This document shows, piece by piece, positions 1-64,000 of a stretch of DNA of 64,000 bases (positions are counted from its first letter, which is position 1; each line of letters begins with the position of its first letter). The notes under the pieces are model-generated. The model ran no database searches. It was not told the origin of the DNA and saw only the letters and a list, made by a program, of their open reading frames with translations. Both the position numbers and the translations under genes were made by a program. The stretch is from Thermococcus aggregans. Its GTDB lineage: Archaea > Methanobacteriota_B > Thermococci > Thermococcales > Thermococcaceae. The stretch spans positions 310,001 through 374,000 of the forward strand of contig NZ_CP099582.1 of NCBI RefSeq assembly GCF_024022995.1. The letters run 5' to 3'.

Positions 1-222
1 GAGGCACCGTTAAAGCTGGCATTCAGCCCCGAACCATTTATAGGAGTTTTCATACGTGCTCCGAAGATTGTTGAACTGCTGAGCAACAAGGTAAAGCCCA
101 TAGCGTGGCTTGGAGACAGAGTAGTGGGCGTAGAACAGGAAAACTTAATCGGACTCGAGTTCCATCCAGAGCTTACTGACGATACAAGACTCCACGAATA
201 CTTCCTTAAAAAGGCCCTCTGA
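1..222 (+). CDS. pdxT: PdxT, glutaminase subunit of PLP synthase (C-terminal part)
   Basis: This is the 3' end of a gene that begins before the window; 73 codons are visible. The protein releases ammonia from glutamine for the PdxS synthase that makes pyridoxal 5'-phosphate. The segment [12 protein letters not shown] and the ending [15 protein letters not shown] are typical of PdxT. The FHPEL stretch carries the histidine and glutamate of the class I glutaminase triad; the catalytic cysteine lies upstream of the window. The gene stops one base before a purine-box-like palindrome that belongs to the next gene. Identification is by recalled family motifs, and the short length limits certainty only slightly. 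Confidence 0.88.
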
Positions 223-1290
<1,068 letters not shown>

Positions 1291-1393
1291 AGTTTGGGTA
1301 ACAGTTAGGGACTGCAGATTCTCTCCTCTCATTTTAATTTTAACAAAAATTTGATTATTCCATAACTCTCAACCAAAGGTTTTGGCAAAGTAA

Positions 1394-2899
<1,506 letters not shown>

Positions 2900-2960
2900 T
2901 TTTTACATTTTCATGTTTAAATGATAAGTTTTTTAAATCAAATTTTACAATTTTATGTTG
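2900..2960 (+). promoter_or_regulatory. Two purine-box-like palindromes before guaA
   Basis: The first site (2900-2920) reads TTTTTACAT, four bases, ATGTTTAAA, with the same half-site and spacing as the perfect palindrome before purP. The second (about 2943-2960) reads TTTTACAA, four T, ATGTTG and ends 12 bases before the guaA start. An AT-rich TTTTTTAAATC TATA candidate at about 2929-2939 lies between them. Two sites bracketing a TATA box suggest repression, which is inference. Confidence 0.55.
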
Positions 2961-2972
2961 AAGGTGGCGATC

Positions 2973-3896
2973 ATGTGGAAGGAATTCATCGAAGAGAAGG
3001 TTAGAGAGATTAGAGAAACTGTAGGTGATGGTAAGGCAATAATCGCTTTAAGCGGAGGCGTAGACAGCTCTACAGCGGCAATACTCGCTCACAAAGCCAT
3101 TGGCGATAGGCTTTATGCTGTCTTCGTAAACACGGGGTTTTTGAGAAAGGGAGAGCCAGAGTTCGTTATAAAGACGTTCAGAGACGAATTTGGACTTAAC
3201 CTAATCTACGTCGATGCTCAGGAGAGGTTCTTTAATGCGTTAAGAGGCGTGGTAGACCCCGAGCAAAAGAGAAAGATAATAGGGAAAACCTTCATAGACG
3301 TCTTCGAGGAGGTTGCAAGAGAAATAAACGCTGATTTTCTGATTCAAGGCACGATAGCCCCTGACTGGATTGAAAGCCAAGGAAAAATTAAAAGCCATCA
3401 CAACGTCGGCGGACTTCCGGAGAGGCTGAACCTTAAGCTCATAGAACCGCTAAGAGACCTCTACAAAGATGAGGTCAGGCAAGTGGCAAAGGAGCTCGGC
3501 CTTCCTGAGAAGATATACAACCGCATGCCCTTCCCGGGACCAGGATTAGCCGTAAGAGTCTTGGGGGAGGTAACACCAGAAAAGGTCGCTATCGTTAGGG
3601 AAGCTAACGCCATAGTTGAAGAGGAGATTGAGAAAGCCGGTCTAAAGCCATGGCAGGCCTTTGCCGTCCTCTTGGGAGTCAAAACAGTTGGCGTGCAGGG
3701 CGACATAAGGGCCTACAAAGAGACAATAGCGGTCAGAGTAGTTGAGAGCTTGGACGGCATGACTGCAAATGCAATGAACGTTCCCTTTGAAGTGCTGCAG
3801 AGAATAGCCTTCCGCATAACGAGCGAAATTCCACAGGTGGGAAGGGTTCTCTACGACATAACGAACAAGCCTCCGGCAACGATTGAGTTTGAGTGA
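2973..3896 (+). CDS. guaAB: GMP synthetase, ATP-pyrophosphatase subunit
   Basis: This subunit adenylates XMP and aminates it to GMP, using ammonia from the separate glutaminase encoded next. The P-loop-like SGGVDSS of N-type ATP pyrophosphatases is at about residue 30. [11 protein letters not shown] and the C-terminal dimerisation domain ending [10 protein letters not shown] are characteristic. The chosen ATG at 2973 has AAGGTGG five bases upstream and begins [13 protein letters not shown], matching known archaeal starts. An in-frame ATG at 2955 lies inside the palindrome and lacks a binding site. The product is 307 aa. As in other Thermococcales the enzyme is split; in bacteria both domains are fused. 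Confidence 0.95.
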
Positions 3897-3902
3897 GGGG
3901 AG

Positions 3903-4469
3903 ATGATAATCATAATGGATAATCACGGACAATACGTGCACAGGATCTGGAGAACCCTCCGCTACCTCGGCGTTGAAGCTAAAATAATCCCGAACACAAC
4001 ACCCCTCGAAGAAATAAAGTCGATGAACCCAAAGGGTATAATCTTTTCAGGCGGCCCAACTTTGGAAAGAACGGGCAACTGTGAAGCAATCCTAGAGCAC
4101 TACGAAGAATTCAACGTGCCAATACTCGGTATTTGCCTTGGCCACCAGCTTATAGCAAAGCACTTTGGTGGTAAAGTGGGCAGGGGAGAAAAAGCCGAAT
4201 ACAGCCTCGTCGAGGTTGAGATAATAAAGGAAGATGAGATTTTCAAAGGGCTTCCAGAGAAGCTTAAGGTTTGGGAGAGCCACATGGATGAGGTAAAGGA
4301 GCTTCCAAAAGAATTTGAGCTTTTAGCTAAGAGCGACTTCTGCCCCGTTGAGGCAATGAAACACAAAAGCCTGCCGATTTATGGAGTGCAGTTCCACCCA
4401 GAAGTGGCACACACGGAAAAGGGAAGCGATATCTACAGGAATTTTGCGGAGCTCTGTGGAGAGCTTTAA
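3903..4469 (+). CDS. guaAA: GMP synthetase, glutamine amidotransferase subunit
   Basis: This 188-aa class I glutaminase supplies ammonia to the ATP-pyrophosphatase subunit encoded six bases upstream. The nucleophile elbow GICLGHQ has its cysteine near residue 78. QFHPEV near residue 167 gives the histidine and glutamate of the triad. SGGPTLE is the oxyanion-region motif. The start MIIIMDN is preceded by GAGGGG. The overall length and the ending LCGEL match archaeal GuaAA. Confidence 0.95.
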
Positions 4470-4523
4470 ATGTTTTGTGGAAAAATTTAAATAATTTCCC
4501 ACTTATTTTTATGTGGTGGGAAA

Positions 4524-4748
4524 ATGATATCAAAAATAGATTCCAAAGGCAGGGTGTACATCCCAAAGAGCATGAGAAAGAAACTTACTAAAGATGTATA
4601 CCTAGTAGAAACCCCAGAAGGAATATTAATAATCCCCAAACCCAAAGATCCTATAAAAGAACTGGAGCAAATTGGAAAAAAACTTCCAGAAAAGTCAATT
4701 GAGGAACTCAAGAAAGACATAATAAAGCAAGCTCTGGAGGAATTATAA
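4524..4748 (+). CDS. AbrB/SpoVT-type antitoxin
   Basis: The 74-aa protein opens with the swapped-hairpin DNA-binding fold of AbrB antitoxins: KIDSKGRVYIPKSMRKKL followed by VYLVETPEGILIIPKP. The C-terminal 35 residues are charged and helical, typical of the toxin-neutralising tail. It overlaps the PIN gene by one base and the pair is clearly a VapBC-type module. A TATA-like ATTTAAATA lies at about 4485-4493. A short inverted repeat (CCCAC at 4498-4502, GTGGG at 4516-4520) between it and the ATG could be an autoregulatory site; that is inference. Confidence 0.85.
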   Translation: MISKIDSKGRVYIPKSMRKKLTKDVYLVETPEGILIIPKPKDPIKELEQIGKKLPEKSIEELKKDIIKQALEEL

Positions 4749-5116
4749 TGATTTATGCGGATACCGATTTTTTCCTTGCTCTTCTAAAACCAAATGACTG
4801 GTTAAAAGAGAATGCAAAAAAGATACTTAATAAATACAAAGACCAAATCACGACCTCAGAAGTCACTTTTATTGAGCTAATGCTCTTAGCCAAGCGCTAT
4901 AATCTTGATCCTATTAAAATCACAAGAAGCGTTATGGCAATATGCAATATAGATGATACAAAATATCTGAAAGCCGCTCTTTACATTAGGGAATACAATG
5001 CAAATGTCTTTGATGCATTCCATGCGGCAAACTGCGGAGGAGAAATAATAAGCTCAGATAATGTTTACGAAAGATTGGGAATAAAAAGGATAGACTTAAG
5101 AAAAGTTGAAGAGTAG
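4748..5116 (+). CDS. PIN-domain toxin (VapC-like)
   Basis: This 122-aa PIN domain is a predicted metal-dependent ribonuclease toxin, paired with the AbrB antitoxin just upstream. Acidic catalytic positions are visible: the first aspartates in IYADTDFFLALL, a glutamate in TSEVTFIELM, then VFDAFHAA and IISSDNVY near the C-terminus. The ATG is preceded by GGAGGA, itself inside the antitoxin's last codons, so the two are translationally coupled. Nothing indicates inactivation. Confidence 0.87.
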   Translation: MIYADTDFFLALLKPNDWLKENAKKILNKYKDQITTSEVTFIELMLLAKRYNLDPIKITRSVMAICNIDDTKYLKAALYIREYNANVFDAFHAANCGGEIISSDNVYERLGIKRIDLRKVEE

Positions 5117-5260
5117 CCTTCTGGCCTCTTCCCGTACTGAAGAGCGAGGCTTGAAAAGAAAAAGTTGCCCCCTTATAGACTTAAGCATATAAGGAATAAA
5201 AACAAAAACATTTTTAAGTGTTCTCCTTTTACTATTAAACAAAGTAAATAGGGGATGCAC

Positions 5261-5548
5261 ATGGGCTACACCATCTATTACCGCGTAAGCATCAAAGAGC
5301 ACGAAAAGGCATGTGCATTTGTTAAAAGAATCTGCAACGGCCTTAATTGGGATTGTGAAGTTAATAAGGGAGAGCTCATTATCAAACCGGCTACCGAAGA
5401 AGTAGAGCCTCTCGTAATTAAGAACGGAGAAGGATTCGTGAAAACTTACAAAAGAGAACCGTATACGTCGATTTACTTGCTACTGCTCTCTTCACTTTCA
5501 GCCTTTGGCTGTGTTGAAGTTTCTGATGATGAGGGTTTTGCTTTATGA
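5261..5548 (+). CDS. Conserved-looking small protein of unknown function
   Basis: The product is 95 aa if it starts at the ATG at 5261, which has GGGGATG six bases upstream; the ATG at 5255 would overlap that site. The sequence begins MGYTIYYRVSIKE and has mixed alpha/beta character with a hydrophobic stretch SIYLLLLSSLSAFGC near the C-terminus. I recognise no domain. Its last 76 bases overlap convergently with the end of the membrane-protein gene on the minus strand. Confidence 0.6.
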   Translation: MGYTIYYRVSIKEHEKACAFVKRICNGLNWDCEVNKGELIIKPATEEVEPLVIKNGEGFVKTYKREPYTSIYLLLLSSLSAFGCVEVSDDEGFAL

Positions 5549-6246
5549 ACTTCCAGCACTCTCCTCGGAATAGAGCTCCTGAATATCCTCTCTTCCACGA
5601 GAACCTTTACAATGTCCCCAACTTCAACTTCTTCTGCACTTTCGACCCAGTACTTGCCGGGCTTTACATTGGCCCTTATATCATCATGGACGTCTATCTT
5701 CACAAGTTCACCTTTTACTTCCTCTACAACCCCATAAGTCCAATCTCTGGTAAACTTTGATTTGTAGATGTGCCTAAATGCCAGCACCACTATAAAAATG
5801 AGTACCAAGTAAGCGTAGAAATAGTAGACGTTCTTTGCGAACCGCCTTACCAGAAGATATCCAAGAAAGGAGAGAAAGCCGATAGTTGTTAGCCCGTAAT
5901 AAAAGAATCTGTAAGGTTCAACTTCAATGAAGAACTCCCGGTTTTTTAAAATAGTATACCTAAGATAGAGGAAGTAAACAACAAAAGTCAAGGTCAAATA
6001 GAGCTCATTTCCAAAAAGGACTACCAATAATGAAAGCACGAGATAGAGGATAAAGGAGAGCTGAAGGTTTAAACTTAAAAGCTCATGAACTGTAAGTTCT
6101 CTCTTTATCAGCTTTTTAAGGATTTTGAATTTCGGAGGGTTTTTTGAGGGTTTCGGCTTTGCTATCTCCTTTAAGCATTTTTCGAGCCATTTTACTGATT
6201 TCTCAGCCGCTTCACCGACTTTATAGAAGATTTCATCAAAGTTCAT
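5473..6246 (-). CDS. Membrane protein, probable DUF2101 family
   Basis: This 257-aa protein is the last gene of the long minus-strand operon. After a charged N-terminus rich in Lys and Pro there are about four or five hydrophobic segments between residues 60 and 165. A soluble beta-rich C-terminal domain (about 175-235, with VKIDVHDDIRANVKPGKYWVE) and a Ser/Glu-rich tail follow. The ATG at 6246 has a perfect GAGGTGAT; the longer reading from 6270 has no such support. The domain assignment is from memory. A role in anchoring or assembling the surface proteins encoded upstream is inference from position. Confidence 0.7.
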   Translation of the reverse strand: MNFDEIFYKVGEAAEKSVKWLEKCLKEIAKPKPSKNPPKFKILKKLIKRELTVHELLSLNLQLSFILYLVLSLLVVLFGNELYLTLTFVVYFLYLRYTILKNREFFIEVEPYRFFYYGLTTIGFLSFLGYLLVRRFAKNVYYFYAYLVLIFIVVLAFRHIYKSKFTRDWTYGVVEEVKGELVKIDVHDDIRANVKPGKYWVESAEEVEVGDIVKVLVEERIFRSSIPRRVLEVHKAKPSSSETSTQPKAESEESSSK

Positions 6247-6256
6247 GATTATCACC

Positions 6257-9200
6257 TCAGCCACATGCATAGCCTTCTAGGAGATCGCACGCTGCCTGTT
6301 CTCCAAATATTGCTTCTGCAGTATAGGGATCAAGATAAAAGTCCGTATCAACTATAGGCGAACTATATCCACCGTTTGTTGATATTCCCAAAACTTTATA
6401 CGCTCTCTCATCATGTACCGGATACAAATATTCACCATCCAAATCTAAGTATACATAATCAACTGCCGTCTGGTTTATGCCCCTCAAAAAGGCAAGATTT
6501 GGAGGAAGGTTCCTTGGCAGTACCAAGCTAACAAGGCCAATTGGATACTTATATCCCCCATAAACAGCCTCTTGCATTCTTCTACTTAGCTCTTTGTAAT
6601 ATTCTCTATTCCTGTCACTACCCTCTAAACGCTCAAAGAACGATGGATAACCATCAATGCCAAAGTATCTCCAGTCTACAAGGCAATCAATAAATGGCTG
6701 GAGGTTATATGCCCTAGCGTTTCTCTCCCCTACAGCGGCTCCGACCTTTGATTCGCTTTCATTAAGAGTGACAGTCGCAACATGATAAGGATACTTTCCG
6801 ACAGCTATCCAATCGAAATATACCTCTAAATATACCTCTTGAGAGCTGTTAATAATTATTTGAACTTTCATAGGAGTTCCTTCAGGAATATCAGAAATCT
6901 GCGATAAAGAAAATCTGCCTGTATTATCTGTGAGATTCGTGGAGGTGTACGTGAAGTTAACTTCATAAGTGTAATACGCAGTGTAATCGATTGTAGCCCC
7001 ATTACTCGTCCCATTTTGTTCCCAATCTCTGAGTATCTTCAAAGATCCACTACTATCGAGATACTGCACAGAAGGAACTTCGCTTACATTGCTAATACTG
7101 TAGCTGAGCTTTGATTCGTCCAAATACTTTCTAACTGCTATCCAGTCGTAGTATGCCCAGTTATCATTTTTCTCGTTGTCCAAGACCAAATACATGTAAT
7201 AAAGAGGCTGTTGCACTTTCTGATTACCCTCGTTAACCCTATTTTTTGTAATATCATGGAATTTCACATTATTTACCTTCTTCTGGTCTACATAATAGAA
7301 CACTTGAACTTCATATGTATGAAACTTATTATCTCCTCTTGGGACATCAATATCCTCAACATCTCCGCTCCAGGATCTACGAATTGCCAAATAGTTCTCG
7401 TCACTATCCTTATTACCTGTGGTACTACCTGTATCCTCTCCAGCATCATCCGTAAATAGTAATAGCTGAGATGTTTTGTTTTCAGACCACTTGTCCTCAA
7501 TTCCAATTCCTGCGTCCCAATCTTTACCAATATCTCTAGGTCGCATTCTAAACCTCACTGAGTAATTTTCATAGAGTTCAATAAGCTTACTTCTCAAAGC
7601 GAGTAGGTTATTACCATTTTTTATTATTAGTGTTCCGTTGACTTGTACGATGTTATCTTCGATGTTATCTCTTTCTTCAGGTGGTATCTCCCATTTATCC
7701 TCCCATGTACTGTCCTCAAAATCGTCAAAAAACTCAAAAACTTGATCTCCTACTCCTCTTGTCATATTGCCTGTGTTGTACTCAATGTAAAAAATTGTGG
7801 GGGAGCCCTCAAGATCACTTCTAACCCATATCAAGGCCTCAGTCTCATTCCAGTATTCAATCCAGAAGGGCACCTCTTCAAAATAAGAATTATAGACTTT
7901 AATTTCTGCTTCAGCCAAGGAGCTATTGCTCTTTATTAATTGCAGGAGACTTTGATTAGTTATCTTTATCGGAATCTGAATATCTGCGTAGTCTGGAAGG
8001 TCGTCTTTGAATATCTCTACTTTTATCATATTTTCACCTTTGCTTGCTGGGGCTAGGGCTATTCCTCCACCCTCTCCCTCCATTTTATATCTCACGAATA
8101 TTGGATAATCGAACGAAGCCTTTGACTCCAAAACACTAGCGGTAGTATTGGGCCCGACAGTAAGAATGCTATCTGCATACGTAACATTTCCCAGCACTTC
8201 CCAATTAATCAAATCATAAAAATCATCAAAGAGATCAAAGAGATCATAGGGAGTACCCGGTGTAAGCCCTACAGGAGAGGTATCATAGTAAATAGCGTAT
8301 TCATCCGTATTTGCCTTCTTTATCCATATGTATATCCAATCATCTCCCCACTCTTCAATCCAGAAGGGAACGGGTGCACAAGTGGATTTTTCATAAATCT
8401 GTAGGGAAGCTAGAGTACCACTATGGTAGACATCCCCAAGTTCAGAAGAAGGAATTTTGAGTAAAACTATGCTCCCCGGATCACCTACCTCAACTGTAAA
8501 GTTCTTCCGATACCTATAGGTCGAAGAACACCACTTTTGTGTGCCTATTTCTTCTACGATCATTGCTGCAAAGTCCCCATCTCTAAAGACGTCCGTCGGA
8601 GATATTTTTGTGTTGTTTATGACTGTTGAATAGATTATAGGCCTATTATCTCCCGGGCTAGGTATTACATAGGATGAGCCAATGATATGTCCCAATATAT
8701 GAGGATCATCTATTGGTATGTAGCTCTTTCCAACGTATATCTTGTAGCTCTCCAGACGCTCTAGGGATGTAGTAACCGGAGCAGACAGTCTCCCGGAGTT
8801 ATACCCAAATCCTTCCAAAGCTATTATTGGCCTATTAATGATTGGGTAAGGATAATTGCACGCCCTAATAACCTGAGAGAACCCTCCATCAGTAAGATAC
8901 GCTATTAAGGGGTCTTCCATGTTCTCTATAGGCACTACTGCGTATACACTGTCAAGGCTTCCATTGTAAATCACTTTCCCAGAGAAGTCCTCAATGAGGA
9001 CTCGTGGTATTGAGGCGTTAACCACTATATGAAACGAGTCCAATGGGGCAACTGTTATTTCAAGTTCGTTTGCAAAATCACTTGCATTGGAGGGAAATAC
9101 GAGTACGTATCCTTGCTTTTCCAATTGTTCCCGCAGGGTGCTGAACCAGTCCTTTATAGTATAGCCTTCCATAAATTCCTTCGTTTTATTGTACTTGTCT

Positions 9201-9517
9201 AAATTTGTCTCAGAGCCTATGTAGGTTCCCTCCAGAATAAGATGCTCTATTGCCAAGCTTGCATTATCTATAAACTGCTTCTGGGTAACTACATAATCTA
9301 TAACCAAAGCAAGTGCTCTCCTAGTAGAGATTTCAAGCAAATTCTCAAAGTCCTCCTTAAAGTAGCCTACAACACGATAAGTTTTTTCCACCTGTAATCT
9401 TTCGCTTTGGGACTGAAGGATAGATGAGGAAATATCTTCATAAGTAGCCACGAGGAGAAGAATAGGGATTAAAAGCACCAAAACTACAGAGTTTAAGATA
9501 AAGCCTCTCCTCCGCAT
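6257..9517 (-). CDS. Large pilin-like surface protein with two DUF2341 modules and a lectin-like region
   Basis: At 1086 aa this is the largest product of the operon. It starts MRRRGFILNSVVLVLLIPILLLVA, a positively charged end and hydrophobic helix like those of archaeal pilin-type proteins. The rest is predicted extracellular, with many NxS/T sequons. Two DUF2341-like modules are visible by their cores VPFWIEEWGDDWIYIWIK (about residues 375-392) and VPFWIEYWNETEALIWVR (about 543-560). Each is followed by a YDT/EYNT segment and then a FDLFDDF or FEFFDDFED stretch that begins a concanavalin-like glycan-binding region. It overlaps the upstream gene at ATGA. Glycan binding is inference from domain families. 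Confidence 0.75.
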   Translation of the reverse strand: MRRRGFILNSVVLVLLIPILLLVATYEDISSSILQSQSERLQVEKTYRVVGYFKEDFENLLEISTRRALALVIDYVVTQKQFIDNASLAIEHLILEGTYIGSETNLDKYNKTKEFMEGYTIKDWFSTLREQLEKQGYVLVFPSNASDFANELEITVAPLDSFHIVVNASIPRVLIEDFSGKVIYNGSLDSVYAVVPIENMEDPLIAYLTDGGFSQVIRACNYPYPIINRPIIALEGFGYNSGRLSAPVTTSLERLESYKIYVGKSYIPIDDPHILGHIIGSSYVIPSPGDNRPIIYSTVINNTKISPTDVFRDGDFAAMIVEEIGTQKWCSSTYRYRKNFTVEVGDPGSIVLLKIPSSELGDVYHSGTLASLQIYEKSTCAPVPFWIEEWGDDWIYIWIKKANTDEYAIYYDTSPVGLTPGTPYDLFDLFDDFYDLINWEVLGNVTYADSILTVGPNTTASVLESKASFDYPIFVRYKMEGEGGGIALAPASKGENMIKVEIFKDDLPDYADIQIPIKITNQSLLQLIKSNSSLAEAEIKVYNSYFEEVPFWIEYWNETEALIWVRSDLEGSPTIFYIEYNTGNMTRGVGDQVFEFFDDFEDSTWEDKWEIPPEERDNIEDNIVQVNGTLIIKNGNNLLALRSKLIELYENYSVRFRMRPRDIGKDWDAGIGIEDKWSENKTSQLLLFTDDAGEDTGSTTGNKDSDENYLAIRRSWSGDVEDIDVPRGDNKFHTYEVQVFYYVDQKKVNNVKFHDITKNRVNEGNQKVQQPLYYMYLVLDNEKNDNWAYYDWIAVRKYLDESKLSYSISNVSEVPSVQYLDSSGSLKILRDWEQNGTSNGATIDYTAYYTYEVNFTYTSTNLTDNTGRFSLSQISDIPEGTPMKVQIIINSSQEVYLEVYFDWIAVGKYPYHVATVTLNESESKVGAAVGERNARAYNLQPFIDCLVDWRYFGIDGYPSFFERLEGSDRNREYYKELSRRMQEAVYGGYKYPIGLVSLVLPRNLPPNLAFLRGINQTAVDYVYLDLDGEYLYPVHDERAYKVLGISTNGGYSSPIVDTDFYLDPYTAEAIFGEQAACDLLEGYACG

Positions 9518-11598
9518 CAGTCTTCCCTCCAGACCCTTAGTGTTACTCGTATCGGCTTAATAGCTTTGGGAATTCCTTCCAAAGAAACAAAACTTATTTT
9601 TGTGCCTCCAATATCCACATCTATCGGATCATCCCACCCGTCTCCCCCGAGCTTCTTAAAAAGCGAAAGTATTGCATCATCAACTGCATATTCCTCAGGA
9701 GTTAAGTTTGCTACCGTTATGTTCATGTACCTTCCTTCAGTTATTGCTTGTGGGTCTCCTACAATTATGCTCCTATTTTTATCATCGTATTCATATTTGT
9801 ACGTGAGATTGTACGCAACAACTTCAGGGTATCCTTGTAGCAGGAAAGGCTTTATTTCTCCGTAAGGAACGTAAACTTCAATGGAATATACGAGCTCTCC
9901 TATACTGTAATTTTCAACCCGAGACTTCTGAATCTCGTTGCTCTCATTTAAGCTCATACCCACATAGTTTTCTCCCGGGACAAGGGCAGTTATTGCTTCA
10001 TTAGAGCTGTCTTTCATGTTATTAATTAATAGCCACCTCGCAGAAGTGAGAGGAGTTGACGACGAAGCATTGAACACTAAAGTCCAATTGGTGGATGATC
10101 CTGGAGAAACCGCCAATTTTGTAATCTTCGCAGAAGTGTCTAGAACAAAGTTAAATCTCGCCCACAAAGGAGTTGCGTATGAAGGCATGGTGACGTTCCA
10201 CACGAAGTCGTAATCACTCGAGGATACAAGGTTCGTGCTATTCACCTCTTCGAGTATGTCCATGGTGTACAAGGTTTTCGGAATATCCGGAGTGTATTCA
10301 ACCTTAATAAAAGAGCTCTCAGGCTCTAATTTTATAGACCCAGATGCATTGACTGTTATTTTGAACCATACATACTTTCTGGAAAGAGCATCAAACTCTC
10401 CATTATCATTATTTAAAGTCAGCCAGTACGATCCAGTAGTAGAATCATAAGTAAGAGTATATGGCCCCTTAACAAAGTAAGCACTCCCATTGGGAACAAT
10501 TATAGAAAGTTCAAGATTCTTAGGATTGGGATTCAACTTAACGTTTACCGTAACACTAGTAAGGTTTCCAGGAATGAAAATGCCTTTAACTGCTTCAAAT
10601 GAACCATTTGCCTCGATGCCGTCAAAGTAAAAGGTTTTTGGGTACTCTACAACGTTTAGCTTGGCAGTATCATAATAAAGGACTATATAACCGTTTGGCC
10701 GTATTCCAGCATTACTTGCATTTGAGATCACAATTTTGAATTCATGCTGTCTGAGATCCTCTTTTTCTCTCAAAATCTCCAACATATAACACTCCTGGGT
10801 ATTATTCGGATCAAAATCTTCCAGGAGATATGGAGGCCCATTTAAACCGCACTCCACTTTAACACCATCTATGAACAAGTTTATTGTAGAATTCTCATCA
10901 ATTGGTTCAAAGAACCACTTTACTCCAGCTACACTGGCATCTGGCGGCAATAGATTCTCTTCTTCATTAGGTACCAAAAATTCGAGAGTAATATTTGAAG
11001 AAGTTGAATTTGCAGCACCTGTAAAGTACATGTAGATGGCACGTCTACTAGTTAGGCGGGTAATGTACGCTCTTGCAACATAACCTCTGGGAGTCTGGTT
11101 AAATTCATACCCGGAAAGAATCAATGTTGCAGCAGAAACATCTCTTGCTTCCGAGTAACTGGTGGAGACGTTCCTTAGATAGGGGCTTGTATAATTTTCT
11201 ATTAAAAGCTCATAATTGTAGCCGTTCAATGTAATGCTTAGCAGGTATCCCAATATTTTCTCGGCTTTGTTTTTCAATCCTCTCTTTGGGAACACGGCAT
11301 CTAAAGACCAGTAAGTGGCAACGATTTCAAGAGGTGGCATTTCTGGAGAGACAAAATTTTCATCAATAATGCCTTCCACAGTCCAGTTTAACAGAACTTC
11401 TGGGGGAACAAGGTTTTTTAGAGGTATCGTTTTGTACATAGTTAAAAGATCCTCCGCAGTCAGTTTTTCCTGTTCTCTAAAATAAGTCCCATGAATGTTT
11501 GTATCTGTGGTAAAGACGCCCAAACTACTTATAAATACCATGACTAAGATTAAAGCCAGTAATGCATCGAGTGTAAAAATAAACGCTCTCCGCTTCAT
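9517..11598 (-). CDS. Pilin-like anchored surface protein
   Basis: The 693-aa product begins MKRRAFIFTLDALLALIL, a class III-like signal and membrane helix, and continues as a long Asn/Thr-rich, beta-strand-rich extracellular region with many NxT/S sequons. A DIDVDIGGT-like stretch occurs near the C-terminus. I recognise no enzymatic domain. Start and stop both overlap neighbours at ATGA, showing tight coupling in the operon. It is probably a structural component of the same surface assembly as its neighbours. Confidence 0.72.
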   Translation of the reverse strand: MKRRAFIFTLDALLALILVMVFISSLGVFTTDTNIHGTYFREQEKLTAEDLLTMYKTIPLKNLVPPEVLLNWTVEGIIDENFVSPEMPPLEIVATYWSLDAVFPKRGLKNKAEKILGYLLSITLNGYNYELLIENYTSPYLRNVSTSYSEARDVSAATLILSGYEFNQTPRGYVARAYITRLTSRRAIYMYFTGAANSTSSNITLEFLVPNEEENLLPPDASVAGVKWFFEPIDENSTINLFIDGVKVECGLNGPPYLLEDFDPNNTQECYMLEILREKEDLRQHEFKIVISNASNAGIRPNGYIVLYYDTAKLNVVEYPKTFYFDGIEANGSFEAVKGIFIPGNLTSVTVNVKLNPNPKNLELSIIVPNGSAYFVKGPYTLTYDSTTGSYWLTLNNDNGEFDALSRKYVWFKITVNASGSIKLEPESSFIKVEYTPDIPKTLYTMDILEEVNSTNLVSSSDYDFVWNVTMPSYATPLWARFNFVLDTSAKITKLAVSPGSSTNWTLVFNASSSTPLTSARWLLINNMKDSSNEAITALVPGENYVGMSLNESNEIQKSRVENYSIGELVYSIEVYVPYGEIKPFLLQGYPEVVAYNLTYKYEYDDKNRSIIVGDPQAITEGRYMNITVANLTPEEYAVDDAILSLFKKLGGDGWDDPIDVDIGGTKISFVSLEGIPKAIKPIRVTLRVWRED

Positions 11599-13082
11599 CT
11601 GTCATCCCACACAACCAGCCTTATTAAAGTTTCATCAAATTCAGGTTCAAGGAAAGGCTTAATATCGGGCACAAATTCAATACTCACGTCTTCCCTGCTC
11701 CAGCCCTCAAGAGAGTAGAACCATAGGGATATCAATTTACTTTTGGTATTCTCCAAAGGAAACAAATCCTCAAAAGGCACTGCTATTGTTCCGTTCTCCC
11801 CGTGGTACCTCTTCAGTTTTGGCTCATTATTCTCGTACCAAACAAGGGAAGCACTTAAATCAGTGGAGTTTCCATAAACAAAAATACCTCTAAGGCCTTT
11901 TTCTGAAGCTCCTATTAAAGTCATATTCCCATTCAATGTGGAGTTAACCTTAATTTTTACTATTACGTTCTTTGTTCCATACTCTTTATAGTATCCATAA
12001 AGGATTGGTTCTTCTTTGGACGGGCCAGAAGAAAGGTTGTAAATAAATTTTGTTACCGGGAAAACTCTGTAGACAGGTTCTGTCCAAGGAGATCTATCCA
12101 TTGAGGACTTTATCTTGTTCATATCACTTTCAAACGTTCCATTTATCATTGCTATCCTGTAAAGAGGTTTGTCTAAATCAAAAAGATTTCTAGCAGACTC
12201 ATATGTGAAATTAAGAGTGGGAAACGTACTGTCATAGCCCGAAATAGTTATGAAAACATTTCCTTGCCCGGTAAACTTGAAAATAAACGGACAATTTACA
12301 AAAGTTATTTTAAAGTTGCTCTGAGTAAGATCGTTCATATGAACTTCAAGCACTGTGCCAGGGGGGAGATATAATGGAGAGGGCTCGATATACCCCTGAC
12401 CTCTTTTTGCTTTTATCCAGACTGGGTCAACCGTTATGACTTTTAAGTAATAGATGCCCGTTTCCGGATTTAATTGGAGATTATTACCAGTAAGATCAGG
12501 CAAATCACAAATAGCCTCGTTTACATATGTAGCACCATTCAAGTTTCTGATCTCAATGTAACTTACTCTGAATTCCCCATTATCACTATCCGGATTGTCT
12601 CCAGTCTTGTTTGTGATATCAAGATTAACTCCCGGAGGATTTCCTCTCGGATTTGCAAAGGTTATGTTATCCAAATAAACCCTTGGAAACCTGCCAGAAA
12701 TATTAAGAGTGATATTTGAAATATAAACCTCAAGCAAAAAGTCCTTTCCACGAGCAAGCTGATTAAAAATATCCTTAAATTCCTCCTTTGATCTGTTCAG
12801 TGCAATTATCTTCTCATAGCTAAGGGCAAACGGATACTTTTTATCCCTCAATCCTACCATTTTAACACTACTCACATTGCTCTCCCAGTCCTCGGGATAA
12901 CCGGGACGCTTGGTCAAAACATCAAGCATGTTGTTGGCAATGTTCGCCCTATCGTACCAGTCCAAGAGGTTAGTTATCTCAGCCTTAATCATATCGTTCG
13001 TATTCATAACTACCCCCACAACCATGACAACGATTACAAGTGAAAGCAAGGCATCTATTGAAAGCAGTTGCCCCTTCTTCAT
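11595..13082 (-). CDS. Pilin-like anchored surface protein
   Basis: This 495-aa protein begins MKKGQLLSIDALLSLVIVVM; KKGQ followed by a hydrophobic helix is the type III signal pattern processed by an archaeal prepilin peptidase. The remainder is predicted extracellular, rich in Asn, Ser and beta-strand patterns with many sequons. The ATG has GGTGGAGAGG directly upstream and overlaps the previous stop by four bases. No known domain beyond the N-terminus was recognised. Confidence 0.72.
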   Translation of the reverse strand: MKKGQLLSIDALLSLVIVVMVVGVVMNTNDMIKAEITNLLDWYDRANIANNMLDVLTKRPGYPEDWESNVSSVKMVGLRDKKYPFALSYEKIIALNRSKEEFKDIFNQLARGKDFLLEVYISNITLNISGRFPRVYLDNITFANPRGNPPGVNLDITNKTGDNPDSDNGEFRVSYIEIRNLNGATYVNEAICDLPDLTGNNLQLNPETGIYYLKVITVDPVWIKAKRGQGYIEPSPLYLPPGTVLEVHMNDLTQSNFKITFVNCPFIFKFTGQGNVFITISGYDSTFPTLNFTYESARNLFDLDKPLYRIAMINGTFESDMNKIKSSMDRSPWTEPVYRVFPVTKFIYNLSSGPSKEEPILYGYYKEYGTKNVIVKIKVNSTLNGNMTLIGASEKGLRGIFVYGNSTDLSASLVWYENNEPKLKRYHGENGTIAVPFEDLFPLENTKSKLISLWFYSLEGWSREDVSIEFVPDIKPFLEPEFDETLIRLVVWDDR

Positions 13083-13558
13083 CCTCTCTCCACCTTTACC
13101 TCTATTCTCACAACTTTCCCCCCATAAATTAAACTGCCAGACGAGTTTGTAAACCTAAAGCTTCGAATGAGATCTTTCTCAATAAAGTCTTTTATCGTTT
13201 CATTTAGATCGGCAATATTGGCCACGGAGGAAAATGGAGTGGTTATGTTTATGGTTATATTAACGGCGCTTTTACTTTCCTCCGATTTTAGGGTTTTGAT
13301 TGCCAAGTGGGGGTTTCCTTGAGCTTTATGAATCTCTTCCAGCATTGGGTTTAGTATTTGGTAGGGCTCTTCATCACTCATTACACCCATGTTTAGATAC
13401 GCGATTGCCTTTGATGCAGAGCTTCTTACAGAGCTAACTATAGCTATGTTTGTGTTGTTCTCCGTGTAGGCAGGCACGATTAGGATTAACCCTATGAAAA
13501 TTACCGAGAGGATAAATACCATCTCAATTGCCGTTTGTGCTGTTCGTGATGTTGACAT
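13079..13558 (-). CDS. Small pilin-like protein
   Basis: The product is 159 aa from the ATG at 13558, which has AGGTGAT seven bases upstream; the ATG at 13570 abuts that site and is unlikely. It starts MSTSRTAQTAIEMVFILSVI: a short hydrophilic leader, a conserved-looking glutamate five residues after the presumed cleavage zone, then a membrane helix. That is the layout of type IV pilins. The C-terminal half has NITINIT sequons. It lies out of frame over the end of the preceding pilin-like gene (35-base overlap). Confidence 0.75.
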   Translation of the reverse strand: MSTSRTAQTAIEMVFILSVIFIGLILIVPAYTENNTNIAIVSSVRSSASKAIAYLNMGVMSDEEPYQILNPMLEEIHKAQGNPHLAIKTLKSEESKSAVNITINITTPFSSVANIADLNETIKDFIEKDLIRSFRFTNSSGSLIYGGKVVRIEVKVERG

Positions 13559-13961
13559 AGAGCATATCACCTATTCTCACAGTTTTTATCCAAAAACTCT
13601 CTCCACTATAAACACTTATCGAGGCATTCGCTATTGGGACGGTTGAGTTTTTCACTATCCAGTAGTTTTTTCCACTCACATTAGCATTTACGGTTATTTT
13701 GTTATTAGTTCCGTTAAATATTATTGTAAACTTTGCATCCTTTATTTGGGGCGCCTCTTCCTTAAGGCTGTATCCTTCCCCAACAGCATAAACTTTTGCA
13801 GTGTGGTCAACTATTTCAGCCGAAAAGACCCTAACCTTTGCCATCACATCAAAGCTCTCAGCATGGGCTATTTCGCTACTTGATAGCTGTATGAGATTCA
13901 GCACCGTTAAAGTTACCAGCACAAATGCAAAAAGAAAATCAAGGCTTACCTGACCCCTCAT
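13524..13961 (-). CDS. Small pilin-like protein with class III signal
   Basis: This 145-aa protein starts MRGQVSLDFLFAFVLVTLT, a clear class III signal: basic residue, Gly-Gln cleavage context, an acidic residue at about +5 and a hydrophobic helix. The rest is short, beta-rich and contains several NxS/T sequons. The ATG at 13961 has GGTGG upstream and begins two bases past the previous stop; the GTG at 13970 is disfavoured. It is a good candidate for a major or minor subunit of an extracellular filament. Confidence 0.8.
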   Translation of the reverse strand: MRGQVSLDFLFAFVLVTLTVLNLIQLSSSEIAHAESFDVMAKVRVFSAEIVDHTAKVYAVGEGYSLKEEAPQIKDAKFTIIFNGTNNKITVNANVSGKNYWIVKNSTVPIANASISVYSGESFWIKTVRIGDMLYVNITNSTNGN

Positions 13962-13962
13962 G

Positions 13963-14667
13963 CTAACCACCGGGGTTAATGTTTATCCTGAGCTCTCCGC
14001 TCGTAGAGTTAAACACCCAAGTTTCATTTCTATCTGGGTTCCATTCAACAACTATTTCCAGCGTTTTGGGGAGAATTTCGGGGGGAAGTAGTATCCCATT
14101 ATAGGGGGTTATGTTTAGTATTAAGATTGAGGGTGAATACGTAGTACCATTATACTCCACACTAATCCCCGCAACGCTGTAAATACTGGCATTGCTGAGG
14201 TCTTTTCCATAAAGAGAACCAGCAAGAAAGAAATTCTTTTTTAAAGTGTCTGTTTCACTTTGAATTGCGGTCATGTTTGCTGAGAGAGTATCCGTACTTG
14301 TGTTATAAGAGGTAAAGAGAATAGTCTCGTTAAACTCAAGTATTGCTACATAAGTCCCATTCTGATAACCAACGACAATGTAGGGCTTATTATCCATCCC
14401 AAATGCCCTTGTAAGAAAATACTCATCGTTTAGATATCTAAACGTGAAGTATTCAGTTGCCTTTGCACCCGGGCCTTGGGCATAAACCTGAGAAACTGCG
14501 TTGGAAACGGTATTTGCAAAGAGCTTCGCCTCCTCACTAACCTGAATCCTCAACATATCCGAAGACTGCTCGCTTGAGAACGTTATATTCCTAATTGAGA
14601 AGGTTAGAAGCACCATGAACAGCACGAAAATAAAGAGAAACTCAAGCGATATTTGTCCTTTTTTCAT
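13963..14667 (-). CDS. Pilin-like protein with class III signal
   Basis: The product is 234 aa from the ATG at 14667, which follows GGTGAG by about four bases; an in-frame ATG at 14679 lacks a good site. It begins MKKGQISLEFLFIFVLFMVL, the textbook KKGQ-(S)LEFL form of archaeal class III signals. The mature part is beta-rich with sequons (NGTYVAI, NASIYS, NGTTYS). It is the first of six successive pilin-like or anchored genes in the operon. Confidence 0.82.
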   Translation of the reverse strand: MKKGQISLEFLFIFVLFMVLLTFSIRNITFSSEQSSDMLRIQVSEEAKLFANTVSNAVSQVYAQGPGAKATEYFTFRYLNDEYFLTRAFGMDNKPYIVVGYQNGTYVAILEFNETILFTSYNTSTDTLSANMTAIQSETDTLKKNFFLAGSLYGKDLSNASIYSVAGISVEYNGTTYSPSILILNITPYNGILLPPEILPKTLEIVVEWNPDRNETWVFNSTSGELRININPGG

Positions 14668-14702
14668 TTTTCTCACCATTCACTGATAATAAGGACTGCA
14701 AG

Positions 14703-15320
14703 TTATTTAACACTTTCTTTATTTTCTTCCTTTACAACCCCAAAAAGGTTACCTCCGAGCTTTTTAATTGAGATTCCAAAGTAGTCATAGCTGAAAATCT
14801 TAAACTTATACTGTTCCGCATTTAGTTCATACTTCTTCAAAAGCTCCCGCAGTTTATCGATAAAAAGCTGGGTGAGCTGGTAGTAGCTCATATCGAGGGC
14901 ATGCTTTTTGTAATCGAGCAAGAACACCACAAGGGGAAGGGCACTCAGCGGTATAAGCACCCATGGTTCGGAATAGATGATAGTAAGGCCAATCCCTAAA
15001 GCAATGGAAGCCCCGATGAAAGCTAGGGCAAGCTTAAAGGTGTTTTTAATTCGTTTCATATCTTTAACTTTGTTCTCCCAGATCGTAAGAAGAGAGGGAT
15101 TGTAAAAGTCAAATGCCGTGTGTCTTTTTCCCTTTGCAATTCTCTGCTTTATTAAATCGTCCCAGTCGTCCTCGTAGTATATCACTTCTCCCCTGTTCTT
15201 TGCTCTCTCAGCGTCTATGGAGGAGATTATCCTTATCATGTCCTCGGCACTTTCTTTGGCTATGTGGGAATAAACTTCTTTTTCATTGAGCTCCAAAGCA
15301 ACTTCAACCGAGTCTTTCAT
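14703..15320 (-). CDS. Two-helix membrane protein in the pilin/CetZ operon
   Basis: The 205-aa protein starts at the ATG at 15320, behind AGGTGAGG; a TTG at 15347 would lengthen it without support. A soluble N-terminal part of about 90 residues with a Lys/Arg-rich stretch is followed by two adjacent membrane helices (about 95-140, containing ASIALGIGLTIIY and WVLIPLSALPLVVFLL). A helical, charged tail completes it. It overlaps the end of the CetZ-like gene by 17 bases. It may connect the cytoplasmic GTPase to the membrane complex, which is inference from topology and position. Confidence 0.68.
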   Translation of the reverse strand: MKDSVEVALELNEKEVYSHIAKESAEDMIRIISSIDAERAKNRGEVIYYEDDWDDLIKQRIAKGKRHTAFDFYNPSLLTIWENKVKDMKRIKNTFKLALAFIGASIALGIGLTIIYSEPWVLIPLSALPLVVFLLDYKKHALDMSYYQLTQLFIDKLRELLKKYELNAEQYKFKIFSYDYFGISIKKLGGNLFGVVKEENKESVK

Positions 15321-16407
15321 CGGCCTCACCTGAATAAATATCGTCAAAGTCCGGCAGTCCGGTTAAAAGCTCTTTTTTCTTTGTTTCAGCCTCTTCCTTT
15401 GCTTTCATGAATGATTGAGCGTATTTTTTGGCCGTTATGACTATGTCCTCTATGCTCTTGCTCTCGTATATGCCGCTCAAAAGCGTGACAACCTCTATCT
15501 CCTTCTCTCTCGGATCTGGATAAAAGCCGCGGAAAATCTGCTTGCCCTTTATCTTTCTTGTGAGGTATTCAAGGGCTTCAAAGATGTCTTTCGCCTTTAA
15601 TAGCTCCGGAGGGCCGTGAATGGCAACCAAACCATACAAAGCGGATTCTATATTGGCCTCAAGGTAAAGACCTTCATTCTCAAAGGATTTCAAGATCAGA
15701 CGGGAGAGGTTCTTAACCTTGCTGGCATCAGCTTTTGCATATCCAACTGTGGCAAAGCTACCAAAGGCGTTTAGGACAAACTTAAGGTCACTTGCATCAA
15801 GGGTCTGCTCTCCGGGAACATCTATTAAAGCCAAAAGGGAAGCTATTCTTTCAACTATTGTGTAGTTTATCTTTTCATAAGCTTTTGAGATGTCCTCAGA
15901 GCTTTCCTTCAGTTTGTTGTTGTCTATCGCTATTATCGAATCGACCACTTTGGATAGCTTGTCTATGGTTATTGCCGCGTTTATTGTGGGCCTTATGCCT
16001 TCTTCCTTTAGGGGCAAAGCACCTATTGCAACCACAAGCGAATCCGGGTACTCCTCCTTTAGGGCTTCTGCAAGAACTGGAGCTCCTCCAGCCCCTGTTC
16101 CACCTCCAAAGCCAAAGGTAAGGAAGAATACATCAACGTCGCTGTAGCCAACCATGGAGCTTATTTTTTTCATTATTAGGGGCAGGTCTCTTTTAACGGC
16201 CTCTCTTCCCAACACTGGGTTGGCATTTACCCCTTTTCCTCCGGTTAGGCTCTCTCCAACTAGTATCCTCCTATCTTGGGGGATGTGCTTTAGATACTCC
16301 AAATCACCTTTGGAAGTATTTACCGCAAGTGCCTCAAAATTAACCAATGCAAATAGGTCAGCTATTTTCGTCCCGCACTGACCGACTCCAATGATTAAAG
16401 CCCTCAC
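15304..16407 (-). CDS. CetZ/FtsZ-family tubulin-like GTPase
   Basis: This 367-aa protein belongs to the tubulin/FtsZ superfamily. The N-terminal nucleotide fold begins IIGVGQCGTKIAD. The tubulin signature GGGTGAG is at about residues 102-108, and a T7-like loop LDASDLKFV with two acidic residues for GTP hydrolysis is near 203-211. It lacks the classic FtsZ C-terminal tail and ends in a charged helix. The start is GTG with GAGGTGA upstream. It is second in an operon of secreted and pilin-like proteins, so a role in surface organisation or shape is more likely than division. That is inference; archaeal CetZ proteins are known to act in cell shape and motility. Confidence 0.82.
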   Translation of the reverse strand: MRALIIGVGQCGTKIADLFALVNFEALAVNTSKGDLEYLKHIPQDRRILVGESLTGGKGVNANPVLGREAVKRDLPLIMKKISSMVGYSDVDVFFLTFGFGGGTGAGGAPVLAEALKEEYPDSLVVAIGALPLKEEGIRPTINAAITIDKLSKVVDSIIAIDNNKLKESSEDISKAYEKINYTIVERIASLLALIDVPGEQTLDASDLKFVLNAFGSFATVGYAKADASKVKNLSRLILKSFENEGLYLEANIESALYGLVAIHGPPELLKAKDIFEALEYLTRKIKGKQIFRGFYPDPREKEIEVVTLLSGIYESKSIEDIVITAKKYAQSFMKAKEEAETKKKELLTGLPDFDDIYSGEADERLG

Positions 16408-16414
16408 AGCAGCT

Positions 16415-18658
16415 TCACCTCACAAATTCTGCCTTTAGTTCTCCAAGCTCAACGATGCCGTTTTGATTTTTGTCTTCATAGGTAACAACACAGGCAACAC
16501 CACTGAGGTATTTGACAATGTTAGATGCAAAGAAAACTTTAACGGCACTGCCTAAATTCCTCGGGTATAGGATAAAGAGGATGTATCCCTTGCTCGTTTT
16601 TCCCGGGACTACCAGGAAGGTGTTGTCTCTCTTATAGCTCTCTCCGTTTAGATAAATGCTCTCGTTGTCCACCTTAAGCTCGATATATGGGTTGTATTTG
16701 GAAAGATCAAATTCTGTAAGATCGACTAACACAATGTAATTGCCGTCACCGATCTCTTTAAACTGCTCAACTGTCAAATTGGTTCCAAACAAACTGTCAA
16801 GGGAATTCTTCACTGAAACCGCAACTTTCTCCCTTCCAAATGTGTAGAGTATCTTGAAGTTTCCTTCGGGGAGTGCTCTTACCACTTCGTAGAGATTCAC
16901 TGGCTTTGGAAGCTCTTCGAAGGTGGAGAAATAGAGAGTCGCAAGGGCTGAATCAACAACACTGCTTCCCCAAAGGTTGTTTCTTCTCTTAGGCAACAAC
17001 CACTTGAGGGTTTCTTGCCTGTAATCAATACCAAACGCATAGAGGACTTCCGTAGCCCGTATGGTAAGTTCAACGCTCGGCTGTCCTTGATACATTAAAA
17101 CCCCAACTATATAGCTCTCTTTGATATTTGGCCATCCTCCATCCTCGGTTCTTTGTTCAAGAAGCCAATTTAGATGCTTTTCAACTTCTTGTCTTGTTAC
17201 CAGAGGCTCCAGTGCTTCAAGAACTTCAATCGTAGTTGAGACTTCAGAGGGGAAAAACCTTGTATAGTATTTGGTCGTTATTACCGTTCCCCAGCCTTCC
17301 GTGGGAAAAGACAGAAGCCATTCCTTTGCCTTGATGATGTCCCCATCTTGGGGAGAAACTCCCAAAGCTAGGAGCGCTTTAATTGCTAGGGCAGTGTCAT
17401 ATGGTTGTAAGCCCAGGACGTCCCCCCATGCCACATTTTCCTTTTTGAGGCTCTTTATAAAGGCTATGTGCTTCGCTCTTTCGCTCTCATTAACCAGATT
17501 GAACTCCAGAAGGGTCAACAGATTATAGATATAAGGCGGGTATAGCTCTCCCCTTTCAGATGATATCTCCATGTTTTCGTCAATCCTTTTCTTCACCCAT
17601 CCCAAACCTTTCTCTATACTTTCGTCCATGAAATAACATCTTTTGAGGGCCTTTAAAACATAATACGTAGCCCTATCCGTAGAAGAGAAGCCAACAATGT
17701 ACGGCCATCCCCCATCCTCGTTTTGTACCTTTTCTAATTCTGAGCATGATGCCTCAAAAGGGGTTTCTAGCTCAGGCATTAATCCCCCACTAACCTCCGC
17801 AAAGCTCAAAATAGCAAGGGCAGATGTAACAAACACTTCCCTTCCCACTAGTTCTCCCGGTTTGTTGGCCCAATAAACAAGGCTTTCGTTCTTTTCTTTC
17901 AAATCTTCGAGTGTGGCGAGTAATTTTGCTGTTTCAAAAGTAAGCCCCTCGTATAGAAGGAGAGCATAGGTAAGAAACGCTTGCTCCTTAACGGTAATCT
18001 CCGGGGAATTAACTAAATCCCGAGCTTCCTCTACTAATCCAAGAGAAATGTAGCCAACGGCATGGTAAGCCAAAAGCTTAAGGGCCACTGCCTCTCCTTT
18101 ACGGAGTCCATAGGGCTCATTTTCCTCAAGATATTTAATGGCGCTCCGGATGTATGGGTGATCCTTTGAGTACCCGTTCTCACCAAGTGCCCAGACTGCC
18201 ATAACTGTAGGATAGAACTCGGTTAGAGTGTTTGGAACGTATCCCCACCCTTCTCCATTATGCGAGTTAATTAAGAATTCAACGCCCCTCTTAATGGTGC
18301 GGGAGATTGAAGAAGCTTTCTCGCCCTCATATAGGCTAAGGGCTTTTTTCAAGGCGATCACTGCATAGGATGTATCGACTACATTGCTCACGCTCCCTTC
18401 ATAATACCCCCAGCCACCATCAGGGTTTTGCCTTTTTAGGAGAGCGTCAACAAAGTAATCAACGTCACTTATCGTAATATTCTCTACTCCAGAATAGCTA
18501 GACGCTAAAGCCATTAGCGAGAGACTAAGCTGTTGAGTAGTTTTCATGTAATCCCTTCCCTCTAAAAGGAACCTCGCTGATGCGTCAAGAATAGATTCTG
18601 CAGCTACGTAAGGAAGCACAATGATCATGATAAGCAAAACAGGAGCAATCCTCCTCAT
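16415..18658 (-). CDS. Secreted prenyltransferase/squalene-cyclase-fold repeat protein
   Basis: The 747-aa product begins with a cleavable-type signal peptide (MRRIAPVLLIMIIVLPYVAA). Repeated alpha-alpha-barrel motifs follow: QNPDGGWGY, GEGWGYVP, QNEDGGWPY, TEGWGTV and QRTEDGGWPN. These are the QxxDGGW-type repeats of prenyltransferase/squalene oxidase folds, also found in secreted glycan- or protein-binding proteins. The usual cyclase DxDD acid motif is not obvious, so it is probably not an enzyme of that class. A C-terminal segment DKNQNGIVELGEL resembles a dockerin/EF-hand loop. The ATG at 18658 is preceded by GAGGTG. It is the first gene of the operon. Confidence 0.75.
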   Translation of the reverse strand: MRRIAPVLLIMIIVLPYVAAESILDASARFLLEGRDYMKTTQQLSLSLMALASSYSGVENITISDVDYFVDALLKRQNPDGGWGYYEGSVSNVVDTSYAVIALKKALSLYEGEKASSISRTIKRGVEFLINSHNGEGWGYVPNTLTEFYPTVMAVWALGENGYSKDHPYIRSAIKYLEENEPYGLRKGEAVALKLLAYHAVGYISLGLVEEARDLVNSPEITVKEQAFLTYALLLYEGLTFETAKLLATLEDLKEKNESLVYWANKPGELVGREVFVTSALAILSFAEVSGGLMPELETPFEASCSELEKVQNEDGGWPYIVGFSSTDRATYYVLKALKRCYFMDESIEKGLGWVKKRIDENMEISSERGELYPPYIYNLLTLLEFNLVNESERAKHIAFIKSLKKENVAWGDVLGLQPYDTALAIKALLALGVSPQDGDIIKAKEWLLSFPTEGWGTVITTKYYTRFFPSEVSTTIEVLEALEPLVTRQEVEKHLNWLLEQRTEDGGWPNIKESYIVGVLMYQGQPSVELTIRATEVLYAFGIDYRQETLKWLLPKRRNNLWGSSVVDSALATLYFSTFEELPKPVNLYEVVRALPEGNFKILYTFGREKVAVSVKNSLDSLFGTNLTVEQFKEIGDGNYIVLVDLTEFDLSKYNPYIELKVDNESIYLNGESYKRDNTFLVVPGKTSKGYILFILYPRNLGSAVKVFFASNIVKYLSGVACVVTYEDKNQNGIVELGELKAEFVR

Positions 18659-18741
18659 TCTTAGCACCTCTAAATAGCTTTTATCAATTATCTAATTGAG
18701 TATTACTCATTCAAAACAAATAAAGGTTGCGGAAAAAAGAG

Positions 18742-19719
18742 TTAGTGTTTTATAAACCGATCCTCTTTGCTGATGTCGTCCCTCATTATCAAAACCACTC
18801 TGCTTGGAGGATACTCGTCTTCTATGTGATAGCCCGGGAGATACTTAACTAGCTCCTCGGCAAAGGCCTTTATGTCTTCATGGCTTGGCATGTTATTGAT
18901 CGTCAGCCTATTTCTTGAAAAGCCCACAAACATGTAAGCTTTGGTCTCAACGAACATCGGCCTTGCCTTCATTATAAGCTTCGCATAACCTTCTGGGTTG
19001 TGCATGTTTTCGCCCTTAACAAGGGTAAGCCTTATGACAGTCCTCACTGGCAAGTCCCTCATGAGTTCGAGGGTTCTGTTTATTCTTTCCCACCCATCCG
19101 GGATCATTGGCACATTTACTCTCTGGTAAGTCTCTTCATCTGGAGCCGTTAAGGAAACGTAGAACTGTGTAGGAAGCTTGTTTTCTGCTATCATCTCTTC
19201 AAGTCTCTCGGGAACGGTTCCGTTGGTAACTATAAACGTCGTGAACCCTCTCTTATGGAACTCCTCAACAAGATCCCCTATCTTGGGGTAAAGCATGGGC
19301 TCTCCGGAGAGGCTTATTGCCGCGTGCTTGGGTTCCATGGCCTCTTCAAGCTTCTTAACGTTTATCTGGTCTTTGACTCCCCAATAGCCGCTTAAGAGTT
19401 TCCTCTGAGCCTCTATGCTTTTCTCAACTATGTAGCTCGGATCGTCCCATGGCTCCGGAAGCTCAACTCCAAGGAATCCTTCCATTGGACGCCAGCAGAA
19501 AATGCAGTTGTGGGTGCACCATGCAGTTACCGGAGTCATCTGCAGGCAGCGGTGGGATTGGATTCCATAGAACTTCTGCTTGTAGCAAAAGCGATCGTGC
19601 TTTATACTCTCCTTTAACCAATGGCAGAGCTTAACTGAGCTGTGATGACCTACGAGAGCGTAATGCTGCTTTTTGAAAAGGCTCGCAATTTCCTCAGGCA
19701 TGTTTGGCTTTACATCCAT
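18742..19719 (-). CDS. twy1: TYW1-type 4-demethylwyosine synthase
   Basis: This 325-aa radical SAM enzyme condenses pyruvate carbons onto N1-methylguanosine-37 of tRNA(Phe) in wyosine synthesis. The radical SAM cluster motif is CTHNCIFCW. Additional N-terminal cysteines (KLCHW, RFCYK, HRCLQ) fit the second iron-sulfur cluster known in archaeal TYW1. SLSGEPMLYPKIGDL is the conserved GEP motif region. The ATG at 19719 has AGGTGAGG; the GTG at 19728 lies within that site. A TATA-like element at about 19751-19760 fits its promoter. Confidence 0.93.
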   Translation of the reverse strand: MDVKPNMPEEIASLFKKQHYALVGHHSSVKLCHWLKESIKHDRFCYKQKFYGIQSHRCLQMTPVTAWCTHNCIFCWRPMEGFLGVELPEPWDDPSYIVEKSIEAQRKLLSGYWGVKDQINVKKLEEAMEPKHAAISLSGEPMLYPKIGDLVEEFHKRGFTTFIVTNGTVPERLEEMIAENKLPTQFYVSLTAPDEETYQRVNVPMIPDGWERINRTLELMRDLPVRTVIRLTLVKGENMHNPEGYAKLIMKARPMFVETKAYMFVGFSRNRLTINNMPSHEDIKAFAEELVKYLPGYHIEDEYPPSRVVLIMRDDISKEDRFIKH

Positions 19720-19839
19720 TAGCCTCACCTAATTTTGCTTCAAGAGAAGGTTTAAAAATTTTTGCAATACCCTGAGTATTTCACCGTCGAAAAATATTTC
19801 GGCGAAAGACTTAAATACTATCATGCATATCGAACTTCC

Positions 19840-19980
19840 ATGCACGAGTTAAAACCAACAATTATAATCAAAACACGTGAGAGGACTATTGAAAGGGACT
19901 TCTTTGAAGAAGACGACGAGGTTGAGTACAAGCCCAAAGTTAGGTTTATTCAAGAAGTTCCGAGAATCAGGCTCGCTTAG
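19840..19980 (+). CDS. Small charged protein, probably leaderless
   Basis: A 46-aa reading begins MHELKPTIIIKTRER at 19840. A strong promoter pattern (GAAAGAC then TTAAATACT at about 19805-19819) lies about 25 bases before this ATG, so the mRNA would start at or next to it. The longer reading from a TTG at 19762 would begin upstream of the predicted transcript. The protein is acidic in the middle (FFEEDDEVEY) and basic at the end. No family recognised. Its end overlaps the convergent methyltransferase gene by 14 bases. Confidence 0.5.
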   Translation: MHELKPTIIIKTRERTIERDFFEEDDEVEYKPKVRFIQEVPRIRLA

Positions 19981-20542
19981 CGGTTATTACAACTATTTCC
20001 TCAAAAAAGTACCTTTCCTTAGCCGTTATCTCTGCTCTGAAGCCCTTAGCTTCAAGCTTTTTTAGGGTTTTCTCTATTCCGGTTATTGAGGACTGAACTA
20101 TCTGGACAACACCATCTTCCTTAAGGTAATCCGGAAACTCCTCAAGGAATCTATCCAAAACCTCTCTCCCATTCTCTCCCCCAACCAAGGCAAGGTCTAT
20201 CGGCTCTTCTGGCTCACCTGGAAGATAAGGGGCATTGAACGTTATTATGTCAAACTTTCCTTCAACGTTCTGGAAGAGGTCGCTCACGCGGAACTCTACG
20301 TTTTTGATACCGTTTAGCTTTGCATTTTCCTTTGCAAGTTCAACGGCGATAGGGTTGATATCCACACCAAGAACAAATCTTGCTTTTTTGGCCATTAGAA
20401 GGGCAATTATCCCCGTTCCGATCCCAACGTCAAGAGCAACGTCCCCTTCTTTAACCTTCAAATTCCTGGCTAACAAAAAGGTGTCCTCAGCGGGTTCATA
20501 AACCTGGGGGTGAAGCTTGATCTTAAGGCCTTGATAAATCAT
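19967..20542 (-). CDS. HemK/PrmC-type protein methyltransferase (archaeal Mtq2-like)
   Basis: The 191-aa protein starts at the ATG at 20542; the reading frame extends further only because it shadows the S27ae gene. It has a class I SAM fold with LDVGIGTGIIAL (motif I) and VLGVDINPIA (motif II). The usual (N/D)PPY catalytic tetrapeptide of glutamine methyltransferases appears as NAPY in FNAPYLPGEP. HPQVYEPAEDTFLLA is the N-terminal signature of the HemK2/Mtq2 group, which methylates the GGQ glutamine of release factor aRF1. It sits in a translation gene cluster, which fits. Confidence 0.82.
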   Translation of the reverse strand: MIYQGLKIKLHPQVYEPAEDTFLLARNLKVKEGDVALDVGIGTGIIALLMAKKARFVLGVDINPIAVELAKENAKLNGIKNVEFRVSDLFQNVEGKFDIITFNAPYLPGEPEEPIDLALVGGENGREVLDRFLEEFPDYLKEDGVVQIVQSSITGIEKTLKKLEAKGFRAEITAKERYFFEEIVVITAKRA

Positions 20543-20567
20543 AAAAACACCAGAAAAAGAAAAGAGT

Positions 20568-20732
20568 TCACTTCTTCCACTCTGTGTAGCCGCACCTACC
20601 GCAGGTCCATCTGTCCTTGTGGTTTGCCATAAAGACTCCAGGACCGCATCTTGGGCAGAACCTGTTCTTCCTAACGACTTTTCCATCCTTAACTTCATAA
20701 AGCTTCCATTTTTGTGAGGGTTTCTTAGCCAT
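20568..20732 (-). CDS. rps27ae: Ribosomal protein S27ae
   Basis: A 54-aa zinc-ribbon protein, [17 protein letters not shown] at the start, with CPRCG and CGRCG pairs forming the metal site and the ending YTEWKK. This is the archaeal small-subunit protein eS31. It has a GTGATG ribosome binding site and lies five bases after the S24e stop. It was identified by direct translation because it is short. Confidence 0.95.
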
Positions 20733-20737
20733 TTACA

Positions 20738-21034
20738 TCACTCCCCCTCTTCACTTATTAGTCCATCTCTCCTCAATATGTATTCGGGTTCTATGTAAAG
20801 CATTCTCTCCTTGCTCTCATAAGCCTTAGCATAACCCTTGCTGACCCTGCTTCCGAAGTAGCTCCTTATGTATTGAATAACAGTTGTCTCTGGGTTTAGG
20901 TCAAGCATTGCAACAAGCTTTCCTTTAACGTCCTTTCTTGAAGGAGTTGGCTCACCTTCGTGGATAATCTCAAAGTATATTTCCTTTCTTCCGAGGAGCT
21001 TGTTTTCTTTAACTTCAGTAACCCTAATCTCCAT
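20738..21034 (-). CDS. rps24e: Ribosomal protein S24e
   Basis: The 98-aa product begins [18 protein letters not shown] and contains the S24e core [14 protein letters not shown] and [15 protein letters not shown]. The ATG at 21034 is preceded by GGAGGTGG and overlaps the upstream gene by 11 bases. It is part of the conserved archaeal cluster rpo7-spt4-DPCK-rps24e-rps27ae. Confidence 0.96.
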
Positions 21035-21566
21035 CGTAAACCACCTCCATCTTTCTAAGTAGTTGAGCACATCTGCGCTTACATTCGGGTGTGACCTTTA
21101 TAAGCACTATCCCCTCATCCGGCTGTCCGTAAACTACCAAAGCCCCTTCCGGAGCATAGAGGACAGCCGGAATGGCGGCTAAATCCTCCTCACCGTTTAC
21201 CTTTATGTAAACTCTTTTTCCCCTTTTGGCAAGTTCAAAGGACTTTTTGATAGCATTTAATAAAGCTTTCGTTATTGTACCCGGCGGATTCTTTGTGGTC
21301 AAGACGACAGCCCCAAGTTCTATCTCAGGATCGTATTCCTTTCTCTTGGTTTTGTGGTCGTAGATTGCAACGGAAGGCTTTATGCCAAGCCTGAGGACGT
21401 TTTCAGTAACAACATCTCCCACCGTAACCAAATAGGGTGCGCTTTCAAGCTCTTTGCGGGAGGCTAAATAGGGTTGCGGCATTTCTCCCCTAACTAACCT
21501 ACCCAGGGGACTTTTGAGCTCCTTTCTGAGGACTTCTGTGAGTTTAAAGTAAAAGTCCCGGCACAT
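21024..21566 (-). CDS. GTP-dependent dephospho-CoA kinase (DUF359 family)
   Basis: This 180-aa protein belongs to the archaeal DUF359 family, shown in Thermococcus to phosphorylate dephospho-CoA with GTP, the last step of CoA synthesis. Visible signatures are [35 protein letters not shown] and [16 protein letters not shown], followed by YGQPDEGIV. The family's usual location between spt4 and rps24e is kept here. The start is an ATG behind a weak AGGTAG. Confidence 0.92.
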
Positions 21567-21567
21567 T

Positions 21568-21753
21568 CTACCTGACCCTTATGGCGTATTTCCCGGGAAC
21601 CTTCACTCCAAGTTTCTGAGCTATTTTGGAATTTTCGGGGTCAAGGATTATAACAAGATCAAACCACTCATCGCTCAAATCTCTACTCCCACAAACTGGG
21701 CATCGATCTTCGTTGGTTATGTAGTGGCAGTGCCTGCAGGCTTTTTCGCTCAT
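21568..21753 (-). CDS. spt4: Transcription elongation factor Spt4
   Basis: A 61-aa zinc-binding factor with CRHCH and CPVCG forming the metal site, and DLSDEWFDLVIILDPENSKIA typical of archaeal Spt4 (formerly RpoE''). It pairs with Spt5/NusG to make RNA polymerase processive. It overlaps the rpo7 stop by four bases and has GGTGAG upstream. Length is normal. Confidence 0.95.
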   Translation of the reverse strand: MSEKACRHCHYITNEDRCPVCGSRDLSDEWFDLVIILDPENSKIAQKLGVKVPGKYAIRVR

Positions 21754-22319
21754 TCTGACTCACCACTCTCGGCTTTTCTTTTTTCTTTTTGTATCCATTC
21801 GAGCTTGCCCAATCCGGGCTGTCTCATAGTAAGACCGATCTTGTTCTCTCTAATTACTTTGCTCTTTTCACTGACAGCGATTATTCTCGCCCTTACAGCG
21901 TCACCAAGCTTTAAGATATAGCCCTTTTCTTTTCCAACAAATTGGGCATTCTTCTCGTCAAAGACGACGTAATCATCCATGAGCTGGGAAATGTGAACCA
22001 GACCGTCCATTGGGCCAATTCTTACGAATGCTCCATAGGGAACCACATCAATAACCTCTCCCTCAACAACCTCGTGCATCTCGGGCTTCCACACAAGGAC
22101 GTCAAAGACTGCCTCATGATAAGTAGCCCCATCTCCGGGGATTATCACTCCATCACTAATCTCATGAACGTCAAGAATTGCTAAAATAACACCTTCGTCC
22201 TTATCATAAATTCCCTCATAAGCCTCTCTCAGAACTATCTTAGCGGCCTCTTTTGGATCCAGTGTAAACATTCTCGGAGGGATTCTCACAACGTCTTTGA
22301 CTCGAATAAGCTTGTACAT
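21750..22319 (-). CDS. rpo7: RNA polymerase subunit Rpo7 (RpoE')
   Basis: The 189-aa protein has the Rpo7 N-terminal domain (MYKLIRVKDVVRIPP) and an S1/OB domain (GEVIDVVPYGAFVRIGPMDGLVHISQL). It forms the polymerase stalk with Rpo4, helping promoter melting and RNA binding. GGAGGTAAGAGG precedes the ATG. It is the first gene of the translation/transcription block after the pyrophosphatase gene. Confidence 0.96.
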   Translation of the reverse strand: MYKLIRVKDVVRIPPRMFTLDPKEAAKIVLREAYEGIYDKDEGVILAILDVHEISDGVIIPGDGATYHEAVFDVLVWKPEMHEVVEGEVIDVVPYGAFVRIGPMDGLVHISQLMDDYVVFDEKNAQFVGKEKGYILKLGDAVRARIIAVSEKSKVIRENKIGLTMRQPGLGKLEWIQKEKRKAESGESE

Positions 22320-22351
22320 CCTCTTACCTCCAAAATTTTAAAAAAGGAGAA

Positions 22352-22882
22352 TCACTTCTTGAACTTCTCCTTGTAAAGCTCTATCGCCCTAAGTATCTCC
22401 TGCTTTGCCCTCTCCGCGTTTTCCCATCCTTCAACAATGATCTCCTTTCCTTGAAGTTCCTTGTACCTCTTGAAGAAGTGTGCAATCTCGTCAAGAAAGG
22501 CCTTTGGAACGTCGCTTATGTCCTTCCAGTCGTCGAAGTATGGGTCTTCCACTGGAACTGCCAGTACCTTGTAGTCCTTGTCGCCACTGTCTATCATCTT
22601 GAAGAGGCCTATTGGCCTTGCCTCAATGAGCACTCCGGGGTAAGTTGGTTCCCTCATGATGACCATAATGTCGAAAGGATCGTCATCCTCATACCATGTT
22701 TGTGGGATGATTCCGTAGTCGACTGGGTAATAGAACGGGCTGTAAAGGACTCTATCGAGCTTTATTAGGCCGGTCTTTTTGTCAAGCTCGTACTTGTTCC
22801 TGCTTCCCTTTGGGATCTCTATCAGGGCATAAACAACTTCTGGTACTTCCGGTCCGGGCTCCAAATCATGGAATGGATTCAT
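22352..22882 (-). CDS. ppa: Inorganic pyrophosphatase
   Basis: This 176-aa family I soluble pyrophosphatase has the catalytic signature DDDPFDIMV, plus [26 protein letters not shown] and [11 protein letters not shown]. It hydrolyses pyrophosphate to drive biosynthetic reactions. The ATG at 22882 has GAGGTGAT upstream; the GTG at 22891 lies within that site. Downstream, rpo7 follows after 32 bases, so it may share a transcript. Confidence 0.96.
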
Positions 22883-22965
22883 CTCAATCACCTCTTTGGT
22901 TTTCAGAAGATTTAGTTATAAACCTAACCCAAAAGTTTGTATCTGCTTTTAGCTTTTAAGGTTAG

Positions 22966-22974
22966 TTTTTAAAG
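22966..22974 (+). promoter_or_regulatory. TATA box for the secreted-peptide cluster
   Basis: TTTTTAAAG lies with its centre about 23-24 bases before the ATG at 22993, the normal distance to an archaeal transcription start. The first gene would therefore be read from a leaderless transcript, which fits the absence of a ribosome binding site there. Confidence 0.5.
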
Positions 22975-22992
22975 TTGTCGCTTAACTTGTTG

Positions 22993-23148
22993 ATGAGGTT
23001 CTTTTTGAGAGGCTATACTTTAAGTGTTTTGACAGTTTTTCTGTTTATTATCGTATTGCCTGTCGCAGAGTTAATGCAAAATCGATACATCATCAGTAGT
23101 AATCAACTTTTTGGAGGAAAACTTTTTATCATAGTTACTGAATTATAA
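22993..23148 (+). CDS. Single-pass membrane peptide, leaderless
   Basis: A 51-aa reading begins MRFFLRGYTLSVLTVFLFII and has one strong hydrophobic segment after a basic N-terminus, then a short polar tail ending IIVTEL. There is no ribosome binding site, but a TATA box lies at the distance expected for a leaderless start. The stop is 16 bases before the next gene, whose binding site follows it. I recognise no family. The position suggests it is the first gene of the small operon that includes the Ala/Gly-rich peptide and the SpoIIM-like protein. Confidence 0.5.
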   Translation: MRFFLRGYTLSVLTVFLFIIVLPVAELMQNRYIISSNQLFGGKLFIIVTEL

Positions 23149-23164
23149 TTGCTGGTGGTAACTA

Positions 23165-23437
23165 ATGTGGAGGAAAGCTTTAGCGTTGGGTCTGGTGTTA
23201 ATGGCTCTGGGAGTTGTGGTTGGAGGGGCAGTGGAAAAAGCGGAAGTAGGACTAGTGTTTGCAAAAGACTATCTGATAGATAAAGGAGCAACAGTAGCTG
23301 GAGCTGGAAGCGCGCTTGCAACTGCAGGTGGAATTGTGTATGGTATGGTAAAGACAGGGTTAGTCGCAAAATTTGCCTTGGGATGTGCAGTAGCAGGACT
23401 GGGAGTGGCTGCTATTGGAGTTGGAGTAGCATTGTAA
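23165..23437 (+). CDS. Ala/Gly-rich hydrophobic secreted peptide, bacteriocin-like
   Basis: The 90-aa product starts MWRKALALGLVLMALGVVVG, a short signal-like segment. The remaining 65-70 residues are rich in Ala, Gly and Val with few charges (VEKAEVGLVFAKDYLIDKG, then ATAGGIVYGMVKTGLVAKF). Composition and size resemble precursors of circular, helix-bundle bacteriocins. The ATG has GGTGGT upstream. It is followed by a small membrane protein and a SpoIIM/DUF95 protein, partners typical of circular bacteriocin loci. I could not align it to a named peptide, so the function is inference; a membrane or pilin-like role remains possible. Confidence 0.6.
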   Translation: MWRKALALGLVLMALGVVVGGAVEKAEVGLVFAKDYLIDKGATVAGAGSALATAGGIVYGMVKTGLVAKFALGCAVAGLGVAAIGVGVAL

Positions 23438-23452
23438 GTCAATTATGGGGGG

Positions 23453-23785
23453 ATGAAAGTGGAAAAATTGATTGTCTTCAGTTTGTCTTTAATTTTTTCC
23501 GTTGGAATACTAGTAGCAACCTATGTGAATACCAAAAGAATAATTGTTAAGCCTCTAGTTCTTGCTGTTTTAGTCTCTGGAATAGCGGGGAGTCTCTTGA
23601 TTGCGCTCAACTCGTCGTTCATAGAGTATGGAACTTTTGCAATATTTCTTTGTGTGCTATTATGGGGATATAAGAACCTAATTTTCGAAAGATTTTCATT
23701 AATAAACAGGGTATGGAGCCTGCTCTCTATATTGAACCTTATCCTATTTGTCCTTGTGTTAATACACTCCACTATAAGATTATAA
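23453..23785 (+). CDS. Small four-helix membrane protein
   Basis: This protein of up to 110 aa is almost entirely hydrophobic, with about four predicted membrane segments (LIVFSLSLIFSVGILVA, VLAVLVSGIAGSLLIAL, FAIFLCVLLWGY, LLSILNLILFVLVLI). The ATG at 23453 is directly behind a run of six G. The in-frame GTG at 23459 has better spacing to that run and may be the true start. In bacteriocin clusters such proteins give immunity or help secretion; that role here is inference. Confidence 0.6.
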   Translation: MKVEKLIVFSLSLIFSVGILVATYVNTKRIIVKPLVLAVLVSGIAGSLLIALNSSFIEYGTFAIFLCVLLWGYKNLIFERFSLINRVWSLLSILNLILFVLVLIHSTIRL

Positions 23786-23803
23786 TTGGGAGAAGTGATT
23801 CCA

Positions 23804-24382
23804 ATGCCTTTCAAACACAAATTCTTTCTCTTATTCTCCCTTTTGCTTTTTCTTTCTGGATTTCTCCTGGGATTAAGCGTTTCTAAAAGTACCTATTCAT
23901 CGTACGCTCAGCTAAAGACAACAAACATTGATCCAATATTAGAAATCTTAGAAAAAGACTCCATTGGGAGCTCTCTGACGATTACATATTTATTTGTCAA
24001 CAACGCAAGAGTGGCACTACTCCTATCCTTAGGAGGAGCCTTAACATTTGGTGGCTTGACTTTCTTAAACCTAGTTTCTAATGGCATGAATCTAGGAGTA
24101 CTGTTCTACGAGGCATTAGCTTTAAACGATGTTGGAGCATTCTTCCTCCTCATTCTTCCCCACGGCATCTTCGAAATCTCAGCATTGATTATTGCCGGAG
24201 CTGCTGGTTTCAAAATTCCCTATGAGGTTTTGATGTTTGCTTTGGGTAAAAAGGAAGAGATAATCACCGAAGAAGATGCTAAGGAATTCTTCAAGCTTGT
24301 TGGAATCTCAATAGTTTTAATACTCATCGCCGCAGTAATTGAAGCAAAGGTAACGTTACAATTATCCACGCACGTGCTTTGA
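23804..24382 (+). CDS. SpoIIM/DUF95-family membrane protein
   Basis: The 192-aa protein has the SpoIIM (DUF95) layout: an N-terminal membrane helix, then FVNNARVALLLSLGGALTFG (the conserved N-N-x-R-V segment), NLVSNGMNLGVL, and LILPHGIFEISALIIAGAAG with the characteristic PHGIFE motif. The ATG at 23804 follows GAAGTGAT. DUF95 proteins are hallmark partners in circular bacteriocin clusters and also occur widely in archaea with unknown roles. Its placement after two small hydrophobic proteins supports a shared operon. Confidence 0.8.
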   Translation: MPFKHKFFLLFSLLLFLSGFLLGLSVSKSTYSSYAQLKTTNIDPILEILEKDSIGSSLTITYLFVNNARVALLLSLGGALTFGGLTFLNLVSNGMNLGVLFYEALALNDVGAFFLLILPHGIFEISALIIAGAAGFKIPYEVLMFALGKKEEIITEEDAKEFFKLVGISIVLILIAAVIEAKVTLQLSTHVL

Positions 24383-24455
24383 TAGCATCCGCTACTTTTA
24401 AGGTGGACTATGTGGAGTACAAACCTTTATAAATTATTGGTACCATATACAGTAC

Positions 24456-25745
24456 ATGATATCTAAAGAGACTTGGGGAAAAATCATAAGGGATTACTTA
24501 GAGTGGGACGTCGAACTCATTGAAAGGGATATACCCTATACCTTGCCTAGAGTACAAAGAGCACTAGTCATTATTGGGCCTAGGAGGGCAGGTAAAACCT
24601 ACTTCATGTTTCAGATACTCAAAGAACTTTTAAAGCACGGAATCGAGAAGAATGAAACGCTCTACATCAATTTAGAGGATCCACGGGTGATAGGCACCAC
24701 GCTTGAAGATCTGCTGAATTTTTTGGATGTTTACTACTCCCAATTTCCTGAAAATGCAAAGAAGCGCAACTATTTTTTCTTGGATGAAGTTCAAACAGTA
24801 GAAAACTGGGAAAAGTTCGTGAGATACCTCCTCGATAAAAACCAGCGGGTAGTTATTTCGGGCTCTTCCTCCAGGCTACTATCTAAGGAAATCGCAACCG
24901 AACTTAGGGGGAGAGGTATTTCCCTAAAAGTCTATCCATTTTCATTTAAGGAGATATTAAAATCTAGGAATCTAAAACCCGCCCCGTTTTATTCTACATA
25001 TGAGGAGGCAAAAATTAAAAAGTTGCTCAGAGAGTATCTCGTTTGGGGAGGCTATCCCGAGGTCATATTAGACTTTTCTCTCAGAAGGGAGATTCTTCGA
25101 GAGATAATTGACTTGACGATCTACAAGGATATCGTTGAGCGGTGGGGGATCATCAATATCAAGGCATTAAAGCTCCTTTTCAGGATGCTTGCGTTCTCCA
25201 CTCACCTTTCCATTTCCAAGGCATACAAAAACTTGAAAGGGATCGGCATTAATGTAGGAAAGACAACGGTTGCAAACTACTTAGAATTTCTGGAAGACTC
25301 GCTTGTGTTTTACCCCCTCAGGGTTCTAATAAAGTCATACAAGCTTCAGGAGCTGTACGGGTTCAAGCCCTATTTGGTGGACAACGGACTCTTGACAAGC
25401 CTAGGCGTCCAAGATGAGGGGAGATTGTTAGAAAACTTAGTCTTTACCGAACTTTTAAAGTCGGGCTTGGAGCCAAATAGAGACGTATTTTACTACAGAA
25501 CGAGGGATGGAAAGGAAGTGGATTTTGCTATACTGGAGAAAGGAAGGGTAAAGCAAGCAATTCAGGTTACTTATGAGCTCAATGAAAGCAACTATGAAAG
25601 GGAAATTTCTGCCTTGGTCGGGGCTTCAAAAGAGCTCAATTGCAGAGACCTGCTTCTCATAACATGGGATCAGGAGGAGACGATTAAGACGAAAGGAAAG
25701 GAAATCAAAGTTATGCCCCTGTGGAAGTGGCTCCTTTCCAAATAG
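24456..25745 (+). CDS. AAA ATPase with C-terminal DUF4143
   Basis: This 429-aa protein has a Walker A GPRRAGKT at about residue 40, Walker B YFFLDEVQ near 105 and a sensor-like ISGSSSRLL. The C-terminal DUF4143 half has EYLVWGGYPEVIL and a PD-(D/E)xK-like end (DGKEVDFAIL, then IQVTYE). Such ATPases are common and mobile in archaea; their function is unknown. A TATA box TTTATAAA at 24426-24433 lies about 26 bases before the ATG, so the transcript is probably leaderless and separate from the preceding cluster. Confidence 0.85.
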   Translation: MISKETWGKIIRDYLEWDVELIERDIPYTLPRVQRALVIIGPRRAGKTYFMFQILKELLKHGIEKNETLYINLEDPRVIGTTLEDLLNFLDVYYSQFPENAKKRNYFFLDEVQTVENWEKFVRYLLDKNQRVVISGSSSRLLSKEIATELRGRGISLKVYPFSFKEILKSRNLKPAPFYSTYEEAKIKKLLREYLVWGGYPEVILDFSLRREILREIIDLTIYKDIVERWGIINIKALKLLFRMLAFSTHLSISKAYKNLKGIGINVGKTTVANYLEFLEDSLVFYPLRVLIKSYKLQELYGFKPYLVDNGLLTSLGVQDEGRLLENLVFTELLKSGLEPNRDVFYYRTRDGKEVDFAILEKGRVKQAIQVTYELNESNYEREISALVGASKELNCRDLLLITWDQEETIKTKGKEIKVMPLWKWLLSK

Positions 25746-25751
25746 GAAAAG

Positions 25752-26705
25752 TTATTCTTTGCCCAATAACTCTCTAACAGTTTTTTCCACCGCTTGATAG
25801 CTGTTCATCTTCGGCTTCCAGCCCTTGGCTTTGGCCTTCTCAATGCTAAGGAGCATTATCTTGACATCTCCTTTCCATCCTCTTCCACCGTCAACACCGC
25901 CCGTGAAATAGAACTCCGGATTTAAGCCCATTTCCCTGCTAACTATCTCCGCTATCTCCTTCACAGTTATCCAGTCTTCACTGCCGATGTTGTAGACGTC
26001 GTAGGTTTTGTCCTCTTTGAGGAACTCGTTGAAGAGGTGCAGCATTGCTTCAACAGTATCGCTGACGTGGAGGTAGCTCTTCCTTTGCGTTCCATCGCCG
26101 AGAATCTCCAATCTGTTAGGATTTTTCTTGAGCTTGTTTATGAAATCGTAAATGACGCCGTGGTTTGATCTCTTACCTATGATGTTGGCCAGCCTGAAAA
26201 CTATGGCCTTCATGTCAAACGTGTGAGCATAGCCAGAAATCAAAGCTTCGGCAGCAAGCTTTGCCCCTCCATAGACGCTTATTGGCTCTAGGGGTCCATA
26301 GTCTTCAGGAGTTGGGAGCTTTTTGGCCTCACCGTAGACTGTTGAGGATGATGTAAATGCAAGGACTTTAACACCTTTCCTTCTCATCGCCTCAAGGAGA
26401 TTGTAAGTTATGAGTACATTAGTTTCATAGAGGAGTTCAGGGCTTTGGGAGCCAATCCTCACTTCTGGGTTAGCCGCAAGGTGAAATACAGCATCAACGC
26501 CTTTCACGGCATCTTTTACAACTTCAGGATCCCTCATATCGCCCTTGACGAACTCAAAGTTTGCATGCCCAAGCCACTGCTCAATGTTCTCCAAGCTACC
26601 AGCGCTTAAATTGTCGAGAACTCTAACTTCATAACCCCTTTCCATTAGAGCATCCACCAAATGAGAACCTATGAACCCTGCTCCACCCGTCACGAGAACC
26701 TTCAT
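25752..26705 (-). CDS. NAD-dependent sugar epimerase (UDP-glucose 4-epimerase-like)
   Basis: The 317-aa extended short-chain dehydrogenase begins KVLVTGGAGFIGSHL (nucleotide-binding GxxGxxG). The catalytic serine region is FTSSSTVYGEA and the Tyr-Lys pair is SVYGGAK. It matches archaeal GalE-like nucleotide-sugar epimerases. RBS GGTGGTGAT precedes the ATG. It is divergently arranged from the next gene and opens the surface-glycan region. Exact substrate cannot be read from sequence. Confidence 0.85.
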   Translation of the reverse strand: MKVLVTGGAGFIGSHLVDALMERGYEVRVLDNLSAGSLENIEQWLGHANFEFVKGDMRDPEVVKDAVKGVDAVFHLAANPEVRIGSQSPELLYETNVLITYNLLEAMRRKGVKVLAFTSSSTVYGEAKKLPTPEDYGPLEPISVYGGAKLAAEALISGYAHTFDMKAIVFRLANIIGKRSNHGVIYDFINKLKKNPNRLEILGDGTQRKSYLHVSDTVEAMLHLFNEFLKEDKTYDVYNIGSEDWITVKEIAEIVSREMGLNPEFYFTGGVDGGRGWKGDVKIMLLSIEKAKAKGWKPKMNSYQAVEKTVRELLGKE

Positions 26706-26786
26706 CTTATCACCACCCCATTTACGTAATCGTGTTTATTAAACTTTAGGGAAAGTTTTTTGTATCCTTCCAACGAAGTTAATCCC

Positions 26787-27206
26787 ATGAAAGTTTACAA
26801 TCTCTCGGCTTCGGAGAGGAAAGCCCTCAAGGAGCGGATAAAGGATTACCTTAAGTCTAGGAGAGAGGTCCTCTTCGCTTACATCCACGGCTCTTTTCTA
26901 GAGAACCGTCCTTTTAGGGACATAGACGTTGCAGTTTTCATAAAGTCAAAACCCGGCCGATTCTACGAGATGGAGCTTGAAGAAGAGCTGTCAAGGTTAA
27001 CCGGCTTTCCCGTTGATGTGAGAGTTTTGAACAATGCCCCCGTGGAGTTCAGGTTTCACGTTATCGGTGGGGAGCTCCTCTTCAGCAGGGACGAAAAGGC
27101 CAGGTGCGACTTTGAAGAGCAGACCATGAGGGAATATCACGATTATTCCTATTATCTCAAACTGTACAGGAGGGAAGCCCTTGGAATATTTAAGTCAAAT
27201 GAGTGA
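26787..27206 (+). CDS. MNT-type nucleotidyltransferase domain protein
   Basis: A 139-aa protein from the ATG at 26787. The minimal nucleotidyltransferase core is seen as YIHGSFLENRPFRDIDVAVF, with GS and the D-x-D pair. It resembles the antitoxin-like MNT proteins that modify HEPN toxins, but no HEPN gene is adjacent, so it may be an orphan. The TTG at 26760 would extend it without support. It ends a few bases before the sugar nucleotidyltransferase, perhaps co-transcribed. Confidence 0.75.
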   Translation: MKVYNLSASERKALKERIKDYLKSRREVLFAYIHGSFLENRPFRDIDVAVFIKSKPGRFYEMELEEELSRLTGFPVDVRVLNNAPVEFRFHVIGGELLFSRDEKARCDFEEQTMREYHDYSYYLKLYRREALGIFKSNE

Positions 27207-27220
27207 TTGGAGGGATTGAA

Positions 27221-28216
27221 ATGAAAGTCCTTATAATGGCTGGCGGCTATGCCACTCGTTTGTGGCCGATAACGAAGGGAAAGCCCAAGCCTTTACTGCC
27301 AGTGGGAGACAAGTACATAATCGATTACATCCTCGAGAAAGTTAGGGAGCTCGATTTGGAAGTTTACGTATCCACCAACAAGTTCTTTGAGCGGCATTTC
27401 AAAAAGTGGGCCGAGAGAAGCGGTGTAGAGCTTATCGTTGAGGAGACCCTAAGCGAGGAAGAGAAGCTCGGAACCATTGGAGCGATTAAATACGCAGTTT
27501 CAAAAATTGGAATTGATGATTACCTTATAGTTGCCGGCGATAACTTGTTCTCATTCTCGCTTAAAGAGTTCCTAAGGCGCTACAACGGAAAGCCGCTAAT
27601 AGCTGTTTACGACGTTGGGGATTTTGAGCTCGCAAAGAGGTACGGCGTTGTTGTAGTTGAAGGGGATAAGGTAATTGACTTCCAGGAGAAGCCACTCCAA
27701 CCCAAGTCAACGCTCGTAAGCACTGGTGTTTATGCTCTTCCAAAGGAGATAGTTGAGAGGATCGATGAATACCTAGCTGACGGCAACAGGGACTCGCCGG
27801 GCTACTTCATAGAGTGGCTCCTCAAGAAGGGCGTTGAGATTCATGCTTACAAGTTCGACGACTACTGGTACGACATAGGTTCTGCCGATAGTTATTTGGA
27901 GGCCATGAAGACCCTTTTGAAAGAGAGTCAGATTGAAGAGATCCAGATAAGTCCCTATTCTAAGATAATTCCCCCAGTGGTTATAAAGAAGGGCACAAAG
28001 ATTCTTGGGAGGTCGATAGTTGGACCTTATGCTTATATAGGCGAGAACTGCGTCATAGAGAACTCCGATGTTAGCGACTCAATAATCTTTGACAACACTG
28101 TTATCAGGGGTTCTACAATATGGCGTTCTATAATCGATGAGAAGTGTGAAATAAGAAACCTTGAGCTTAAGAAGAGCTTAGTTGGTGGACATGCTAAGAT
28201 ACAGAGGGGAGATTAG
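27221..28216 (+). CDS. Sugar-1-phosphate nucleotidyltransferase with left-handed beta-helix
   Basis: This 331-aa enzyme has the signature LIMAGGYATRLWPITKGKPKPLLP, with a first domain for NTP and sugar-1-phosphate. VAGDNLF is the metal-binding site. A C-terminal hexapeptide beta-helix runs from about residue 240 (ILGRSIVGPYAYIGENCVI). It likely makes an activated sugar (UDP-, GDP- or dTDP-linked) for the glycans of this region. The ATG at 27221 follows GGAGGGAT; the extension to 27203 overlaps the upstream gene. Confidence 0.85.
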   Translation: MKVLIMAGGYATRLWPITKGKPKPLLPVGDKYIIDYILEKVRELDLEVYVSTNKFFERHFKKWAERSGVELIVEETLSEEEKLGTIGAIKYAVSKIGIDDYLIVAGDNLFSFSLKEFLRRYNGKPLIAVYDVGDFELAKRYGVVVVEGDKVIDFQEKPLQPKSTLVSTGVYALPKEIVERIDEYLADGNRDSPGYFIEWLLKKGVEIHAYKFDDYWYDIGSADSYLEAMKTLLKESQIEEIQISPYSKIIPPVVIKKGTKILGRSIVGPYAYIGENCVIENSDVSDSIIFDNTVIRGSTIWRSIIDEKCEIRNLELKKSLVGGHAKIQRGD

Positions 28217-28253
28217 GTTTTTATACCCTCCCTTTCATTAAGTTTTGAGGGCT

Positions 28254-29483
28254 ATGACGGAGAGCTTAAAACTAAGGCTGATCAAAAACGCAGGCTGGCT
28301 TTTCAGTGCTGAAATTATCTCAAAGCTATTAGCCTATGGTGTGATAGTTATTTTGAGCAGAACCCTCGGCCCGGAAGGCCTGGGGCAGTACTCCTTTATA
28401 TTCTACTATGTGGGGCTTTTGGGGATATTTCGTGATCTGGGCGTTGGTTACTACTTCATGCGTGAGGTCGCGAGGGACAAAAGCAGGCTGAAAGAGTTGC
28501 TCCCGGACGTCTTGGGTCTCAAGATAGTTTTAGCGGTTATTAACTTCTTAATAATTGTAGGAATTACACTTTTCCTCCCAAAGCCTGAGTGGATAAAGGT
28601 TCTTATCGTTCTGGCAGGGGCAGAGGCCATACTAACCTGGATCTCCCTGCTTTTCACGTACATTATGTATTCCCACGAAGTTACCAAGTACGAGGCAATT
28701 GCGAGGACCGTTGAGAGGTTCTGGGCTTTCTTCGTCGGCGGAGCCGTTTTGTACGTGTTTAAATCCCTCCCACCATTTATAGTTGCGCTTCTGGTCGGTT
28801 ATACGCTGAGGGAACTCCTGAGGATAAGATGGGGACTTCGGTTCGTTGATGAACTCAGGGTTTGCTTTAGACCTGAGGTCTGGAAGACCATTCTTAAGAA
28901 ATCGTATCCATTCTGGTTCATAGGATTATTCACGCTCATCTACTACCGCACTGATATGGTGATGCTTAGCCTTCTGAGGGGAGATTATGAAACGGGAATT
29001 TACAGAGCGGCCTTTACGCTCATAGAGGTCTCACTCTTCATCCCAAACATAGTTATCTCAACGACGATGCCCTCGATGGCGAGGTTGTGGAAGGAAGATA
29101 GAAAAACGCTTGAGGTGCTCTTCAGGCGGAGCTTTCAGGTGCTCCTGCTCATAGGCCTCCTTGGAACCGCTGGATACTACACCCTCGCCAGGATTGGAAT
29201 TCTATTCGTCTTCGGGGAGAAGTTCCTGCCGAGTGTCCCCGTGCTGAAGATTTTGGCGTTTGCCGTTCCCTTCATGTTCCTCAACTCCCTCTTTGGGAGC
29301 TACATGAACGCAACCGGGAGGGAGCTGACCTTTACGAAGATCACAGGGTTTACGGCGTTGCTGAACGTGGTTCTAAACTACGTTCTGATACTGAAATATG
29401 GTGCCGAGGGGGCGGCGGTGGCGACGGTGGTGAGTCAGGGAGTTGCAACTATCGGGGGTCTCTTATCAGAAGGCATGCCATAA
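28254..29483 (+). CDS. Polysaccharide flippase (Wzx/MATE-like), apparently C-terminally truncated
   Basis: A 409-aa membrane protein of the oligosaccharide flippase superfamily, with about 11-12 hydrophobic segments (WLFSAEIISKLLAYGVIVI, LGQYSFIFYYVGLLG, YYRTDMVMLSL and others). It would move lipid-linked glycans across the membrane. The reading stops inside what should be a late helix (VVSQGVATIGGLLSEGMP), and base composition changes from GC-rich to AT-rich right there, so the last helices may be lost by recombination. A TATA-like TTTTTATA lies near 28219-28226 and the ATG at 28254 is near-leaderless. Confidence 0.8.
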   Translation: MTESLKLRLIKNAGWLFSAEIISKLLAYGVIVILSRTLGPEGLGQYSFIFYYVGLLGIFRDLGVGYYFMREVARDKSRLKELLPDVLGLKIVLAVINFLIIVGITLFLPKPEWIKVLIVLAGAEAILTWISLLFTYIMYSHEVTKYEAIARTVERFWAFFVGGAVLYVFKSLPPFIVALLVGYTLRELLRIRWGLRFVDELRVCFRPEVWKTILKKSYPFWFIGLFTLIYYRTDMVMLSLLRGDYETGIYRAAFTLIEVSLFIPNIVISTTMPSMARLWKEDRKTLEVLFRRSFQVLLLIGLLGTAGYYTLARIGILFVFGEKFLPSVPVLKILAFAVPFMFLNSLFGSYMNATGRELTFTKITGFTALLNVVLNYVLILKYGAEGAAVATVVSQGVATIGGLLSEGMP

Positions 29484-29555
29484 CTAGGCGGACTCATTAG
29501 GTCAAGTTTTAAAAGGGATAGCGAGAGCATATAAACACACCATGGGGGGTTGCAC

Positions 29556-30671
29556 ATGGAATTCCCATTTGGAGGAGTTTATTTTGATGTGAACGTTACA
29601 CTACCCGCTAGTCCGATTAACCAAGAGATCGAAAACCTAGCAAGGTTGTATAATGTCATTCAAAAAGATCACCCGCGTTCTGGGGATAGAATCCAGATCA
29701 ACGTAACAAATGATGCCCCGGAGACCGTATCAAATAATCCCAAAACACATTATGAAATCGAAAATGGTTTTGGTATGAAGACGTATTTTGGATGGATATA
29801 TTATGCAAGGGGACATGATAATACAAAAGGGGCAGTAACGTACATTCCCGCTCAGAAGATTCTACGGAAAAGTCATTTTTTCAAATGGATAATTGATAAA
29901 GAATTTAGACATCCTTATCAAAAAATTTCCCAAGTTATGCACGAAATTATATTTATCCCATCCATATTATTATTGTCCAAAACTTTACTCCCCATACATT
30001 CTAGTGCAGTATTTGACACTAAAAACGAAAGGTTAATAGTGTTTTCCGGAAGCGGAGGCGTCGGAAAAACATTTCTCGAAATGAGCTTTATATTAAAAGA
30101 TAATTTTCAGTTTTTTTCAGATGATATACTTATTATTGACGATAAACTCAGAGGCTATGTGAATCTAAATTGGCCAAAAATATACAAATACAACGTGAAC
30201 CAACTACCAAGGTTAAATAAGTACGTGACTTCTGGGATACTTGACAAGCTACACTGGAGGATCTGTCAGTTTAATCCTATTATCAAGGGGGGGTGCAGGA
30301 GAAAGATCAACCCGCTACTGTTTAGGGACGAGAACACTCCCACAGTCAAAAAGATCGACGAGATATACCTTCTGTTCAATGAGAGGATAGATACGATACA
30401 TATAGATCCTCTTGATCCTGAAACCTTTGGGATGATAAGCCTGGAGATCATAAAGTCAGAATACAAAGATCTCTTTACACATCTCAACTACCACAAGTTT
30501 AATAGACTATCCCTAGGCTCCAAGCCCGTATACGAACTCTCGCAGATTGGTGAAAAATTCATCGAGATATTCAAGAAAAATAAGGGAGTATCAATTTACA
30601 TTGTAAGAATTCCCTATGGTACCCCTCCAGCAGAGCTGTACAGAACAATAAAACGGAAAATCATTGCATGA
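29556..30671 (+). CDS. HPr kinase-like P-loop protein in glycan cluster
   Basis: This 371-aa protein has a Walker A motif GSGGVGKT at about residue 165, preceded by IHSSAVFD, followed by FFSDDILIID. That combination resembles HPr-kinase/phosphorylase-like and PEP-carboxykinase-like kinases found in bacterial polysaccharide and RiPP clusters. The N-terminal 140 residues match nothing I know. The gene is clearly AT-richer than the flippase before it, suggesting separate origin. The ATG at 29556 has GGGGGT upstream. The substrate is unknown. Confidence 0.6.
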   Translation: MEFPFGGVYFDVNVTLPASPINQEIENLARLYNVIQKDHPRSGDRIQINVTNDAPETVSNNPKTHYEIENGFGMKTYFGWIYYARGHDNTKGAVTYIPAQKILRKSHFFKWIIDKEFRHPYQKISQVMHEIIFIPSILLLSKTLLPIHSSAVFDTKNERLIVFSGSGGVGKTFLEMSFILKDNFQFFSDDILIIDDKLRGYVNLNWPKIYKYNVNQLPRLNKYVTSGILDKLHWRICQFNPIIKGGCRRKINPLLFRDENTPTVKKIDEIYLLFNERIDTIHIDPLDPETFGMISLEIIKSEYKDLFTHLNYHKFNRLSLGSKPVYELSQIGEKFIEIFKKNKGVSIYIVRIPYGTPPAELYRTIKRKIIA

Positions 30672-31812
30672 TTTTAGTAGCTATTTTTATTATCTCCTTC
30701 ACAATATTTTCCCATGTGAATTGCCCCGCATACTCCCTTATTTTCTCCCTGTCCCAGTCTTTTTCGAGAGCTATTAAAATTTTCTCCGCCAAGCATTCAG
30801 GATCAGCTGGCGAGCAGAGCAAGCCATAGTCATCCGATATTATTATCTCCGGAACTCCTCCAACAGTAGTCCCAATAAACGGCAAACCAACTCCAAGAGC
30901 CTCAAACATGACGGTGGGATTCCCTTCACTAAGGCTTGGTAATACAAATAAATCAGCGGCGTTCATCCAGAGGGCAAGCTGGTCATCTGGGACAAAGCCC
31001 AACAGTTTAACATGATTCTGAAGACCAAGCCTGTTTATCTGTTGCTGGAGCCTCTTTTTGAGAGGCCCACTTCCTCCAACGAAGCAAATAACGTCTTTCC
31101 TCTTCCTTATGACAAGGTGCATTGCATCAATGAGGTAGTGAAATCCCTTCCGCTCTATCAATGCACCCAATGAAAAGATTATCTTTGCATCATCTTTAAG
31201 TCCAAGCTCTGCCCTCGCAGCTTTCTTCTCAATAATCTTCAACCGCCCTGGATTAAAACCATTTGGAATGGAATAGACGTTGGGATTAAACTCCCTCAAC
31301 AAAGGCACGTCTTTTTTATTAACTCTTATCAACGCCGTGGCATTCTTCCACGTCCAGTAAATCTTCTCGTTTCCAGAATTATACTCCCTCAAAAACCAAT
31401 CCCTGTTCTCGTGGATTGTAATCACAACGGGAACTTCAAACTCCTTAGCAAGCTTAACCCCTGCATACCCGCCTGGCCACGTAAAGTGAGCGTGAATTAA
31501 ATCGAACTCCAGTTTCTCACGCTTGATAACCCGCATAGCGGCTTTGAAGAAGTTATCACCGAGGCGTTTTCTGAAGAACTCAACGGGCAGGTGGAAGAAC
31601 CTCGGGTAGTAAACTCTAACGTTATCGTACTCATAATCACGGAGGTTCCTGTTAGAGCCATAAGGTTGGGGGGAGATTATATAGATCCCATTAAAATGTC
31701 TGGCAAGATACCTGACCTGCTCTTTAACAAAAATCCCGCCGTAGTGCCGGTTGTCCTCATCGGGATACGAGTTCGTGATTATCAGCAAGTTTTTATCCTT
31801 AAATTCACTCAT
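30661..31812 (-). CDS. Glycosyltransferase, GT4 family
   Basis: The 383-aa protein has the GT-B fold: N-terminal FVKEQVRYLA and HAHFTWPGGYAGV, then the donor-binding domain with FSLGALIERKGFHYLIDA and the E-x7-E motif SEGNPTVMFEALGVGLP. It transfers a sugar from a nucleotide donor in surface-glycan synthesis. Its end overlaps the HPr kinase-like gene convergently by 11 bases. RBS GGTGGGGAG precedes the ATG. Confidence 0.87.
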   Translation of the reverse strand: MSEFKDKNLLIITNSYPDEDNRHYGGIFVKEQVRYLARHFNGIYIISPQPYGSNRNLRDYEYDNVRVYYPRFFHLPVEFFRKRLGDNFFKAAMRVIKREKLEFDLIHAHFTWPGGYAGVKLAKEFEVPVVITIHENRDWFLREYNSGNEKIYWTWKNATALIRVNKKDVPLLREFNPNVYSIPNGFNPGRLKIIEKKAARAELGLKDDAKIIFSLGALIERKGFHYLIDAMHLVIRKRKDVICFVGGSGPLKKRLQQQINRLGLQNHVKLLGFVPDDQLALWMNAADLFVLPSLSEGNPTVMFEALGVGLPFIGTTVGGVPEIIISDDYGLLCSPADPECLAEKILIALEKDWDREKIREYAGQFTWENIVKEIIKIATKIMQ

Positions 31813-31853
31813 AGGCTCCCCACCGATATCAATACCATCTTTTTATTTCTAAA

Positions 31854-32990
31854 CTACTGGTGATATATTCTTTTTAATTTTTCTGACTCACGCTCCCAGT
31901 TCCATTTTTTGACGATGTGTTTTGGATTGAACTTGATTCTGCCCAGTGAACTCAATGCTCGCTTGATATCCCCCAAACTTAAGGTTGTGGCTACCCCACA
32001 CCTGTACTCATCGACGAAATCCTCCATCAGGGTATCACTGTTCACTACAACGGGAACCCCCAGTGATGTGGCCTCAAACACCTTTATTGCAATTGCTCTT
32101 CGGATGTTTTCTCTGTATGGGTAAACTGAGTATATAGCGCTACACTCACGATAATACTCCTGGATCATATGATATGGCACGCTTCCTGTGAATTCCACAT
32201 TAAGGCCTCTATACCGCTCCATAACGATCTTTCGGAGCTCATCAAGACTTTTCCCACCGCCGACGAACAGCAGTTTTACGGGAAAGTTCAGAGTTTTTAC
32301 GGCCTCAAAGAGGGGAATGAAATTTGAAATCGTCCGTATGGTTCCGATGAATCCTATAACAAACCCCTCCCTACTTTTTTTTGGAGGTATCCTTTGTGTG
32401 CTAAACTGTGCAAGAATAGGGACGTTCCATATCGTCGTTATTTTCTCGGCCTCAATTCCCTCCCGGATATAGTACTCCCTTAGCCCCTCATGTTTTCCAC
32501 CTATCGATTGGGTCGCCACGATTAAGCGGTCGGAGCACTTGGCAAAGAAGGCATCAATCCGCTTGACAATCTCGGCAAGCAAGCGGGAAAATAGAGTGGA
32601 TTTACCCTCGACTTCAAAAAAAGTGTGGTAGAGATCGTGCACATCATAGACCCACTTCTTGCCCTTAATGTACTTGAAAAGGAGCCCCAAAAAAGCAGTA
32701 TCAAAATCGTGGGTGTGGATTGCATCGAAATCCTTCTTCGCCATGAAAATGAATGCTTTGATGTAGAAGATAGGAAGCTTAACCAAGAAGTCAAAAAAAC
32801 TGCCGTATCTTGACTTAGGCCCAAACCTCACAACCCGAATTCCTTCGACGGTTTCTTTCCTCGGATACTTCCCTTCCCTATCCCACGCTAAGACAATGAC
32901 CTCGTGCCCAGCATTAACGAGGCTTTTGGCCTCCTTATAAACGCGCGGATCTGGTTTAAATGGGTTCGTGACCAGCATAACTACCCTCAT
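31854..32990 (-). CDS. Glycosyltransferase, GT4-like
   Basis: This 378-aa GT-B protein begins VVMLVTNPFKPDPRVYKEAKSL, with HTHDFDTAFLGL and VYDVHDLYHTFF in the acceptor domain. The donor domain contains IGFIGTIRTISN, LLFVGGGKSLDEL and KVFEATSLGVPVVVN. It lies between two other glycosyltransferase genes on the same strand. RBS AGGTGATTGG. Donor and acceptor are unknown. Confidence 0.85.
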   Translation of the reverse strand: MRVVMLVTNPFKPDPRVYKEAKSLVNAGHEVIVLAWDREGKYPRKETVEGIRVVRFGPKSRYGSFFDFLVKLPIFYIKAFIFMAKKDFDAIHTHDFDTAFLGLLFKYIKGKKWVYDVHDLYHTFFEVEGKSTLFSRLLAEIVKRIDAFFAKCSDRLIVATQSIGGKHEGLREYYIREGIEAEKITTIWNVPILAQFSTQRIPPKKSREGFVIGFIGTIRTISNFIPLFEAVKTLNFPVKLLFVGGGKSLDELRKIVMERYRGLNVEFTGSVPYHMIQEYYRECSAIYSVYPYRENIRRAIAIKVFEATSLGVPVVVNSDTLMEDFVDEYRCGVATTLSLGDIKRALSSLGRIKFNPKHIVKKWNWERESEKLKRIYHQ

Positions 32991-32994
32991 CCAA

Positions 32995-33969
32995 TCACCT
33001 GAAAGCTTTCTTTCCCACCATCAGCCCGGCTATGAAACCGAGGCTTATCAAGTTGTGGAACAGCCACATCACCGGGGGTAGGGCAAGGGCATCAACGTTT
33101 TTAGTCTTTCTCCAGAGCCTGACTCCCTCTCCGAAGAGACCGGCCCAGTACAGGGCAAAGAGAGGAACTAAAAAACGCCAGAAGGGAATCAATACCTCAA
33201 ACCCAAGGAAGCCGAGTGGAGCGAGCCAGAGGGGTGAAAAATATCCCTTCCTGAGCGCCATTGCCTTAACGGCGCCGTAGTTAAACGTTTGCTTTAAAAA
33301 CCCCCTCCACGTAGAGCGGGCATAATAATAACTCCTGATTTCCGGGTTGAAGAACAGTTTATACCCCCTCTTGTTTATCCTGAGGTTGAACTCAAAGTCG
33401 TTTCCGGTTATCATGTCCTCATCAAAGCCCCCGATCTCTTCGGCGATTTTTTTGTCGTAGAGCGCGAAAGCGACGGTCTTGGCGAAGTGTGGCTTTTCTT
33501 CGTACCAGAACGTGCTTGCGCCAGAGAGAGGAGAAGAGTAAATCAAGGCCACGAACTTGGCTAGCCGGTTCTCATAGAGTTTAACTATCTTACCCCCAAC
33601 ACCGGCAAGCTTTGGTTCCTTTTCTTTGACCTCCAGAAAAGTCTCAATGCTCTTTCTCAAGAAATCCCTCTCCGGATACGCATGGGCACCGAAGATTATG
33701 AAGAACTCCCCCCTGGCCTCGCGGATCCCCATGTTGAAAGCGTAGACCTGTCTTTTCTTCGGGTTCTTCCGGTATTTCACGAGGTCTGGATACCTGCGCT
33801 CAAAATCTTTCACTATCTCAGCGGTTCTATCGGTGCTCATACCATCGTAAACCAGTATCTCATACTTTTCCTTCGGATAATCCTGATTGACCCACTCCCC
33901 GAGGCACTTCCCGAGGTATTTTTCCTCATTATACGCTGGAATTATAACACTCACAAAGGGAAGCTCCAT
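32995..33969 (-). CDS. Membrane-anchored glycosyltransferase, GT2 family
   Basis: The 324-aa product starts at the ATG at 33969 behind GGGTGAAAT; the long upstream extension is unsupported. It has GT2 motifs VSVIIPAYNEEKYLG, VYDGMSTDRTAEIV (DGxSxD), GAHAYPERDFL and GGFDEDMITGNDFEFN. The last 90 residues contain two or three membrane helices (WLAPLGFLGFEVLIPFW, FLVPLFALYWAGL). It probably acts on a lipid-linked acceptor at the cytoplasmic face. The acetyltransferase gene is divergent to it. Confidence 0.87.
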   Translation of the reverse strand: MELPFVSVIIPAYNEEKYLGKCLGEWVNQDYPKEKYEILVYDGMSTDRTAEIVKDFERRYPDLVKYRKNPKKRQVYAFNMGIREARGEFFIIFGAHAYPERDFLRKSIETFLEVKEKEPKLAGVGGKIVKLYENRLAKFVALIYSSPLSGASTFWYEEKPHFAKTVAFALYDKKIAEEIGGFDEDMITGNDFEFNLRINKRGYKLFFNPEIRSYYYARSTWRGFLKQTFNYGAVKAMALRKGYFSPLWLAPLGFLGFEVLIPFWRFLVPLFALYWAGLFGEGVRLWRKTKNVDALALPPVMWLFHNLISLGFIAGLMVGKKAFR

Positions 33970-34026
33970 TATTTCACCCGATACTTTTTTATTTATTGAG
34001 TATTGTTTATAGATTTGGTGTCTCCA

Positions 34027-34632
34027 ATGATTCAAAAATATTTCGTTCATCCCTTGGCCGTTGTGGAAGAAGGGACTGAAATCGGAGAAGGAACCAGAAT
34101 ATGGCACTTCGCCCATATAAGAAAAGGCGCTAAAATTGGGAAGAATTGCAATATTGGGAAAGATGTTTATATCGACGTGGGAGTCGAGATAGGCAACAAC
34201 GTTAAAATTCAAAATGGCGTTAGCGTTTATCGTGGAGTAAAAGTCGAAGATGACGTCTTTCTCGGCCCGCACATGACCTTTACCAACGACCTCTATCCAC
34301 GGGCGTTCAACGAGGACTGGGAAGTCGTGCCGACTTTAGTTAAAAAGGGAGCAAGCATAGGGGCCCACGCGACAATAGTTTGCGGCGTGACAATCGGCGA
34401 GTACGCAATGGTTGGCGCTGGGGCTGTTGTTACCAAAGACGTTCCACCATTCGGGCTGGTATTTGGAAACCCTGCCCGTTTGAAGGGCTTCGTCTGCTAC
34501 TGCGGAAGGCCCCTCAAAGAAAAGGTGGGTGAGGATGAGGAGGGAATAATCTTTAAGTGCTCCCACTGCGGGAGAGAAGTGAAAATCAGAAAGGAGGATT
34601 ATGAAAGATATCTCAGGGAGAAAGATTTGTGA
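34027..34632 (+). CDS. WbpD/WlbB-like N-acetyltransferase of UDP-3-amino sugar
   Basis: A 201-aa left-handed beta-helix acyltransferase with hexapeptide repeats ([30 protein letters not shown]). [13 protein letters not shown] is characteristic of enzymes that acetylate the 3-amino group of UDP-2-acetamido-3-amino-glucuronate. An extra C-terminal zinc-ribbon-like segment (CYCGRP, then CSHCGR) is present. The ATG at 34027 follows GGTGTC. It begins the WbpD-WbpE-WbpB-WbpA-like pathway encoded to 41169. Confidence 0.83.
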
Positions 34633-34644
34633 GAGTGCTGAACA

Positions 34645-34830
34645 ATGGATAGAGGTGAAAAGTTGGAGATTTCTAGTGAGGAGCTATTAAATCTACTTGG
34701 AGACGAGTTTAAGAAAAGGATAGAGGAAATTCCAGATGAAAAGTATGAGGAATATTACAGGAAAATTAAGGATGTTGAAATGAAAAGGACTCTCATGATA
34801 TTTAAAGCAATTAAGGAGGAAGAAAAATGA
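34645..34830 (+). CDS. Small acidic helical protein of unknown function
   Basis: The 61-aa product is highly charged and predicted helical (EISSEELLNLLGDEFKKRIE). It lies between the acetyltransferase and the aminotransferase and overlaps the latter by four bases, so it is probably translated with them. Its own binding site (GAGAGTG) is weak and distant. No family recognised. The position suggests a small partner or regulator, without direct support. Confidence 0.5.
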   Translation: MDRGEKLEISSEELLNLLGDEFKKRIEEIPDEKYEEYYRKIKDVEMKRTLMIFKAIKEEEK

Positions 34831-35924
34831 TTCCGATTGCTAAACCTTTGATTGGAGATGAAGAAATAAACGCTGTTATTGAGGTTTTGAAGAGCGGAAT
34901 GCTTACAAGCGGAAAGGAAGTTGAGGCTTTTGAAAAAGAGTTCGCCCAATACTTGGGAGCAAAACATGCTATTGCAGTGACCAACGGTACAGCAGCTTTG
35001 GATGTTGCCTTAAAAGCCCTCAAAATCGGCCCCGGCGATGAAGTCATAACAACGCCCTTCACCTTCATAGCATCTGCAAACGCGATTCTATTCCAAGGAG
35101 CAAAGCCCGTTTTTGCAGACATAGATCCAAAGACGTTCAACCTCGACCCAAACGATGTTCTTGAGAAAATAACGGACAAAACGAAAGCCATAGTTGTCGT
35201 TCACCTCTACGGCCAGCCGGCCGATATGAAGGCATTCAAGGAAATTGCCGAGGACTACAAGCTTTATCTAATTGAGGACTGCGCCCAAGCCCACGGTGCA
35301 GAGTTTGAAGGCCAAAAGGTGGGGACCTTTGGCGACATTGCCGCGTTCAGCTTCTATCCCACAAAGAACATGACCACCGGCGAGGGCGGGATGGTCGTAA
35401 CCAATAATGACGAGTTAGCCAGGAGGGCAGATTTAATTAGAAACCATGGCCAAGCGGAGAAGTACCTGCATGTGGAGCTCGGCTACAATCTAAGGATGAC
35501 CAACATTGCTGCTGCAATCGGCAGGGCCCAGCTCAAAAAGCTCGATGCTTGGAACGAAAAGAGAATTGAGAATGCCAAACTGCTAAGCGAGGGCATAGAG
35601 AAAATCAAGGGATTAACACCACCCTATGTTGATCCTCGCGTAAAACACGTCTTCCACCAGTACGTGATTAGAGTTGAAGATGAGTTTCCGCTAAGCAGAG
35701 ATGAGCTCATGGCAAAGCTCAGGGAGAAAGGAATCGGAACTGCGGTGCATTACCCAATGCCCGTCCATTGGCAACCTCTCTACCAGAAGCTCGGCTATCC
35801 AAAGGACATCTGTCCAAACGCAATCGAAGCCTCGAAGAGAGTGCTGAGCTTACCGGTGCATCCAGCCGTCAGCGAGGAGGACATAGCTTATATAATAACC
35901 ATCCTTGAAGAGCTTTCTTCTTGA
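34827..35924 (+). CDS. DegT/DnrJ/EryC1/StrS aminotransferase (WbpE-like)
   Basis: This 365-aa PLP enzyme has the sugar aminotransferase features: IPIAKPLIGDEEINAVIEVL, AVTNGTAALDVAL, IEDCAQAHGA and the PLP-lysine segment SFYPTKNMTTGEGG. It would transfer an amino group to the 3-keto position of UDP-2-acetamido-3-keto-glucuronate, made by the Gfo/Idh oxidoreductase encoded downstream. AAGGAGGAAG precedes the ATG. Length is normal. Confidence 0.88.
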   Translation: MIPIAKPLIGDEEINAVIEVLKSGMLTSGKEVEAFEKEFAQYLGAKHAIAVTNGTAALDVALKALKIGPGDEVITTPFTFIASANAILFQGAKPVFADIDPKTFNLDPNDVLEKITDKTKAIVVVHLYGQPADMKAFKEIAEDYKLYLIEDCAQAHGAEFEGQKVGTFGDIAAFSFYPTKNMTTGEGGMVVTNNDELARRADLIRNHGQAEKYLHVELGYNLRMTNIAAAIGRAQLKKLDAWNEKRIENAKLLSEGIEKIKGLTPPYVDPRVKHVFHQYVIRVEDEFPLSRDELMAKLREKGIGTAVHYPMPVHWQPLYQKLGYPKDICPNAIEASKRVLSLPVHPAVSEEDIAYIITILEELSS

Positions 35925-35951
35925 TACCTTTTTCATTTTGCCATGTTTTTC

Positions 35952-37319
35952 TCAGGCTTCAAAGTCCTTCAAATCCCACACCAGAAAACCCTTCTCTTCT
36001 AATTCTTCTTTATTCTCGACTCTTTTTGCCACCAATCCATAGTTTTTCTCCCACCCATCTAGCCCCACAGCTTCAGCCTTGCCCTCCAAGTTTTCCAAGA
36101 TTTCTAGGGCTTTTTTCTCACTCAGCTCCTTCCACTTGGCTTCAACAAAAAGGGCCTTCTTTTCTCTCTTGCTCAGTGCAACAATGTCGATCTCCTCCCC
36201 CTTGTGCCACCAGCGGCCGATCTTTGTGAACTTGAACGGTAACCTCCCTTCGCGATTGAGCCCTATTAAAAACTGCTTTGCTATTTCTTCGAAAGCAAAG
36301 CCTACATACTGGTTGAAGTCCCGCCTGAACTCCTCAATGGCCCCATCTGGAAAACCACTCTCGATTTCCTCGAAATAGGGTGCCACAAAACGGAACCAGA
36401 AAGCAAAGTAGAGGTCTCTGAAGCGGTAAATCCCTCTCTTTGCCTTTCTTGCCACAGGGAGTTCCCTCTTTAGTATCCCCAAGTCCTCGAGTATCCTCAG
36501 ATAGCGGGCCGTGTTTTTAGGCTCGATAAAAGAGTGCTGGGCTATCTCATTGACGCGTGTTTTCCCTTCAGCTACCGCCTCAAGTATTGTGTAGTATGTC
36601 TCCGGCTCCCTGAACTCCTCCTCTAAGAGCTCTTTGGCTTCTCTGAATAGAAATGCATTTGGATCAAAGAAGTTCTTTTCAATTTCCTTTTCTGCATTTT
36701 CGCCTTCAAAGAGCTCAAGATATCTTGGAACGCCAGAAGTTACTGCATAAATCTTCACGGCTTCCTCTGGATTTATACCCTCAAACCACTCAAAGAGGTG
36801 TTTAAACTTTAAGGGCTGGAGGTTAAGGGTTGCATCACTTCTCCCATAGAGTGGACTTGAGTAATCGAAGAAGCTCCTCTTCAGAAGGCCAACGGATGAA
36901 GCTGATAGGACGAGCATTATATTACTGTCGGCCAAAATTTCGTCCACTATACTCTGGAATTCGGCCTCGACTTCAGAATACCGGAGCAGGTAGGAAAATT
37001 CGTCGAGGAAGACTATAAGCCTCTCTCTTGCCTGTGAGCCTATGAAACGGAAAGCATCTGAGAAGGTTGAAAAGTTTGGCACAGGGATGCCAAAGTACCT
37101 TCCTATCGCCCTGTTGAGTTTTGTAAGGTTATATTCCCAGACCCTCTTCTCAAATTGGACTGCTATTGCGTTCTTGTTTGTTAAGAACTCCCTCACGAGC
37201 CTGCTTTTACCTATCCTTCTTCTACCGGTAACAAGCACAAGAGTGAAGCCTTTCCTATTGTAAAGTTTCTCAAGGGTTTCGAGTTCTTCTTTCCGGTTTA
37301 CAAATTTTCGAATCTTCAT
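35952..37319 (-). CDS. Archaeal AAA ATPase with DUF234 (ATPase_2 family)
   Basis: The 455-aa protein has Walker A TGRRRIGKSRL near residue 33 and Walker B LIVFLDEFSYLL near 115. A winged-helix region lies at about 270-310. The C-terminal DUF234 part has GEEIDIVAL then ALFVEAKW, a PD-(D/E)xK-like nuclease arrangement. Such genes move often in archaea. It is inserted on the opposite strand between pathway genes. A TATATAAT element about 25 bases before the ATG indicates a leaderless transcript. Confidence 0.87.
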   Translation of the reverse strand: MKIRKFVNRKEELETLEKLYNRKGFTLVLVTGRRRIGKSRLVREFLTNKNAIAVQFEKRVWEYNLTKLNRAIGRYFGIPVPNFSTFSDAFRFIGSQARERLIVFLDEFSYLLRYSEVEAEFQSIVDEILADSNIMLVLSASSVGLLKRSFFDYSSPLYGRSDATLNLQPLKFKHLFEWFEGINPEEAVKIYAVTSGVPRYLELFEGENAEKEIEKNFFDPNAFLFREAKELLEEEFREPETYYTILEAVAEGKTRVNEIAQHSFIEPKNTARYLRILEDLGILKRELPVARKAKRGIYRFRDLYFAFWFRFVAPYFEEIESGFPDGAIEEFRRDFNQYVGFAFEEIAKQFLIGLNREGRLPFKFTKIGRWWHKGEEIDIVALSKREKKALFVEAKWKELSEKKALEILENLEGKAEAVGLDGWEKNYGLVAKRVENKEELEEKGFLVWDLKDFEA

Positions 37320-37465
37320 AATATAATCTTGAGTCGAAATTATATAAAAAAGTTTTGCCGTTCAAAGGGGATGTAACTTTTAAAATTCCCGAAGTCCATA
37401 TGTTTATATATCCTAAAACTTCAACTTCAAAAAAGAACATCAAGGGTTCGTGAAAGGTGGTCAAG

Positions 37466-38416
37466 ATGCTTCGAGTTGGAGTAGTCGGCGTTGGGAACAT
37501 GGGCTTCCATCATGCGAGGATTTATTCGGAATTAGCGAAAGAAGGAAAGATTGAACTCGTTGGAGTTGCTGACGCAAACTTAGAGCGAGCCAAAGAGGTT
37601 GCTTCCCAATTCAGAACAAAGGCTTTTGGAGATTACAGGGAGCTTGTAAAAGAGGGAATAGACGCCGTTAGCATTGCCGTTCCAACTTCTCTCCACAAAA
37701 AGGTTGCTCTGGAGTTTATTGAAAACGGTGTTAGCGTTTTGGTGGAGAAGCCCATTGCGGAGAGCATCGAGAGTGCCCAGGAGATAATAAGGGCTGCAAA
37801 AAAGAATGATGTCACTTTAATGGTCGGGCATGTGGAGAGGTTTAATCCGGCGGTACTAAAGCTGAAGGAGAGCATAAGCAACGGACTTCTGGGTAAGATA
37901 GTTACAATGAACGCCAAAAGGGTCGGGCCCATGGTTGTTAGGATAGCCGATGTGGGCGTAATAATTGATCTGGCCGTTCATGACATCGATGTTATGAGCT
38001 TTCTTGCGGATTCCAAGGTAAAAGAAGTGTATGCGAAAGCGAGAAATGTAAAGCATCCATCTGGAGTTGACGATTACGCTCTCATACTCTTAAGCTTTAA
38101 GCACAATGTCGATGGTATCATAGAGACCAACCGCTTAACGCCCCATAAGACGAGAACCCTAAACGTCGTGGGCACTGAGGGCATAGCTTACCTCGACTAC
38201 ATCAACCAGACGTTGCAGATATACGATGAAAAATGGGTCAGGAAGGCCAAGATTCAAAAGCAAGAGCCCTTGAGAATCGAGATTGAACACTTCATTAACT
38301 GCGTGGTCAACAAAGAGAGACCACTAGTGAGTGGAGAAGACGGGTTGCATGCACTTGAAGTTGCAGTTAAAGCCCTCGAAAGTGCAAATAAAGACGAGGT
38401 AGTAAAACTAAGGTGA
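37466..38416 (+). CDS. Gfo/Idh/MocA oxidoreductase (WbpB-like)
   Basis: A 316-aa NAD(P)-dependent dehydrogenase with the N-terminal Rossmann motif [16 protein letters not shown], the EKP motif LVEKPIAE and the catalytic region LAVHDIDVM. In the WbpA/B/E/D pathway WbpB oxidises C3 of UDP-GlcNAcA. The ATG at 37466 has AGGTGGTC upstream. A TATA-like TTTATATAT at about 37401-37409 could start a transcript carrying it and the dehydrogenase, which overlaps its stop region. Confidence 0.86.
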
Positions 38417-38421
38417 TTAAA

Positions 38422-41169
38422 ATGAAGCTTATCGGCTTAAATAGAGATGAAGTTAAGCAAGCTTTTAAAGAGGGTAAAGTTACGATAGCGGTTTACGGTC
38501 TCGGTAAGATGGGCCTTCCACTGGCGGCAGTTTTTGCGGAACATGGAGCCAATGTCATAGGCGTCGACATCAATGAAAAAGTTGTTGAAATGATAAACAA
38601 TGGAGAAAACCACATTAAAGAGGAACCCGGCCTGTCCGAGCTGGTCGAGAGGAACGTAAAGGCTGGAAGGCTAAAGGCCACGACTGATGGCGTCTGGGCT
38701 GCCAAGCAGACGGATGTTATGATTATCCTTGTCCCAACGCTAACCGATGATAGGGGCAACTTAAAGCTTGAGCCAGTTTATGATGTGGCGAGAAAGATCG
38801 CAAAAGGTCTTAAAAAGGGAGATATAGTGATTACTGAAGCAACGATGCCTCCAGGGACGACGGAGAGCTTGGTTCCGATTTTAGAGGAGAGCGGCCTCAA
38901 GCTTGGTGAGTTCGGACTAGCACATGCTCCCGAGAGGACAATGACCGGAACCGCAATTAGGGACATCACTGGCCAGTATCCTAAAATAGTAGGAGCGAGT
39001 GATGAGAAAACACTGGAAGCTGTTATCGGCATATACGAGACAATTAACAAAAAAGGCGTTATTCCGATGAGCTCCATAAAAGCTGCCGAAGCTGTTAAGG
39101 TCTTTGAAGGAGTGTACAGAGATGTCAACATTGCTTTGGCAAATGAGCTGGCATTATGGTGCGAGGAGCACGGCTTGGATGCCTTGGAAGTTTTTGAGGC
39201 AGCCAATACCCAGCCCTATTGTCACCTCCATATGCCCGGTGCCGGCGTTGGAGGCCATTGCTTTGCAAGAGATGAGTTTGTGTTCCTAGAGAAGGATGGT
39301 ATAGAGCCGTTGACTGTTGAAGAGCTCTTCGAGCTCATAGAAGGAAATCTTGAGGAGAAAGAGGGAGTTCTAATAAAAGTTCCCTCGAAAGAATACTATA
39401 TACTGTCCTTTGATCCTATTTCCAAGAGACCCATTTTTAAGAGAGTAACACTCGCCACTAAGAGAAAGCTGAAGCCTGGAGAAAGGGTTCTCGAGATAAG
39501 AACAAAAACCGGAAGACGCGTCAAGCTCACTGAGAATCATATAGTGTGGGTTTATGAGCATGGAAAGTTCGTGCAGAAACTTGCCAAAGAACTAAAACAA
39601 GGGGACAAGATGGCGATAGTTATGGAATTACCTAGCAAGGAAACTCCTGAGGTTCTTAATGTCCTGTCAATTCTCTCCAGAAATCCCCATGGCTATAGAG
39701 TAAAGTTCCCAGAGATACCTTCTGAAGCTAGAGCAATTCTTCATTCAAGCCTCGCTCCACAGTCGTACGACTACGTGAGAGATTCGTACATACCGCTCAA
39801 GTACTATGACGAGTTCAAAGGTGTACTCCCAGAGCCAAGTGCCATAGCTAGCGGCAGAGAACCTAGTTATTTAGAATTTCCTCCGAAAATTGAAATCAAT
39901 GAAGATTTTGCAACCCTTCTAGGATACTATCTCTCGGAAGGGTGCTTAACAGAAGATAGCTCCTCCAGGATAAGATTCTCGTTCAATGCTGGAGAAAGGG
40001 ATTATATAGAGGAAGTAAAGGAAATCCTAAAAAAGATTGGCATACGCTACTCGGAATATACCCAAGCCAGTGTTCATTATATCAAGGTCTCGTCAAGGGC
40101 CTTTGGAGAGCTTCTCAAATTCCTTGAAACGGGTGTAAATTCATATGACGCCAAAGTACCAGGGTTTATCTTATACAATAAAGCCCTTCAAAAAGCCATT
40201 CTTAGGGGGATAATAAACGGAGATGGAAGTGTCGTCGTATACGAAGGAAAACGTAAGATAAGAAAGGATGGTAAGGAATATACTATAGATATGATAAGCG
40301 CGACCATTGAAATTGCAACGGCAAGTGACAAACTTGCACAGCAACTCTTCCTCATGCTTCAGAATCTCGGTGTTGTTCCCTCCTACAAGAAGAACGGAAA
40401 AGTTCATATATTACGCATTTTTGGACCAGATAACCTTGAGAAGCTTAGAGAAGTTGTAAGCGGTGAGAAAAAGGAAAAGCTTGAATACTATTTGAACAAC
40501 ATAAGGAAACGTGAGAAGAGCTCAACTTTCAAACATACGGGAAGCTTTGCACTCGTTGAGGTCAAGGAAATAAAACCAGTCGAATATAATGACTATGTGT
40601 ATTCTTTCGAAGTGGAAGATACAAGCACTATCGTTACGACATCTGGCCTTATAGTTCACAACTGCATTCCTATCTACCCTTGGTTCGTCATAAATCTGGC
40701 CAAAAAGATGAATCCCAGGCTTATTAAAACTGCCAGGGAGATAAACGATTTCATGCCCTACCATGTTGTTGAGTTAACAGTTAAGGGCTTAAATGAAGTA
40801 GGAAAGCCGTTGAATGGAAGCAACGTCCTCGTGCTCGGGCTTACTTTTAGGGGCGGTGTTAGGGAGTTCACGAAGAGCCCAGCGATTCCGATTATCAAAG
40901 AGCTCAAGGGGTGGGGAGCAAAAGTTTATGCCTACGACCCGCTGTGCACTCCCGAAGATGCGAAGCGCTTTGGCGCAGAATGGAAGGAGGACTTCAAAGA
41001 CGTCGATGCAATAGTTATAGTGACTGACCACAAAGAGTTCAGGTCATTGAACCTAGAAGAAGTTGCAAAGCAAGTGAAGAGCAAAGTGATAATTGACGGC
41101 AGAAACGTTTTGGATTCCGAGAAAGCGGAAAAACTTGGGTTTGTATACTTGAGAGTTGGAAGGGTTTAG
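38422..41169 (+). CDS. UDP-sugar 6-dehydrogenase (WbpA/WecC-like) with intein
   Basis: The host protein is a UDP-N-acetylhexosamine dehydrogenase: Rossmann motif VYGLGKMGLPLA, PPGTTESLVP, HAPERTMTGTA, then GAGVGGH, the catalytic cysteine after splicing, and a C-terminal UDP-binding domain. It oxidises C6 twice to the uronic acid. The precursor is 915 aa and the spliced product would be 447 aa, normal for the family. The ATG at 38422 has AGGTGAT upstream. The intein occupies 39259-40662. With its neighbours it supports synthesis of UDP-GlcNAc3NAcA. Confidence 0.9.
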   Translation: MKLIGLNRDEVKQAFKEGKVTIAVYGLGKMGLPLAAVFAEHGANVIGVDINEKVVEMINNGENHIKEEPGLSELVERNVKAGRLKATTDGVWAAKQTDVMIILVPTLTDDRGNLKLEPVYDVARKIAKGLKKGDIVITEATMPPGTTESLVPILEESGLKLGEFGLAHAPERTMTGTAIRDITGQYPKIVGASDEKTLEAVIGIYETINKKGVIPMSSIKAAEAVKVFEGVYRDVNIALANELALWCEEHGLDALEVFEAANTQPYCHLHMPGAGVGGHCFARDEFVFLEKDGIEPLTVEELFELIEGNLEEKEGVLIKVPSKEYYILSFDPISKRPIFKRVTLATKRKLKPGERVLEIRTKTGRRVKLTENHIVWVYEHGKFVQKLAKELKQGDKMAIVMELPSKETPEVLNVLSILSRNPHGYRVKFPEIPSEARAILHSSLAPQSYDYVRDSYIPLKYYDEFKGVLPEPSAIASGREPSYLEFPPKIEINEDFATLLGYYLSEGCLTEDSSSRIRFSFNAGERDYIEEVKEILKKIGIRYSEYTQASVHYIKVSSRAFGELLKFLETGVNSYDAKVPGFILYNKALQKAILRGIINGDGSVVVYEGKRKIRKDGKEYTIDMISATIEIATASDKLAQQLFLMLQNLGVVPSYKKNGKVHILRIFGPDNLEKLREVVSGEKKEKLEYYLNNIRKREKSSTFKHTGSFALVEVKEIKPVEYNDYVYSFEVEDTSTIVTTSGLIVHNCIPIYPWFVINLAKKMNPRLIKTAREINDFMPYHVVELTVKGLNEVGKPLNGSNVLVLGLTFRGGVREFTKSPAIPIIKELKGWGAKVYAYDPLCTPEDAKRFGAEWKEDFKDVDAIVIVTDHKEFRSLNLEEVAKQVKSKVIIDGRNVLDSEKAEKLGFVYLRVGRV
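39259..40662 (+). mobile_element. Intein with LAGLIDADG-type homing endonuclease
   Basis: The 468-aa insertion starts at the Cys of CFARDEFVFL and ends with the His-Asn of LIVHN, followed by Cys of CIPIYPWF. Removal restores GVGGHCIP, the standard active-site motif. Splicing blocks are visible: N-terminal Cys, TENHIVWV (block B), EYNDYVYSFEVEDTSTIVTT (block F) and the HNC junction. The endonuclease blocks are LLGYYLSEG and LRGIINGDGSV; the first has Ser-Glu where an acidic pair is usual, so nuclease activity is uncertain. Confidence 0.93.
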
Positions 41170-41207
41170 CTCTTGTTTTATTTTTCCCAATCCTATAACG
41201 AGAGTGA

Positions 41208-41373
41208 GGGGCACCGCGTGATCAGAGGCCTCAGTGAAGTTTCGCTCTGAGGCAGGGCTCATACCTTCACCCACAAACCTCACGACTCTGGGTAAGCCGT
41301 GAGATCTATGGTTAGGTATGAACTCTGGATCAGGGTGAAGCTTTCGCTTCGGTCCCTTCTCACACAGTACCCC
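41208..41373 (-). ncRNA. Unidentified structured RNA, about 166 nt
   Basis: Read on the minus strand, the ends pair in a 14-bp stem: GGGGUACUGUGUGA (41373-41360) with UCACGCGGUGCCCC (41221-41208), including three G-U pairs. On the plus strand these would be C-A mismatches, so the minus strand is the RNA. Inside are GAAGC-GAAA-GCUUC (41350-41337, GNRA loop), CAUACCU with AGGUAUG (41320-41314 and 41266-41260), CUCACG with CGUGAG (41303-41298 and 41284-41279), and GCCUCAG with CUGAGGC (41253-41247 and 41234-41228). A TATA box lies at the right distance upstream. It is GC-rich against its surroundings. I cannot name a family; it lacks RNase P and SRP RNA signatures. Confidence 0.75.
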
Positions 41374-41396
41374 TCAATACATAATAGACTTTAAAG

Positions 41397-41404
41397 TATA
41401 TAAA
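41397..41404 (-). promoter_or_regulatory. TATA box of the structured RNA
   Basis: On the minus strand TTTATATA is preceded by CAAAC (a possible BRE). Its centre is about 26 bases before position 41374, where the first G of the RNA's terminal stem lies. Confidence 0.6.
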
Positions 41405-41660
41405 GTTTGTTGTTTGATAATGTTTGACTAAACCTAGTTTTGGTTTGAAATTATACCCAAAAATTTCTTTGTAAAAACAAACTGGATATTTAGAAAGAGC
41501 AAACTATTAACCTCCTTTGTCAAAGGCTTATTTGAACACGCTGATAAATCCACTTCAAAGGTACAAGCTCACCATTATGGAGGGGAAGAAACTTTTAGAG
41601 AGCCCATAAAAAGGAGAACCAATGAGTGAGTATTGGATTTTCGAAGGATGCAATCACTCT
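41405..41660. other. AT-rich intergenic region without recognised genes
   Basis: Between the RNA promoter and the end of the PIN gene I see only short reading frames and AT-rich sequence. There are no clear repeats, tRNA or binding sites. Confidence 0.5.
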
Positions 41661-42125
41661 TTATAGTTCTTGAAGGAACTCCTCAGGCCTGAGGATCTTT
41701 ATTTTGTACTCAAGAATCTTGACTTCTTTGTTCTCATCTCTCATATCCAAGAGATCCTTGTCAAGGGTTACGATGCAATCGGCCTTAGCTTCATATGCGA
41801 TCTCCAGAAATTTGTTGTCTTTTGGGTCTCTGCAGAGGGCAACACGCGTCCTTGGGTTTACGAGAATAACTGAGCTGTTAACAAAAAGATACGTTAGAAT
41901 GAGTACTTCACTCCCGCCCTTGAGGAGCTTTGTAACCTTCTCGCTAAAAAGAACGTCATAAAGTTCATTCATCGCTTCCTCCGAGGAGTACGCTTTAAAT
42001 TTTTTGGCATACATGGCTTTCAGCACTTTTGCTGGTGCAGCTTTAGGGTCTCCAAGTACTGATGATATTATAACGCTTGTATCAACCACTGCCTTCCTGA
42101 GTTTCTTTTTCTGTTCTTCTTTCAT
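41661..42125 (-). CDS. PIN-domain toxin (COG1569-like)
   Basis: The 154-aa product has a PIN core, AVVDTSVIISSVL at the start with its aspartate, CRDPKDNKFLEIAYEAKADCIVTLDKDLL with the remaining acidic residues, and ending ILRPEEFLQEL. This matches the longer PIN group paired with ribbon-helix-helix antitoxins. The ATG at 42125 has GGGGGATG upstream inside the antitoxin's last codons (44-base overlap), so the pair is coupled. Confidence 0.85.
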   Translation of the reverse strand: MKEEQKKKLRKAVVDTSVIISSVLGDPKAAPAKVLKAMYAKKFKAYSSEEAMNELYDVLFSEKVTKLLKGGSEVLILTYLFVNSSVILVNPRTRVALCRDPKDNKFLEIAYEAKADCIVTLDKDLLDMRDENKEVKILEYKIKILRPEEFLQEL

Positions 42126-42420
42126 TGAGGACATCCCCCAGCACTTTAAGGATTTCCTCCTCAGAAAGCCGGGGGCTTGCCTTCTCCAATAGTTCAAAGT
42201 ACTTGTCAATTAATTCTGGAGTTATTTCAAGCTTGATGCTGGAGAGGTATTTTCTTACCGTCTCTTGGAGGGCATAATTAATGAAATCGCTTTTATCTTT
42301 GAAGAGCCCAAGGTCTACCAGGAGGTTAATAGCCTTGATAACGTTTTCGGGTGCCCTCACACTAACATGTACCGTGCGTTTGGTGGAGGGCTTCTTCTTT
42401 CCGGCCTTTAATACTTCCAT
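42082..42420 (-). CDS. Ribbon-helix-helix antitoxin
   Basis: A 112-aa protein from the ATG at 42420, preceded by GGTGAG. After a basic leader comes an RHH-type strand and helices: TVHVSVRAPENVIKAINLLV, then KSDFINYALQETVRKYL. The acidic C-terminal part would bind the PIN toxin that follows. It is a VapB-type antitoxin by position. Confidence 0.78.
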   Translation of the reverse strand: MEVLKAGKKKPSTKRTVHVSVRAPENVIKAINLLVDLGLFKDKSDFINYALQETVRKYLSSIKLEITPELIDKYFELLEKASPRLSEEEILKVLGDVLNERRTEKETQEGSG

Positions 42421-42583
42421 TACTCTCACCTTCCCATCTCTGTGTTACATATGTATCACAACACTATAAATAGTTTTTGGTTATTGACTTGTATAAAAAG
42501 GACTTAACTGAACAAACTGCTCCCAAAAATGAGGTGTGGAAAAAATTCTTTGAGGTCTTCTAGAGTTAATGAGGGGCTCTAAC

Positions 42584-42961
42584 TCATTTATCCTCCAACA
42601 GCTCAATGAAGGCAACGGCCCCTTTGTTTATTAGTATTCTACGGCCATCTTCGGTCTTTAAAGTGATAAAGTACGGGTCCTTGGGCACGAATAAGCCCAT
42701 AAACATGTCCCCAGTGATGAGCTTGATTTTTACCTTCTTTTCCTTAACGTTTTCTCCTTCTTCCTTGTCGCCCTTATTACCGCTTTCACGGACGTCTGCT
42801 TCTTTAGTAAAAGCTCGTTCTTTCCCAGAAGAATGATAATGAACTTCATCGGAATGATCTTGCTGAATATGGGTCTCTATAAGCTTCTTTGACATCGACT
42901 TAAACCCGCAAACCGGGCACTCCCACATGCCCGTATCCGAATCAAACCTCAGCTCTATCAT
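42584..42961 (-). CDS. C2H2 zinc finger fused to an Lsm-like domain
   Basis: The 125-aa product starts at the ATG at 42961, preceded by GAGGTG. Residues about 10-35 form a zinc finger (WECPVCGFKSMSKKLIETHI, completed by QQDH). A charged linker follows. The last 50 residues read KIKLITGDMFMGLFV then ITLKTEDGRRILINKGAVAF, which fits the two-part Sm/Lsm fold pattern (G-x-x-F-x-G, then I-x-L and D-G). An RNA-binding role is inference. It stands alone between toxin-antitoxin pairs. Confidence 0.6.
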   Translation of the reverse strand: MIELRFDSDTGMWECPVCGFKSMSKKLIETHIQQDHSDEVHYHSSGKERAFTKEADVRESGNKGDKEEGENVKEKKVKIKLITGDMFMGLFVPKDPYFITLKTEDGRRILINKGAVAFIELLEDK

Positions 42962-43051
42962 CCCAAACACCTCTCTGCCCGCTTCTGAATTATTTTTTGA
43001 TAAATAACTTGTCATAATAATGTTTTTGGCTTGAACACTAAGGCCCAAAAG

Positions 43052-43423
43052 TCAAACCTCTCTCAAAACTTTCAGGATTTCGTCAAAGATTCCTTCAACA
43101 CTTCCGGGCTCGAATTCAATGACTTTTTCAGGGCGTAGGAGAGGCAATATGTCTTCCGTGACGGTCTTCCAGGGCTCTTTCATGCTTGAAAGTACTGTTA
43201 TCGCTTTTTTATAGTCTTCTCCTTTGAATATCGCCGCCTTACTTGGCGCAACTGCAACCACAACATCAGAGTCAAGAGAATTAGCAGTTGGCGCCGCGAA
43301 GTTGTTGTAAGACTCCACAAACGTCAGCTCGTGGTTCCTCTTAATATAGCTCAAGCACTCGTCGGCCATTTTCCTGGATTCTAAAAGCAATTTGTCAACG
43401 CTCTCAACATCTAGGGGCTTCAA
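43052..43423 (-). CDS. Unknown protein, probably lacking its original N-terminus
   Basis: Up to 123 aa from a TTG; no ATG or GTG with a binding site is present. The frame stays open and protein-like upstream of the TTG (WRAGKEAERLISIVN) until it meets the PIN gene, suggesting that the true 5' end was lost or that the start codon is unusual. The visible part has ESYNNFAAPTANSLDSDVVV and VIEFEPGSVEGIFDEILKVL. No family recognised. Confidence 0.45.
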   Translation of the reverse strand: MKPLDVESVDKLLLESRKMADECLSYIKRNHELTFVESYNNFAAPTANSLDSDVVVAVAPSKAAIFKGEDYKKAITVLSSMKEPWKTVTEDILPLLRPEKVIEFEPGSVEGIFDEILKVLREV

Positions 43424-43493
43424 GTTGACTATGGAGATCAGCCTCTCAGCTTCCTTCCCCGCCCTCCAGGGAGAGGCTTGAGAAAAGAATAGG

Positions 43494-43892
43494 TTAGTGT
43501 TTTGCGAGTTTCATGAACTCTTCTGGAGTGTATACTTTGCTGTACCATTCAAAGTGCTTTTTGTTGTACGTTACTAAGGGGGCGTCGAGTTTTACTGCCA
43601 ATGCTCCAATCATGTAGTCTCTTGCATTTTTTCTAAAGTCCCATCTGCCCCAAACTGCCTTCACTGTTTCTATTGCACATTCCTTGTCAAATCCCAAAAC
43701 TTCAATCCCAATACTGCGGAATAACGTCTCAACAGCGCTTTTTCCCTCTTCAACACTCCCAAGTTTTTTAGACTGGTGGTAAAGGTACTCGGTGTAAACA
43801 ACTGCACTTGTCACTGGATAGTATGGCGAATCCTTGAGCCAAAGCAGAAACTTCCAGTTGTGGAAAACGTTTGTATCAAGGACGACCTTCAT
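43494..43892 (-). CDS. PIN-domain toxin
   Basis: This 132-aa PIN protein begins MKVVLDTNVFHNW with the first catalytic Asp. Further acidic sites are in YTEYLYHQS, NARDYMIGALAVKLDAPLVT and ending HFEWYSKVYTPEEFM. It overlaps the AbrB-like antitoxin at ATGA. It is a VapC-type ribonuclease toxin by family and context. Confidence 0.86.
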   Translation of the reverse strand: MKVVLDTNVFHNWKFLLWLKDSPYYPVTSAVVYTEYLYHQSKKLGSVEEGKSAVETLFRSIGIEVLGFDKECAIETVKAVWGRWDFRKNARDYMIGALAVKLDAPLVTYNKKHFEWYSKVYTPEEFMKLAKH

Positions 43893-44119
43893 TCATGGGC
43901 CTCCTTGAACACCTTGCTCAGTCCCTCTCTCATTTCATCCACAGTCTTGTCAATGTCCTTTGAAAGCTCTGCCATCTCCCTAACAAAGTCTTCGAGACGT
44001 TTGATGATGTATCCTTCCTTTGTTTTAACGAACACTATTTCATCCCCAGCCTTTATTCCAAGGGCTTCCCTTACTTCCTTGGGGATGGTAACTTGGTACT
44101 TCCTCGTTACACTTACCAT
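43889..44119 (-). CDS. AbrB-type antitoxin
   Basis: A 76-aa protein, MVSVTRKYQVTIPKEVREAL at the start, then GIKAGDEIVFVKTKEGYII: the classic AbrB/MazE-like DNA-binding fold. The C-terminal helix (REMAELSKDIDKTVDEM) neutralises the toxin. The ATG at 44119 follows GGTGGTTGT; the start at 44131 is weaker. Confidence 0.86.
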   Translation of the reverse strand: MVSVTRKYQVTIPKEVREALGIKAGDEIVFVKTKEGYIIKRLEDFVREMAELSKDIDKTVDEMREGLSKVFKEAHE

Positions 44120-44433
44120 TACAACCACCAATAAAGTATTACTATCTTCACATTATAAATGTTGCTGGTTTTGTTTCAAAGGGCATTTGGAATAAAAGAG
44201 TGAGAATAGCGTGTGCAGGGGAGGAGAGCTGCATACGCTCAAATAGCAATAGCTGCCTTGGAGAATACAAAAAAGCTCAAGGATAGTTGAAGTTTGAGGT
44301 TCTTTTAACAAAACAGGTTCATTCCCTTTTAATCTTAAACATTTTAAGGTCTCATAACAAGAGTGAGAAGCGCCGGGTACACCGAAAGCTTTAATCTTTC
44401 TTTGTTTTTACATCACTTCGGTGACTCTTTTTG
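44120..44433. other. Intergenic remnants, including a partial copy of the RNA 3' end
   Basis: Positions 44354-44378 resemble 41195-41219 (ATAAC, one base, AGAGTGAG, two bases, GC, one base, CCG, one base, GT), the 3' flank and 3' arm of the structured RNA. A 25-codon frame at 44213-44290 (RRAAYAQIAIAALENTKKL) looks like a gene tail. TCAC-TTCG-GTGA forms a small hairpin near 44411-44422. No intact gene is seen. Confidence 0.4.
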
Positions 44434-44802
44434 ATGTACATTACTGCGGATGTTTTGGAGGAACTTTTGGAGAGGGCAAAGTTTTCATTGATCCTCTTGA
44501 CTTCAGGCGCAGAGGTTCTAGAACTTTTCGTAGTATTCAAAGAAGGCAAACCCCGTGGCCTGCTTGGCTTCGGGAAATCGGCCGAGAAAGAAGAGTTAAA
44601 ACTGCTCTCGAAAAGGCTAGAGGTTCCTGCGTGGATTGTACAACGAAGGAAAGGGAAATATGTCATGACAAACATCGATACTGGGGAGAAGATAGTACTA
44701 GAAGAGAATGAAGTCGATGCTTTCATAGATCTTGTATTTTTAGGTTTTTGTTTTTATTTTTCATGTTACGCGTACAGATCACTATTGGCGTTTGGGGGCT
44801 GA
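44434..44802 (+). CDS. Small protein of unknown function
   Basis: The product is 122 aa. The first 90 residues look like a folded domain (LEELLERAKFSLILLTSGAE, VPAWIVQRRKGKYVMTNID). The last 30 (FLGFCFYFSCYAYRSLLAFG) look like read-through into non-coding sequence, so the original C-terminus may have been lost. No good binding site; it sits in a decayed region. Real or former gene, I cannot tell. Confidence 0.4.
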   Translation: MYITADVLEELLERAKFSLILLTSGAEVLELFVVFKEGKPRGLLGFGKSAEKEELKLLSKRLEVPAWIVQRRKGKYVMTNIDTGEKIVLEENEVDAFIDLVFLGFCFYFSCYAYRSLLAFGG

Positions 44803-45275
44803 AGCGATGAGGACTTCTGTTGACTACTATTCCTCTTCCTCACTTTTCCTACACCCCATAGGATATCTCCCACGAAAAGTTCATAGAACTTAATGATTTG
44901 CTTCTTTTTTGAGAGAGCAATTACCACTTCCTTAACTCGATAGCAATCTATGTTATCCTCCAAGTACCCGAACTCATTACAAAACTCGCGGACAAATTAC
45001 ATGACGATAGCAAATGCTCTCAAGATCTTCCAAGACATCGTCGTACATTTTCTCTTTTATCTTCCGCAAGTTTATAGGCTTATCACCAACTCCTGAGAAA
45101 ATACTTCCCTTTACAGCTTTTCGAAAATCTCTGCACATATGGATAATGGCTCCCTACTAAGGATTCCATCCGATAGCCTAATTCCTAGTGTTATCTTCTG
45201 GCCAAGGTGTGTTTCGAGCGTCTCGTAAAATAGTACAATTCTTTTCTCCAGAACCTCCAAACGTATTTTCTATGT
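44766..45275 (-). pseudogene. Decayed gene in three frames
   Basis: The minus strand reads as consecutive protein-like pieces in different frames: about 45112-45275 (LEVLEKRIVLFYETLETHLG, ending EIFEKL then a stop), about 44995-45105 (LRKIKEKMYDDVLEDLESIC), and 44766-44985 (EFGYLEDNIDCYRVKEVVIA, then KFYELFVGDILWGVGKVRKR). The pieces join naturally if frameshifts are removed, giving a helical protein of about 150 aa. No family recognised. Confidence 0.55.
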
Positions 45276-45390
45276 CACAGTTCCTACCATGGAAGCCATC
45301 ACAACTTAACTGAGTATAATTGAATAAATATTTCTCAGATAATAGCTAGTTTTATTTAATCCTATTAGAAGTAATAAGTAGGTGGTAGGT

Positions 45391-45840
45391 ATGCACAAAG
45401 TCGGTCTCTGGATATCGCCCTTCCACCCCTCCTTACTTGAGGAGGCCACTGGGCTGTTTTTCACTAAGAAGCGACGACAAATTGCAGTAAAGCTCTGGAA
45501 GTGGTTCGCAGAAAACTCGATTGCCCACCTAACGGAGATTATAAGATTTGCCGTTGAACTTACCGACAATCGTGAGCTGGTTGAGTACTACACGAGGTTG
45601 ATTATTGAGGTGGAGGATCCGTGGTCTTATGAGGGAATGCTCGAAATCAAGGGGAGACTCCTCGAGAAGGCCACGGAACTGGGTGTGAACCTTAAAAAAG
45701 TGTTAGACGATGTAGAGTATGCTATTGGCGTTATGAAAGTGCTGGGAGTTCTTTTCGAGTCTGATGAGATCCTAGTGTACAATCCAAGCGGACTGGTACG
45801 ATTTCTAAGGAAAATTGCCCAAGAAATTGAAAGGGGCTGA
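45391..45840 (+). CDS. Helical protein of unknown function
   Basis: A 149-aa product from the ATG at 45391, which follows GGTGGTAGGT. It is mostly alpha-helical (AVKLWKWFAENSIAHLTEII, ELVEYYTRLIIEVEDPWSYE) and ends in a helix-turn-like segment LVYNPSGLVRFLRKIAQ. A TTTTATTTAA TATA candidate lies near 45349-45358. No family recognised. Flanked by decayed sequence on the left and an AT-rich spacer on the right. Confidence 0.6.
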   Translation: MHKVGLWISPFHPSLLEEATGLFFTKKRRQIAVKLWKWFAENSIAHLTEIIRFAVELTDNRELVEYYTRLIIEVEDPWSYEGMLEIKGRLLEKATELGVNLKKVLDDVEYAIGVMKVLGVLFESDEILVYNPSGLVRFLRKIAQEIERG

Positions 45841-46120
45841 GCTCTCCCCTCTTTGTTTTTTAGTTTTAGTGTCGAGATAATTGGGCCATCACCTCTTGAA
45901 GCCATTGGGTAAAAAGGTTTTAAAGAATGAACCCAGCCAGTATATTATGGTTTCAGTCCTCATGATCCCCCTTTCTTTTCTGAAGTGTTGCCAGCAACTG
46001 AAGTCTGACATCCCCTGCTTATCATGACAGTATTCTTTGAGCTTTTAGGCAAACATTTATAAGGCTTAACTAAGTTTAATTAAATGTAATTAAATGCCAT
46101 TGAAATTGGAGGTGTTTGCG

Positions 46121-46348
46121 ATGGATGAAGAGAGGAAATACACAACTGTTTCAATCCCAAAGCCTCTATATGAGAAGATAAAGAAGAGAATCGAGGGGAC
46201 AGGGTTTACTTCAGTTTCAGATTACGTTACCTATGTGCTAAGAGAGGTTTTGGCGAGCCTCGAAGAGGAGGAGAAGGAAGAAGTCTTTACCGAGGAAGAA
46301 GAGGAGAAGGTCAAGGAGCGCCTTAGGGCCCTCGGCTACCTCGACTGA
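46121..46348 (+). CDS. Ribbon-helix-helix protein upstream of sat
   Basis: This 75-aa protein has the RHH pattern: KYTTVSIPKPLYEKIKKRIE, then SVSDYVTYVLREVLASLEEE. An acidic tail ends LRALGYLD. The ATG at 46121 has GGAGGTG. It lies 24 bases before the ATP sulfurylase gene and probably shares its transcript; a TATA-like TTTATAAGG lies near 46052. It could be the regulator of the sulfate-activation genes, which is inference. Confidence 0.75.
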   Translation: MDEERKYTTVSIPKPLYEKIKKRIEGTGFTSVSDYVTYVLREVLASLEEEEKEEVFTEEEEEKVKERLRALGYLD

Positions 46349-46372
46349 TCTCTCAATTTTTAGGTGATATGT

Positions 46373-47512
46373 ATGGTCTCCAAGCCACACGGTGGAAAGC
46401 TGATTAGGAGAATAGCCGCCCCCAAGACAAGGGATAGGATTTTGAGCGAGCAGCATGAGTATCCTTCTGTTCAAATCGACCATGGAAGGGCCATAGATTT
46501 AGAGAACATCGCCCACGGCGTTTATTCTCCTTTAAAGGGGTTTTTAACGAGGGACGATTTTGAGAGCGTTCTGCACCACATGCGCCTCAGCGACGACACC
46601 CCTTGGACGATTCCAATAGTTCTGGACGTTGAGAAGCCGGACTTTGAAGAGGGCGATGCGATTCTGCTTTACTATGAGGATATTCCAATAGCGAGGATGC
46701 ACGTTGAGGAGATATACACCTATGACAAGAAGGAATTTGCCCAGAACGTTTTCAAGACAACCGACCCAGAGCATCCTGGGGTTGCAAGGGTATATTCAAT
46801 GAAGGACTACCTCGTCGGCGGTGAGATTGAGCTCCTCAACGAGCTTCCAAATCCATTTGCCAAATACACATTGAGGCCAATCGAAACGAGGGTTCTTTTC
46901 AAGGAGCGCGGCTGGAAGACGATAGTTGCCTTCCAGACTAGAAACGTTCCCCACCTCGGCCACGAGTACGTGCAGAAGGCAGCACTAACTTTCGTCGACG
47001 GCCTCTTCATAAACCCCGTTCTGGGCAGAAAGAAGAAGGGCGACTACAAGGACGAGGTCATAATCAAAGCTTATGAGGTCCTTTTTGAGCACTACTACCC
47101 GAAGGACGCGGCCACTTTGGCCACTGTTAGGTACGAGATGCGCTACGCCGGGCCGAGGGAAGCGATCCACCACGCCATAATGAGGAAGAACTTCGGTGCA
47201 ACTCACTTCATCGTCGGAAGGGACCACGCGGGAGTTGGCGACTATTACGGGCCTTACGAGGCATGGGATCTCTTCGACGAGTTCCCGGACTTGGGAATAA
47301 CTCCAATGTTCATAAAGGAGTCCTTCTACTGCAGGAAGTGCGGCGGAATGGTCAACGCAAAGATATGCCCGCACGACAAGGAGTTCCACGTAAGAATAAG
47401 CGGCACGAAGCTTAGGAAGATGATAATGGCTGGAGAGCAGCCGCCAGAATACATGATGAGGCCTGAGGTCTTCGAAGTAATAAAGAACTTCGAGAACCCG
47501 TTTGTGGAGTGA
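46373..47512 (+). CDS. sat: ATP sulfurylase
   Basis: The 379-aa enzyme makes adenosine 5'-phosphosulfate from sulfate and ATP. QTRNVPHLGHEY is the first nucleotide-binding motif; GRDHAGVGDYYGPY and ISGTKLRKMI are further signatures. A zinc-site region CRKCGGMVNAKICPH is typical of thermophilic ATP sulfurylases. The ATG at 46373 has GGTGAT upstream. Length is normal for the archaeal single-domain form. It heads the cluster with APS kinase at 50511. Confidence 0.95.
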   Translation: MVSKPHGGKLIRRIAAPKTRDRILSEQHEYPSVQIDHGRAIDLENIAHGVYSPLKGFLTRDDFESVLHHMRLSDDTPWTIPIVLDVEKPDFEEGDAILLYYEDIPIARMHVEEIYTYDKKEFAQNVFKTTDPEHPGVARVYSMKDYLVGGEIELLNELPNPFAKYTLRPIETRVLFKERGWKTIVAFQTRNVPHLGHEYVQKAALTFVDGLFINPVLGRKKKGDYKDEVIIKAYEVLFEHYYPKDAATLATVRYEMRYAGPREAIHHAIMRKNFGATHFIVGRDHAGVGDYYGPYEAWDLFDEFPDLGITPMFIKESFYCRKCGGMVNAKICPHDKEFHVRISGTKLRKMIMAGEQPPEYMMRPEVFEVIKNFENPFVE

Positions 47513-47557
47513 GCAAATGTTATATCTTTCCTTTACAATTCTTTACTGGTGAGCTAG

Positions 47558-47737
47558 ATGGAGGAGATTGAGGTCGTCTACGAGAATGGGGTGTTCAAAC
47601 CTCTCAAGAAAGTGAAACTTAAGGAGGGCACCCATGGGAAAGTGATAGTGAAGATGGGAATAGCAGATGTTATAGAGAACTTCAGCAGGAAAGTGAAGAA
47701 GGATGCCTTACAGGAGTTTCTGGAGGAGAGGAGATGA
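47558..47737 (+). CDS. DUF104 (AF2212-like) antitoxin
   Basis: A 59-aa protein, [20 protein letters not shown], then [13 protein letters not shown]. This is the DUF104 antitoxin pattern (YENGVxKPL). It overlaps the PIN toxin by four bases (ATGA). The helical tail [16 protein letters not shown] would bind the toxin. Found by direct translation. Confidence 0.88.
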
Positions 47738-48213
47738 TCGTAGTAGACACCTCTGTGTTTATTGACGCACTCTTTGAATACAAAAAAGATAGAACCGAGA
47801 TAGCCAAAAACTTTTTCAGAAAAATTCAAGAGAAAAATATCTCTATTGTAGAGCCAGACGTATTTAAGATAGAACTTATAGGACAACTAGTTAGGAGAAT
47901 GCCAAAAGAAGAAGCAATGACGGTGTATGAATTAATTATTGAGAATGTAGAAATTAGCGAGACAAATAAGCTTAAAGAAGTGTCTTTTGGAATAGCTTTT
48001 CAAACTGGATGCAGAGCGATAGATTCATTTTACATTGCAATTTCTCATTCAACGAATAGCCTCCTCGTATCAAATGACAAGTTCCAAGTTGAAAGTGCAA
48101 GGAAGTACGGCGTTAAAGCGTTTTATCTTTTAGAAGAGTTCGATCAACTTGAGAGGATCTTAAATAAGAGCGGTGATCAAAGTGAACCTGATAATTCACC
48201 ATTGGGACACTGA
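47734..48213 (+). CDS. PIN-domain toxin (VapC-like)
   Basis: The 159-aa PIN protein begins [20 protein letters not shown], with [27 protein letters not shown] and [12 protein letters not shown] giving the acidic cluster. GGAGGAGAGG precedes the ATG. Its last 32 bases overlap the next gene, so the pair was inserted between sat and the DHH gene without breaking either. Confidence 0.87.
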
Positions 48214-49117
48214 CGGCATAACTTCAACAGCACTCCTCGTCAAAGCTTTAGAGTTAAAGGAGTTTATAAATTTGAGCCCCCCAATCGGGGAGTTCCGCTT
48301 TGATGAAAGGATTAGAAGAGAGATTGAAAAGGCAAATAGGCTTTACGTTTTGGATCTAAACCTGCCCCATGAAGTTGAGGGCATAGACAAGGAGACCATT
48401 TTCATTGACCACCACATCCAGCCTAGGATAATGAATCCAATGGTTAAGCAGATAAACCCCGCCCTCGAAGGAAACGAAGCTCCTTCGGCTTCTTTCGTTG
48501 TTTCGGAGTATTTTAACGTCTGGAACGCATGGAGTGCCCTCGGTGTCGTTGGAGACATTGGTGAGAAGGCCTTTGAAATTCCAAGGGTTCATCAGCTTTT
48601 AGAGAGGGAAAGGCTCACAAGGGAGGAGGCACTTAAGATAGTCGAGCTTATCGATTCGAACTACATAGCAATGGACAGAGAAAGTGTAGAGAAGGCTCCC
48701 AAGGTTCTCCTTGAAAACCACGTAAAGGAGCTTCTGAGCTATGAGCCCTGGCTAAAGAAAGCCGAGGCGATAGAGAAAGCCCTAAAAGATGCCTTAGCGA
48801 ATGCAGAGGTCAAAAACGGGGTTGCCTTCATAGAGTTCAAGAGCCCCTTCAACATAATCTCCAAGGTAGCTAGGAAAGCCGTCTGGGAGCTCGGCTACAG
48901 AGGATCATTGGTGGTTAACAGGGACTTTCACGGAAAGGCCCAGGTTTACTTTAGGATTTCCCCAGATATGGCCGAGGAAGTTAATATGTCCGAGATAATA
49001 GCCGAGCTTAAAGGGAAAGGCTTCAACGCGGGGGGCAAAAGGGAAGTTTTAGGATGCATATGCGAGAGAGATAAAATCGGAGAAGTTTTGGAGATAATTA
49101 AAGATCATCTGAGGTGA
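48182..49117 (+). CDS. DHH-family phosphoesterase
   Basis: This 311-aa protein has the DHH signatures [14 protein letters not shown] (motif I), YVLDLNLP, IFIDHHIQP (the DHH motif) and a DHHA1-like C-terminal domain with NAGGKREVLG. The GTG at 48182 follows GGTGATC. Relatives include NrnA, which degrades short RNA and dephosphorylates 3'-phosphoadenosine-5'-phosphate. The position between ATP sulfurylase and APS kinase suggests PAP recycling, an inference. Confidence 0.8.
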   Translation: MNLIIHHWDTDGITSTALLVKALELKEFINLSPPIGEFRFDERIRREIEKANRLYVLDLNLPHEVEGIDKETIFIDHHIQPRIMNPMVKQINPALEGNEAPSASFVVSEYFNVWNAWSALGVVGDIGEKAFEIPRVHQLLERERLTREEALKIVELIDSNYIAMDRESVEKAPKVLLENHVKELLSYEPWLKKAEAIEKALKDALANAEVKNGVAFIEFKSPFNIISKVARKAVWELGYRGSLVVNRDFHGKAQVYFRISPDMAEEVNMSEIIAELKGKGFNAGGKREVLGCICERDKIGEVLEIIKDHLR

Positions 49118-49122
49118 TTGGA

Positions 49123-50514
49123 GTGGAAGAGGTTAAGAAGGTCTTTGTCATTGGGCTTGATTCAGCCCCACCAGAGCTTTTGTTCGGAAAGCTTCTAGAC
49201 GATTTACCCAACATAAAGTGGCTCGTTGAGAGGTCTATTTACGGGCCTATGCAGAGCACGATCCCAGCGATTACGATCCCGGCCTGGATGGTAATGGCGA
49301 CAGGCAAAACGCCCGGAGAGCTTGGGTTGTATGGCTTCAGGCACAGAAAAGCGGGAGCATACAACGACATCTGGATAGCCCATTCTCTGATGGTAAAGGA
49401 AAAGGCCGTTTGGCATTACATAGCTGAAAAGGGCAAAAAGTCAATCCTAGTTGGAGTTCCCCCAAGCTACCCGCCGAGGAAGATAAACGGTTATCTCGTC
49501 AGCTGCTTCATTACTCCCGATGCTTCCGTTGACTACACCTATCCGAAGGAGCTTAAGAACGAGATAGAGAAGCTTGTTGGCGAGTACATCTTCGATGTGG
49601 TCTTTAGGAAGGAGAACAGGGACGAGGTCAAGGAACAGCTCTGGGAGATGACGAGGAAGAGATTTGAGGTTATTCGATACTTAATCCAAGAGAAGGAGTG
49701 GGACTACTTCCAGTTCGTAGAAATAGGCCTCGACAGGGTTCACCATGCATTCTGGAAGTACTTCGACGAGAACCACCACCTTTACCCGGGCGATGACAAC
49801 CCCTACAAAAACGTCATTCCCAATTACTACAAGCTCCTAGATGAGGAGATAGGAAAAACACTGAAGTTGCTCGATTTGGACGAGACCGCTATAATGATAG
49901 TCTCCGACCACGGTATAAAGGCAATGAAAGGTGCATTCGCAATAAACCAGTGGCTCATTGAAGAGGGCTTATTGAAGATCAAGAATCCAGAAATATTGAA
50001 AGAAGGAAGGCAGGTCAGGTTCAACGAGCTCGATGTTGATTGGAGCAGGACGATTGCCTGGGCATGGGGAGGCTACTACTCTAGGGTGTTCTTAAACGTT
50101 AAGGGAAGGGAGCCTCAGGGAGTAGTTAAGCCTGAGGAATACGAGAAAGTTAGAGACGAAGTGGCAGAGCTTATAAAAACAATTAGAGGGCCGAACGGAG
50201 AGAAGTGGGACACCAAGGTCTTCTATCCCGAAGAGATTTACCCTGTTGCCAGAGGGAACAAGCCAGACATGATGGTCTACCTTGACGACCTGAACTGGAG
50301 GGCCGCTGGAACTCTAGGCTACGAGACGCCCTACCTATTGGAGAACGACTTAGGGCCAGATGATGCCGTACATGCCGAATATGGAGTTTTCTCACTCTAT
50401 TTGCCGGGAATGGAAGAAGGAAAGAGAACACAGCTTACTATTTACGACTTCGCTCCTACAGTTCTCAAGCTCTTTGGAATGGAAAAGCCGCTTAGGGGGA
50501 GGAGTGTAATATGA
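49123..50514 (+). CDS. Type I phosphodiesterase/nucleotide pyrophosphatase-like protein
   Basis: A 463-aa member of the alkaline phosphatase superfamily. The first metal Asp is in FVIGLDSAPPELL, the nucleophile Thr/Ser region in STIPAITIPAWMVMATGKTP, VSDHGIKAM holds the Asp-His pair and VHAEYGVF the last His. The GTG at 49123 has AGGTGATTGG. It overlaps the APS kinase gene by four bases. The substrate may be a nucleotide or sulfate/phosphate ester linked to PAPS metabolism, which is inference. Confidence 0.82.
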   Translation: MEEVKKVFVIGLDSAPPELLFGKLLDDLPNIKWLVERSIYGPMQSTIPAITIPAWMVMATGKTPGELGLYGFRHRKAGAYNDIWIAHSLMVKEKAVWHYIAEKGKKSILVGVPPSYPPRKINGYLVSCFITPDASVDYTYPKELKNEIEKLVGEYIFDVVFRKENRDEVKEQLWEMTRKRFEVIRYLIQEKEWDYFQFVEIGLDRVHHAFWKYFDENHHLYPGDDNPYKNVIPNYYKLLDEEIGKTLKLLDLDETAIMIVSDHGIKAMKGAFAINQWLIEEGLLKIKNPEILKEGRQVRFNELDVDWSRTIAWAWGGYYSRVFLNVKGREPQGVVKPEEYEKVRDEVAELIKTIRGPNGEKWDTKVFYPEEIYPVARGNKPDMMVYLDDLNWRAAGTLGYETPYLLENDLGPDDAVHAEYGVFSLYLPGMEEGKRTQLTIYDFAPTVLKLFGMEKPLRGRSVI

Positions 50515-51041
50515 GCGAAGAGGGATTTACAATATGGCTTACTGGGCCAAGCGGGGCCGGGAAGACCGTGTTAGCTCACGCCCTCAAGAAGAAGCTCAAG
50601 TCAATGGGCTACAAGGTTGAGATCCTTGATGGAGACGTTATAAGGAAGACCCTCTATCCAGATCTTGGCTTCTCGAAGGAAGCCAGAGAAATGCACAATC
50701 GCATTGTAATTCATATGGCCAAGCTTTTGAGCAGGAACGGGGTCATAACAATAGTTTCCCTGATTTCACCTTACAGAGCGGTTAGGGAGTACGCGAGGAA
50801 GGAAATAGGGAGATTCATGGAAGTGTACGTGTATGCACCGCTAGAAGTGAGAATTCAGAGGGATCCTAAGGGGCTATATGCAAAGGCCATGCGCGGTGAA
50901 ATAAAAGGCTTGACTGGCTACGACGGAGTCTACGAGGAGCCGGAGAACCCAGAAGTCAAAGTTGACAGCTCAAAGATGACACCCGAGGAAGAGGTCGAAG
51001 CAGTCTTAAAGAAAGCTAAGGAACTGGGCTACCTAAAATAA
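50511..51041 (+). CDS. cysC: APS kinase
   Basis: The 176-aa enzyme phosphorylates APS at the 3' position to give PAPS. Walker A is GPSGAGKT. VEILDGDVIRKTLYPDLGFS, VSLISPYRAVREYAR and KGLTGYDGVYEEPENPEV are the standard APS-binding segments. It starts inside the last codons of the phosphodiesterase gene. Length is normal for CysC. Confidence 0.94.
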   Translation: MSEEGFTIWLTGPSGAGKTVLAHALKKKLKSMGYKVEILDGDVIRKTLYPDLGFSKEAREMHNRIVIHMAKLLSRNGVITIVSLISPYRAVREYARKEIGRFMEVYVYAPLEVRIQRDPKGLYAKAMRGEIKGLTGYDGVYEEPENPEVKVDSSKMTPEEEVEAVLKKAKELGYLK

Positions 51042-51055
51042 CGAGGGAGTGAAAA

Positions 51056-51802
51056 GTGCATCCAGTTGTTTTTATCTTTCTCGGCTTTCTTGTTGGGGCT
51101 TTAGTGGGCCTCACCGGGATGGGCGGTGGGGCTTTAATGACTCCTTCCCTGATTTTCCTTGGGGTAGAGCCGATTATAGCCGTTGGGACTGATCTTCTAT
51201 ATGCGACTGTTACAAAGGTTTTCGGCGTTCTATTCCACCAGAGGAAGAACAAAATCAGGGTCGATATTACCTCGAGACTTATCATTGGGGGCTTGCCGGC
51301 AATTTTGTTGGGAAGCTTTTTGTTGAGGAGCATTGATAAGGCGCTTTTGAACGAGTATCTAACTCTCTTCTTGGGCGCTGTGCTGTTGGTTACATCTACG
51401 TTGAGGCTGGTTAGGGGAGAGATTAACCTCCCGATAAGGCCGAGAATGGAGTATCTGTACCTTTTGGGCTTTGTTGTTGGGTTAACAGTTCAGTTCACCT
51501 CTGTTGGGGCCGGAGTCATTGTGAGCTTTGCCCTTGTGAACCTTGCCAAAGTAAATCCTCACGAGGTCGTTGGAGTCACAATAGCTTATGGTCTAGCTTT
51601 ATCTTCCTTGAGCTTCATGAACTACGCTTTCTTAAATAGTGTGGATTATTCCCTAGCATTGCTTTTGATACTTGGAACGATTCCAGGCGTTTATTTTGGG
51701 ACTAGCCTAAACACAAAGGCCGATAAAGACGTGCTTAAGAAGGTTATCAACGTGGCGATTCTAATCATTGGGGCTTTGATACTGGCTGAGAGGGTGTTTT
51801 AA
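51056..51802 (+). CDS. TauE/SafE-family membrane permease
   Basis: The 248-aa membrane protein has two related halves, each starting with a glycine-rich segment: GALVGLTGMGGGALMTPSL and VGLTVQFTSVGAGVIVSFAL. These are typical of the TauE/SafE (DUF81) family, implicated in transport of sulfite, sulfonates or sulfate. About seven or eight hydrophobic segments are seen. The GTG start has GAGGGAGTGA upstream. At the end of the sulfate-activation cluster it probably moves the sulfur anion. Confidence 0.85.
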   Translation: MHPVVFIFLGFLVGALVGLTGMGGGALMTPSLIFLGVEPIIAVGTDLLYATVTKVFGVLFHQRKNKIRVDITSRLIIGGLPAILLGSFLLRSIDKALLNEYLTLFLGAVLLVTSTLRLVRGEINLPIRPRMEYLYLLGFVVGLTVQFTSVGAGVIVSFALVNLAKVNPHEVVGVTIAYGLALSSLSFMNYAFLNSVDYSLALLLILGTIPGVYFGTSLNTKADKDVLKKVINVAILIIGALILAERVF

Positions 51803-52311
51803 TGTTTTTTAAATTCAATAGGAGAGGTCTTTGTTTTGAATTTTCACTCCATTTACGAATCTATCTCTGGTTTCGGATTTTTACTGTTAAGTACCGTAAA
51901 CCCGAAAGACTTAACGGTATCGTAAAGTTTTATGGTTAACGGTACTTAACGGTAGGTACCGACGCTCTTTTTGATTTTGGTTGTTGGTTAGGTTTAAGTT
52001 TAGTGTTTTTGAATAATTTTCTGGTGATCGTCAGTTTCGGGGGGTGAGTAAGGGTTATCTGGATTCTTATGCTGCTTCGGCGTCGGTTTTTGCCTTGTGT
52101 CAAGCAATGAGTCCGGAATTAGCTCTGAGCTTATTGTTAACCTGGATGTTCACAACCAACAACTAACAGGAAAAGAGCGGTGTTCTGTTTCTGCTTAATA
52201 GAGCTTTGTCAAAAATTTACTACTAACCTGCTGAGCGAGTGTTTTAGAGCCTTACAGTTATGTACCAAAAATTTTTATTGCAGAAAGTGTAGTGAAGAGA
52301 GGTGAAATAAT
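51803..52311. other. 500-base spacer with repeat cluster; rfbA promoter at its end
   Basis: The left part holds TTAACGGTA-type repeats (51886-51962). A 40-codon GTG frame at 52044-52166 (GYLDSYAASASVFALCQAMS) has a GGGGG binding site but looks like a gene remnant. AATTTTTATT near 52269-52278 could be the TATA of rfbA, whose GAGGTGA site lies directly before the ATG. Nothing else is recognised. Confidence 0.45.
51886..51962. repeat. Cluster of inverted and direct TTAACGGTA repeats
   Basis: GTTAAGTACCGTAAAC (51886-51901) is an inverted copy, with one mismatch, of GTTAACGGTACTTAAC (51935-51950). Further copies of TTAACGGTA occur at about 51911-51919 and 51946-51954, and GGTACC follows. This density of one motif in 77 bases is unlike surrounding sequence; a protein-binding site is possible. 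Confidence 0.55.
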
Positions 52312-53370
52312 ATGAAAGCTCTCATCCTTTCTGGTGGTCACGGCACGAGATTGAGGCCTCTAACTTATTCACAGCAGAAGCAGCTTATACCAGTTGCGAA
52401 TAAGCCCGTCCTATTCTATGCCATTGAGGACGTTATCGAAGCGGGAATCCGCGATATTGGCATAATAGTTGGGCCAAACAAGGAGCAGGTTATTGAGACC
52501 GTAAAAAGCGTTGATTGGGACGCTAACATAGAGTTCATTTACCAAGGCGAGCCAAAAGGGTTGGCCCATGCTATCTTAGTCGCGAGGGAGTATCTCGGTG
52601 ATGATGATTTCGTTATGTACTTGGGCGACAACATACTCAGAGAAGGTATTGTAAGGCATTTGGAGCACTTCAAGAAGGGCAACTTCGATGCGAGCATTCT
52701 TCTCTGTGAGGTTCCGAACCCCCAGCAGTTCGGTGTTGCTGAATTAAGCGAAGACGGCAAGACGATTAAGCGCTTGGTTGAGAAGCCCAAAGTCCCCCCG
52801 AGCAACTTGGCTTTAGTGGGGATTTACTTCTTCAAGCCGATTATTCATGAGGCCGTGAAACACTTGAAGCCCTCGTGGCGTGGCGAGCTTGAGATTACCG
52901 ATGCTATTCAATGGCTTATTGACCACGGCTATAAAGTCGGGTGGACCAAGGTTACAGGCTGGTGGAAAGACACTGGAAAGCCCGAGGATATTTTGGATGC
53001 AAATAGGCTGATTTTGGACGACATAAAGACCAGCATTAAATTGGAAACCAAGGCGAGGATCCATGGAAGGGTAATAATTGAAGAGGGAACCCAAATTGAC
53101 GAGAACACCGTAATAAAGGGCCCTGCCGTGATTGGCAAGAACTGTATAATTAGGAATGCATACATCGGGCCTTACACGAGCATTGGAAACAACTGCATTA
53201 TTGAAAACACCGAGATCGAGGACTCTATAATCTTGCCGGAGAGCGAGATAAGGGACGCCGGAAGGATAGTTGAAAGCCTTATTGGAAGGGGAGTGAAGAT
53301 TCTTAAGGGCAACAGCCGCCCGTTTGGCAGGAAGCTTGTCGTTGGCGATAACTCTAGGATAATCCTTTGA
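52312..53370 (+). CDS. rfbA: Glucose-1-phosphate thymidylyltransferase (RmlA-like, long form)
   Basis: The 352-aa enzyme activates glucose-1-phosphate with dTTP in dTDP-rhamnose synthesis. LILSGGHGTRLRPLTYSQQKQL is the nucleotide-binding signature with Gln-Lys-Gln; YLGDNIL binds metal; EKPKVPPSNLALVGIYFF follows. A C-terminal hexapeptide beta-helix (about 240-352) makes it the long archaeal form. GAGGTGA precedes the ATG. It is followed after nine bases by rfbB. Confidence 0.92.
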   Translation: MKALILSGGHGTRLRPLTYSQQKQLIPVANKPVLFYAIEDVIEAGIRDIGIIVGPNKEQVIETVKSVDWDANIEFIYQGEPKGLAHAILVAREYLGDDDFVMYLGDNILREGIVRHLEHFKKGNFDASILLCEVPNPQQFGVAELSEDGKTIKRLVEKPKVPPSNLALVGIYFFKPIIHEAVKHLKPSWRGELEITDAIQWLIDHGYKVGWTKVTGWWKDTGKPEDILDANRLILDDIKTSIKLETKARIHGRVIIEEGTQIDENTVIKGPAVIGKNCIIRNAYIGPYTSIGNNCIIENTEIEDSIILPESEIRDAGRIVESLIGRGVKILKGNSRPFGRKLVVGDNSRIIL

Positions 53371-53379
53371 GGTGAAAAT

Positions 53380-54381
53380 ATGAAGCTCTTGGTAACAGGC
53401 GGTGCAGGATTTATAGGGAGCAACTTCATCCGCTATGTTTTAGAGAAGCACAAGGACTGGGAAGTAATAAACTTAGACAAGCTCGGCTACGGTTCAAACC
53501 CGGCAAACCTGAAGGATGTCGAGGACGACCCAAGGTATACTTTCATTAAGGGAGATATAAACGACTTTGAGCTTGTTTCAAAGCTAATAAAGGAAGTTGA
53601 TGCCGTTGTGAACTTCGCTTCTGAGACACATGTCGACAGGAGCATTTCAAATCCCTACGCCTTCATTGAAAGCAACGTTCTCGGGGTTTACACTATTCTT
53701 GAGGCAATAAGGAAAGAAAACCCCGAGGTTCGCCTAGTTCACATCAGTAGCGACGAGGTCCATGGAGACATACTCGAGGGCTCTTTCACCGAAGAGGACA
53801 GGCTAATGCCTTCTTCGCCCTACTCTGCTAGCAAGGCCGCTGGAGATATGCTCGTCCTCGGCTGGGCTAGGACTTACAAGTTGAACGCCTCAATAACGAG
53901 GTGTACGAACAACTATGGCCCATATCAGTTCCCGGAGAAGCTCATCCCAAAGACTATAATAAGAGCTAGCATGGGACTAAAGATACCTATCTACGGCACT
54001 GGCCAAAATGTTAGGGACTGGATTTATGTTGGGGACCACGTGAGGGCCGTTGAAGCGGTTTTGCTCAAGGGCGAGCCAAGGGAGATATACAATATTTCAG
54101 CCGGAGAGGAGAAGACGAACCTTGAAGTTGTTAAGACGATATTAAAGCTAATGGGCAAAGATGAAGACATGATAGAGTTCGTAGAGGATAGGCCAGGTCA
54201 TGATTTGAGGTACTCCCTTGACTCGTGGAAGATAATGAGGGACTTGAAGTGGCGTCCAAAAGTTAGCTTTGAAGAGGGAATCAAGAAGACAGTCAAGTGG
54301 TATTTGAACAACGAGTGGTGGTGGAAGCCTTTAGTCGATGAGAAAGTCCTCCACCCGACGCCGTGGAAGCTGAGGTGGTAG
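53380..54381 (+). CDS. rfbB: dTDP-glucose 4,6-dehydratase
   Basis: A 333-aa extended short-chain dehydrogenase: LLVTGGAGFIGSNFIRYVL, FASETHVDRSI, HISSDEVHGD and SPYSASKAAGDML with the Tyr-Lys pair. RCTNNYGPYQFPEKLIP is diagnostic for RmlB. It produces dTDP-4-keto-6-deoxyglucose. GAGGTGAAAAT precedes the ATG. The next pathway gene, rfbC, is displaced 2.6 kb by the IS607-type element and toxin-antitoxin remnants. Confidence 0.95.
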   Translation: MKLLVTGGAGFIGSNFIRYVLEKHKDWEVINLDKLGYGSNPANLKDVEDDPRYTFIKGDINDFELVSKLIKEVDAVVNFASETHVDRSISNPYAFIESNVLGVYTILEAIRKENPEVRLVHISSDEVHGDILEGSFTEEDRLMPSSPYSASKAAGDMLVLGWARTYKLNASITRCTNNYGPYQFPEKLIPKTIIRASMGLKIPIYGTGQNVRDWIYVGDHVRAVEAVLLKGEPREIYNISAGEEKTNLEVVKTILKLMGKDEDMIEFVEDRPGHDLRYSLDSWKIMRDLKWRPKVSFEEGIKKTVKWYLNNEWWWKPLVDEKVLHPTPWKLRW

Positions 54382-54574
54382 TGAGCCAGACAAAAACATA
54401 GGAGAAAGTTTATTTAGCCCTTAGGCATGATTGATTATCTGAGGAGTGGAATATGAGAAGCAAGTACAAAAAGATTGAGTTCGAGTTCAAGCTTCCCGAT
54501 GGGCTGTTTAATAGATAGCAACTAGCGAAACATTTAAATACTTTCCACACATAACCACGATTAGAGGAGAAATA

Positions 54575-55183
54575 ATGAGGCTTTATAGAACTGGTGAGGT
54601 TGCCAAAAGGCTTGGAGTTTCAACAATGACAGTACGGCGTTGGATTAAAGCAGGAAAAATAAAAGCATACCAAATTGGGAGAGAGTTTAGGATTCCAGAA
54701 AGCGAAGTTCTGAGACTTCTTGAAGGTAAACTTCCTGACAAAGTTGTTATTTACGCTAGAGTTTCAAGCAGAGACCAAAAAGAAGACCTTGAAAGACAGG
54801 TAGAATACCTCAAAAACTACTGCTCCACCAAAGGATACCAAGTGACAAAAATCCTCACGGACATTTCATCAGGCTTGAATGAAAACAGGAAGGGCTTGAA
54901 AAAGCTTTTTAAACTCGTGGAAAGCGGGGAGATAACCAAAGTGGTAATAACATACAGGGATAGACTCACACGCTTTGGCTTCAAGTACCTCGAACAATAC
55001 TTCAACTCCCACGGTGTTGAAATCGAAGTCATTTTTGATGATGAAGAAAAAACTCCAGAGAAAGAACTCGTAGAAGACTTGCTGGCTATTGTAACTTCCT
55101 TCGCTGGAAAGCTTTATGGGATGCGCTCTCACAAGAAAAAGCGCCTCGTCGAGGCGGTAAAGAATGCCCTCAGAGACGATTAA
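54575..55183 (+). CDS. tnpA: IS607 TnpA serine recombinase
   Basis: This 202-aa protein has an N-terminal MerR-type helix-turn-helix (RTGEVAKRLGVSTMTVRRWI) and a resolvase catalytic domain with VVIYARVSSRDQKEDLERQV, where the first Ser of RVSS is the nucleophile. DISSGLNENRKGLKKL and YRDRLTRFG supply the arginines. GAGGAG precedes the ATG. The frame is intact, so it may be active. Confidence 0.92.
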   Translation: MRLYRTGEVAKRLGVSTMTVRRWIKAGKIKAYQIGREFRIPESEVLRLLEGKLPDKVVIYARVSSRDQKEDLERQVEYLKNYCSTKGYQVTKILTDISSGLNENRKGLKKLFKLVESGEITKVVITYRDRLTRFGFKYLEQYFNSHGVEIEVIFDDEEKTPEKELVEDLLAIVTSFAGKLYGMRSHKKKRLVEAVKNALRDD

Positions 55184-56345
55184 ACTCACTGCAAAATTTA
55201 AACTCAAGGAAACCCCTAAAGGATTAGATGACCTCTTTTCTGTTTACCGTGAAATAGTGAATTTTCTAATCTCATACGCTCACGAGAACAACATAACCAG
55301 CTTCTACAGGCTCAAAAAGGAAACCTACAAAAGCCTACGTGAAAGATACCCAGAACTACCGAGCCACTACATTTACACGGCTTGTCAGATGGCTACCGCA
55401 GTTTACAAAAGCTACAGGAAGAGAAAGAGGAAAGGAAAAGCTAATGGAAAGCCTGTTTTCAAAAAAGAAGTTGTCATGCTGGATGATCACTTGTTCAAAC
55501 TCAACCTTGAAAAGGGAGTAGTGAAAGTTTCCACTTCAAAAGGGAGAATACAGTTAGAGTTCCATCCAGCCAAGTATCACGAGAAATTCAGGGACTGGAA
55601 GGTTGGGCAGGCGTGGTTAGTCAGAACGCCGAAGGGTGTTTTCCTAAACGTTGTCTTCTCGAAAGAGGTTGAAGTTAGAGCGCCTAAAGCATTTGTTGGC
55701 ATTGACTTGAACGAGAACAATGTTACGCTCTCTCTTCCAAATGGGGAGTTCGTTCAAATCATCACGCACGAGCGGGAGATTAGGACGGGCTACTTCCTGA
55801 AGAGGAGAAAAATTCAGCGGAAGATTAGGAGTGGGAAGAAAAGAAAGGAACTTCTCGAAAAATACGGCGAAAGAGAAAGGAACAGGCTGAACGACCTTTA
55901 TCATAAGCTGGCAAACAAAATAGTGGAATTGGCTGAAAAATACGGTGGCATTGCTCTTGAGGATTTGACTGAGATTAGGGAGTCAATTAGGTATTCTGCC
56001 GTAATGAATGGCAGGCTTCACAGGTGGAGTTTTCGCAAACTCCAGTCAATCATTGAGTATAAGGCTAAACTGAAGGGTGTTATGGTCGTTTTCGTTAATC
56101 CCGCTCATACTTCTTCCCTGTGCCCGGTATGTGGGGGGAAGTTAAGCCCGAATGGGCACAGGGTCTTGAAGTGTTTGAACTGTGGTTTTGAAGCCGATAG
56201 GGACGTTGTTGGGAGTTGGAATATCTCTTTGAGGGCCCTGAAGATGTGGGGTGTAACCGTTCCCCCCGAAAGCCCTCCGATGAAGACGGGAGGAGGGAAG
56301 GTTATCCGCTACGATAGTTTCACATGTTTTAAAAGTAGCGGATAA
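55164..56345 (+). CDS. tnpB: TnpB RNA-guided endonuclease of the IS607 element
   Basis: The 393-aa protein has all RuvC parts: Asp in FVGIDLNENNVTLSL, Glu in IALEDLTEIRES and Asp in EADRDVVGSWNIS. The zinc finger CPVCGGKL and CLNCG lies between the last two. TnpB proteins cut DNA guided by an RNA from the element's right end. It overlaps tnpA by 20 bases. Its stop codon lies inside the right arm of the terminal hairpin. Catalytic residues are all present. Confidence 0.92.
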   Translation: MPSETIKLTAKFKLKETPKGLDDLFSVYREIVNFLISYAHENNITSFYRLKKETYKSLRERYPELPSHYIYTACQMATAVYKSYRKRKRKGKANGKPVFKKEVVMLDDHLFKLNLEKGVVKVSTSKGRIQLEFHPAKYHEKFRDWKVGQAWLVRTPKGVFLNVVFSKEVEVRAPKAFVGIDLNENNVTLSLPNGEFVQIITHEREIRTGYFLKRRKIQRKIRSGKKRKELLEKYGERERNRLNDLYHKLANKIVELAEKYGGIALEDLTEIRESIRYSAVMNGRLHRWSFRKLQSIIEYKAKLKGVMVVFVNPAHTSSLCPVCGGKLSPNGHRVLKCLNCGFEADRDVVGSWNISLRALKMWGVTVPPESPPMKTGGGKVIRYDSFTCFKSSG

Positions 56346-56347
56346 CC
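56300..56347 (+). repeat. Right-end inverted repeat of the IS607 element
   Basis: GGTTATCCGCTAC (56300-56312) and GTAGCGGATAACC (56335-56347) are perfect inverted copies separated by 22 bases. They end three bases from the right junction. The hairpin overlaps the last tnpB codons and is the likely 3' scaffold of the TnpB guide RNA, with guide sequence just outside the element. Confidence 0.7.
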
Positions 56348-56475
56348 AGAACGGTAAACATTGAGGAGATTAAAAAGGGGATCAGGCAGATTATTTTGAA
56401 ATGTCTTAAAGAAGAAGGATTGAGTGAAGAAGACCTCGAAAAAGTCAAGATAAACATCGAGCTGGTGGAAGAAGA

Positions 56476-56742
56476 ATAAAGGACTTAAAAGTTGAGGTTA
56501 TTCTTCCAAGTAAGGTAAAGAAAAGAAGAATCAGTAAGGAGATAAAGGAATATATTGAAGCGGTCAAAGCTGCGGAGAAGCTGAACGAACTCCTCGATGA
56601 GGTGGATTTGGATGAAATCGAAAAGGAAGACGAGGAATTCAGAAAAAAGTTTAAGCTCACGTGGAGGGGAGCTTTAGGCGAGCTAAGGAGCAAGTACTCC
56701 TCAGTGGAGCTTCAGCACAAGGCCCTTGAATGGTTGGATTAA
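56476..56742 (+). CDS. Antitoxin-like protein with ATA in the start position
   Basis: An open frame of 88 codons (KDLKVEVILPSKVKKRRISK, then EIKEYIEAVKAAEKLNELLD, ending ALEWLD) has no ATG, GTG or TTG start. ATA at 56476 lies seven bases after GGTGG and overlaps the previous stop as ATAA, exactly where an ATGA coupling would be expected. This suggests a mutated or unusual start. The sequence fits an RHH/VapB-type antitoxin. No toxin follows. Confidence 0.5.
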   Translation: MKDLKVEVILPSKVKKRRISKEIKEYIEAVKAAEKLNELLDEVDLDEIEKEDEEFRKKFKLTWRGALGELRSKYSSVELQHKALEWLD

Positions 56743-56826
56743 TATCCTGCCTCGATTCTCTACCCCCAACCATTTTGGCCGAGAGATTTAAATGGAAGTG
56801 CCCTAAAACATGTAATGGTGAGAAGA

Positions 56827-57033
56827 ATGCCAATCATCGTTGAAGCTGTTTATGAGAATGGGGTCCTCAAGCCCTTAAAGAAACTAAAGCTGAAAGACGG
56901 TCAAAAAGTCAGGATCAAAGTTGAGTTGGATGTATCCAAGTATTACGGACTCGAAAGAATTAAAAGAACTTGGAGGAGAGACCCAATTTTCTTAAAAGGT
57001 GATAACAATGCCCTTCGAGTTCAAGAGGCTTGA
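56827..57033 (+). CDS. Orphan DUF104 antitoxin
   Basis: This 68-aa protein begins MPIIVEAVYENGVLKPLKKL, the DUF104 pattern, followed by LKLKDGQKVRIKVEL. The ATG at 56827 has GGTGAG. The C-terminus (FLKGDNNALRVQEA) runs 26 bases into rfbC in another frame, so the natural tail and the PIN partner were probably lost when rfbC was joined here. Confidence 0.72.
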   Translation: MPIIVEAVYENGVLKPLKKLKLKDGQKVRIKVELDVSKYYGLERIKRTWRRDPIFLKGDNNALRVQEA

Positions 57034-57565
57034 GATTCCCGATGTTATTTTAATCAAGCCAAAGGTCTTCGAAGACGAGAGGGGCTTCTTCATGGAAACT
57101 TACAAAAAGCCCGATTTTGAAAGGGCTGGCATAAAGGGGGACTTTATTCAGGACAACCACTCAAAGTCCAAGTATGGTGTTCTTAGAGGTTTGCACTTCC
57201 AGCGCGAGCCTTATGCTCAAGCAAAGATCGTGAGATGCATTAGGGGAGTAATCTACGATGTTGCCGTTGATTTGAGGAAGGATTCGCCAACTTTTGGCAA
57301 ATACGTTGGCGTTATCCTTTCCGAGCACAACAAGTGGCAACTCTACATCCCTAGGGGCTTTGCCCACGGCTTCGTGGTGTTAAGTGACGTTGCGGAGGTC
57401 GTTTACAAGGTCGATAACGTTTATGCTCCCGAGTATGAGGGAGGCATAATATGGAATGACCCAGATATAGGTATAGACTGGCCCATTGACGAGCCGATAG
57501 TTTCAGAGAAGGATAGGAAGTGGCCGACGTTAAAGGAGCTTATTGAGAGAGGAGAGGTGTTTTGA
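57008..57565 (+). CDS. rfbC: dTDP-4-dehydrorhamnose 3,5-epimerase
   Basis: The 185-aa cupin enzyme has FEDERGFFMETYKKPDF, QDNHSKSKYGVLRGLHFQ (catalytic His), VDLRKDSPTFGKYVGV and PRGFAHGFVVLSD. It epimerises C3 and C5 of dTDP-4-keto-6-deoxyglucose. The ATG at 57008 has AAGGTGAT; the GTG at 56999 is within that site. It lies between antitoxin genes. Confidence 0.94.
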   Translation: MPFEFKRLEIPDVILIKPKVFEDERGFFMETYKKPDFERAGIKGDFIQDNHSKSKYGVLRGLHFQREPYAQAKIVRCIRGVIYDVAVDLRKDSPTFGKYVGVILSEHNKWQLYIPRGFAHGFVVLSDVAEVVYKVDNVYAPEYEGGIIWNDPDIGIDWPIDEPIVSEKDRKWPTLKELIERGEVF

Positions 57566-57616
57566 ATACGAAACGTTTATATTTTTGTAATACGATAATG
57601 TATTCGGGTGTTGTTT

Positions 57617-57838
57617 ATGGAGGTTGTCAGCTTCCGGATTCCCCCCGAACTTAAGAGGAAGATGAAAAAGGTTGACATTAACTGGAGTGAGGAGGTTAGA
57701 AAATTCATTGAAGCCAAAGTTAAAGAATACATGAGAGAGAAGGCATTAGAGGAAATTGATGCGATGCTCGCAAGCTTGCCGGAAGCTGAAAGGGGAACTG
57801 CAAAAAAGTACGTGAGGGATGACCGTGATAGCAATTGA
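57617..57838 (+). CDS. vapB: VapB-type antitoxin (pair A)
   Basis: A 73-aa RHH-type antitoxin: MEVVSFRIPPELKRKMKKVD, INWSEEVRKFIEAKVKEY, ending RGTAKKYVRDDRDSN. It is clearly related to the antitoxin at 59676 (same ends RDDRDS/REDRDS). A TATA-like TTTATATTT lies near 57570-57578. The ATG at 57617 follows GGTGTTG. It overlaps its toxin gene. Confidence 0.86.
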   Translation: MEVVSFRIPPELKRKMKKVDINWSEEVRKFIEAKVKEYMREKALEEIDAMLASLPEAERGTAKKYVRDDRDSN

Positions 57839-58229
57839 CGCATCTTCCCTCGCCAAGTACATCCTGAGGGAGAAGAACTGGAAGGAGGTTAGAGGGTATC
57901 TCCTGAATGACCCGCATTCCCTGACACTGGCTTTGGCTGAGGTTTCAAACGCCATCTGGAAGCACCATGTGCTCTACGGAGTAGTATCGGACAAAGAAGC
58001 TGAAATAATGTTCAAAGCCCTGAAAAGGCTTAAAGAGGACGTTGTAATTTTTGAGCCGTTTGAGAGCTACCTTGAGGATGCTATGAGGATATCAATTAAG
58101 GAGAGAATTCCAATTTACGATGCACTTTACCTATCTCAGGCGAAGAAGTACGACAGCCTTTTAACGAGCGATGAAAGGCAGTGGGAAATTGCAAAAAAGC
58201 TTGGAATCAAAGCGGAGTACGTTGGATAG
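57825..58229 (+). CDS. vapC: VapC-type PIN toxin (pair A)
   Basis: The 134-aa PIN domain begins (V)IAIDASSLAKYILREKNW and ends AKKLGIKAEYVG. Acidic sites lie in LALAEVSNAIWK, IPIYDALYLSQA and SLLTSDERQ. The GTG at 57825 follows GAGGGATGACC, the same arrangement as in pair B; an ATG at 57819 is possible. Frame intact. Confidence 0.86.
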   Translation: MIAIDASSLAKYILREKNWKEVRGYLLNDPHSLTLALAEVSNAIWKHHVLYGVVSDKEAEIMFKALKRLKEDVVIFEPFESYLEDAMRISIKERIPIYDALYLSQAKKYDSLLTSDERQWEIAKKLGIKAEYVG

Positions 58230-58253
58230 TGTATTTTAAGGATAGTGAAAAAC

Positions 58254-58452
58254 ATGGGCAAAATTATAATCACGATTGATGTCCCAGACGGCATGGAGGA
58301 CGTCGTTAAGTCCCTCTTGGAGAAGGAGGCAAAGTTGATTAATGAAAAGGCTTTCAAGAGCCGATTTCAGGAAGACGTTTGGGATTTTAAAGGGAAAGAG
58401 GAAAAGCATCGGTGAGATTGAGGCTGATATTTATGAGGAGTGGGAAGTTTAG
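58254..58452 (+). pseudogene. Frameshifted VapB-like antitoxin
   Basis: The frame MGKIIITIDVPDGMEDVVKS runs to a stop at 58415, but its natural continuation LKGKRKSIGEIEADIYEEWE is in the next frame and ends at 58452. A one-base shift around 58378-58392 joins them as ILKGKRKS, a typical antitoxin tail. No toxin follows. Confidence 0.55.
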
Positions 58453-58541
58453 GTCTTCATAAACAGTAATGCACGCTCCTCCGTACTCCACAACCTTTTT
58501 ATCTTTCTACATCTAAAGAAAATTAAGAGGAGAGAATTCCC

Positions 58542-58688
58542 ATGGCAGAGACTAAGATTAGATGTCCAAAATGGGCCCTTTTTGAGAGGGCCAAGCAAGA
58601 GGTCGGACTAACTGAGGAAGATTTGGAGGTACTGGAGAGAATAAAGGAAAAGACATGGAAGGAAAGAAAGAAAAAATACGGATTGTGA
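58542..58688 (+). CDS. Small VapB-like antitoxin
   Basis: A 48-aa protein: MAETKIRCPKWALFERAKQE, then VGLTEEDLEVLERIKEK, with a basic end KERKKKYGL. AGAGGAGAG precedes the ATG. It overlaps the start of a PIN remnant, so it is an antitoxin by context. The toxin is reduced to 18 codons. Confidence 0.6.
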   Translation: MAETKIRCPKWALFERAKQEVGLTEEDLEVLERIKEKTWKERKKKYGL

Positions 58689-58711
58689 TTGATACCAATA
58701 CTCTGAAATAA
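58655..58711 (+). pseudogene. Truncated PIN toxin remnant
   Basis: An 18-codon frame reads MEGKKEKIRIVIDTNTLK and stops. RIVIDTNTL is the usual first strand of PIN toxins, with the first catalytic Asp. Everything after is missing; 24 bases later rfbD begins. This marks a recombination junction. Confidence 0.6.
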
Positions 58712-58735
58712 ATGGTTACTACTTGGTGGTTTACC

Positions 58736-59632
58736 ATGAGAGTGGCTATAATCGGGGCGAACGGACAGCTAGGAAGTGATTTGGTTGAAGTCTTTGGGAA
58801 GGACTCTTCCTTTGAAGTTATTCCATTAACTCATGCCGACCTTGACGTTACCGTTCCCGAGACTTTAAAGATTTTGAAGGAGCTCAAGCCAGATGTTATA
58901 ATTAACACGGCAGCTTATGTTAGGGTTGACGATGCTGAGCTCTACCCTGAGAAGGCATTTCAAGTTAATGCCATAGGAGCCTTGAACGTTGCGAGGGTTG
59001 CGAGCGAAATAGATGCAGTTAATGTTTACATCAGCACGGATTATGTTTTTGACGGAAGCAAAGGAGAACCCTACACCGAGGAAGATGTACCAAACCCAAT
59101 AAATGTTTACGGCTTGAGCAAGTGCGCTGGTGAAATTTTTACGAAGAATTACTACAAAAAGCACTACATCGTTAGAGTTGCAAGTCTTTACGGAAAGGCC
59201 GGGGCGAGCGGGAAGGGCGGAAACTTCGTCGAGTTCATGATTCAAAAGGCCAAGAGAGGAGAAGAGATTAGAGTAGTGGATGACCAATTCATGAGCCCGA
59301 CCTACACGAAGGACGTTGCAAGGACTTTGAAGAAGTTTTTGGAGTTGAGGCCGGAGTTTGGCGTCTACCACATGGTGAACGAAGGCTTCTGCTCGTGGTA
59401 CGAATTCACAAAGGCGATATTTGAGATTCTAGGGTGGGATGTTGAGGTTAAGCCGATAAAGTCAAGCGAGCTCAAAAGATTAGCGAAGAGGCCGAGGTTT
59501 TCGGCGTTGAAGAATAAGAGGCTTGAAGAGCTCGGCTTAAAGATGAGGCCTTGGAAAGAGGCTTTGGAGGAATATTTGAAGGAGCACAATTCCCAAAGTG
59601 TAAGATATAAAAAGAAAAGTAAGCATGCATAA
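58736..59632 (+). CDS. rfbD: dTDP-4-dehydrorhamnose reductase
   Basis: The 298-aa short-chain reductase has VAIIGANGQLGSDLVEVF, NTAAYVRVDDAE, YISTDYVFDGSKG and NVYGLSKCAGE (Tyr-Lys pair). It completes dTDP-L-rhamnose. The ATG at 58736 has GGTGG upstream. It lies 1.2 kb after rfbC, separated by toxin-antitoxin modules. The basic tail YKKKSKHA is slightly unusual. Confidence 0.93.
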   Translation: MRVAIIGANGQLGSDLVEVFGKDSSFEVIPLTHADLDVTVPETLKILKELKPDVIINTAAYVRVDDAELYPEKAFQVNAIGALNVARVASEIDAVNVYISTDYVFDGSKGEPYTEEDVPNPINVYGLSKCAGEIFTKNYYKKHYIVRVASLYGKAGASGKGGNFVEFMIQKAKRGEEIRVVDDQFMSPTYTKDVARTLKKFLELRPEFGVYHMVNEGFCSWYEFTKAIFEILGWDVEVKPIKSSELKRLAKRPRFSALKNKRLEELGLKMRPWKEALEEYLKEHNSQSVRYKKKSKHA

Positions 59633-59675
59633 TGTTTATATATCTGCACTACAAATATCTCCTTAGGTGAATTAC

Positions 59676-59906
59676 ATGGGAAATGTTATTAGTATTCGCG
59701 TACCGCCGGAAATTAAGCATGAAATGGATAAGTTAAAAGGTGAGATCAACTGGAGCAAGGAGATTAGGGAATTCATAAAAAAGAGGATTAAAGAATACAA
59801 AAAGAGAAAAGCCCTCCAAGAGGTTATAGCTTACATCCAAACCTTGCCCGAGGCACCAAAAGGAACGGCACAAAAGTTGGTGAGGGAGGATCGTGATAGT
59901 CATTGA
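59676..59906 (+). CDS. vapB: VapB-type antitoxin (pair B)
   Basis: The 76-aa protein MGNVISIRVPPEIKHEMDKL, INWSKEIREFIKKRIKEY, ends KGTAQKLVREDRDSH. It is a paralogue of the antitoxin at 57617. AGGTGAATTAC precedes the ATG and TTTATATAT near 59635-59643 is its TATA. It overlaps the toxin gene by 14 bases. Confidence 0.88.
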   Translation: MGNVISIRVPPEIKHEMDKLKGEINWSKEIREFIKKRIKEYKKRKALQEVIAYIQTLPEAPKGTAQKLVREDRDSH

Positions 59907-60309
59907 CTCCTCAGCTTTTTCAAAGTTTTTATTAAAGGAAGAGAACTGGGAAAAAGTAATCCCTTACTTAGATCCCTGCTTAGAGCCACATGCCGTAGAT
60001 ATGTTGATCATTGAGACGACGAATGTGATATGGAAGTACATGAAAAAGTACAGGCTAATAACGAGAGAACAAGCCATAGGACTTTACGAGCAGATGAGAA
60101 AACTCATAGAAGAGGAAGTGGTAATATTAGAGCCAAGTGAGAAATATTTACGGGAAGCTTTGGAAATTGCCGTAGGTTATGACATTCCCATTTATGACAG
60201 CTTATTTTTAGCACAGGCAAGAAATTTAAAGGCTAAACTGATTACAAGTGATAAAAGACAAAGGGATGTGGCGAGAGAAATTGGGCTGGGAATAGTGTAC
60301 ATAGAATAA
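59893..60309 (+). CDS. vapC: VapC-type PIN toxin (pair B)
   Basis: The 138-aa PIN protein begins MIVIDSSAFSKFLLKEENW and has IIETTNVIWKYM, IPIYDSLFLAQA and LITSDKRQRDVA as the acidic sites. The GTG start follows GAGGGAGGATC. It is a paralogue of the toxin at 57825; the two pairs flank rfbD. Frame intact. Confidence 0.88.
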   Translation: MIVIDSSAFSKFLLKEENWEKVIPYLDPCLEPHAVDMLIIETTNVIWKYMKKYRLITREQAIGLYEQMRKLIEEEVVILEPSEKYLREALEIAVGYDIPIYDSLFLAQARNLKAKLITSDKRQRDVAREIGLGIVYIE

Positions 60310-60348
60310 CCTACATAACCTTAGTATTATTGTAATTTGGTGGGTTTT

Positions 60349-60618
60349 ATGGAAGTCGTGATTTCCAAGAAAGATCTCAAAACTTACGAAAAGCTGAAGC
60401 TTATATCCGAGATTGCTCCAATTAGAGAGAGAATCAAAATGTTTGAACGCAAATATAACTGTTCATTAGAGGAGTTTGAAAAAAGACTCAAAGAAGAAGA
60501 GGAAGACTTTGAGGCTTGGGATGATTATATTGAGTGGAGGGCATATGTTAAAACATTTAAGGAACTAAAGAAAAAGCTGAAGGAGATTGAGGATGCTCAG
60601 GGAGTTAGAATCGCTTGA
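60349..60618 (+). CDS. Antitoxin of a TumE/DUF6516-type pair
   Basis: An 89-aa helical protein, MEVVISKKDLKTYEKLKLIS, with KYNCSLEEFEKRLKEEEEDF and WDDYIEWRAYVKTFKELKKK. This form is typical of antitoxins preceding DUF6516 toxins. GGTGGG precedes the ATG. It overlaps the decayed toxin by 26 bases. Family naming is from memory. Confidence 0.65.
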   Translation: MEVVISKKDLKTYEKLKLISEIAPIRERIKMFERKYNCSLEEFEKRLKEEEEDFEAWDDYIEWRAYVKTFKELKKKLKEIEDAQGVRIA

Positions 60619-60750
60619 AAAGAGCAGAATAGTTGCTAAGTTTTTCTTCACCATAAGCACACTGATAGACATGAAATAACACTTGAAGATGTTCTCAGGG
60701 TAATAGAAAACGAAATTAGGGAAAGAGATGCAAAAAAGGTAATCTCATGA
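60593..60750 (+). pseudogene. TumE/DUF6516-like toxin with internal deletion
   Basis: The frame MLRELESLEKSRIVAKFFF goes out of register; another frame then gives HHKHTDRHEITLEDVLRVIE to a stop at 60750. The ends match what is expected of a DUF6516 toxin, while the middle of about 50-60 residues is missing. Confidence 0.55.
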
Positions 60751-60803
60751 GTGAGCGGCAGAAGATCGCTAGAGGGACGGGGATTGTCTTTGCCGGACGG
60801 TAA
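60747..60803 (+). pseudogene. Truncated flippase start (copy 1)
   Basis: Eighteen codons, MSERQKIARGTGIVFAGR, then stop. RQKIARGTGIVFAG is the N-terminus expected of a Thermococcales polysaccharide flippase. The same start occurs at 62083 and partly at 63537. The rest of the gene is missing here. Confidence 0.5.
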
Positions 60804-60845
60804 TTTCGATGTTTTTCGATTGCCCAAACGAAAGACTTATGAACA

Positions 60846-60873
60846 ATACCCCCCGAACCAGTTCGGGGGGTAT
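60846..60873 (+). promoter_or_regulatory. Hairpin covering the ATPase ribosome binding site
   Basis: ATACCCCCCGAAC, two bases, GTTCGGGGGGTAT: a perfect 13-bp inverted repeat. The GGGGGG in its right arm (60865-60870) is the only ribosome-binding candidate for the ATG at 60878. If folded in mRNA it would hide the site. It could also be a DNA operator. Confidence 0.5.
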
Positions 60874-60877
60874 CAGA

Positions 60878-61969
60878 ATGGCACACAAGATGGAGAGGGG
60901 CATATCATTTTTCGACCAGAGACCCAGGAAAGATAAAAGCCGGCTGTTTGGACGTTCTGAGGAGCTTAACAGGTTGGTAAACGCTCTTCATGCCAAAAGC
61001 TGGGTGGCGATTCTCGGGCCAAGAATGGCAGGAAAAACAAGCCTTGCACTGGCTGGTGCCAACTCCTTTGCGGGGGAAATGAAATACAGGGTAATTTTTG
61101 TTGACCTGAGGAACACTGAAGCCTCCCGCCAGGCTACGGAGAAGATACTGGGCAGACTGCCAAAATCAATTCTTGAAACACTCACCAAGTATATTGCCGA
61201 GGTTTCTCTTTCCGCCGGGGGCACAGGTGGCGGTGTAAGGCTCAGAGAAAATGCTGCTGCTAAAAATGCGCTGGAGGATGCTCTTTTTTCATTGAAGAAC
61301 ACAATACTAATACTCGATGAAGTCCAGAATGTGAAACAGGGTGTGGACAGCTTTCTAAAAGCCCTGGCTACTGCATTTAATGAAAATGATTCCTTGCTGG
61401 TAATATTTACGGGCTCCTACGCGGGTGTCGTCAAAAAGCTGTTCGAGGCCACTCACAGGGACAGTTTTTATGGAAGGCCACCGATTGAAATACTCCTCCC
61501 CCCTTGGCCTGAATGGGTTGCGGCGGAGTTTTTGAGAAAGGGTTTCGAGAAGTGTGGCGTGGATTTCACCCAAAGGGAGATTCAAGACGCACTCTGGAGA
61601 CTTGGGACACTGCCCGGCTGGTTAAACCTTTATGGACTCAGGCGATGCCTCGGGGCATCTCATGAAGAAGCAGTGCAGAGGGTATTTGAGAAAGCTGTGA
61701 ATGAGGCGCTGAGGGAGCTAGAGCACTTCCTGGAGGGAAGGAGCCCGAAGGCAAGGGAGGTAATTAAGAGGTTAACCTACGGTGCCACCTGGGGGGAGCT
61801 GGAAAAAACTGGAATCTCAAAAGACACCCTCAGCAGGCTTCTGGAGGCCCTCACAGGTGAGCTGTTCGCAGTGGTCAAGGACGACATAGGGGTCTACAGG
61901 TTTTCAGATCCTATCTACAGGTACGCTGCGGAGAGACTGCCCCTCCATCTTAAAACCAAAAAGTTATAG
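60878..61969 (+). CDS. AAA ATPase of archaeal ATPase_2 type
   Basis: The 363-aa product from the ATG at 60878 has FGRSEELNRLVNAL, Walker A GPRMAGKTSLAL, Walker B TILILDEVQNV and sensor TGSYAGVVKKLF, then a C-terminal winged-helix region (TYGATWGELEKTGISKDTL). It is GC-richer than nearby genes. Its 3' end begins a 50-bp sequence repeated at 63608. Function unknown; such ATPases are common in archaeal accessory regions. Confidence 0.82.
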   Translation: MAHKMERGISFFDQRPRKDKSRLFGRSEELNRLVNALHAKSWVAILGPRMAGKTSLALAGANSFAGEMKYRVIFVDLRNTEASRQATEKILGRLPKSILETLTKYIAEVSLSAGGTGGGVRLRENAAAKNALEDALFSLKNTILILDEVQNVKQGVDSFLKALATAFNENDSLLVIFTGSYAGVVKKLFEATHRDSFYGRPPIEILLPPWPEWVAAEFLRKGFEKCGVDFTQREIQDALWRLGTLPGWLNLYGLRRCLGASHEEAVQRVFEKAVNEALRELEHFLEGRSPKAREVIKRLTYGATWGELEKTGISKDTLSRLLEALTGELFAVVKDDIGVYRFSDPIYRYAAERLPLHLKTKKL

Positions 61970-62009
61970 ACAAAACAGCAGTTATGAGTGAATGGAGGAC
62001 GTGTCTATG
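61960..62009 (+). repeat. 50-bp direct repeat, copy 1
   Basis: This stretch includes the ATPase stop and GAGTGAATGGAGG. It matches 63608-63657 at 47 of 50 positions. In copy 2 the repeat ends in the start codon of the AlbA_2-type gene; here the ATG is followed at once by a stop (GGA TAA). Confidence 0.75.
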
Positions 62010-62082
62010 GGATAAAGTATGTGATTCAAATGATGCAAAAATGAAGCAAGAATGATGCAAAAGATGCAAAAAGGTGAACCTC

Positions 62083-62190
62083 ATGAGCGAGGCAAGCCAG
62101 GCTTTACAGAAGATTGCTAGAGGAACGGGGATTGTCTTTGCTGAATTTATTTTAGTGTATCATTTGTATCCTAAACTTTATAAAGTATAG
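62083..62190 (+). pseudogene. Truncated flippase start (copy 2)
   Basis: Thirty-five codons begin MSEASQALQKIARGTGIVFA behind AGGTGAACC, then turn into unrelated sequence (EFILVYHLYPKLYKV). Copy 1 diverges at the same point, after GTCTTTGC. The remainder of the flippase is absent. Confidence 0.55.
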
Positions 62191-62206
62191 CATACAAAGG
62201 ATACAA
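62164..62206 (+). promoter_or_regulatory. Promoter and operator of the AbiE-like pair
   Basis: TTGTATCC (62164-62171) and GGATACAA (62199-62206) are perfect inverted copies flanking the TATA box CTTTATAAAG (about 62174-62184). The second arm ends next to the ATG at 62208. A repressor bound here would block the TATA, consistent with self-regulation by the wHTH protein encoded first. Confidence 0.6.
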
Positions 62207-62207
62207 T

Positions 62208-62804
62208 ATGAGGGCTCCAATACTGAAGGAGAAGATATTGAGGGAGTTGGCGGTTAAAGGGGAAACTTCTGTCAAAGAGCTTTTGCTCAAGTTTAAGGTT
62301 AACAGGCCTTACCTTTACAGGATCCTTAGATCATTGGAGAGCAATGGTGCGATAATTTTGGAGACAGGGAGAATAGAGGTTGTTGACAAAAAGGCTCTCC
62401 TCTATACTTGGGGAGAGGAAAAGAGGAAGATATTCCAGGTCATTAAGGGGATAACCTACAGGGTGAGGCCGAAAAAGGTCAGGGACTTTGTGGTGTTCTC
62501 CGGGACGTCGGCACTGTGGATTCTTGGAAAGGTTCTGGAGCCAAGCTTTGGAACGGCGTACATTAAAAAAGATGATTTCGATAGGTTAAAGCAGATTGGG
62601 ATCAAAAGAGAGGGCTATCCGATCAGGTTCTACTCCTATGACGAGGATATTTTTAACTACACGATAACCATGAGAGGGTATAAACTGCCGGTAATTGAGC
62701 AGATTATTGCTGATGCCTTGGGGGAGGGAATATATACAAGAACTGTTGAGGAACTGCTGGAGGAGATGGAAAGTGGAAGAGATAGCGGTGAGGAGTTGGG
62801 TTAA
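62208..62804 (+). CDS. AbiEi-like winged-helix antitoxin
   Basis: A 198-aa protein with an N-terminal winged helix (VKELLLKFKVNRPYLYRILR, SNGAIILETGRIEVV) and a C-terminal domain seen in AbiEi-type antitoxins (FVVFSGTSALWILGKV, then PIRFYSYDED). It overlaps the nucleotidyltransferase gene by 32 bases. It probably represses its own promoter through the inverted repeat upstream. Confidence 0.75.
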   Translation: MRAPILKEKILRELAVKGETSVKELLLKFKVNRPYLYRILRSLESNGAIILETGRIEVVDKKALLYTWGEEKRKIFQVIKGITYRVRPKKVRDFVVFSGTSALWILGKVLEPSFGTAYIKKDDFDRLKQIGIKREGYPIRFYSYDEDIFNYTITMRGYKLPVIEQIIADALGEGIYTRTVEELLEEMESGRDSGEELG

Positions 62805-63531
62805 CCCGATAATCAGGGAATCCTATGAGTGGATGCTGAAAGTTGGCAGAGAACTGAAAGAGAAGCTTGTGTTAGTTGGAGGATGGGCAACTTACCTTCA
62901 AGCTCAGAAATTGGGGAGCAGATCCCTTCCATCTCTAGATATTGATTTTGTTGCTTTGAAGGAAAATTTTAGGACTATTGAAAAACATTTACTGGCTAAT
63001 AACTTTACGCCAGTTGGTTTTAGGTATATTAAATATTATCACGAAACACTGGACGGAGGATTAAAGGAGATATGTTTTGAGGAGTCCAAACGGATTCCTC
63101 CATATGAGCTCAGGGAACTGTTTTTGGACATCTTATGGGACGAAAAGATAAGTCCAATAAGCTTTACACATCCTTACGTTGAAATAGTTTTTGAAAAAGA
63201 ACTTTACGATGAAATTGAAGGCCTTAGGGTTGCCCTTCCTGAGGTTATCTTGTCAATGAAGTTTCTGATAGAGAAAAACAAGTACCGGGGACAAAAGCAG
63301 TTGAAAGACCTAGTGGATATTTATGTATTGGCTGTTAGTCCTGAAGAGCTGGACTTTGAGGTGTTTAAACTGCTGTACTCCAAGGAAAAATTTGACCTGA
63401 ATTGGGTAGTTCAATATTTCAAGGAAAATGAGGAGTTCTTAGCTTCGGTAGCACGTGAGCTGGGGATAGTGTTTGATAGAGAGGAGTTTTTGTTCGTTAT
63501 CAGCGAGCTGAAAGAAAGCTTAAAGGGGTGA
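62773..63531 (+). CDS. AbiEii-like nucleotidyltransferase toxin
   Basis: The 252-aa product starts at a GTG behind GGAGGAG. The nucleotidyltransferase core is VLVGGWATYLQAQKLGS followed by SLDIDFVAL, giving the GG...DxD pattern of AbiEii/type IV toxins and COG-type archaeal relatives. Downstream, VALPEVILSMKFLIEKNKYR and QLKDLVDIYVLAV are typical. With the wHTH gene it forms a complete toxin-antitoxin or phage-defence unit. Confidence 0.78.
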   Translation: MEEIAVRSWVNPIIRESYEWMLKVGRELKEKLVLVGGWATYLQAQKLGSRSLPSLDIDFVALKENFRTIEKHLLANNFTPVGFRYIKYYHETLDGGLKEICFEESKRIPPYELRELFLDILWDEKISPISFTHPYVEIVFEKELYDEIEGLRVALPEVILSMKFLIEKNKYRGQKQLKDLVDIYVLAVSPEELDFEVFKLLYSKEKFDLNWVVQYFKENEEFLASVARELGIVFDREEFLFVISELKESLKG

Positions 63532-63536
63532 GCTCA

Positions 63537-63617
63537 ATGAGCGAGGCAAGCCAGGCTCTGCAGAGGATTGTCAGGAACGCGATCCAAGCTCAATTTAAAG
63601 CCCAAAAAAAGTTATAG
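63537..63617 (+). pseudogene. Truncated flippase start fused to an ATPase-like tail (copy 3)
   Basis: Twenty-six codons start MSEASQALQRIVRNAIQ and end FKAQKKL. The beginning matches the flippase start at 62083. The end matches the LKTKKL end of the ATPase at 61969, and the sequence then enters the 50-bp repeat. It is a hybrid of two gene remnants. Confidence 0.5.
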
Positions 63618-63657
63618 ACAAAACAGCATTTATGAGTGAATGGAGGGCGTATCTATG
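63608..63657 (+). repeat. 50-bp direct repeat, copy 2
   Basis: Near-identical (47 of 50) to 61960-62009. It contains GGAGGGCG, the ribosome binding site of the following gene, and ends with that gene's ATG. Confidence 0.75.
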
Positions 63658-64000
63658 TGTGATGTTAAAAAGTTAATATTGATTGGCGAAAACGAAGAGA
63701 TAGAATTCAAAGAAAATTTTGACTTTAATGGGATAATGGAAACAGCAGTTGCTTTTGCTAATAAAAGAGGCGGCGTGATATTAGTTGGAGTTAGAAATGA
63801 TAGAACTGTTGCTGGAGTTCAAATCGGTAGAGAAACCCTAAGAGACTGGGCAAATAAAATTTCTCAAAATACAGATCCACCTGTGATACCAGAGCTTGAA
63901 GTTGAAGAAATTGAAGGTAAAAAAGTCCTCTGCATAAAGATTGATGAATACCCAGTAAAGCCGGTCATGTTCAGGGGCAGGGCCTATCTAAGGGCCGGCA
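63655..64000 (+). CDS. AlbA_2/Schlafen-type DNA-binding protein (N-terminal part)
   Basis: The first 115 codons are visible and run off the window. LIGENEEIEFKENFDFNGIM, TAVAFANKRGGVILVGVRND and IPELEVEEIEGKKVLCIKID are the pattern of the AlbA_2 (divergent AAA-4) domain found in transcription regulators and Schlafen-like proteins. GGAGGGCG precedes the ATG. It may act as an accessory regulator; the rest is needed to say more. Confidence 0.8.
   Translation, partial: MCDVKKLILIGENEEIEFKENFDFNGIMETAVAFANKRGGVILVGVRNDRTVAGVQIGRETLRDWANKISQNTDPPVIPELEVEEIEGKKVLCIKIDEYPVKPVMFRGRAYLRAG

Follow-up and report, generated by a model that had tools for sequence, protein, structure and literature searches.

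Several described systems join a CetZ-type tubulin homolog, or a split gene inventory, to a type IV filament. In Thermococcales, adjacency of cetZ and pilin genes has been reported for all 15 genomes analyzed, and a scaffold role proposed, by Brown and Duggin (2023, PMC9856176). Makarova et al. 2016 (PMC4858521), citing Szabo 2007, likewise links CetZ with type IV pilus genes, in what it calls "clade 1 loci." Work on Haloferax implicates CetZ1 in the assembly of archaellum and chemotaxis proteins and in their positioning at the poles; the protein controls rod shape too (PMC11621097). In Methanococcus maripaludis, epdA, epdH, epdI and a DUF2341 gene, and epdJKL, lie in separate clusters, both of which were hit in one transformation screen (PMC10133366). 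The core finding, a CetZ next to pilins, is thus already known. Two points are new here: the motor of the pilus is encoded at a distant locus, and the tip proteins, which are predicted to bind sugar, are exchanged between species while CetZ holds steady. On balance, we consider it fairly likely that the operon described below is the minor-pilin and tip half of the only type IV pilus in this organism, joined by a cytoskeletal accessory module.

A conserved ten-gene operon

The window, a stretch of 64,000 nucleotides covering positions 310,001 to 374,000 of a closed 1,889,107-base Thermococcales genome, contains ten minus-strand ORFs at 5473-18667 by ORF calling (window coordinates; gene starts were assigned automatically). 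They are designated g1 to g10 in order of transcription, which runs on the minus strand from 18,658 down to 5,473. The g1 start is an ATG at 18658, preceded by a GAGGTG ribosome-binding site. Further 5' of g1 lies a putative promoter element (BRE/TATA-like, ccgcaacCTTTATTTG; 18717-18733, minus strand), assigned by consensus only. The element is conserved, its counterpart at the equivalent place in relatives being GGAAAAAGTTTATTTATTC. Across 60 loci, the median intergenic gaps range from -26 to +7 nt, except for g3/g4, at 39 nt. Given the tight spacing and the conserved TATA-type element before g1, the ten genes are likely to be carried on a single transcript. The first-pass annotation of this DNA had described ten overlapping minus-strand genes. 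All ten are real, on that strand and close together, but g1/g2 and g3/g4 do not overlap in the window, where they are separated by 7 and 23 nt, respectively.

We compared the cetZ regions from 60 further Thermococcales genomes, picked for contiguity. Gene order and strand are kept in 60/60 of these loci, confirming that the operon is real and beyond chance. Two loci (L070 and L073) are missing g1 and g5, and in a few others g5 or g6 is too diverged for detection. When these relatives were checked for the GTPase lying apart from the other genes, the linkage held throughout; the earlier description of a tubulin-like GTPase in a pilin-like operon is borne out by this order and by the CetZ profile matches given below. 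Across the order, a close CetZ copy is found in 89 of 94 genomes, and the five without one are fragmented assemblies. g3 is single-copy in the same 89 genomes and missing from the same five. Conservation among the operon proteins is highest for CetZ and g3, with 82-95% and 49-89% identity to the window's copies, whereas g7-g9 average 36-40%.

The outermost genes encode a secreted and a membrane protein. g1 (16415-18658, minus strand) contains squalene-cyclase repeats (Pfam, 2.8e-16). The catalytic DxDD motif is present in 0/59 g1 sequences; on this ground squalene or oxidosqualene cyclase activity is rejected, and g1 would more probably be a toroid-fold protein taken over for use at the cell surface. 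The first-pass label, a secreted repeat protein, can be made more specific: the product is secreted and has repeats, and these form a squalene-cyclase-type alpha/alpha toroid devoid of DxDD. g10 (5473-6270, minus strand) is a DUF2101 membrane protein (Pfam, 3.7e-79). Since it tracks the core genes and was found in 0/14 control genomes, g10 fits a role as a membrane component of the base.

Prepilin-type proteins g4 to g9

The six genes between g3 and g10 encode prepilin-type proteins, all on the minus strand. The minor prepilins are g4 (13963-14679, likely start 14667; MKKG/QISLE, with the slash marking the cleavage site), g5 (13524-13970, likely start 13961; MRG/QVSLD), g6 (13079-13558; SRTA/QTAIE) and the large g7 (11595-13082; MKKG/QLLSID), and all four have the canonical [GA]/Q cleavage site. 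In Pfam, the class III signal of g4 scores 7e-05, slightly short of the curated cut-off. Every scored sequence of g5-g7 starts with Q at +1 and is acidic at +5 or +6. The automatic cleavage-site finder missed 26 of 61 g4 sequences, and g4 was therefore judged by eye: all of its N-termini keep [GA]/Q and the acidic +5. The large prepilin-type protein g8 (9517-11598; KRRA/FIFTLD) has F/Y at +1 and retains the acidic +6 in every scored sequence. g9 (6257-9517) likewise carries F/Y at +1, and its first eight positions are free of acidic residues in 61/61 sequences. A set of six class III signal or anchored proteins had been proposed for this region; that description suits g4-g7, which are canonical, and needs amending for g8 and g9 at +1 and for g9 at the acidic position.

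g9 is a large modular protein with two DUF2341 domains and a predicted ConA-like lectin domain. Its Pfam match (DUF2341, 2.4e-13) is the sole DUF2341 match in the genome. Across the 61 loci, DUF2341 is confined to g9 (0-3 copies) and never occurs in g7 or g8; in 12 loci the domain was not detected. The predicted model of g9 has a single long helix (residues 2-79) followed by beta domains, of which residues 595-798 match ConA-like lectins and GH43 accessory domains, aligning over 174 residues with an rmsd of 3.2 and a Z of about 16. The model has a pTM of 0.44 overall, making the domain arrangement unreliable, and local confidence is good across most of the lectin-like domain. Two subunits without the acidic residue, GspK and Streptococcus sanguinis PilA, sit at the tip or start of their filaments (PMC5207764, PMC9934059), and the modular S. 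sanguinis pilin PilC has a ConA-like lectin domain (PMC9934059). By this analogy, g9 resembles a modular lectin-bearing tip pilin, and it would sit at the tip and may bind sugar.

The motor locus lies elsewhere

The first-pass annotation had taken the operon for a distinct machine, since it holds no secretion ATPase or FlaJ-like gene. At the level of the genome, this argument fails. All 35 secretion-ATPase candidates in the window's genome were scored, and a single PF00437 secretion ATPase, interrupted by an intein, was found at 470,376, ~145 kb from the operon. Two PF00482 platform proteins of the TadC/FlaJ type are encoded at 473,606 and 474,430, and the one PF01478 prepilin peptidase at 1,409,888. 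In order, the motor locus encodes a DUF515 protein, a secreted protein, the ATPase and the two TadC proteins. The locus is conserved in 20 relatives; in one of them the secreted protein was not detected. A scan for prepilin N-termini found none in the 20 kb around the motor here and none in 20 related loci; as a positive control, the same scan found five in the window. It also found three small class III proteins at 483.8-485.3 kb, which could be the shaft pilins. The CetZ and motor loci are 31-970 kb apart and are adjacent in 0/41 closed genomes.

Since the motor locus has no minor pilins and the operon has minor pilins but no motor, the gene content is most simply read as a single type IV pilus divided between the two loci. 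Together, the genome has the parts of a clade 1 pilus: an ATPase, two TadC proteins, a prepilin peptidase, a DUF2341 protein and at least five minor pilins. The motor itself may be of the clade 1 type, an assignment suggested solely by the pair of TadC genes and by the neighboring DUF515 gene, which Methanocaldococcus jannaschii shares.

The absence of an ATPase or platform gene from the operon, and the separation of the two loci in all 41 closed genomes, would also suit a different arrangement, in which g4-g9 form a motor-independent surface assembly or a pseudopilus-like anchor organized by CetZ and the remote ATPase is not used. However, g4-g7 keep class III sites and the acidic +5/+6, which are features of motor-assembled filaments, and the genome's only motor would be left without minor pilins of its own. 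Moreover, the M. maripaludis pilin and epdJKL genes are similarly split and yet were recovered in one transformation screen (PMC10133366). We regard a motor-independent assembly as unlikely.

If the operon is instead the minor-pilin and tip half of a type IV pilus, g4-g8 would be inserted as prepilins and cut by the single prepilin peptidase, and would form a priming complex with g9. g9, without the acidic residue that neutralizes the N-terminus of the next subunit, would start or cap the filament. The large extracellular parts of g7-g9, including the lectin-like domain of g9, would then stand at the pilus tip, where they might attach to another cell or to a surface. The distant motor locus (ATPase, two TadC proteins and DUF515 protein) would provide the drive, and the separate small class III pilins the shaft.

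The archaellum is itself a type IV filament, and the class III signal peptides of the operon, together with the effect of CetZ1 on Haloferax archaella, could be taken to make the operon part of one. Archaellin (PF01917) is absent from the window's genome (G000) and from three others (G076, G017 and G087), the four spanning three genera, and present in six other genomes tested. In G000 and G076 there is a single secretion ATPase each, with no second, FlaI-type enzyme. All four archaellin-free genomes keep the operon intact, so it is not archaellum-bound. We have rejected archaellum membership on these grounds and consider it extremely improbable, in agreement with the first-pass annotation, which had also set the operon apart from the archaellum. 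Naturally archaellum-free species permit a clean deletion of cetZ, g3 or the ATPase.

CetZ and its neighbor g3

g2 (15304-16407, minus strand) is a CetZ, a GTPase of the tubulin superfamily. In Pfam it matches Tubulin (1.1e-31) and CetZ_C (3.6e-17), passing both curated cut-offs with 111.1 bits for PF00091 (cut-off 33) and 62.8 bits for PF21011 (cut-off 21.6), and it does not reach the FtsZ equivalog cut-off (130 versus 295 bits). g2 also aligns to solved FtsZ/CetZ-like chains. The GTPase motifs are intact, with the nucleotide-binding glycine loop GGGTGxGG and the DxSDLK motif that bears the catalytic acid of the T7 loop conserved in 61 CetZ sequences. The C-terminus carries a near-invariant LLxGLPDFdD element followed by a variable tail, which recalls the short conserved tail of FtsZ.

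The g3 gene (14703-15320, minus strand) starts inside cetZ or just after it. Its product is a membrane protein with a near-invariant N-terminal domain, placed on the cytosolic side by predicted topology, and a predicted transmembrane hairpin. g3 is specific to Thermococcales and occurs only beside cetZ; a search of the rest of the class returned none but two weak partial matches. A Foldseek search against the PDB gave no match for the g3 fold below E 0.26. A SLATT domain was considered for g3 and dismissed, the match being weak and far under its cut-off. g3 is the natural candidate for a membrane tether, and would bind CetZ.

What CetZ does beside a pilus operon is narrowed by M. jannaschii, in which DUF515 and DUF2341 are present and no match to CetZ_C or DUF2101 was found. 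The same motor type thus appears to work without CetZ in that organism, which argues that CetZ would be accessory, acting on the placement, number or stability of pili, and not a core mechanical part. Our preferred mechanism is that CetZ, held at the membrane by the order-specific g3, would be a cytosolic scaffold that places or stabilizes the pilus machine; for that step alone, we put the chances at about even.

CetZ could also serve cell shape or envelope growth and be merely co-transcribed with the pilins, in which case the link would be regulatory and not mechanical. Haloferax CetZ1 does set rod shape (PMC11621097), CetZ is conserved far above the pilins, and the CetZ families of several other orders are unlinked to pili (PMC9856176). 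Set against this are the unbroken linkage in 60/60 loci, with the conserved, order-specific g3 standing between CetZ and the pilins, and a second linkage of CetZ to a pilus, reported for haloarchaeal cetZ2 (PMC9856176). A purely regulatory link therefore seems to us rather unlikely. For a role of CetZ outside haloarchaea, the genes linked to it throughout the order are the best lead. The question is narrowed to the one type IV pilus, with the archaellum set aside, CetZ as an accessory and g3 as its obvious candidate partner.

Exchange of the g7-g9 cassette

The most variable part of the operon does not follow the rest. In pairs of species with CetZ at least 97% identical, the radical-SAM neighbor, CetZ and g3 are mostly 85-99% identical, whereas g7-g9 are often at 15-45%. 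The breakpoints can be seen in DNA. L063 and L065 share 92% identity over 7.3 kb through g1-g5, then have little or no detectable similarity over the next ~6.3 kb across g7-g9, and return to 89-93% inside g10. The exchanged cassette begins within g7, of which the N-terminal helix is conserved: among eight close pairs, identity over the first 50 residues (the pilin helix) is 92-100% for six pairs and 55-56% for the other two, against 27-39% over the remainder of the protein for seven pairs and 59% for the eighth.

Over 54 loci, the Spearman correlation with core identity is 0.02 for g7, -0.01 for g8 and 0.04 for g9, compared with 0.70 for g3 and 0.65 for g10. Saturation alone does not explain the zero correlation, since likeness in the cassette can run counter to relationship. 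L060 and L079 belong to different clades (core 87-88%) and yet match end to end, with 71% identity in g8 and 77% in g9. Against its sister L038 (core 94-95%), L060 is 51% identical in g8 over a quarter of the protein and 33% in g9 over two thirds.

The types of g8 and g9 are coupled. Wherever g9 is short (359-377 aa), g8 is long (843-871 aa), in 8/8 cases versus 0/53. Because the types switch together, g8 and g9 look co-adapted, as expected of partners in a tip complex. The pairing of short g9 with long g8 had suggested that DUF2341 hops between the two; this was discarded, the domain being seen only in g9. Placed on the core tree, the short/long g9 label requires at least 5 changes (shuffled mean 6.75, minimum 4), a test that alone does not show horizontal transfer; the case is made by the pairwise identities and the DNA breakpoints. 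These comparisons indicate that g7-g9 is exchanged between species while CetZ barely changes. Another Thermococcus pilin family, arCOG04026, is listed as holding a variable region in an independent survey (PMC9425974).

More tentatively, and with less confidence than we have in the pilus assignment, CetZ and its dedicated partner g3 may organize a lectin-tipped pilus whose co-adapted g7-g9 tip cassette recombines between Thermococcales species. If true, a conserved cytoskeletal base would carry an exchangeable recognition head, serving adhesion, the choice of partner in DNA uptake, or escape from viruses. Confirmation would make the swapped cassette a recognition system of hyperthermophiles and a candidate receptor or adhesin.

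Comparison with known systems

The operon corresponds to the published Thermococcales cluster, which comprises CetZ (arCOG02202), a squalene-cyclase-like protein (arCOG03396), a DUF2341 protein, envelope proteins and five to six pilins. It differs from the "clade 1 loci" of Makarova et al. in that the motor is at least 31 kb away in all 41 closed genomes. The available portions of these accounts make no mention of the g7-g9 exchange, the g8-g9 coupling, the acidic residue missing from g9 or the order-specific g3.

The clade 1 Epd pilus of M. maripaludis, which is needed for natural transformation, is alike in its split clusters, DUF2341 protein and minor pilins (PMC10133366). Methanococcales differ in that no CetZ is reported for them (PMC9856176). 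S. sanguinis PilABC and the GspHIJK complexes are similar in organization: one subunit is without the +5 acid, modular pilins bear ConA-like lectin domains, and an operon encodes the tip complex (PMC9934059, PMC5207764). In S. sanguinis, however, one subunit has the lectin module and another lacks Glu5, whereas here g9 combines the two features. Finally, the haloarchaeal CetZ1 and CetZ2 belong to the same tubulin branch as g2. Unlike the Thermococcales operon, which has no motor of its own, the haloarchaeal cetZ2 cluster includes the PilB2/PilC2 motor; as in Thermococcales, cetZ2 stands beside a type IV pilus cluster, and does so in two orders.

Allelic variation and absence of the toroid gene

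The secreted, squalene-cyclase-like toroid protein encoded by g1 is dispensable, because two relatives (loci L070 and L073) retain the remaining operon genes without it; both also lack a detectable g5, one of the small minor prepilin genes. In four other cetZ-operon loci from Thermococcales (L025, L027, L028 and L031), g1 falls into two allele classes, one sharing 80-82% and the other 45-47% identity with the window g1, in species whose CetZ proteins are about 95% identical. Across these loci and the window, the g1 classes disagree with those of g8, one of the large prepilin-type genes. This makes g1 a second surface gene, exchanged separately.

Other genes of the window

A sulfate-activation cluster (46364-51802, plus strand) encodes a sulfate adenylyltransferase, a DHH phosphoesterase, an alkaline-phosphatase-family protein, an adenylylsulfate kinase and a TauE/SafE-type permease. 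In an IS607-type pair on the same strand (54575-56345), a serine recombinase whose N-terminus is MerR-like precedes a TnpB-like protein. In a small minus-strand protein (42584-43048), a C2H2 zinc finger and an Sm-like domain seem to be fused. The 918-aa UDP-sugar dehydrogenase ORF (38413-41169, plus strand) contains a putative intein, which appears to span several hundred residues, starting near CFARDEFVFLEKDGIEPL and ending at VHN|C.

Motor locus and candidate shaft pilins

The single secretion ATPase gene of this genome (L007 9701-13042; G000:C1 about 469.7-473.0 kb) carries an intein, of ~520 aa, positioned after GHNG. In relatives the ATPase open frame occurs in two size classes, about 590-735 aa versus about 1,000-1,230 aa, and the presence of the intein therefore probably varies by species. 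The motor locus is separated by about 13 kb from three side-by-side genes for small class III proteins (L008 3793-5333; G000:C1 about 483.8-485.3 kb). These proteins, of 164, 155 and 125 aa with the respective N-terminal motifs KGQGSLEYLFM, KGQGALEYLFM and KAQGSLEYSAM, could be the major shaft pilins.

Follow-up and report, generated by a model that had tools for sequence, protein, structure and literature searches.

Circular bacteriocins, such as enterocin AS-48, carnocyclin A and members of the uberolysin/circularin family, have short, hydrophobic, Ala/Gly-rich precursors, a DUF95/SpoIIM partner, a small hydrophobic protein, and an ABC ATPase and permease. The DUF95 protein is described as class-defining for these peptides (PMC13289728), and upon removal of the DUF95 protein of leucocyclicin Q the mature circular product is left inside the cell (PMC7132975). 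The archaeal cassette described here is similar in each of these components, its ABC transporter being a putative one, although its core sequences have no detectable relation to those of circular bacteriocins. It also differs in that its precursor carries a constant signal-like leader, its putative transporter would act in trans from an operon that also encodes a secreted NEW3-domain protein, and it lacks the large second membrane-protein gene of the AS-48 cluster.

In Archaea, cassettes of arCOG01996/DUF95 genes with small diverged membrane proteins are described for Archaeoglobi, Methanococci and Thermococci in passages of two earlier papers (Makarova et al. 2014, PMC4158269; 2015, PMC5898192). 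Two functions were suggested for them there: defence at the membrane, in which a neighbouring transporter might serve antimicrobial peptides, or membrane remodelling. The passages on these cassettes in PMC4158269 and PMC5898192 make no mention of a constant-leader/variable-core precursor, of cognate pairing or of orphan arrays; this comparison does not extend to Makarova et al. 2019 (mBio 10:e00715-19). In all three lineages we likewise found a DUF95 paralogue accompanied by small membrane genes that are highly diverged, and the likeness to the cassettes in those passages extends to the occasional ABC transporter or AAA+ ATPase. Judged by lineage and gene content, the present loci are very probably of the same kind.

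Halocins and sulfolobicins (archaeocins) are antimicrobial polypeptides that archaea secrete; where studied, immunity accompanies them. They are other proteins, from other organisms, than those of the cassette, and we know of no SpoIIM cassette for them. The 2019 article by Makarova and colleagues, from the same group as the two papers above, is reportedly a review of archaeal antimicrobial peptides. Little is known of ribosomal antimicrobial peptides in hyperthermophilic archaea, or of the immunity genes that go with them.

Results

Gene organization of the cassette

The window, the whole 64-kb stretch of DNA analysed here, comprises positions 310001-374000 of C1 in G000, a 1.89-Mb Thermococcales chromosome. 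Features of the locus are as follows (window coordinates; numbers of transmembrane (TM) segments were counted by simple hydropathy).

22352-22891, minus strand: inorganic pyrophosphatase-like gene, left flank (named by reading the sequence)
23096-23129, plus strand: promoter of the peptide gene, common to cassettes of the genus (upstream comparison)
23096-23107, plus strand: conserved upstream box GTAGTAATCAAC, part of the promoter
23116-23129, plus strand: BRE/TATA-like element GGAAAACTTTTTAT, part of the promoter
23154-23161, plus strand: ribosome-binding site GGTGGTAA, directly 5' of the start codon, conserved in cassettes of the genus
23165-23227, plus strand: leader/signal-like segment of the precursor, MWRKALALGLVLMALGVVVGG, 68% mean amino-acid identity among 26 precursors
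23228-23437, plus strand: variable Ala/Gly/Val-rich core, 69 aa, following the presumed cleavage site and hydrophobic through its last residue
23453-23785, plus strand: small multi-TM protein of 110 aa, about 3 TM segments, predicted cognate immunity protein
23786-24382, plus strand: SpoIIM/DUF95 membrane protein, 198 aa (PF01944, E=1.1e-29), start codon TTG at 23786, alternative ATG at 23804
24456-25745, plus strand: AAA_14/DUF4143 ATPase (PF13173, E=6.8e-38), possible accessory gene
25752-26705, minus strand: NDP-sugar epimerase-like gene, right flank (named by reading the sequence)

A sequence-only reading of this DNA had proposed a circular-bacteriocin-like cluster in which a signal-bearing, Ala/Gly/Val-rich peptide of 90 aa is followed by a small membrane protein and a SpoIIM/DUF95 protein. 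Both downstream genes were confirmed, as was the precursor (ORF 23165-23437; 57% Ala+Gly+Val, GRAVY 1.28). Two further Thermococcales genomes, G084 and G005, have this precursor with about 85% conservation from end to end and carry the same core type (type A); G008 has a broken copy. No second peptide of this kind was found in the window among ORFs of 60-120 aa with an Ala+Gly+Val fraction of at least 0.38 and GRAVY above 0.5. An additional 51-aa membrane peptide, read from 22993 onwards, was not supported as a gene. In L069 and L082, both syntenic relatives, the corresponding site does not have this frame. Conservation of the DNA, at 57-68%, is lower here than anywhere else upstream, and the 3' part of the frame coincides with the conserved peptide-gene promoter.

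Close orthologues of the AAA_14/DUF4143 ATPase occur in 8 of 13 genomes of the genus, every one directly 3' of the cassette SpoIIM gene. The three genomes of the genus without a cassette do not have it, nor do two with one.

Distribution of the peptide and its linkage to SpoIIM

A search of 94 Thermococcales genomes for the peptide gave 33 matches, spread over 16 genomes that often carry multiple copies. A SpoIIM gene of the cassette subfamily, intact or decayed, lies within 2 kb of all 33; the proteins near peptides are 49-81% identical to the SpoIIM of the window. Homologues regularly found without the DUF95 gene, which the sequence-only reading had named as evidence against itself, were thus not encountered. 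Cassette-type SpoIIM is present in 19 of the 94 genomes, and a second, distant SpoIIM (about 28-40% identity) in nearly all of them; no such peptide was seen alongside this conserved paralogue in the three cases examined. Some cassettes are decayed, and some genomes have tandem arrays: G084 contains five precursor genes in 9 kb and a sixth on another contig.

A scan of a genome-contig collection with the peptide alone gave no match, perhaps owing to the low complexity of the query or to a seeming absence of isolate genomes of the group there; cassettes were recovered from that collection with an alignment of SpoIIM proteins instead. The layout of leader peptide, small TM gene and SpoIIM is also present in Archaeoglobaceae and Methanococcales, where the leaders are different ones, seemingly conserved within each lineage. 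Owing to the low complexity of the sequences, cores were compared across lineages against shuffled controls. Two core pairs were strongly related (z above 7) and four more weakly (z 3.4-4.9). One Archaeoglobus core is related to a Pyrococcus core (z 7.3), as are the partners of the two (z 10), despite different leaders; among the cross-lineage core pairs, only this one also has a clearly related partner. A Methanocaldococcus core matched a Thermococcus core of another type (z 7.7), with partners not clearly related. On this evidence, cores seem to pass from one lineage to another and to be joined to the leader in use there.

Core and partner vary together between constant ends

The precursors share a leader of 22 aa (MWRKALALGLVLMAxGVVVGGA), and the cores after it differ strongly in sequence. 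Leader codons are 80% identical at positions 1 and 2 vs 52% at position 3, which points to selection on the protein rather than very recent copying alone. In the alignment, SpoIIM has a variable N-half and a nearly constant C-half. Among 19 cassettes, mean similarity was 0.85 for both the leader and the SpoIIM C-half, 0.33 for the SpoIIM N-half, 0.16 for the core and 0.11 for the partner, the small TM protein.

The variable parts change in step. With shared ancestry not fully corrected, core and partner were correlated across the 19 cassettes (Mantel r=0.87, p=2e-4), as were core and SpoIIM N-half (r=0.45, p=2e-4); values for core and SpoIIM C-half (r=-0.07) and for leader and partner (r=-0.04) were near zero. 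After dereplication to 16 cassettes, the four coefficients were 0.71, 0.27, -0.27 and -0.13, respectively. Homologues of the window's partner follow type A peptides only, except for orphan copies in G076 and G000.

A direct view of core-partner exchange is given by G000 and G074, two species of the genus, which carry cassettes at the same site. Flanking genes are 83-90% identical, the leader 85% and the SpoIIM C-half 78%, whereas core (52%) and partner (45%) are at about the level of unrelated DNA under forced alignment. As read from these sequences, the comparison shows the peptide and its predicted protector being swapped as a matched pair between related genomes. Exchange of this kind is a means for microbes to arm against their close relatives.

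For one core type, a soluble stretch of the partner resembles that core (YHEYMELYRQALEKEDEKKARIYKSYAEEYS vs YHHYMGLYRQALLNGDITKAEYYKSLADEYKS; L075:7540-7740, L079:9010-9207 and L070:6653-6871). Immunity by mimicry is possible for such a partner.

Orphan partner genes

In G076, eight intact small-TM genes adjoin the ABC operon described below without a peptide or SpoIIM gene. Different peptide types, the window type included (57-81% to type A partners), are represented among the partners that seven of these genes match. This run is what would be expected of immunity genes held against the toxins of other strains, and we read it as a putative orphan-immunity array. In G000, an N-terminally shortened homologue of the 110-aa protein adjoins that genome's own ABC operon. 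Extra small-TM genes of the partner families are also present at the Pyrococcus-type loci L065, L077, L078 and L080. At L080 (G004), all SpoIIM genes are broken and few peptides are left, and several partner genes are intact, as if immunity had been kept after loss of the toxin.

A probable dedicated ABC-2 transporter encoded in trans

No ABC gene adjoins the cassette in the window, and the sequence-only reading had seen no dedicated ABC transporter and inferred that secretion would differ from that of bacterial systems. The absence of a transporter gene holds only locally. In several genomes, however, cassettes lie divergent from an operon of an ABC-2 permease, an ABC ATPase, a large, secreted NEW3-domain protein and a second permease, and in G000 this operon is found at about C1:867673-872836 (permease at about C1:871796-872836), 539 kb from the cassette. 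A transporter acting in trans therefore replaces secretion without one as the working assumption.

Of the 94 genomes, 15 encode a member of the first permease's subfamily (at least 60% identity), and each of these also has cassette-type SpoIIM (Fisher p=4e-14, shared ancestry not fully corrected). Cassette-type SpoIIM without this subfamily was seen in four genomes. In two of them, G004 and G077, the SpoIIM genes are broken; G009 retains part of a permease gene at its cassette, and the G085 assembly is only 61% complete. G004 and G009 are nearly complete and have peptides with no intact permease of the subfamily. Cassette-free genomes and G077 have the orthologous operon (ATPase 77-81%) with a different first permease (29-43%). 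Considering this distribution, a dedicated transporter very probably exists, either for export of the peptide or for protection against it.

At L168 and L174-L178, first permeases of different subfamilies have been swapped within an otherwise orthologous operon, in step with the presence of the cassette.

Relation to circular bacteriocins

The Pfam scan proposed in the sequence-only reading identified SpoIIM, and no circular-bacteriocin model was matched: models in Pfam and NCBIfam (PF12173, TIGR03651 and others) hit none of 11 peptides, and PF12173 gave nothing above its cut-off in the 94 genomes. Profiles aligned with AS-48, carnocyclin A and NKR-5-3B (hhalign) scored no better than the reversed-sequence control, and a plasmid search with carnocyclin A gave no match. 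Membership of the circular bacteriocins was rejected by sequence on account of these family models and profile scores. Of the proposed cluster, the bacteriocin-like character and the presence of a DUF95 partner are supported.

The SpoIIM protein of AS-48 aligns to the cassette subfamily with 29% identity over 117 columns (hhalign E=1.9e-6). Fold predictions, made with one sequence and with 14 aligned sequences from which the closest relatives were left out, were all-helical and of a confidence (pLDDT 67.8 and 56.1, pTM 0.35 and 0.30) too low to weigh for or against the saposin-like bundle of four or five helices expected of a circular bacteriocin; a PDB fold search with the first model returned no fold match. 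The C-end is hydrophobic in 28 of 35 peptides vs 2 of 22 partner proteins, which is compatible with, rather than indicative of, N-to-C ligation. The cassette resembles circular bacteriocins in having a DUF95 partner and in the size, composition and hydrophobic C-ends of its cores. It may work like one, but we do not class it as a member.

Discussion

The locus is probably a bacteriocin-like (archaeocin-type) peptide toxin-immunity cassette. The SpoIIM linkage of all 33 homologues, the covariation of core and partner and their exchange at one site support this explanation, as do the orphan array, the co-distributed permease, the cassettes of Archaeoglobi and Methanococcales and the core and partner related across lineages. 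Weighing against it, the peptides match no known bacteriocin family, some cassettes are decayed, and G004 and G009 have peptides with no intact permease of the subfamily. In such a cassette, the constant leader would direct the 90-aa precursor to the membrane or an exporter and then be removed, and the freed hydrophobic, Ala/Gly-rich core would enter the membranes of competing close archaeal relatives. The adjacent small TM protein would shield the producer in a core-specific manner, as covariation and the orphan array suggest. From covariation and co-distribution we infer that SpoIIM acts in export or maturation, its variable N-half fitting the core and its constant C-half fitting shared machinery, and that the ABC-2 transporter subfamily, in trans here, serves export or additional immunity; the ATPase may be accessory. 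The constant ends would permit homologous recombination to exchange the whole variable block.

As a special case of this explanation, the peptide could be a true circular, head-to-tail ligated bacteriocin. SpoIIM and its ATPase would then export a core already ligated, in the manner of AS-48 or leucocyclicin Q. The constant presence of a partner of the class-defining DUF95 type (PMC13289728), the trapping of mature circular product in the cell upon removal of the leucocyclicin Q protein (PMC7132975), the related SpoIIM of AS-48, and cores of about 50-90 aa, most of them with hydrophobic C-ends, speak for it. Set against these are the unmatched models and profiles, the constant signal-like leader and fold predictions that lend no support, and we regard circularisation as possible but rather doubtful.

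Covariation and orphan partners are compatible with a signal-receptor or a toxin-antitoxin pair as well. An intracellular membrane toxin-antitoxin or abortive antiviral unit, whose peptide depolarises its own cell if the small TM partner fails, would agree with the view of DUF95 and variable small membrane proteins as membrane-associated defence in the relevant passages of PMC4158269, and with the toxin-antitoxin-like genes among some cassettes. It is unlikely considering the signal-like leader, the co-distributed ABC transporter and the orphan array, since a lone antitoxin has no obvious use unless the toxin arrives from outside. Kin recognition through a polymorphic signal peptide and its cognate receptor would explain why core and partner covary, as ligand-receptor pairs do, but the partner is a bare TM bundle with no signalling domain and eight ligand-free orphan receptors are less expected than an immunity array; we consider this quite improbable. 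The passages of Makarova et al. on arCOG01994 and its relatives (PMC5898192), including the arCOG01996 cassettes with small membrane proteins, propose membrane remodelling, and the cassette could accordingly form a remodelling or vesicle complex of the kind proposed for archaeal COG1300/SpoIIM paralogues. A housekeeping complex, however, is not expected to be patchy (19 of 94 genomes), hypervariable or accompanied by orphan partners, and the near-universal Thermococcales SpoIIM paralogue has no such peptide alongside in the three cases; this reading is very improbable.

If the toxin-immunity explanation holds, the rule linking precursor and partner predicts a protector for each peptide and provides testable pairs, together with ready-made orphan-immunity strains. 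It also offers a possible function for archaeal DUF95/SpoIIM paralogues so far left as defence or membrane remodelling. We tentatively propose, at somewhat less than even confidence, that hyperthermophilic archaea across Thermococcales, Archaeoglobi and Methanococcales make heat-stable membrane peptides, ligated or otherwise matured, with cognate small-TM immunity, encoded as recombining core-immunity-SpoIIM blocks behind lineage-specific leaders; these would be the first DUF95-dependent class of archaeal peptide antibiotics. If the cores are circular, the DUF95-dependent mechanism for circular peptides would extend to Archaea growing near 80-100 C.

Two further kinds of genes were noticed beside cassettes. 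A nucleotidyltransferase/HEPN-type toxin-antitoxin-like pair, named by reading the sequence, lies between cassettes in three genomes (L062:6399-7206, L070:7537-8173 and L079:7660-8467). A secreted transglutaminase-like protein (PF01841) of 451-463 aa adjoins cassettes in four genomes of the genus (L062:2537-3892, L068:11033-12424, L070:9515-10870 and L079:5130-6485); it is possibly a maturation enzyme, or a mere neighbour.

Follow-up and report, generated by a model that had tools for sequence, protein, structure and literature searches.

A predicted structured RNA gene associated with surface-glycan and sulfation islands in Thermococcales

In this study we describe a gene for a structured non-coding RNA on the minus strand of the window, the whole 64-kb stretch of DNA that was analysed. 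Judging from comparison with its homologues, we are almost certain that this is a real RNA gene, and probably a stand-alone one. It represents a new RNA class without an Rfam relative, although Thermococcales are already known to have intergenic RNAs. The RNA quite likely belongs functionally to the glycan and sulfation islands in which it is found. A first-pass annotation of the same DNA had already proposed a structured RNA at this site; what is new is its genomic setting, the patchiness of its distribution and its occurrence in more than one copy.

Results

Limits, fold and strand of the RNA

The coordinates of the RNA, its stems and the genes next to it are listed in Table 1. The first-pass annotation had placed the element at 41208-41404. 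Its actual limits are 41206-41375, so that the earlier end takes in the TATA box and the earlier start drops two bases of the terminal stem. The stem itself was present on the minus strand as described, with a length of 16 bp instead of 14 bp, and it contained exactly the three U-G pairs reported for it. The GNRA-capped hairpin was also recovered. The G+C content dropped from 55% inside the element to 32% in its upstream flank, and the description as a GC-rich island in AT-rich surroundings is accurate as well. Folding of the minus strand of 41208-41404 yielded -93.7 kcal/mol compared with -53.8 ± 4.2 kcal/mol for 200 shuffled sequences (z = -9.6). None of the 200 shuffles reached the native energy, which lay about 40 kcal/mol below their mean.

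Table 1. Positions of the RNA, its parts and neighbouring genes (window coordinates unless a locus is named)
Feature	Position	Strand	Basis or remark
UDP-N-acetyl-mannosamine dehydrogenase type gene with intein	38413..41169	plus	NCBIfam TIGR03026, NF040825; Pfam UDPG_MGDP_dh, intein domains
3' flank beyond P1, candidate transcription end	41191..41205	minus	U-rich in several homologues
Structured non-coding RNA gene, about 170 nt	41206..41375	minus	R1 match of 144 bits vs 41 on the opposite strand; 26-sequence covariation
P1 terminal stem, 3' arm	41206..41221	minus	read from sequence; partner 41360-41375
P4 hairpin	41229..41252	minus	shift of about 3 nt in source genus vs Thermococcus group
P3 long arm, branched, with inner hairpin	41253..41327	minus	inner hairpin covariation
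P2 hairpin GAAGC-GAAA-GCUUC, GNRA loop	41337..41350	minus	most conserved stretch of the element
P1 terminal stem, 5' arm	41360..41375	minus	read from sequence; partner 41206-41221
TATA box TTTATATA	41397..41404	minus	first base 29 nt before P1
ATP sulfurylase (Sat) gene, same island	46373..47509	plus	89% identity to Sat query; G000:C1:356373-357509
Second RNA type	9644-9797 of L077
Second RNA type	9675-9828 of L082
Second RNA type	1704-1856 of L018

The multibranch shape proposed earlier was borne out in part. The minimum free energy structure of the single sequence was rod-shaped, with the GNRA arm paired to the last hairpin, whereas comparison of the homologues favours a four-way junction formed by P1, the P2 GNRA hairpin, the branched arm P3 and P4. 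The P2 and P4 arms could instead pair with each other in 93% and 100% of the alignment cells; therefore, the sequences also allow a rod form or a switch.

Both the fold and the strand are supported by comparison, since compensatory changes were found in the terminal stem as well as in the central hairpin. Alignment A1, on which this is based, comprised 26 sequences out of 29 seeds; L008, which is closely related to others, the truncated L021 and the aberrant L030 were left out. Standard pairs occupied 91.5% of the cells compared with 83.2% after shuffling. The covariation score was 0.424 compared with 0.264 for shuffled alignments, which leave the relatedness of the sequences in place (0 of 500 reached 0.424), and dropped to 0.10-0.16 when the structure was slid. 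Changes on both sides occurred in 20 of 42 pairs, and the number of further pair types was no higher than in the shuffles (55 vs 55.5). The covariation evidence is carried by P1 (six of 14 alignment pairs changed on both sides, 98.1% of cells paired) and by the inner hairpin of P3 (eight of 10 pairs changed on both sides, 91.3% of cells paired). P4 contributed both-side changes in two of six pairs, with 76.3% of cells paired. The P2 hairpin was paired in 98.5% of cells with almost no variation and hence stands for sequence conservation, not for proof by covariation. Uncompensated changes at paired positions, named in the first-pass annotation as a finding that would speak against the RNA, were not the pattern seen in these 26 sequences.

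The structure might also act on the plus strand, as the 3' untranslated region or terminator of a convergent sugar gene, or at the level of the DNA. The convergent gene usually stops a few tens of nucleotides short of the element, and the complement folds too, as seen when minus-strand loci were folded unturned. Against this, the covariance model R1 described below scored higher on the modelled strand than on the opposite one in 47 of 47 copies, 21 of which were outside model building. Moreover, the frequent G-U pairs are possible on the modelled strand only, and the promoter lies on the strand of the RNA. We consider a plus-strand structure highly improbable.

Promoter and 3' end

A TATA box had been noted about 26 bases before the stem; the box is present, at a distance of 29 nt. 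The exact sequence TTTATATA was found 29-30 nt ahead of P1 in 44 of the 47 copies, in line with the promoter of its own that had been proposed for the RNA. Conservation of the flanks of the homologues reached well upstream of the TATA box. An upstream promoter element, ATTTTGCNNTAAATAAAAGCAAAG (allowing up to three mismatches), occurred at five sites in four Thermococcus genomes, all five before an RNA copy, and at the same stringency it was absent from two genomes without the RNA. Beyond P1, the 3' flanks were U-rich in several genera and weakly so in the source genome, and termination just past P1 is probable.

Relatives, distribution and copy number

BLAST searches detected matches in 10 of the 13 genomes of the source genus at E ≤ 0.1 (eight full-length, one partial in G007, one short and weak in G010) and in 35 of the 94 genomes of the archaeal family at E ≤ 0.01. 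The covariance model R1, which was built from A1, found 47 copies in 40 of the 94 family genomes with all six genera represented; among good assemblies, 36 of 74 carried the RNA. No match was obtained in 21 further genomes of the phylum (total 40 of 115). Searches of more than 40 genomes ran with stricter filters and may have missed weak relatives. Homologues with compensatory changes were present in all six genera. Together with the lack of an Rfam family at gathering score, this supports the earlier suggestion of an undescribed Thermococcales RNA. We take the genus groups g3 and g4 to be Pyrococcus and Thermococcus, respectively, and genome G016, in which R1 had no match, to be P. abyssi.

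Counted copies scored at least 57 bits. Fourteen further stretches were scanned with R1 at E ≤ 10, namely 12 around Sat genes in genomes that lack the RNA, the remnant site of G007 and one stretch of G005, which carries its RNA outside that stretch. Three matches resulted, all of at most 16.7 bits, and the G007 remnant scored highest. Searches of plasmids and viral contigs gave no match to the RNA in either. Matches to a 20-base core in Paraburkholderia and Lachnospiraceae scored 18-20 bits against the model, and we regard them as chance matches.

Each of the carrying genomes had one or two copies; the source genome had one, and two or tandem copies were found in seven genomes. In three Thermococcus genomes a second RNA type, shorter and divergent, lay in tandem directly upstream of the main copy (Table 1). 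It keeps the promoter and P1, and its P3 is reduced. The two RNA copies of G055 were identical (157 of 157 bases) and had different upstream regions, which suggests that selection or gene conversion acts on the RNA itself. For identities only, we used a separate alignment (A3) of 45 of the 47 copies, from which one exact duplicate and one truncated copy were left out. Here, the copy of G059, a g4 genome, showed a mean identity of 71% to g1 copies compared with 48% to g4 copies; being closer to g1 than to its own genus, it indicates that the RNA moves between genera. The RNA is also dispensable, as it is missing from a similar gene order in G027 and reduced to a 3' remnant in G007.

This patchy presence, together with the doubled and tandem copies, the remnant, the transfer between genera and the terminal inverted arms, would fit a non-autonomous mobile element, or a repeat, that had inserted into variable islands. 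However, no genome had more than two copies, and the many dispersed copies typical of a MITE were not found. The RNA fold is kept by compensatory changes, the promoter and its spacing are conserved, and no transposase was consistently linked in 40 gene maps. Since, besides, the identical G055 copies sit behind different upstream regions, we judge a mobile element to be quite improbable.

Glycan and sulfation islands around the RNA

A nucleotide-sugar, glycosyl-transfer or sulfate-activation gene was located within 3 kb in 39 of 40 RNA neighbourhoods and in 0 of 20 control stretches, an association which is inflated by shared descent and by transfer of whole islands. The 40 neighbourhoods represented 35 of the 40 RNA-carrying genomes and extended over 19 kb or to the contig limit; the controls were 19-kb stretches placed at even intervals in five genomes. 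Five copies (G008, G009, two in G053, G074) were outside this count and kept for the promoter and fold analyses. The initial gene clusters were single-linkage clusters that over-merge, and the test was repeated with named reference proteins. The one exception, L103, is the second copy of G093; none of the glycan genes used in the test lies within 9 kb of it.

In the 40 gene maps we found nucleotidyltransferases, NAD epimerases, an AglB-like oligosaccharyltransferase and an AglJ-type glycosyltransferase, as well as putative flippases. An operon of the island encodes ATP sulfurylase, a DHH phosphoesterase, a phosphodiesterase, APS kinase and a TauE permease. Depending on the lineage, the immediate neighbour of the RNA was a dehydrogenase, oxidoreductase, nucleotidyltransferase, epimerase, AglB or AglJ. 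Therefore, the association does not reflect one frozen gene order.

In the window, the dehydrogenase gene is convergent with the RNA, with 36 nt between the end of the gene and the 3' end of the RNA. Its intein has LAGLIDADG domains; where relatives of the dehydrogenase adjoin the RNA in other genomes, they have a length of about 450 aa and lack an intein. The nearest upstream gene, which is PIN-domain toxin-like, lies on the same strand as the RNA and ends 285 nt before it. It is one of several small, toxin-antitoxin-like genes clustered at 41661-43892 (minus strand) between the RNA and the sulfate-activation genes, with PIN domains at 41661-42209 and 43494-43892. The reading frame 42584-43048 (minus strand) encodes a protein of 154 aa that carries, besides an Hfq-related domain (PF21979, E 2.4e-8), an apparent N-terminal C2H2 zinc finger. 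This protein, 1.2 kb from the RNA, was rejected as a partner, as its cluster (c98) occurred in no other RNA neighbourhood.

The orientation of the neighbours bears on whether the RNA works in cis on glycan operons, as a leader or attenuator with an antitermination-like action. The nearest downstream gene faces the RNA in most maps, and the RNA cannot lead a convergent gene. It was co-oriented in 6 of 40 maps (L070, L076, L085, L086, L097, L103), including two with an AglJ-type glycosyltransferase (L085, L086), and the sequences keep both alternative P2/P4 pairings, which is switch-like. The U-rich 3' flank of several copies, on the other hand, also argues against a leader, and we regard this role as improbable.

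Sat was encoded in 60 of the 94 genomes, comprising 38 of the 40 with the RNA and 22 of the 54 without it. Fisher's exact test gave 1.8e-8 for this co-occurrence, and stratification by genus 5e-7 (2.9e-4 in good assemblies), values which are descriptive because the genomes are not independent. In several genomes the RNA and Sat were more than 100 kb apart, for example in G038 (RNA at 1724 kb, Sat at 1573 kb). The island also works without the RNA, given the 22 genomes that have Sat only. An AglB-like protein, by contrast, was encoded in 72 of the 94 genomes (by a count made by hand, 33 of 40 with the RNA and 39 of 54 without) and was rejected as the functional partner, as it did not discriminate between the two groups. 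Several AglB-like matches contained one stop codon (TGA, TAA or TAG), for instance G000:C1:408582-410852 and G000:C1:393489-395801; these perhaps mark only the gene end, or perhaps pseudogenes.

A pair of tRNA-Glu and tRNA-Ile genes was observed near the RNA or the island in L083, L085, L086, L094, L099, L102 and L108 and is a possible anchor for island exchange. Such anchoring would also suit a structural or housekeeping-like RNP RNA that is unrelated to glycans and rides variable islands, some of them next to these tRNAs. The strong fold, the dedicated promoter and the G059 copy with its sign of movement between genera are compatible with it. Yet housekeeping RNAs would not be missing in 54 of 94 genomes, and the co-occurrence with Sat holds within genera, even at the distance seen in G038. 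We therefore think this explanation unlikely.

Discussion

Our best explanation, held tentatively, is a trans-acting, probably protein-bound RNA that serves surface-glycan and sulfation islands. Action in trans is favoured because of the RNA's own promoter, its probable own end, the mostly convergent neighbours, the island linkage and the identical copy pair. The gene would be dedicated to accessory islands of Thermococcales for N-glycans, nucleotide sugars and sulfate activation. RNA polymerase would start at the conserved promoter, and the transcript of about 170-180 nt would adopt a closed structure, its ends held by the long G+C-rich stem. Transcription would probably halt right after P1. 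The RNA would then be bound by a protein and, in trans, tune the glycan and sulfation genes of the island. As to what it does there, regulation of the expression of these genes is our first choice, put forward with still more reserve, and an unrelated island-travelling RNP comes next. Whether it is, in full, a new archaeal class with interchangeable P2/P4 conformations that acts as a dedicated trans regulator of surface-glycan sulfation and is exchanged with the island seems doubtful to us.

The supported fold, the promoter and the clear genomic partners make the function testable by gene deletion in a tractable Thermococcus. Archaea have few structured RNAs, most of which serve housekeeping or guide functions, and to our knowledge no RNA-based control of the archaeal cell surface has been known; a dedicated trans regulator of surface-glycan sulfation would be the first. 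RNA regulation would then reach, via glycan or sulfate modification, the layer first met by archaeal viruses and the environment.

Among known RNAs, no relative was identified. An Rfam search had been suggested as a check in the first-pass annotation; Rfam 15 returned no family at gathering score anywhere in the window. At E values up to 10 only microRNA and lncRNA families appeared, far under their gathering scores, and the microRNA matches were dismissed as chance hairpin matches. In seven homologue neighbourhoods nothing was found at the RNA, and elsewhere only tRNAs and one C/D RNA. Archaeal RNase P RNA (RF00373) and SRP RNA (RF01857) are likewise large, G+C-rich and structured. In agreement with the earlier statement that signatures of both are lacking, neither matched in the window, and each has its own copy elsewhere in the source genome (637656-637972 and 1498611-1498922, respectively).

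The RNA was described in none of the literature titles and abstract beginnings, nor in the accessible text of studies of RNAs in P. abyssi, T. kodakarensis and T. onnurineus (PMC3124441, PMC4247193, PMC5316973). The accessible parts of the T. onnurineus paper mention 57 intergenic ncRNAs in its supplement, so that an unnamed prior listing is possible (PMC5316973); the RNA may already figure, uncommented, in a published transcriptome table. Orphan RNAs of P. abyssi include HgcC-G, SscA and sRk11/28/33/48/49/52, which resemble the new RNA in being intergenic, in hairpins conserved with covariation and in several cases in having their own promoter (PMC3124441, PMC4247193). Like the new RNA, sRk48/52 are also multi-copy, and the Hgc and SscA families are included in Rfam (PMC3124441, PMC4247193). 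On this reading, the new RNA with its lack of an Rfam match differs from them.

The new RNA can also be compared with RNA elements of bacterial polysaccharide operons. EAR of the eps operon and ops/JUMPstart with RfaH are leaders and exert their effect on the transcript that carries them. The new RNA differs from them in having its own promoter and in mostly facing the neighbouring gene; in the window, where the downstream gene is convergent, it does not lie in the 5' leader of a controlled operon as EAR-like or ops-like elements do. What it shares with EAR and ops/JUMPstart is that an RNA feature is tied to surface-polysaccharide clusters.
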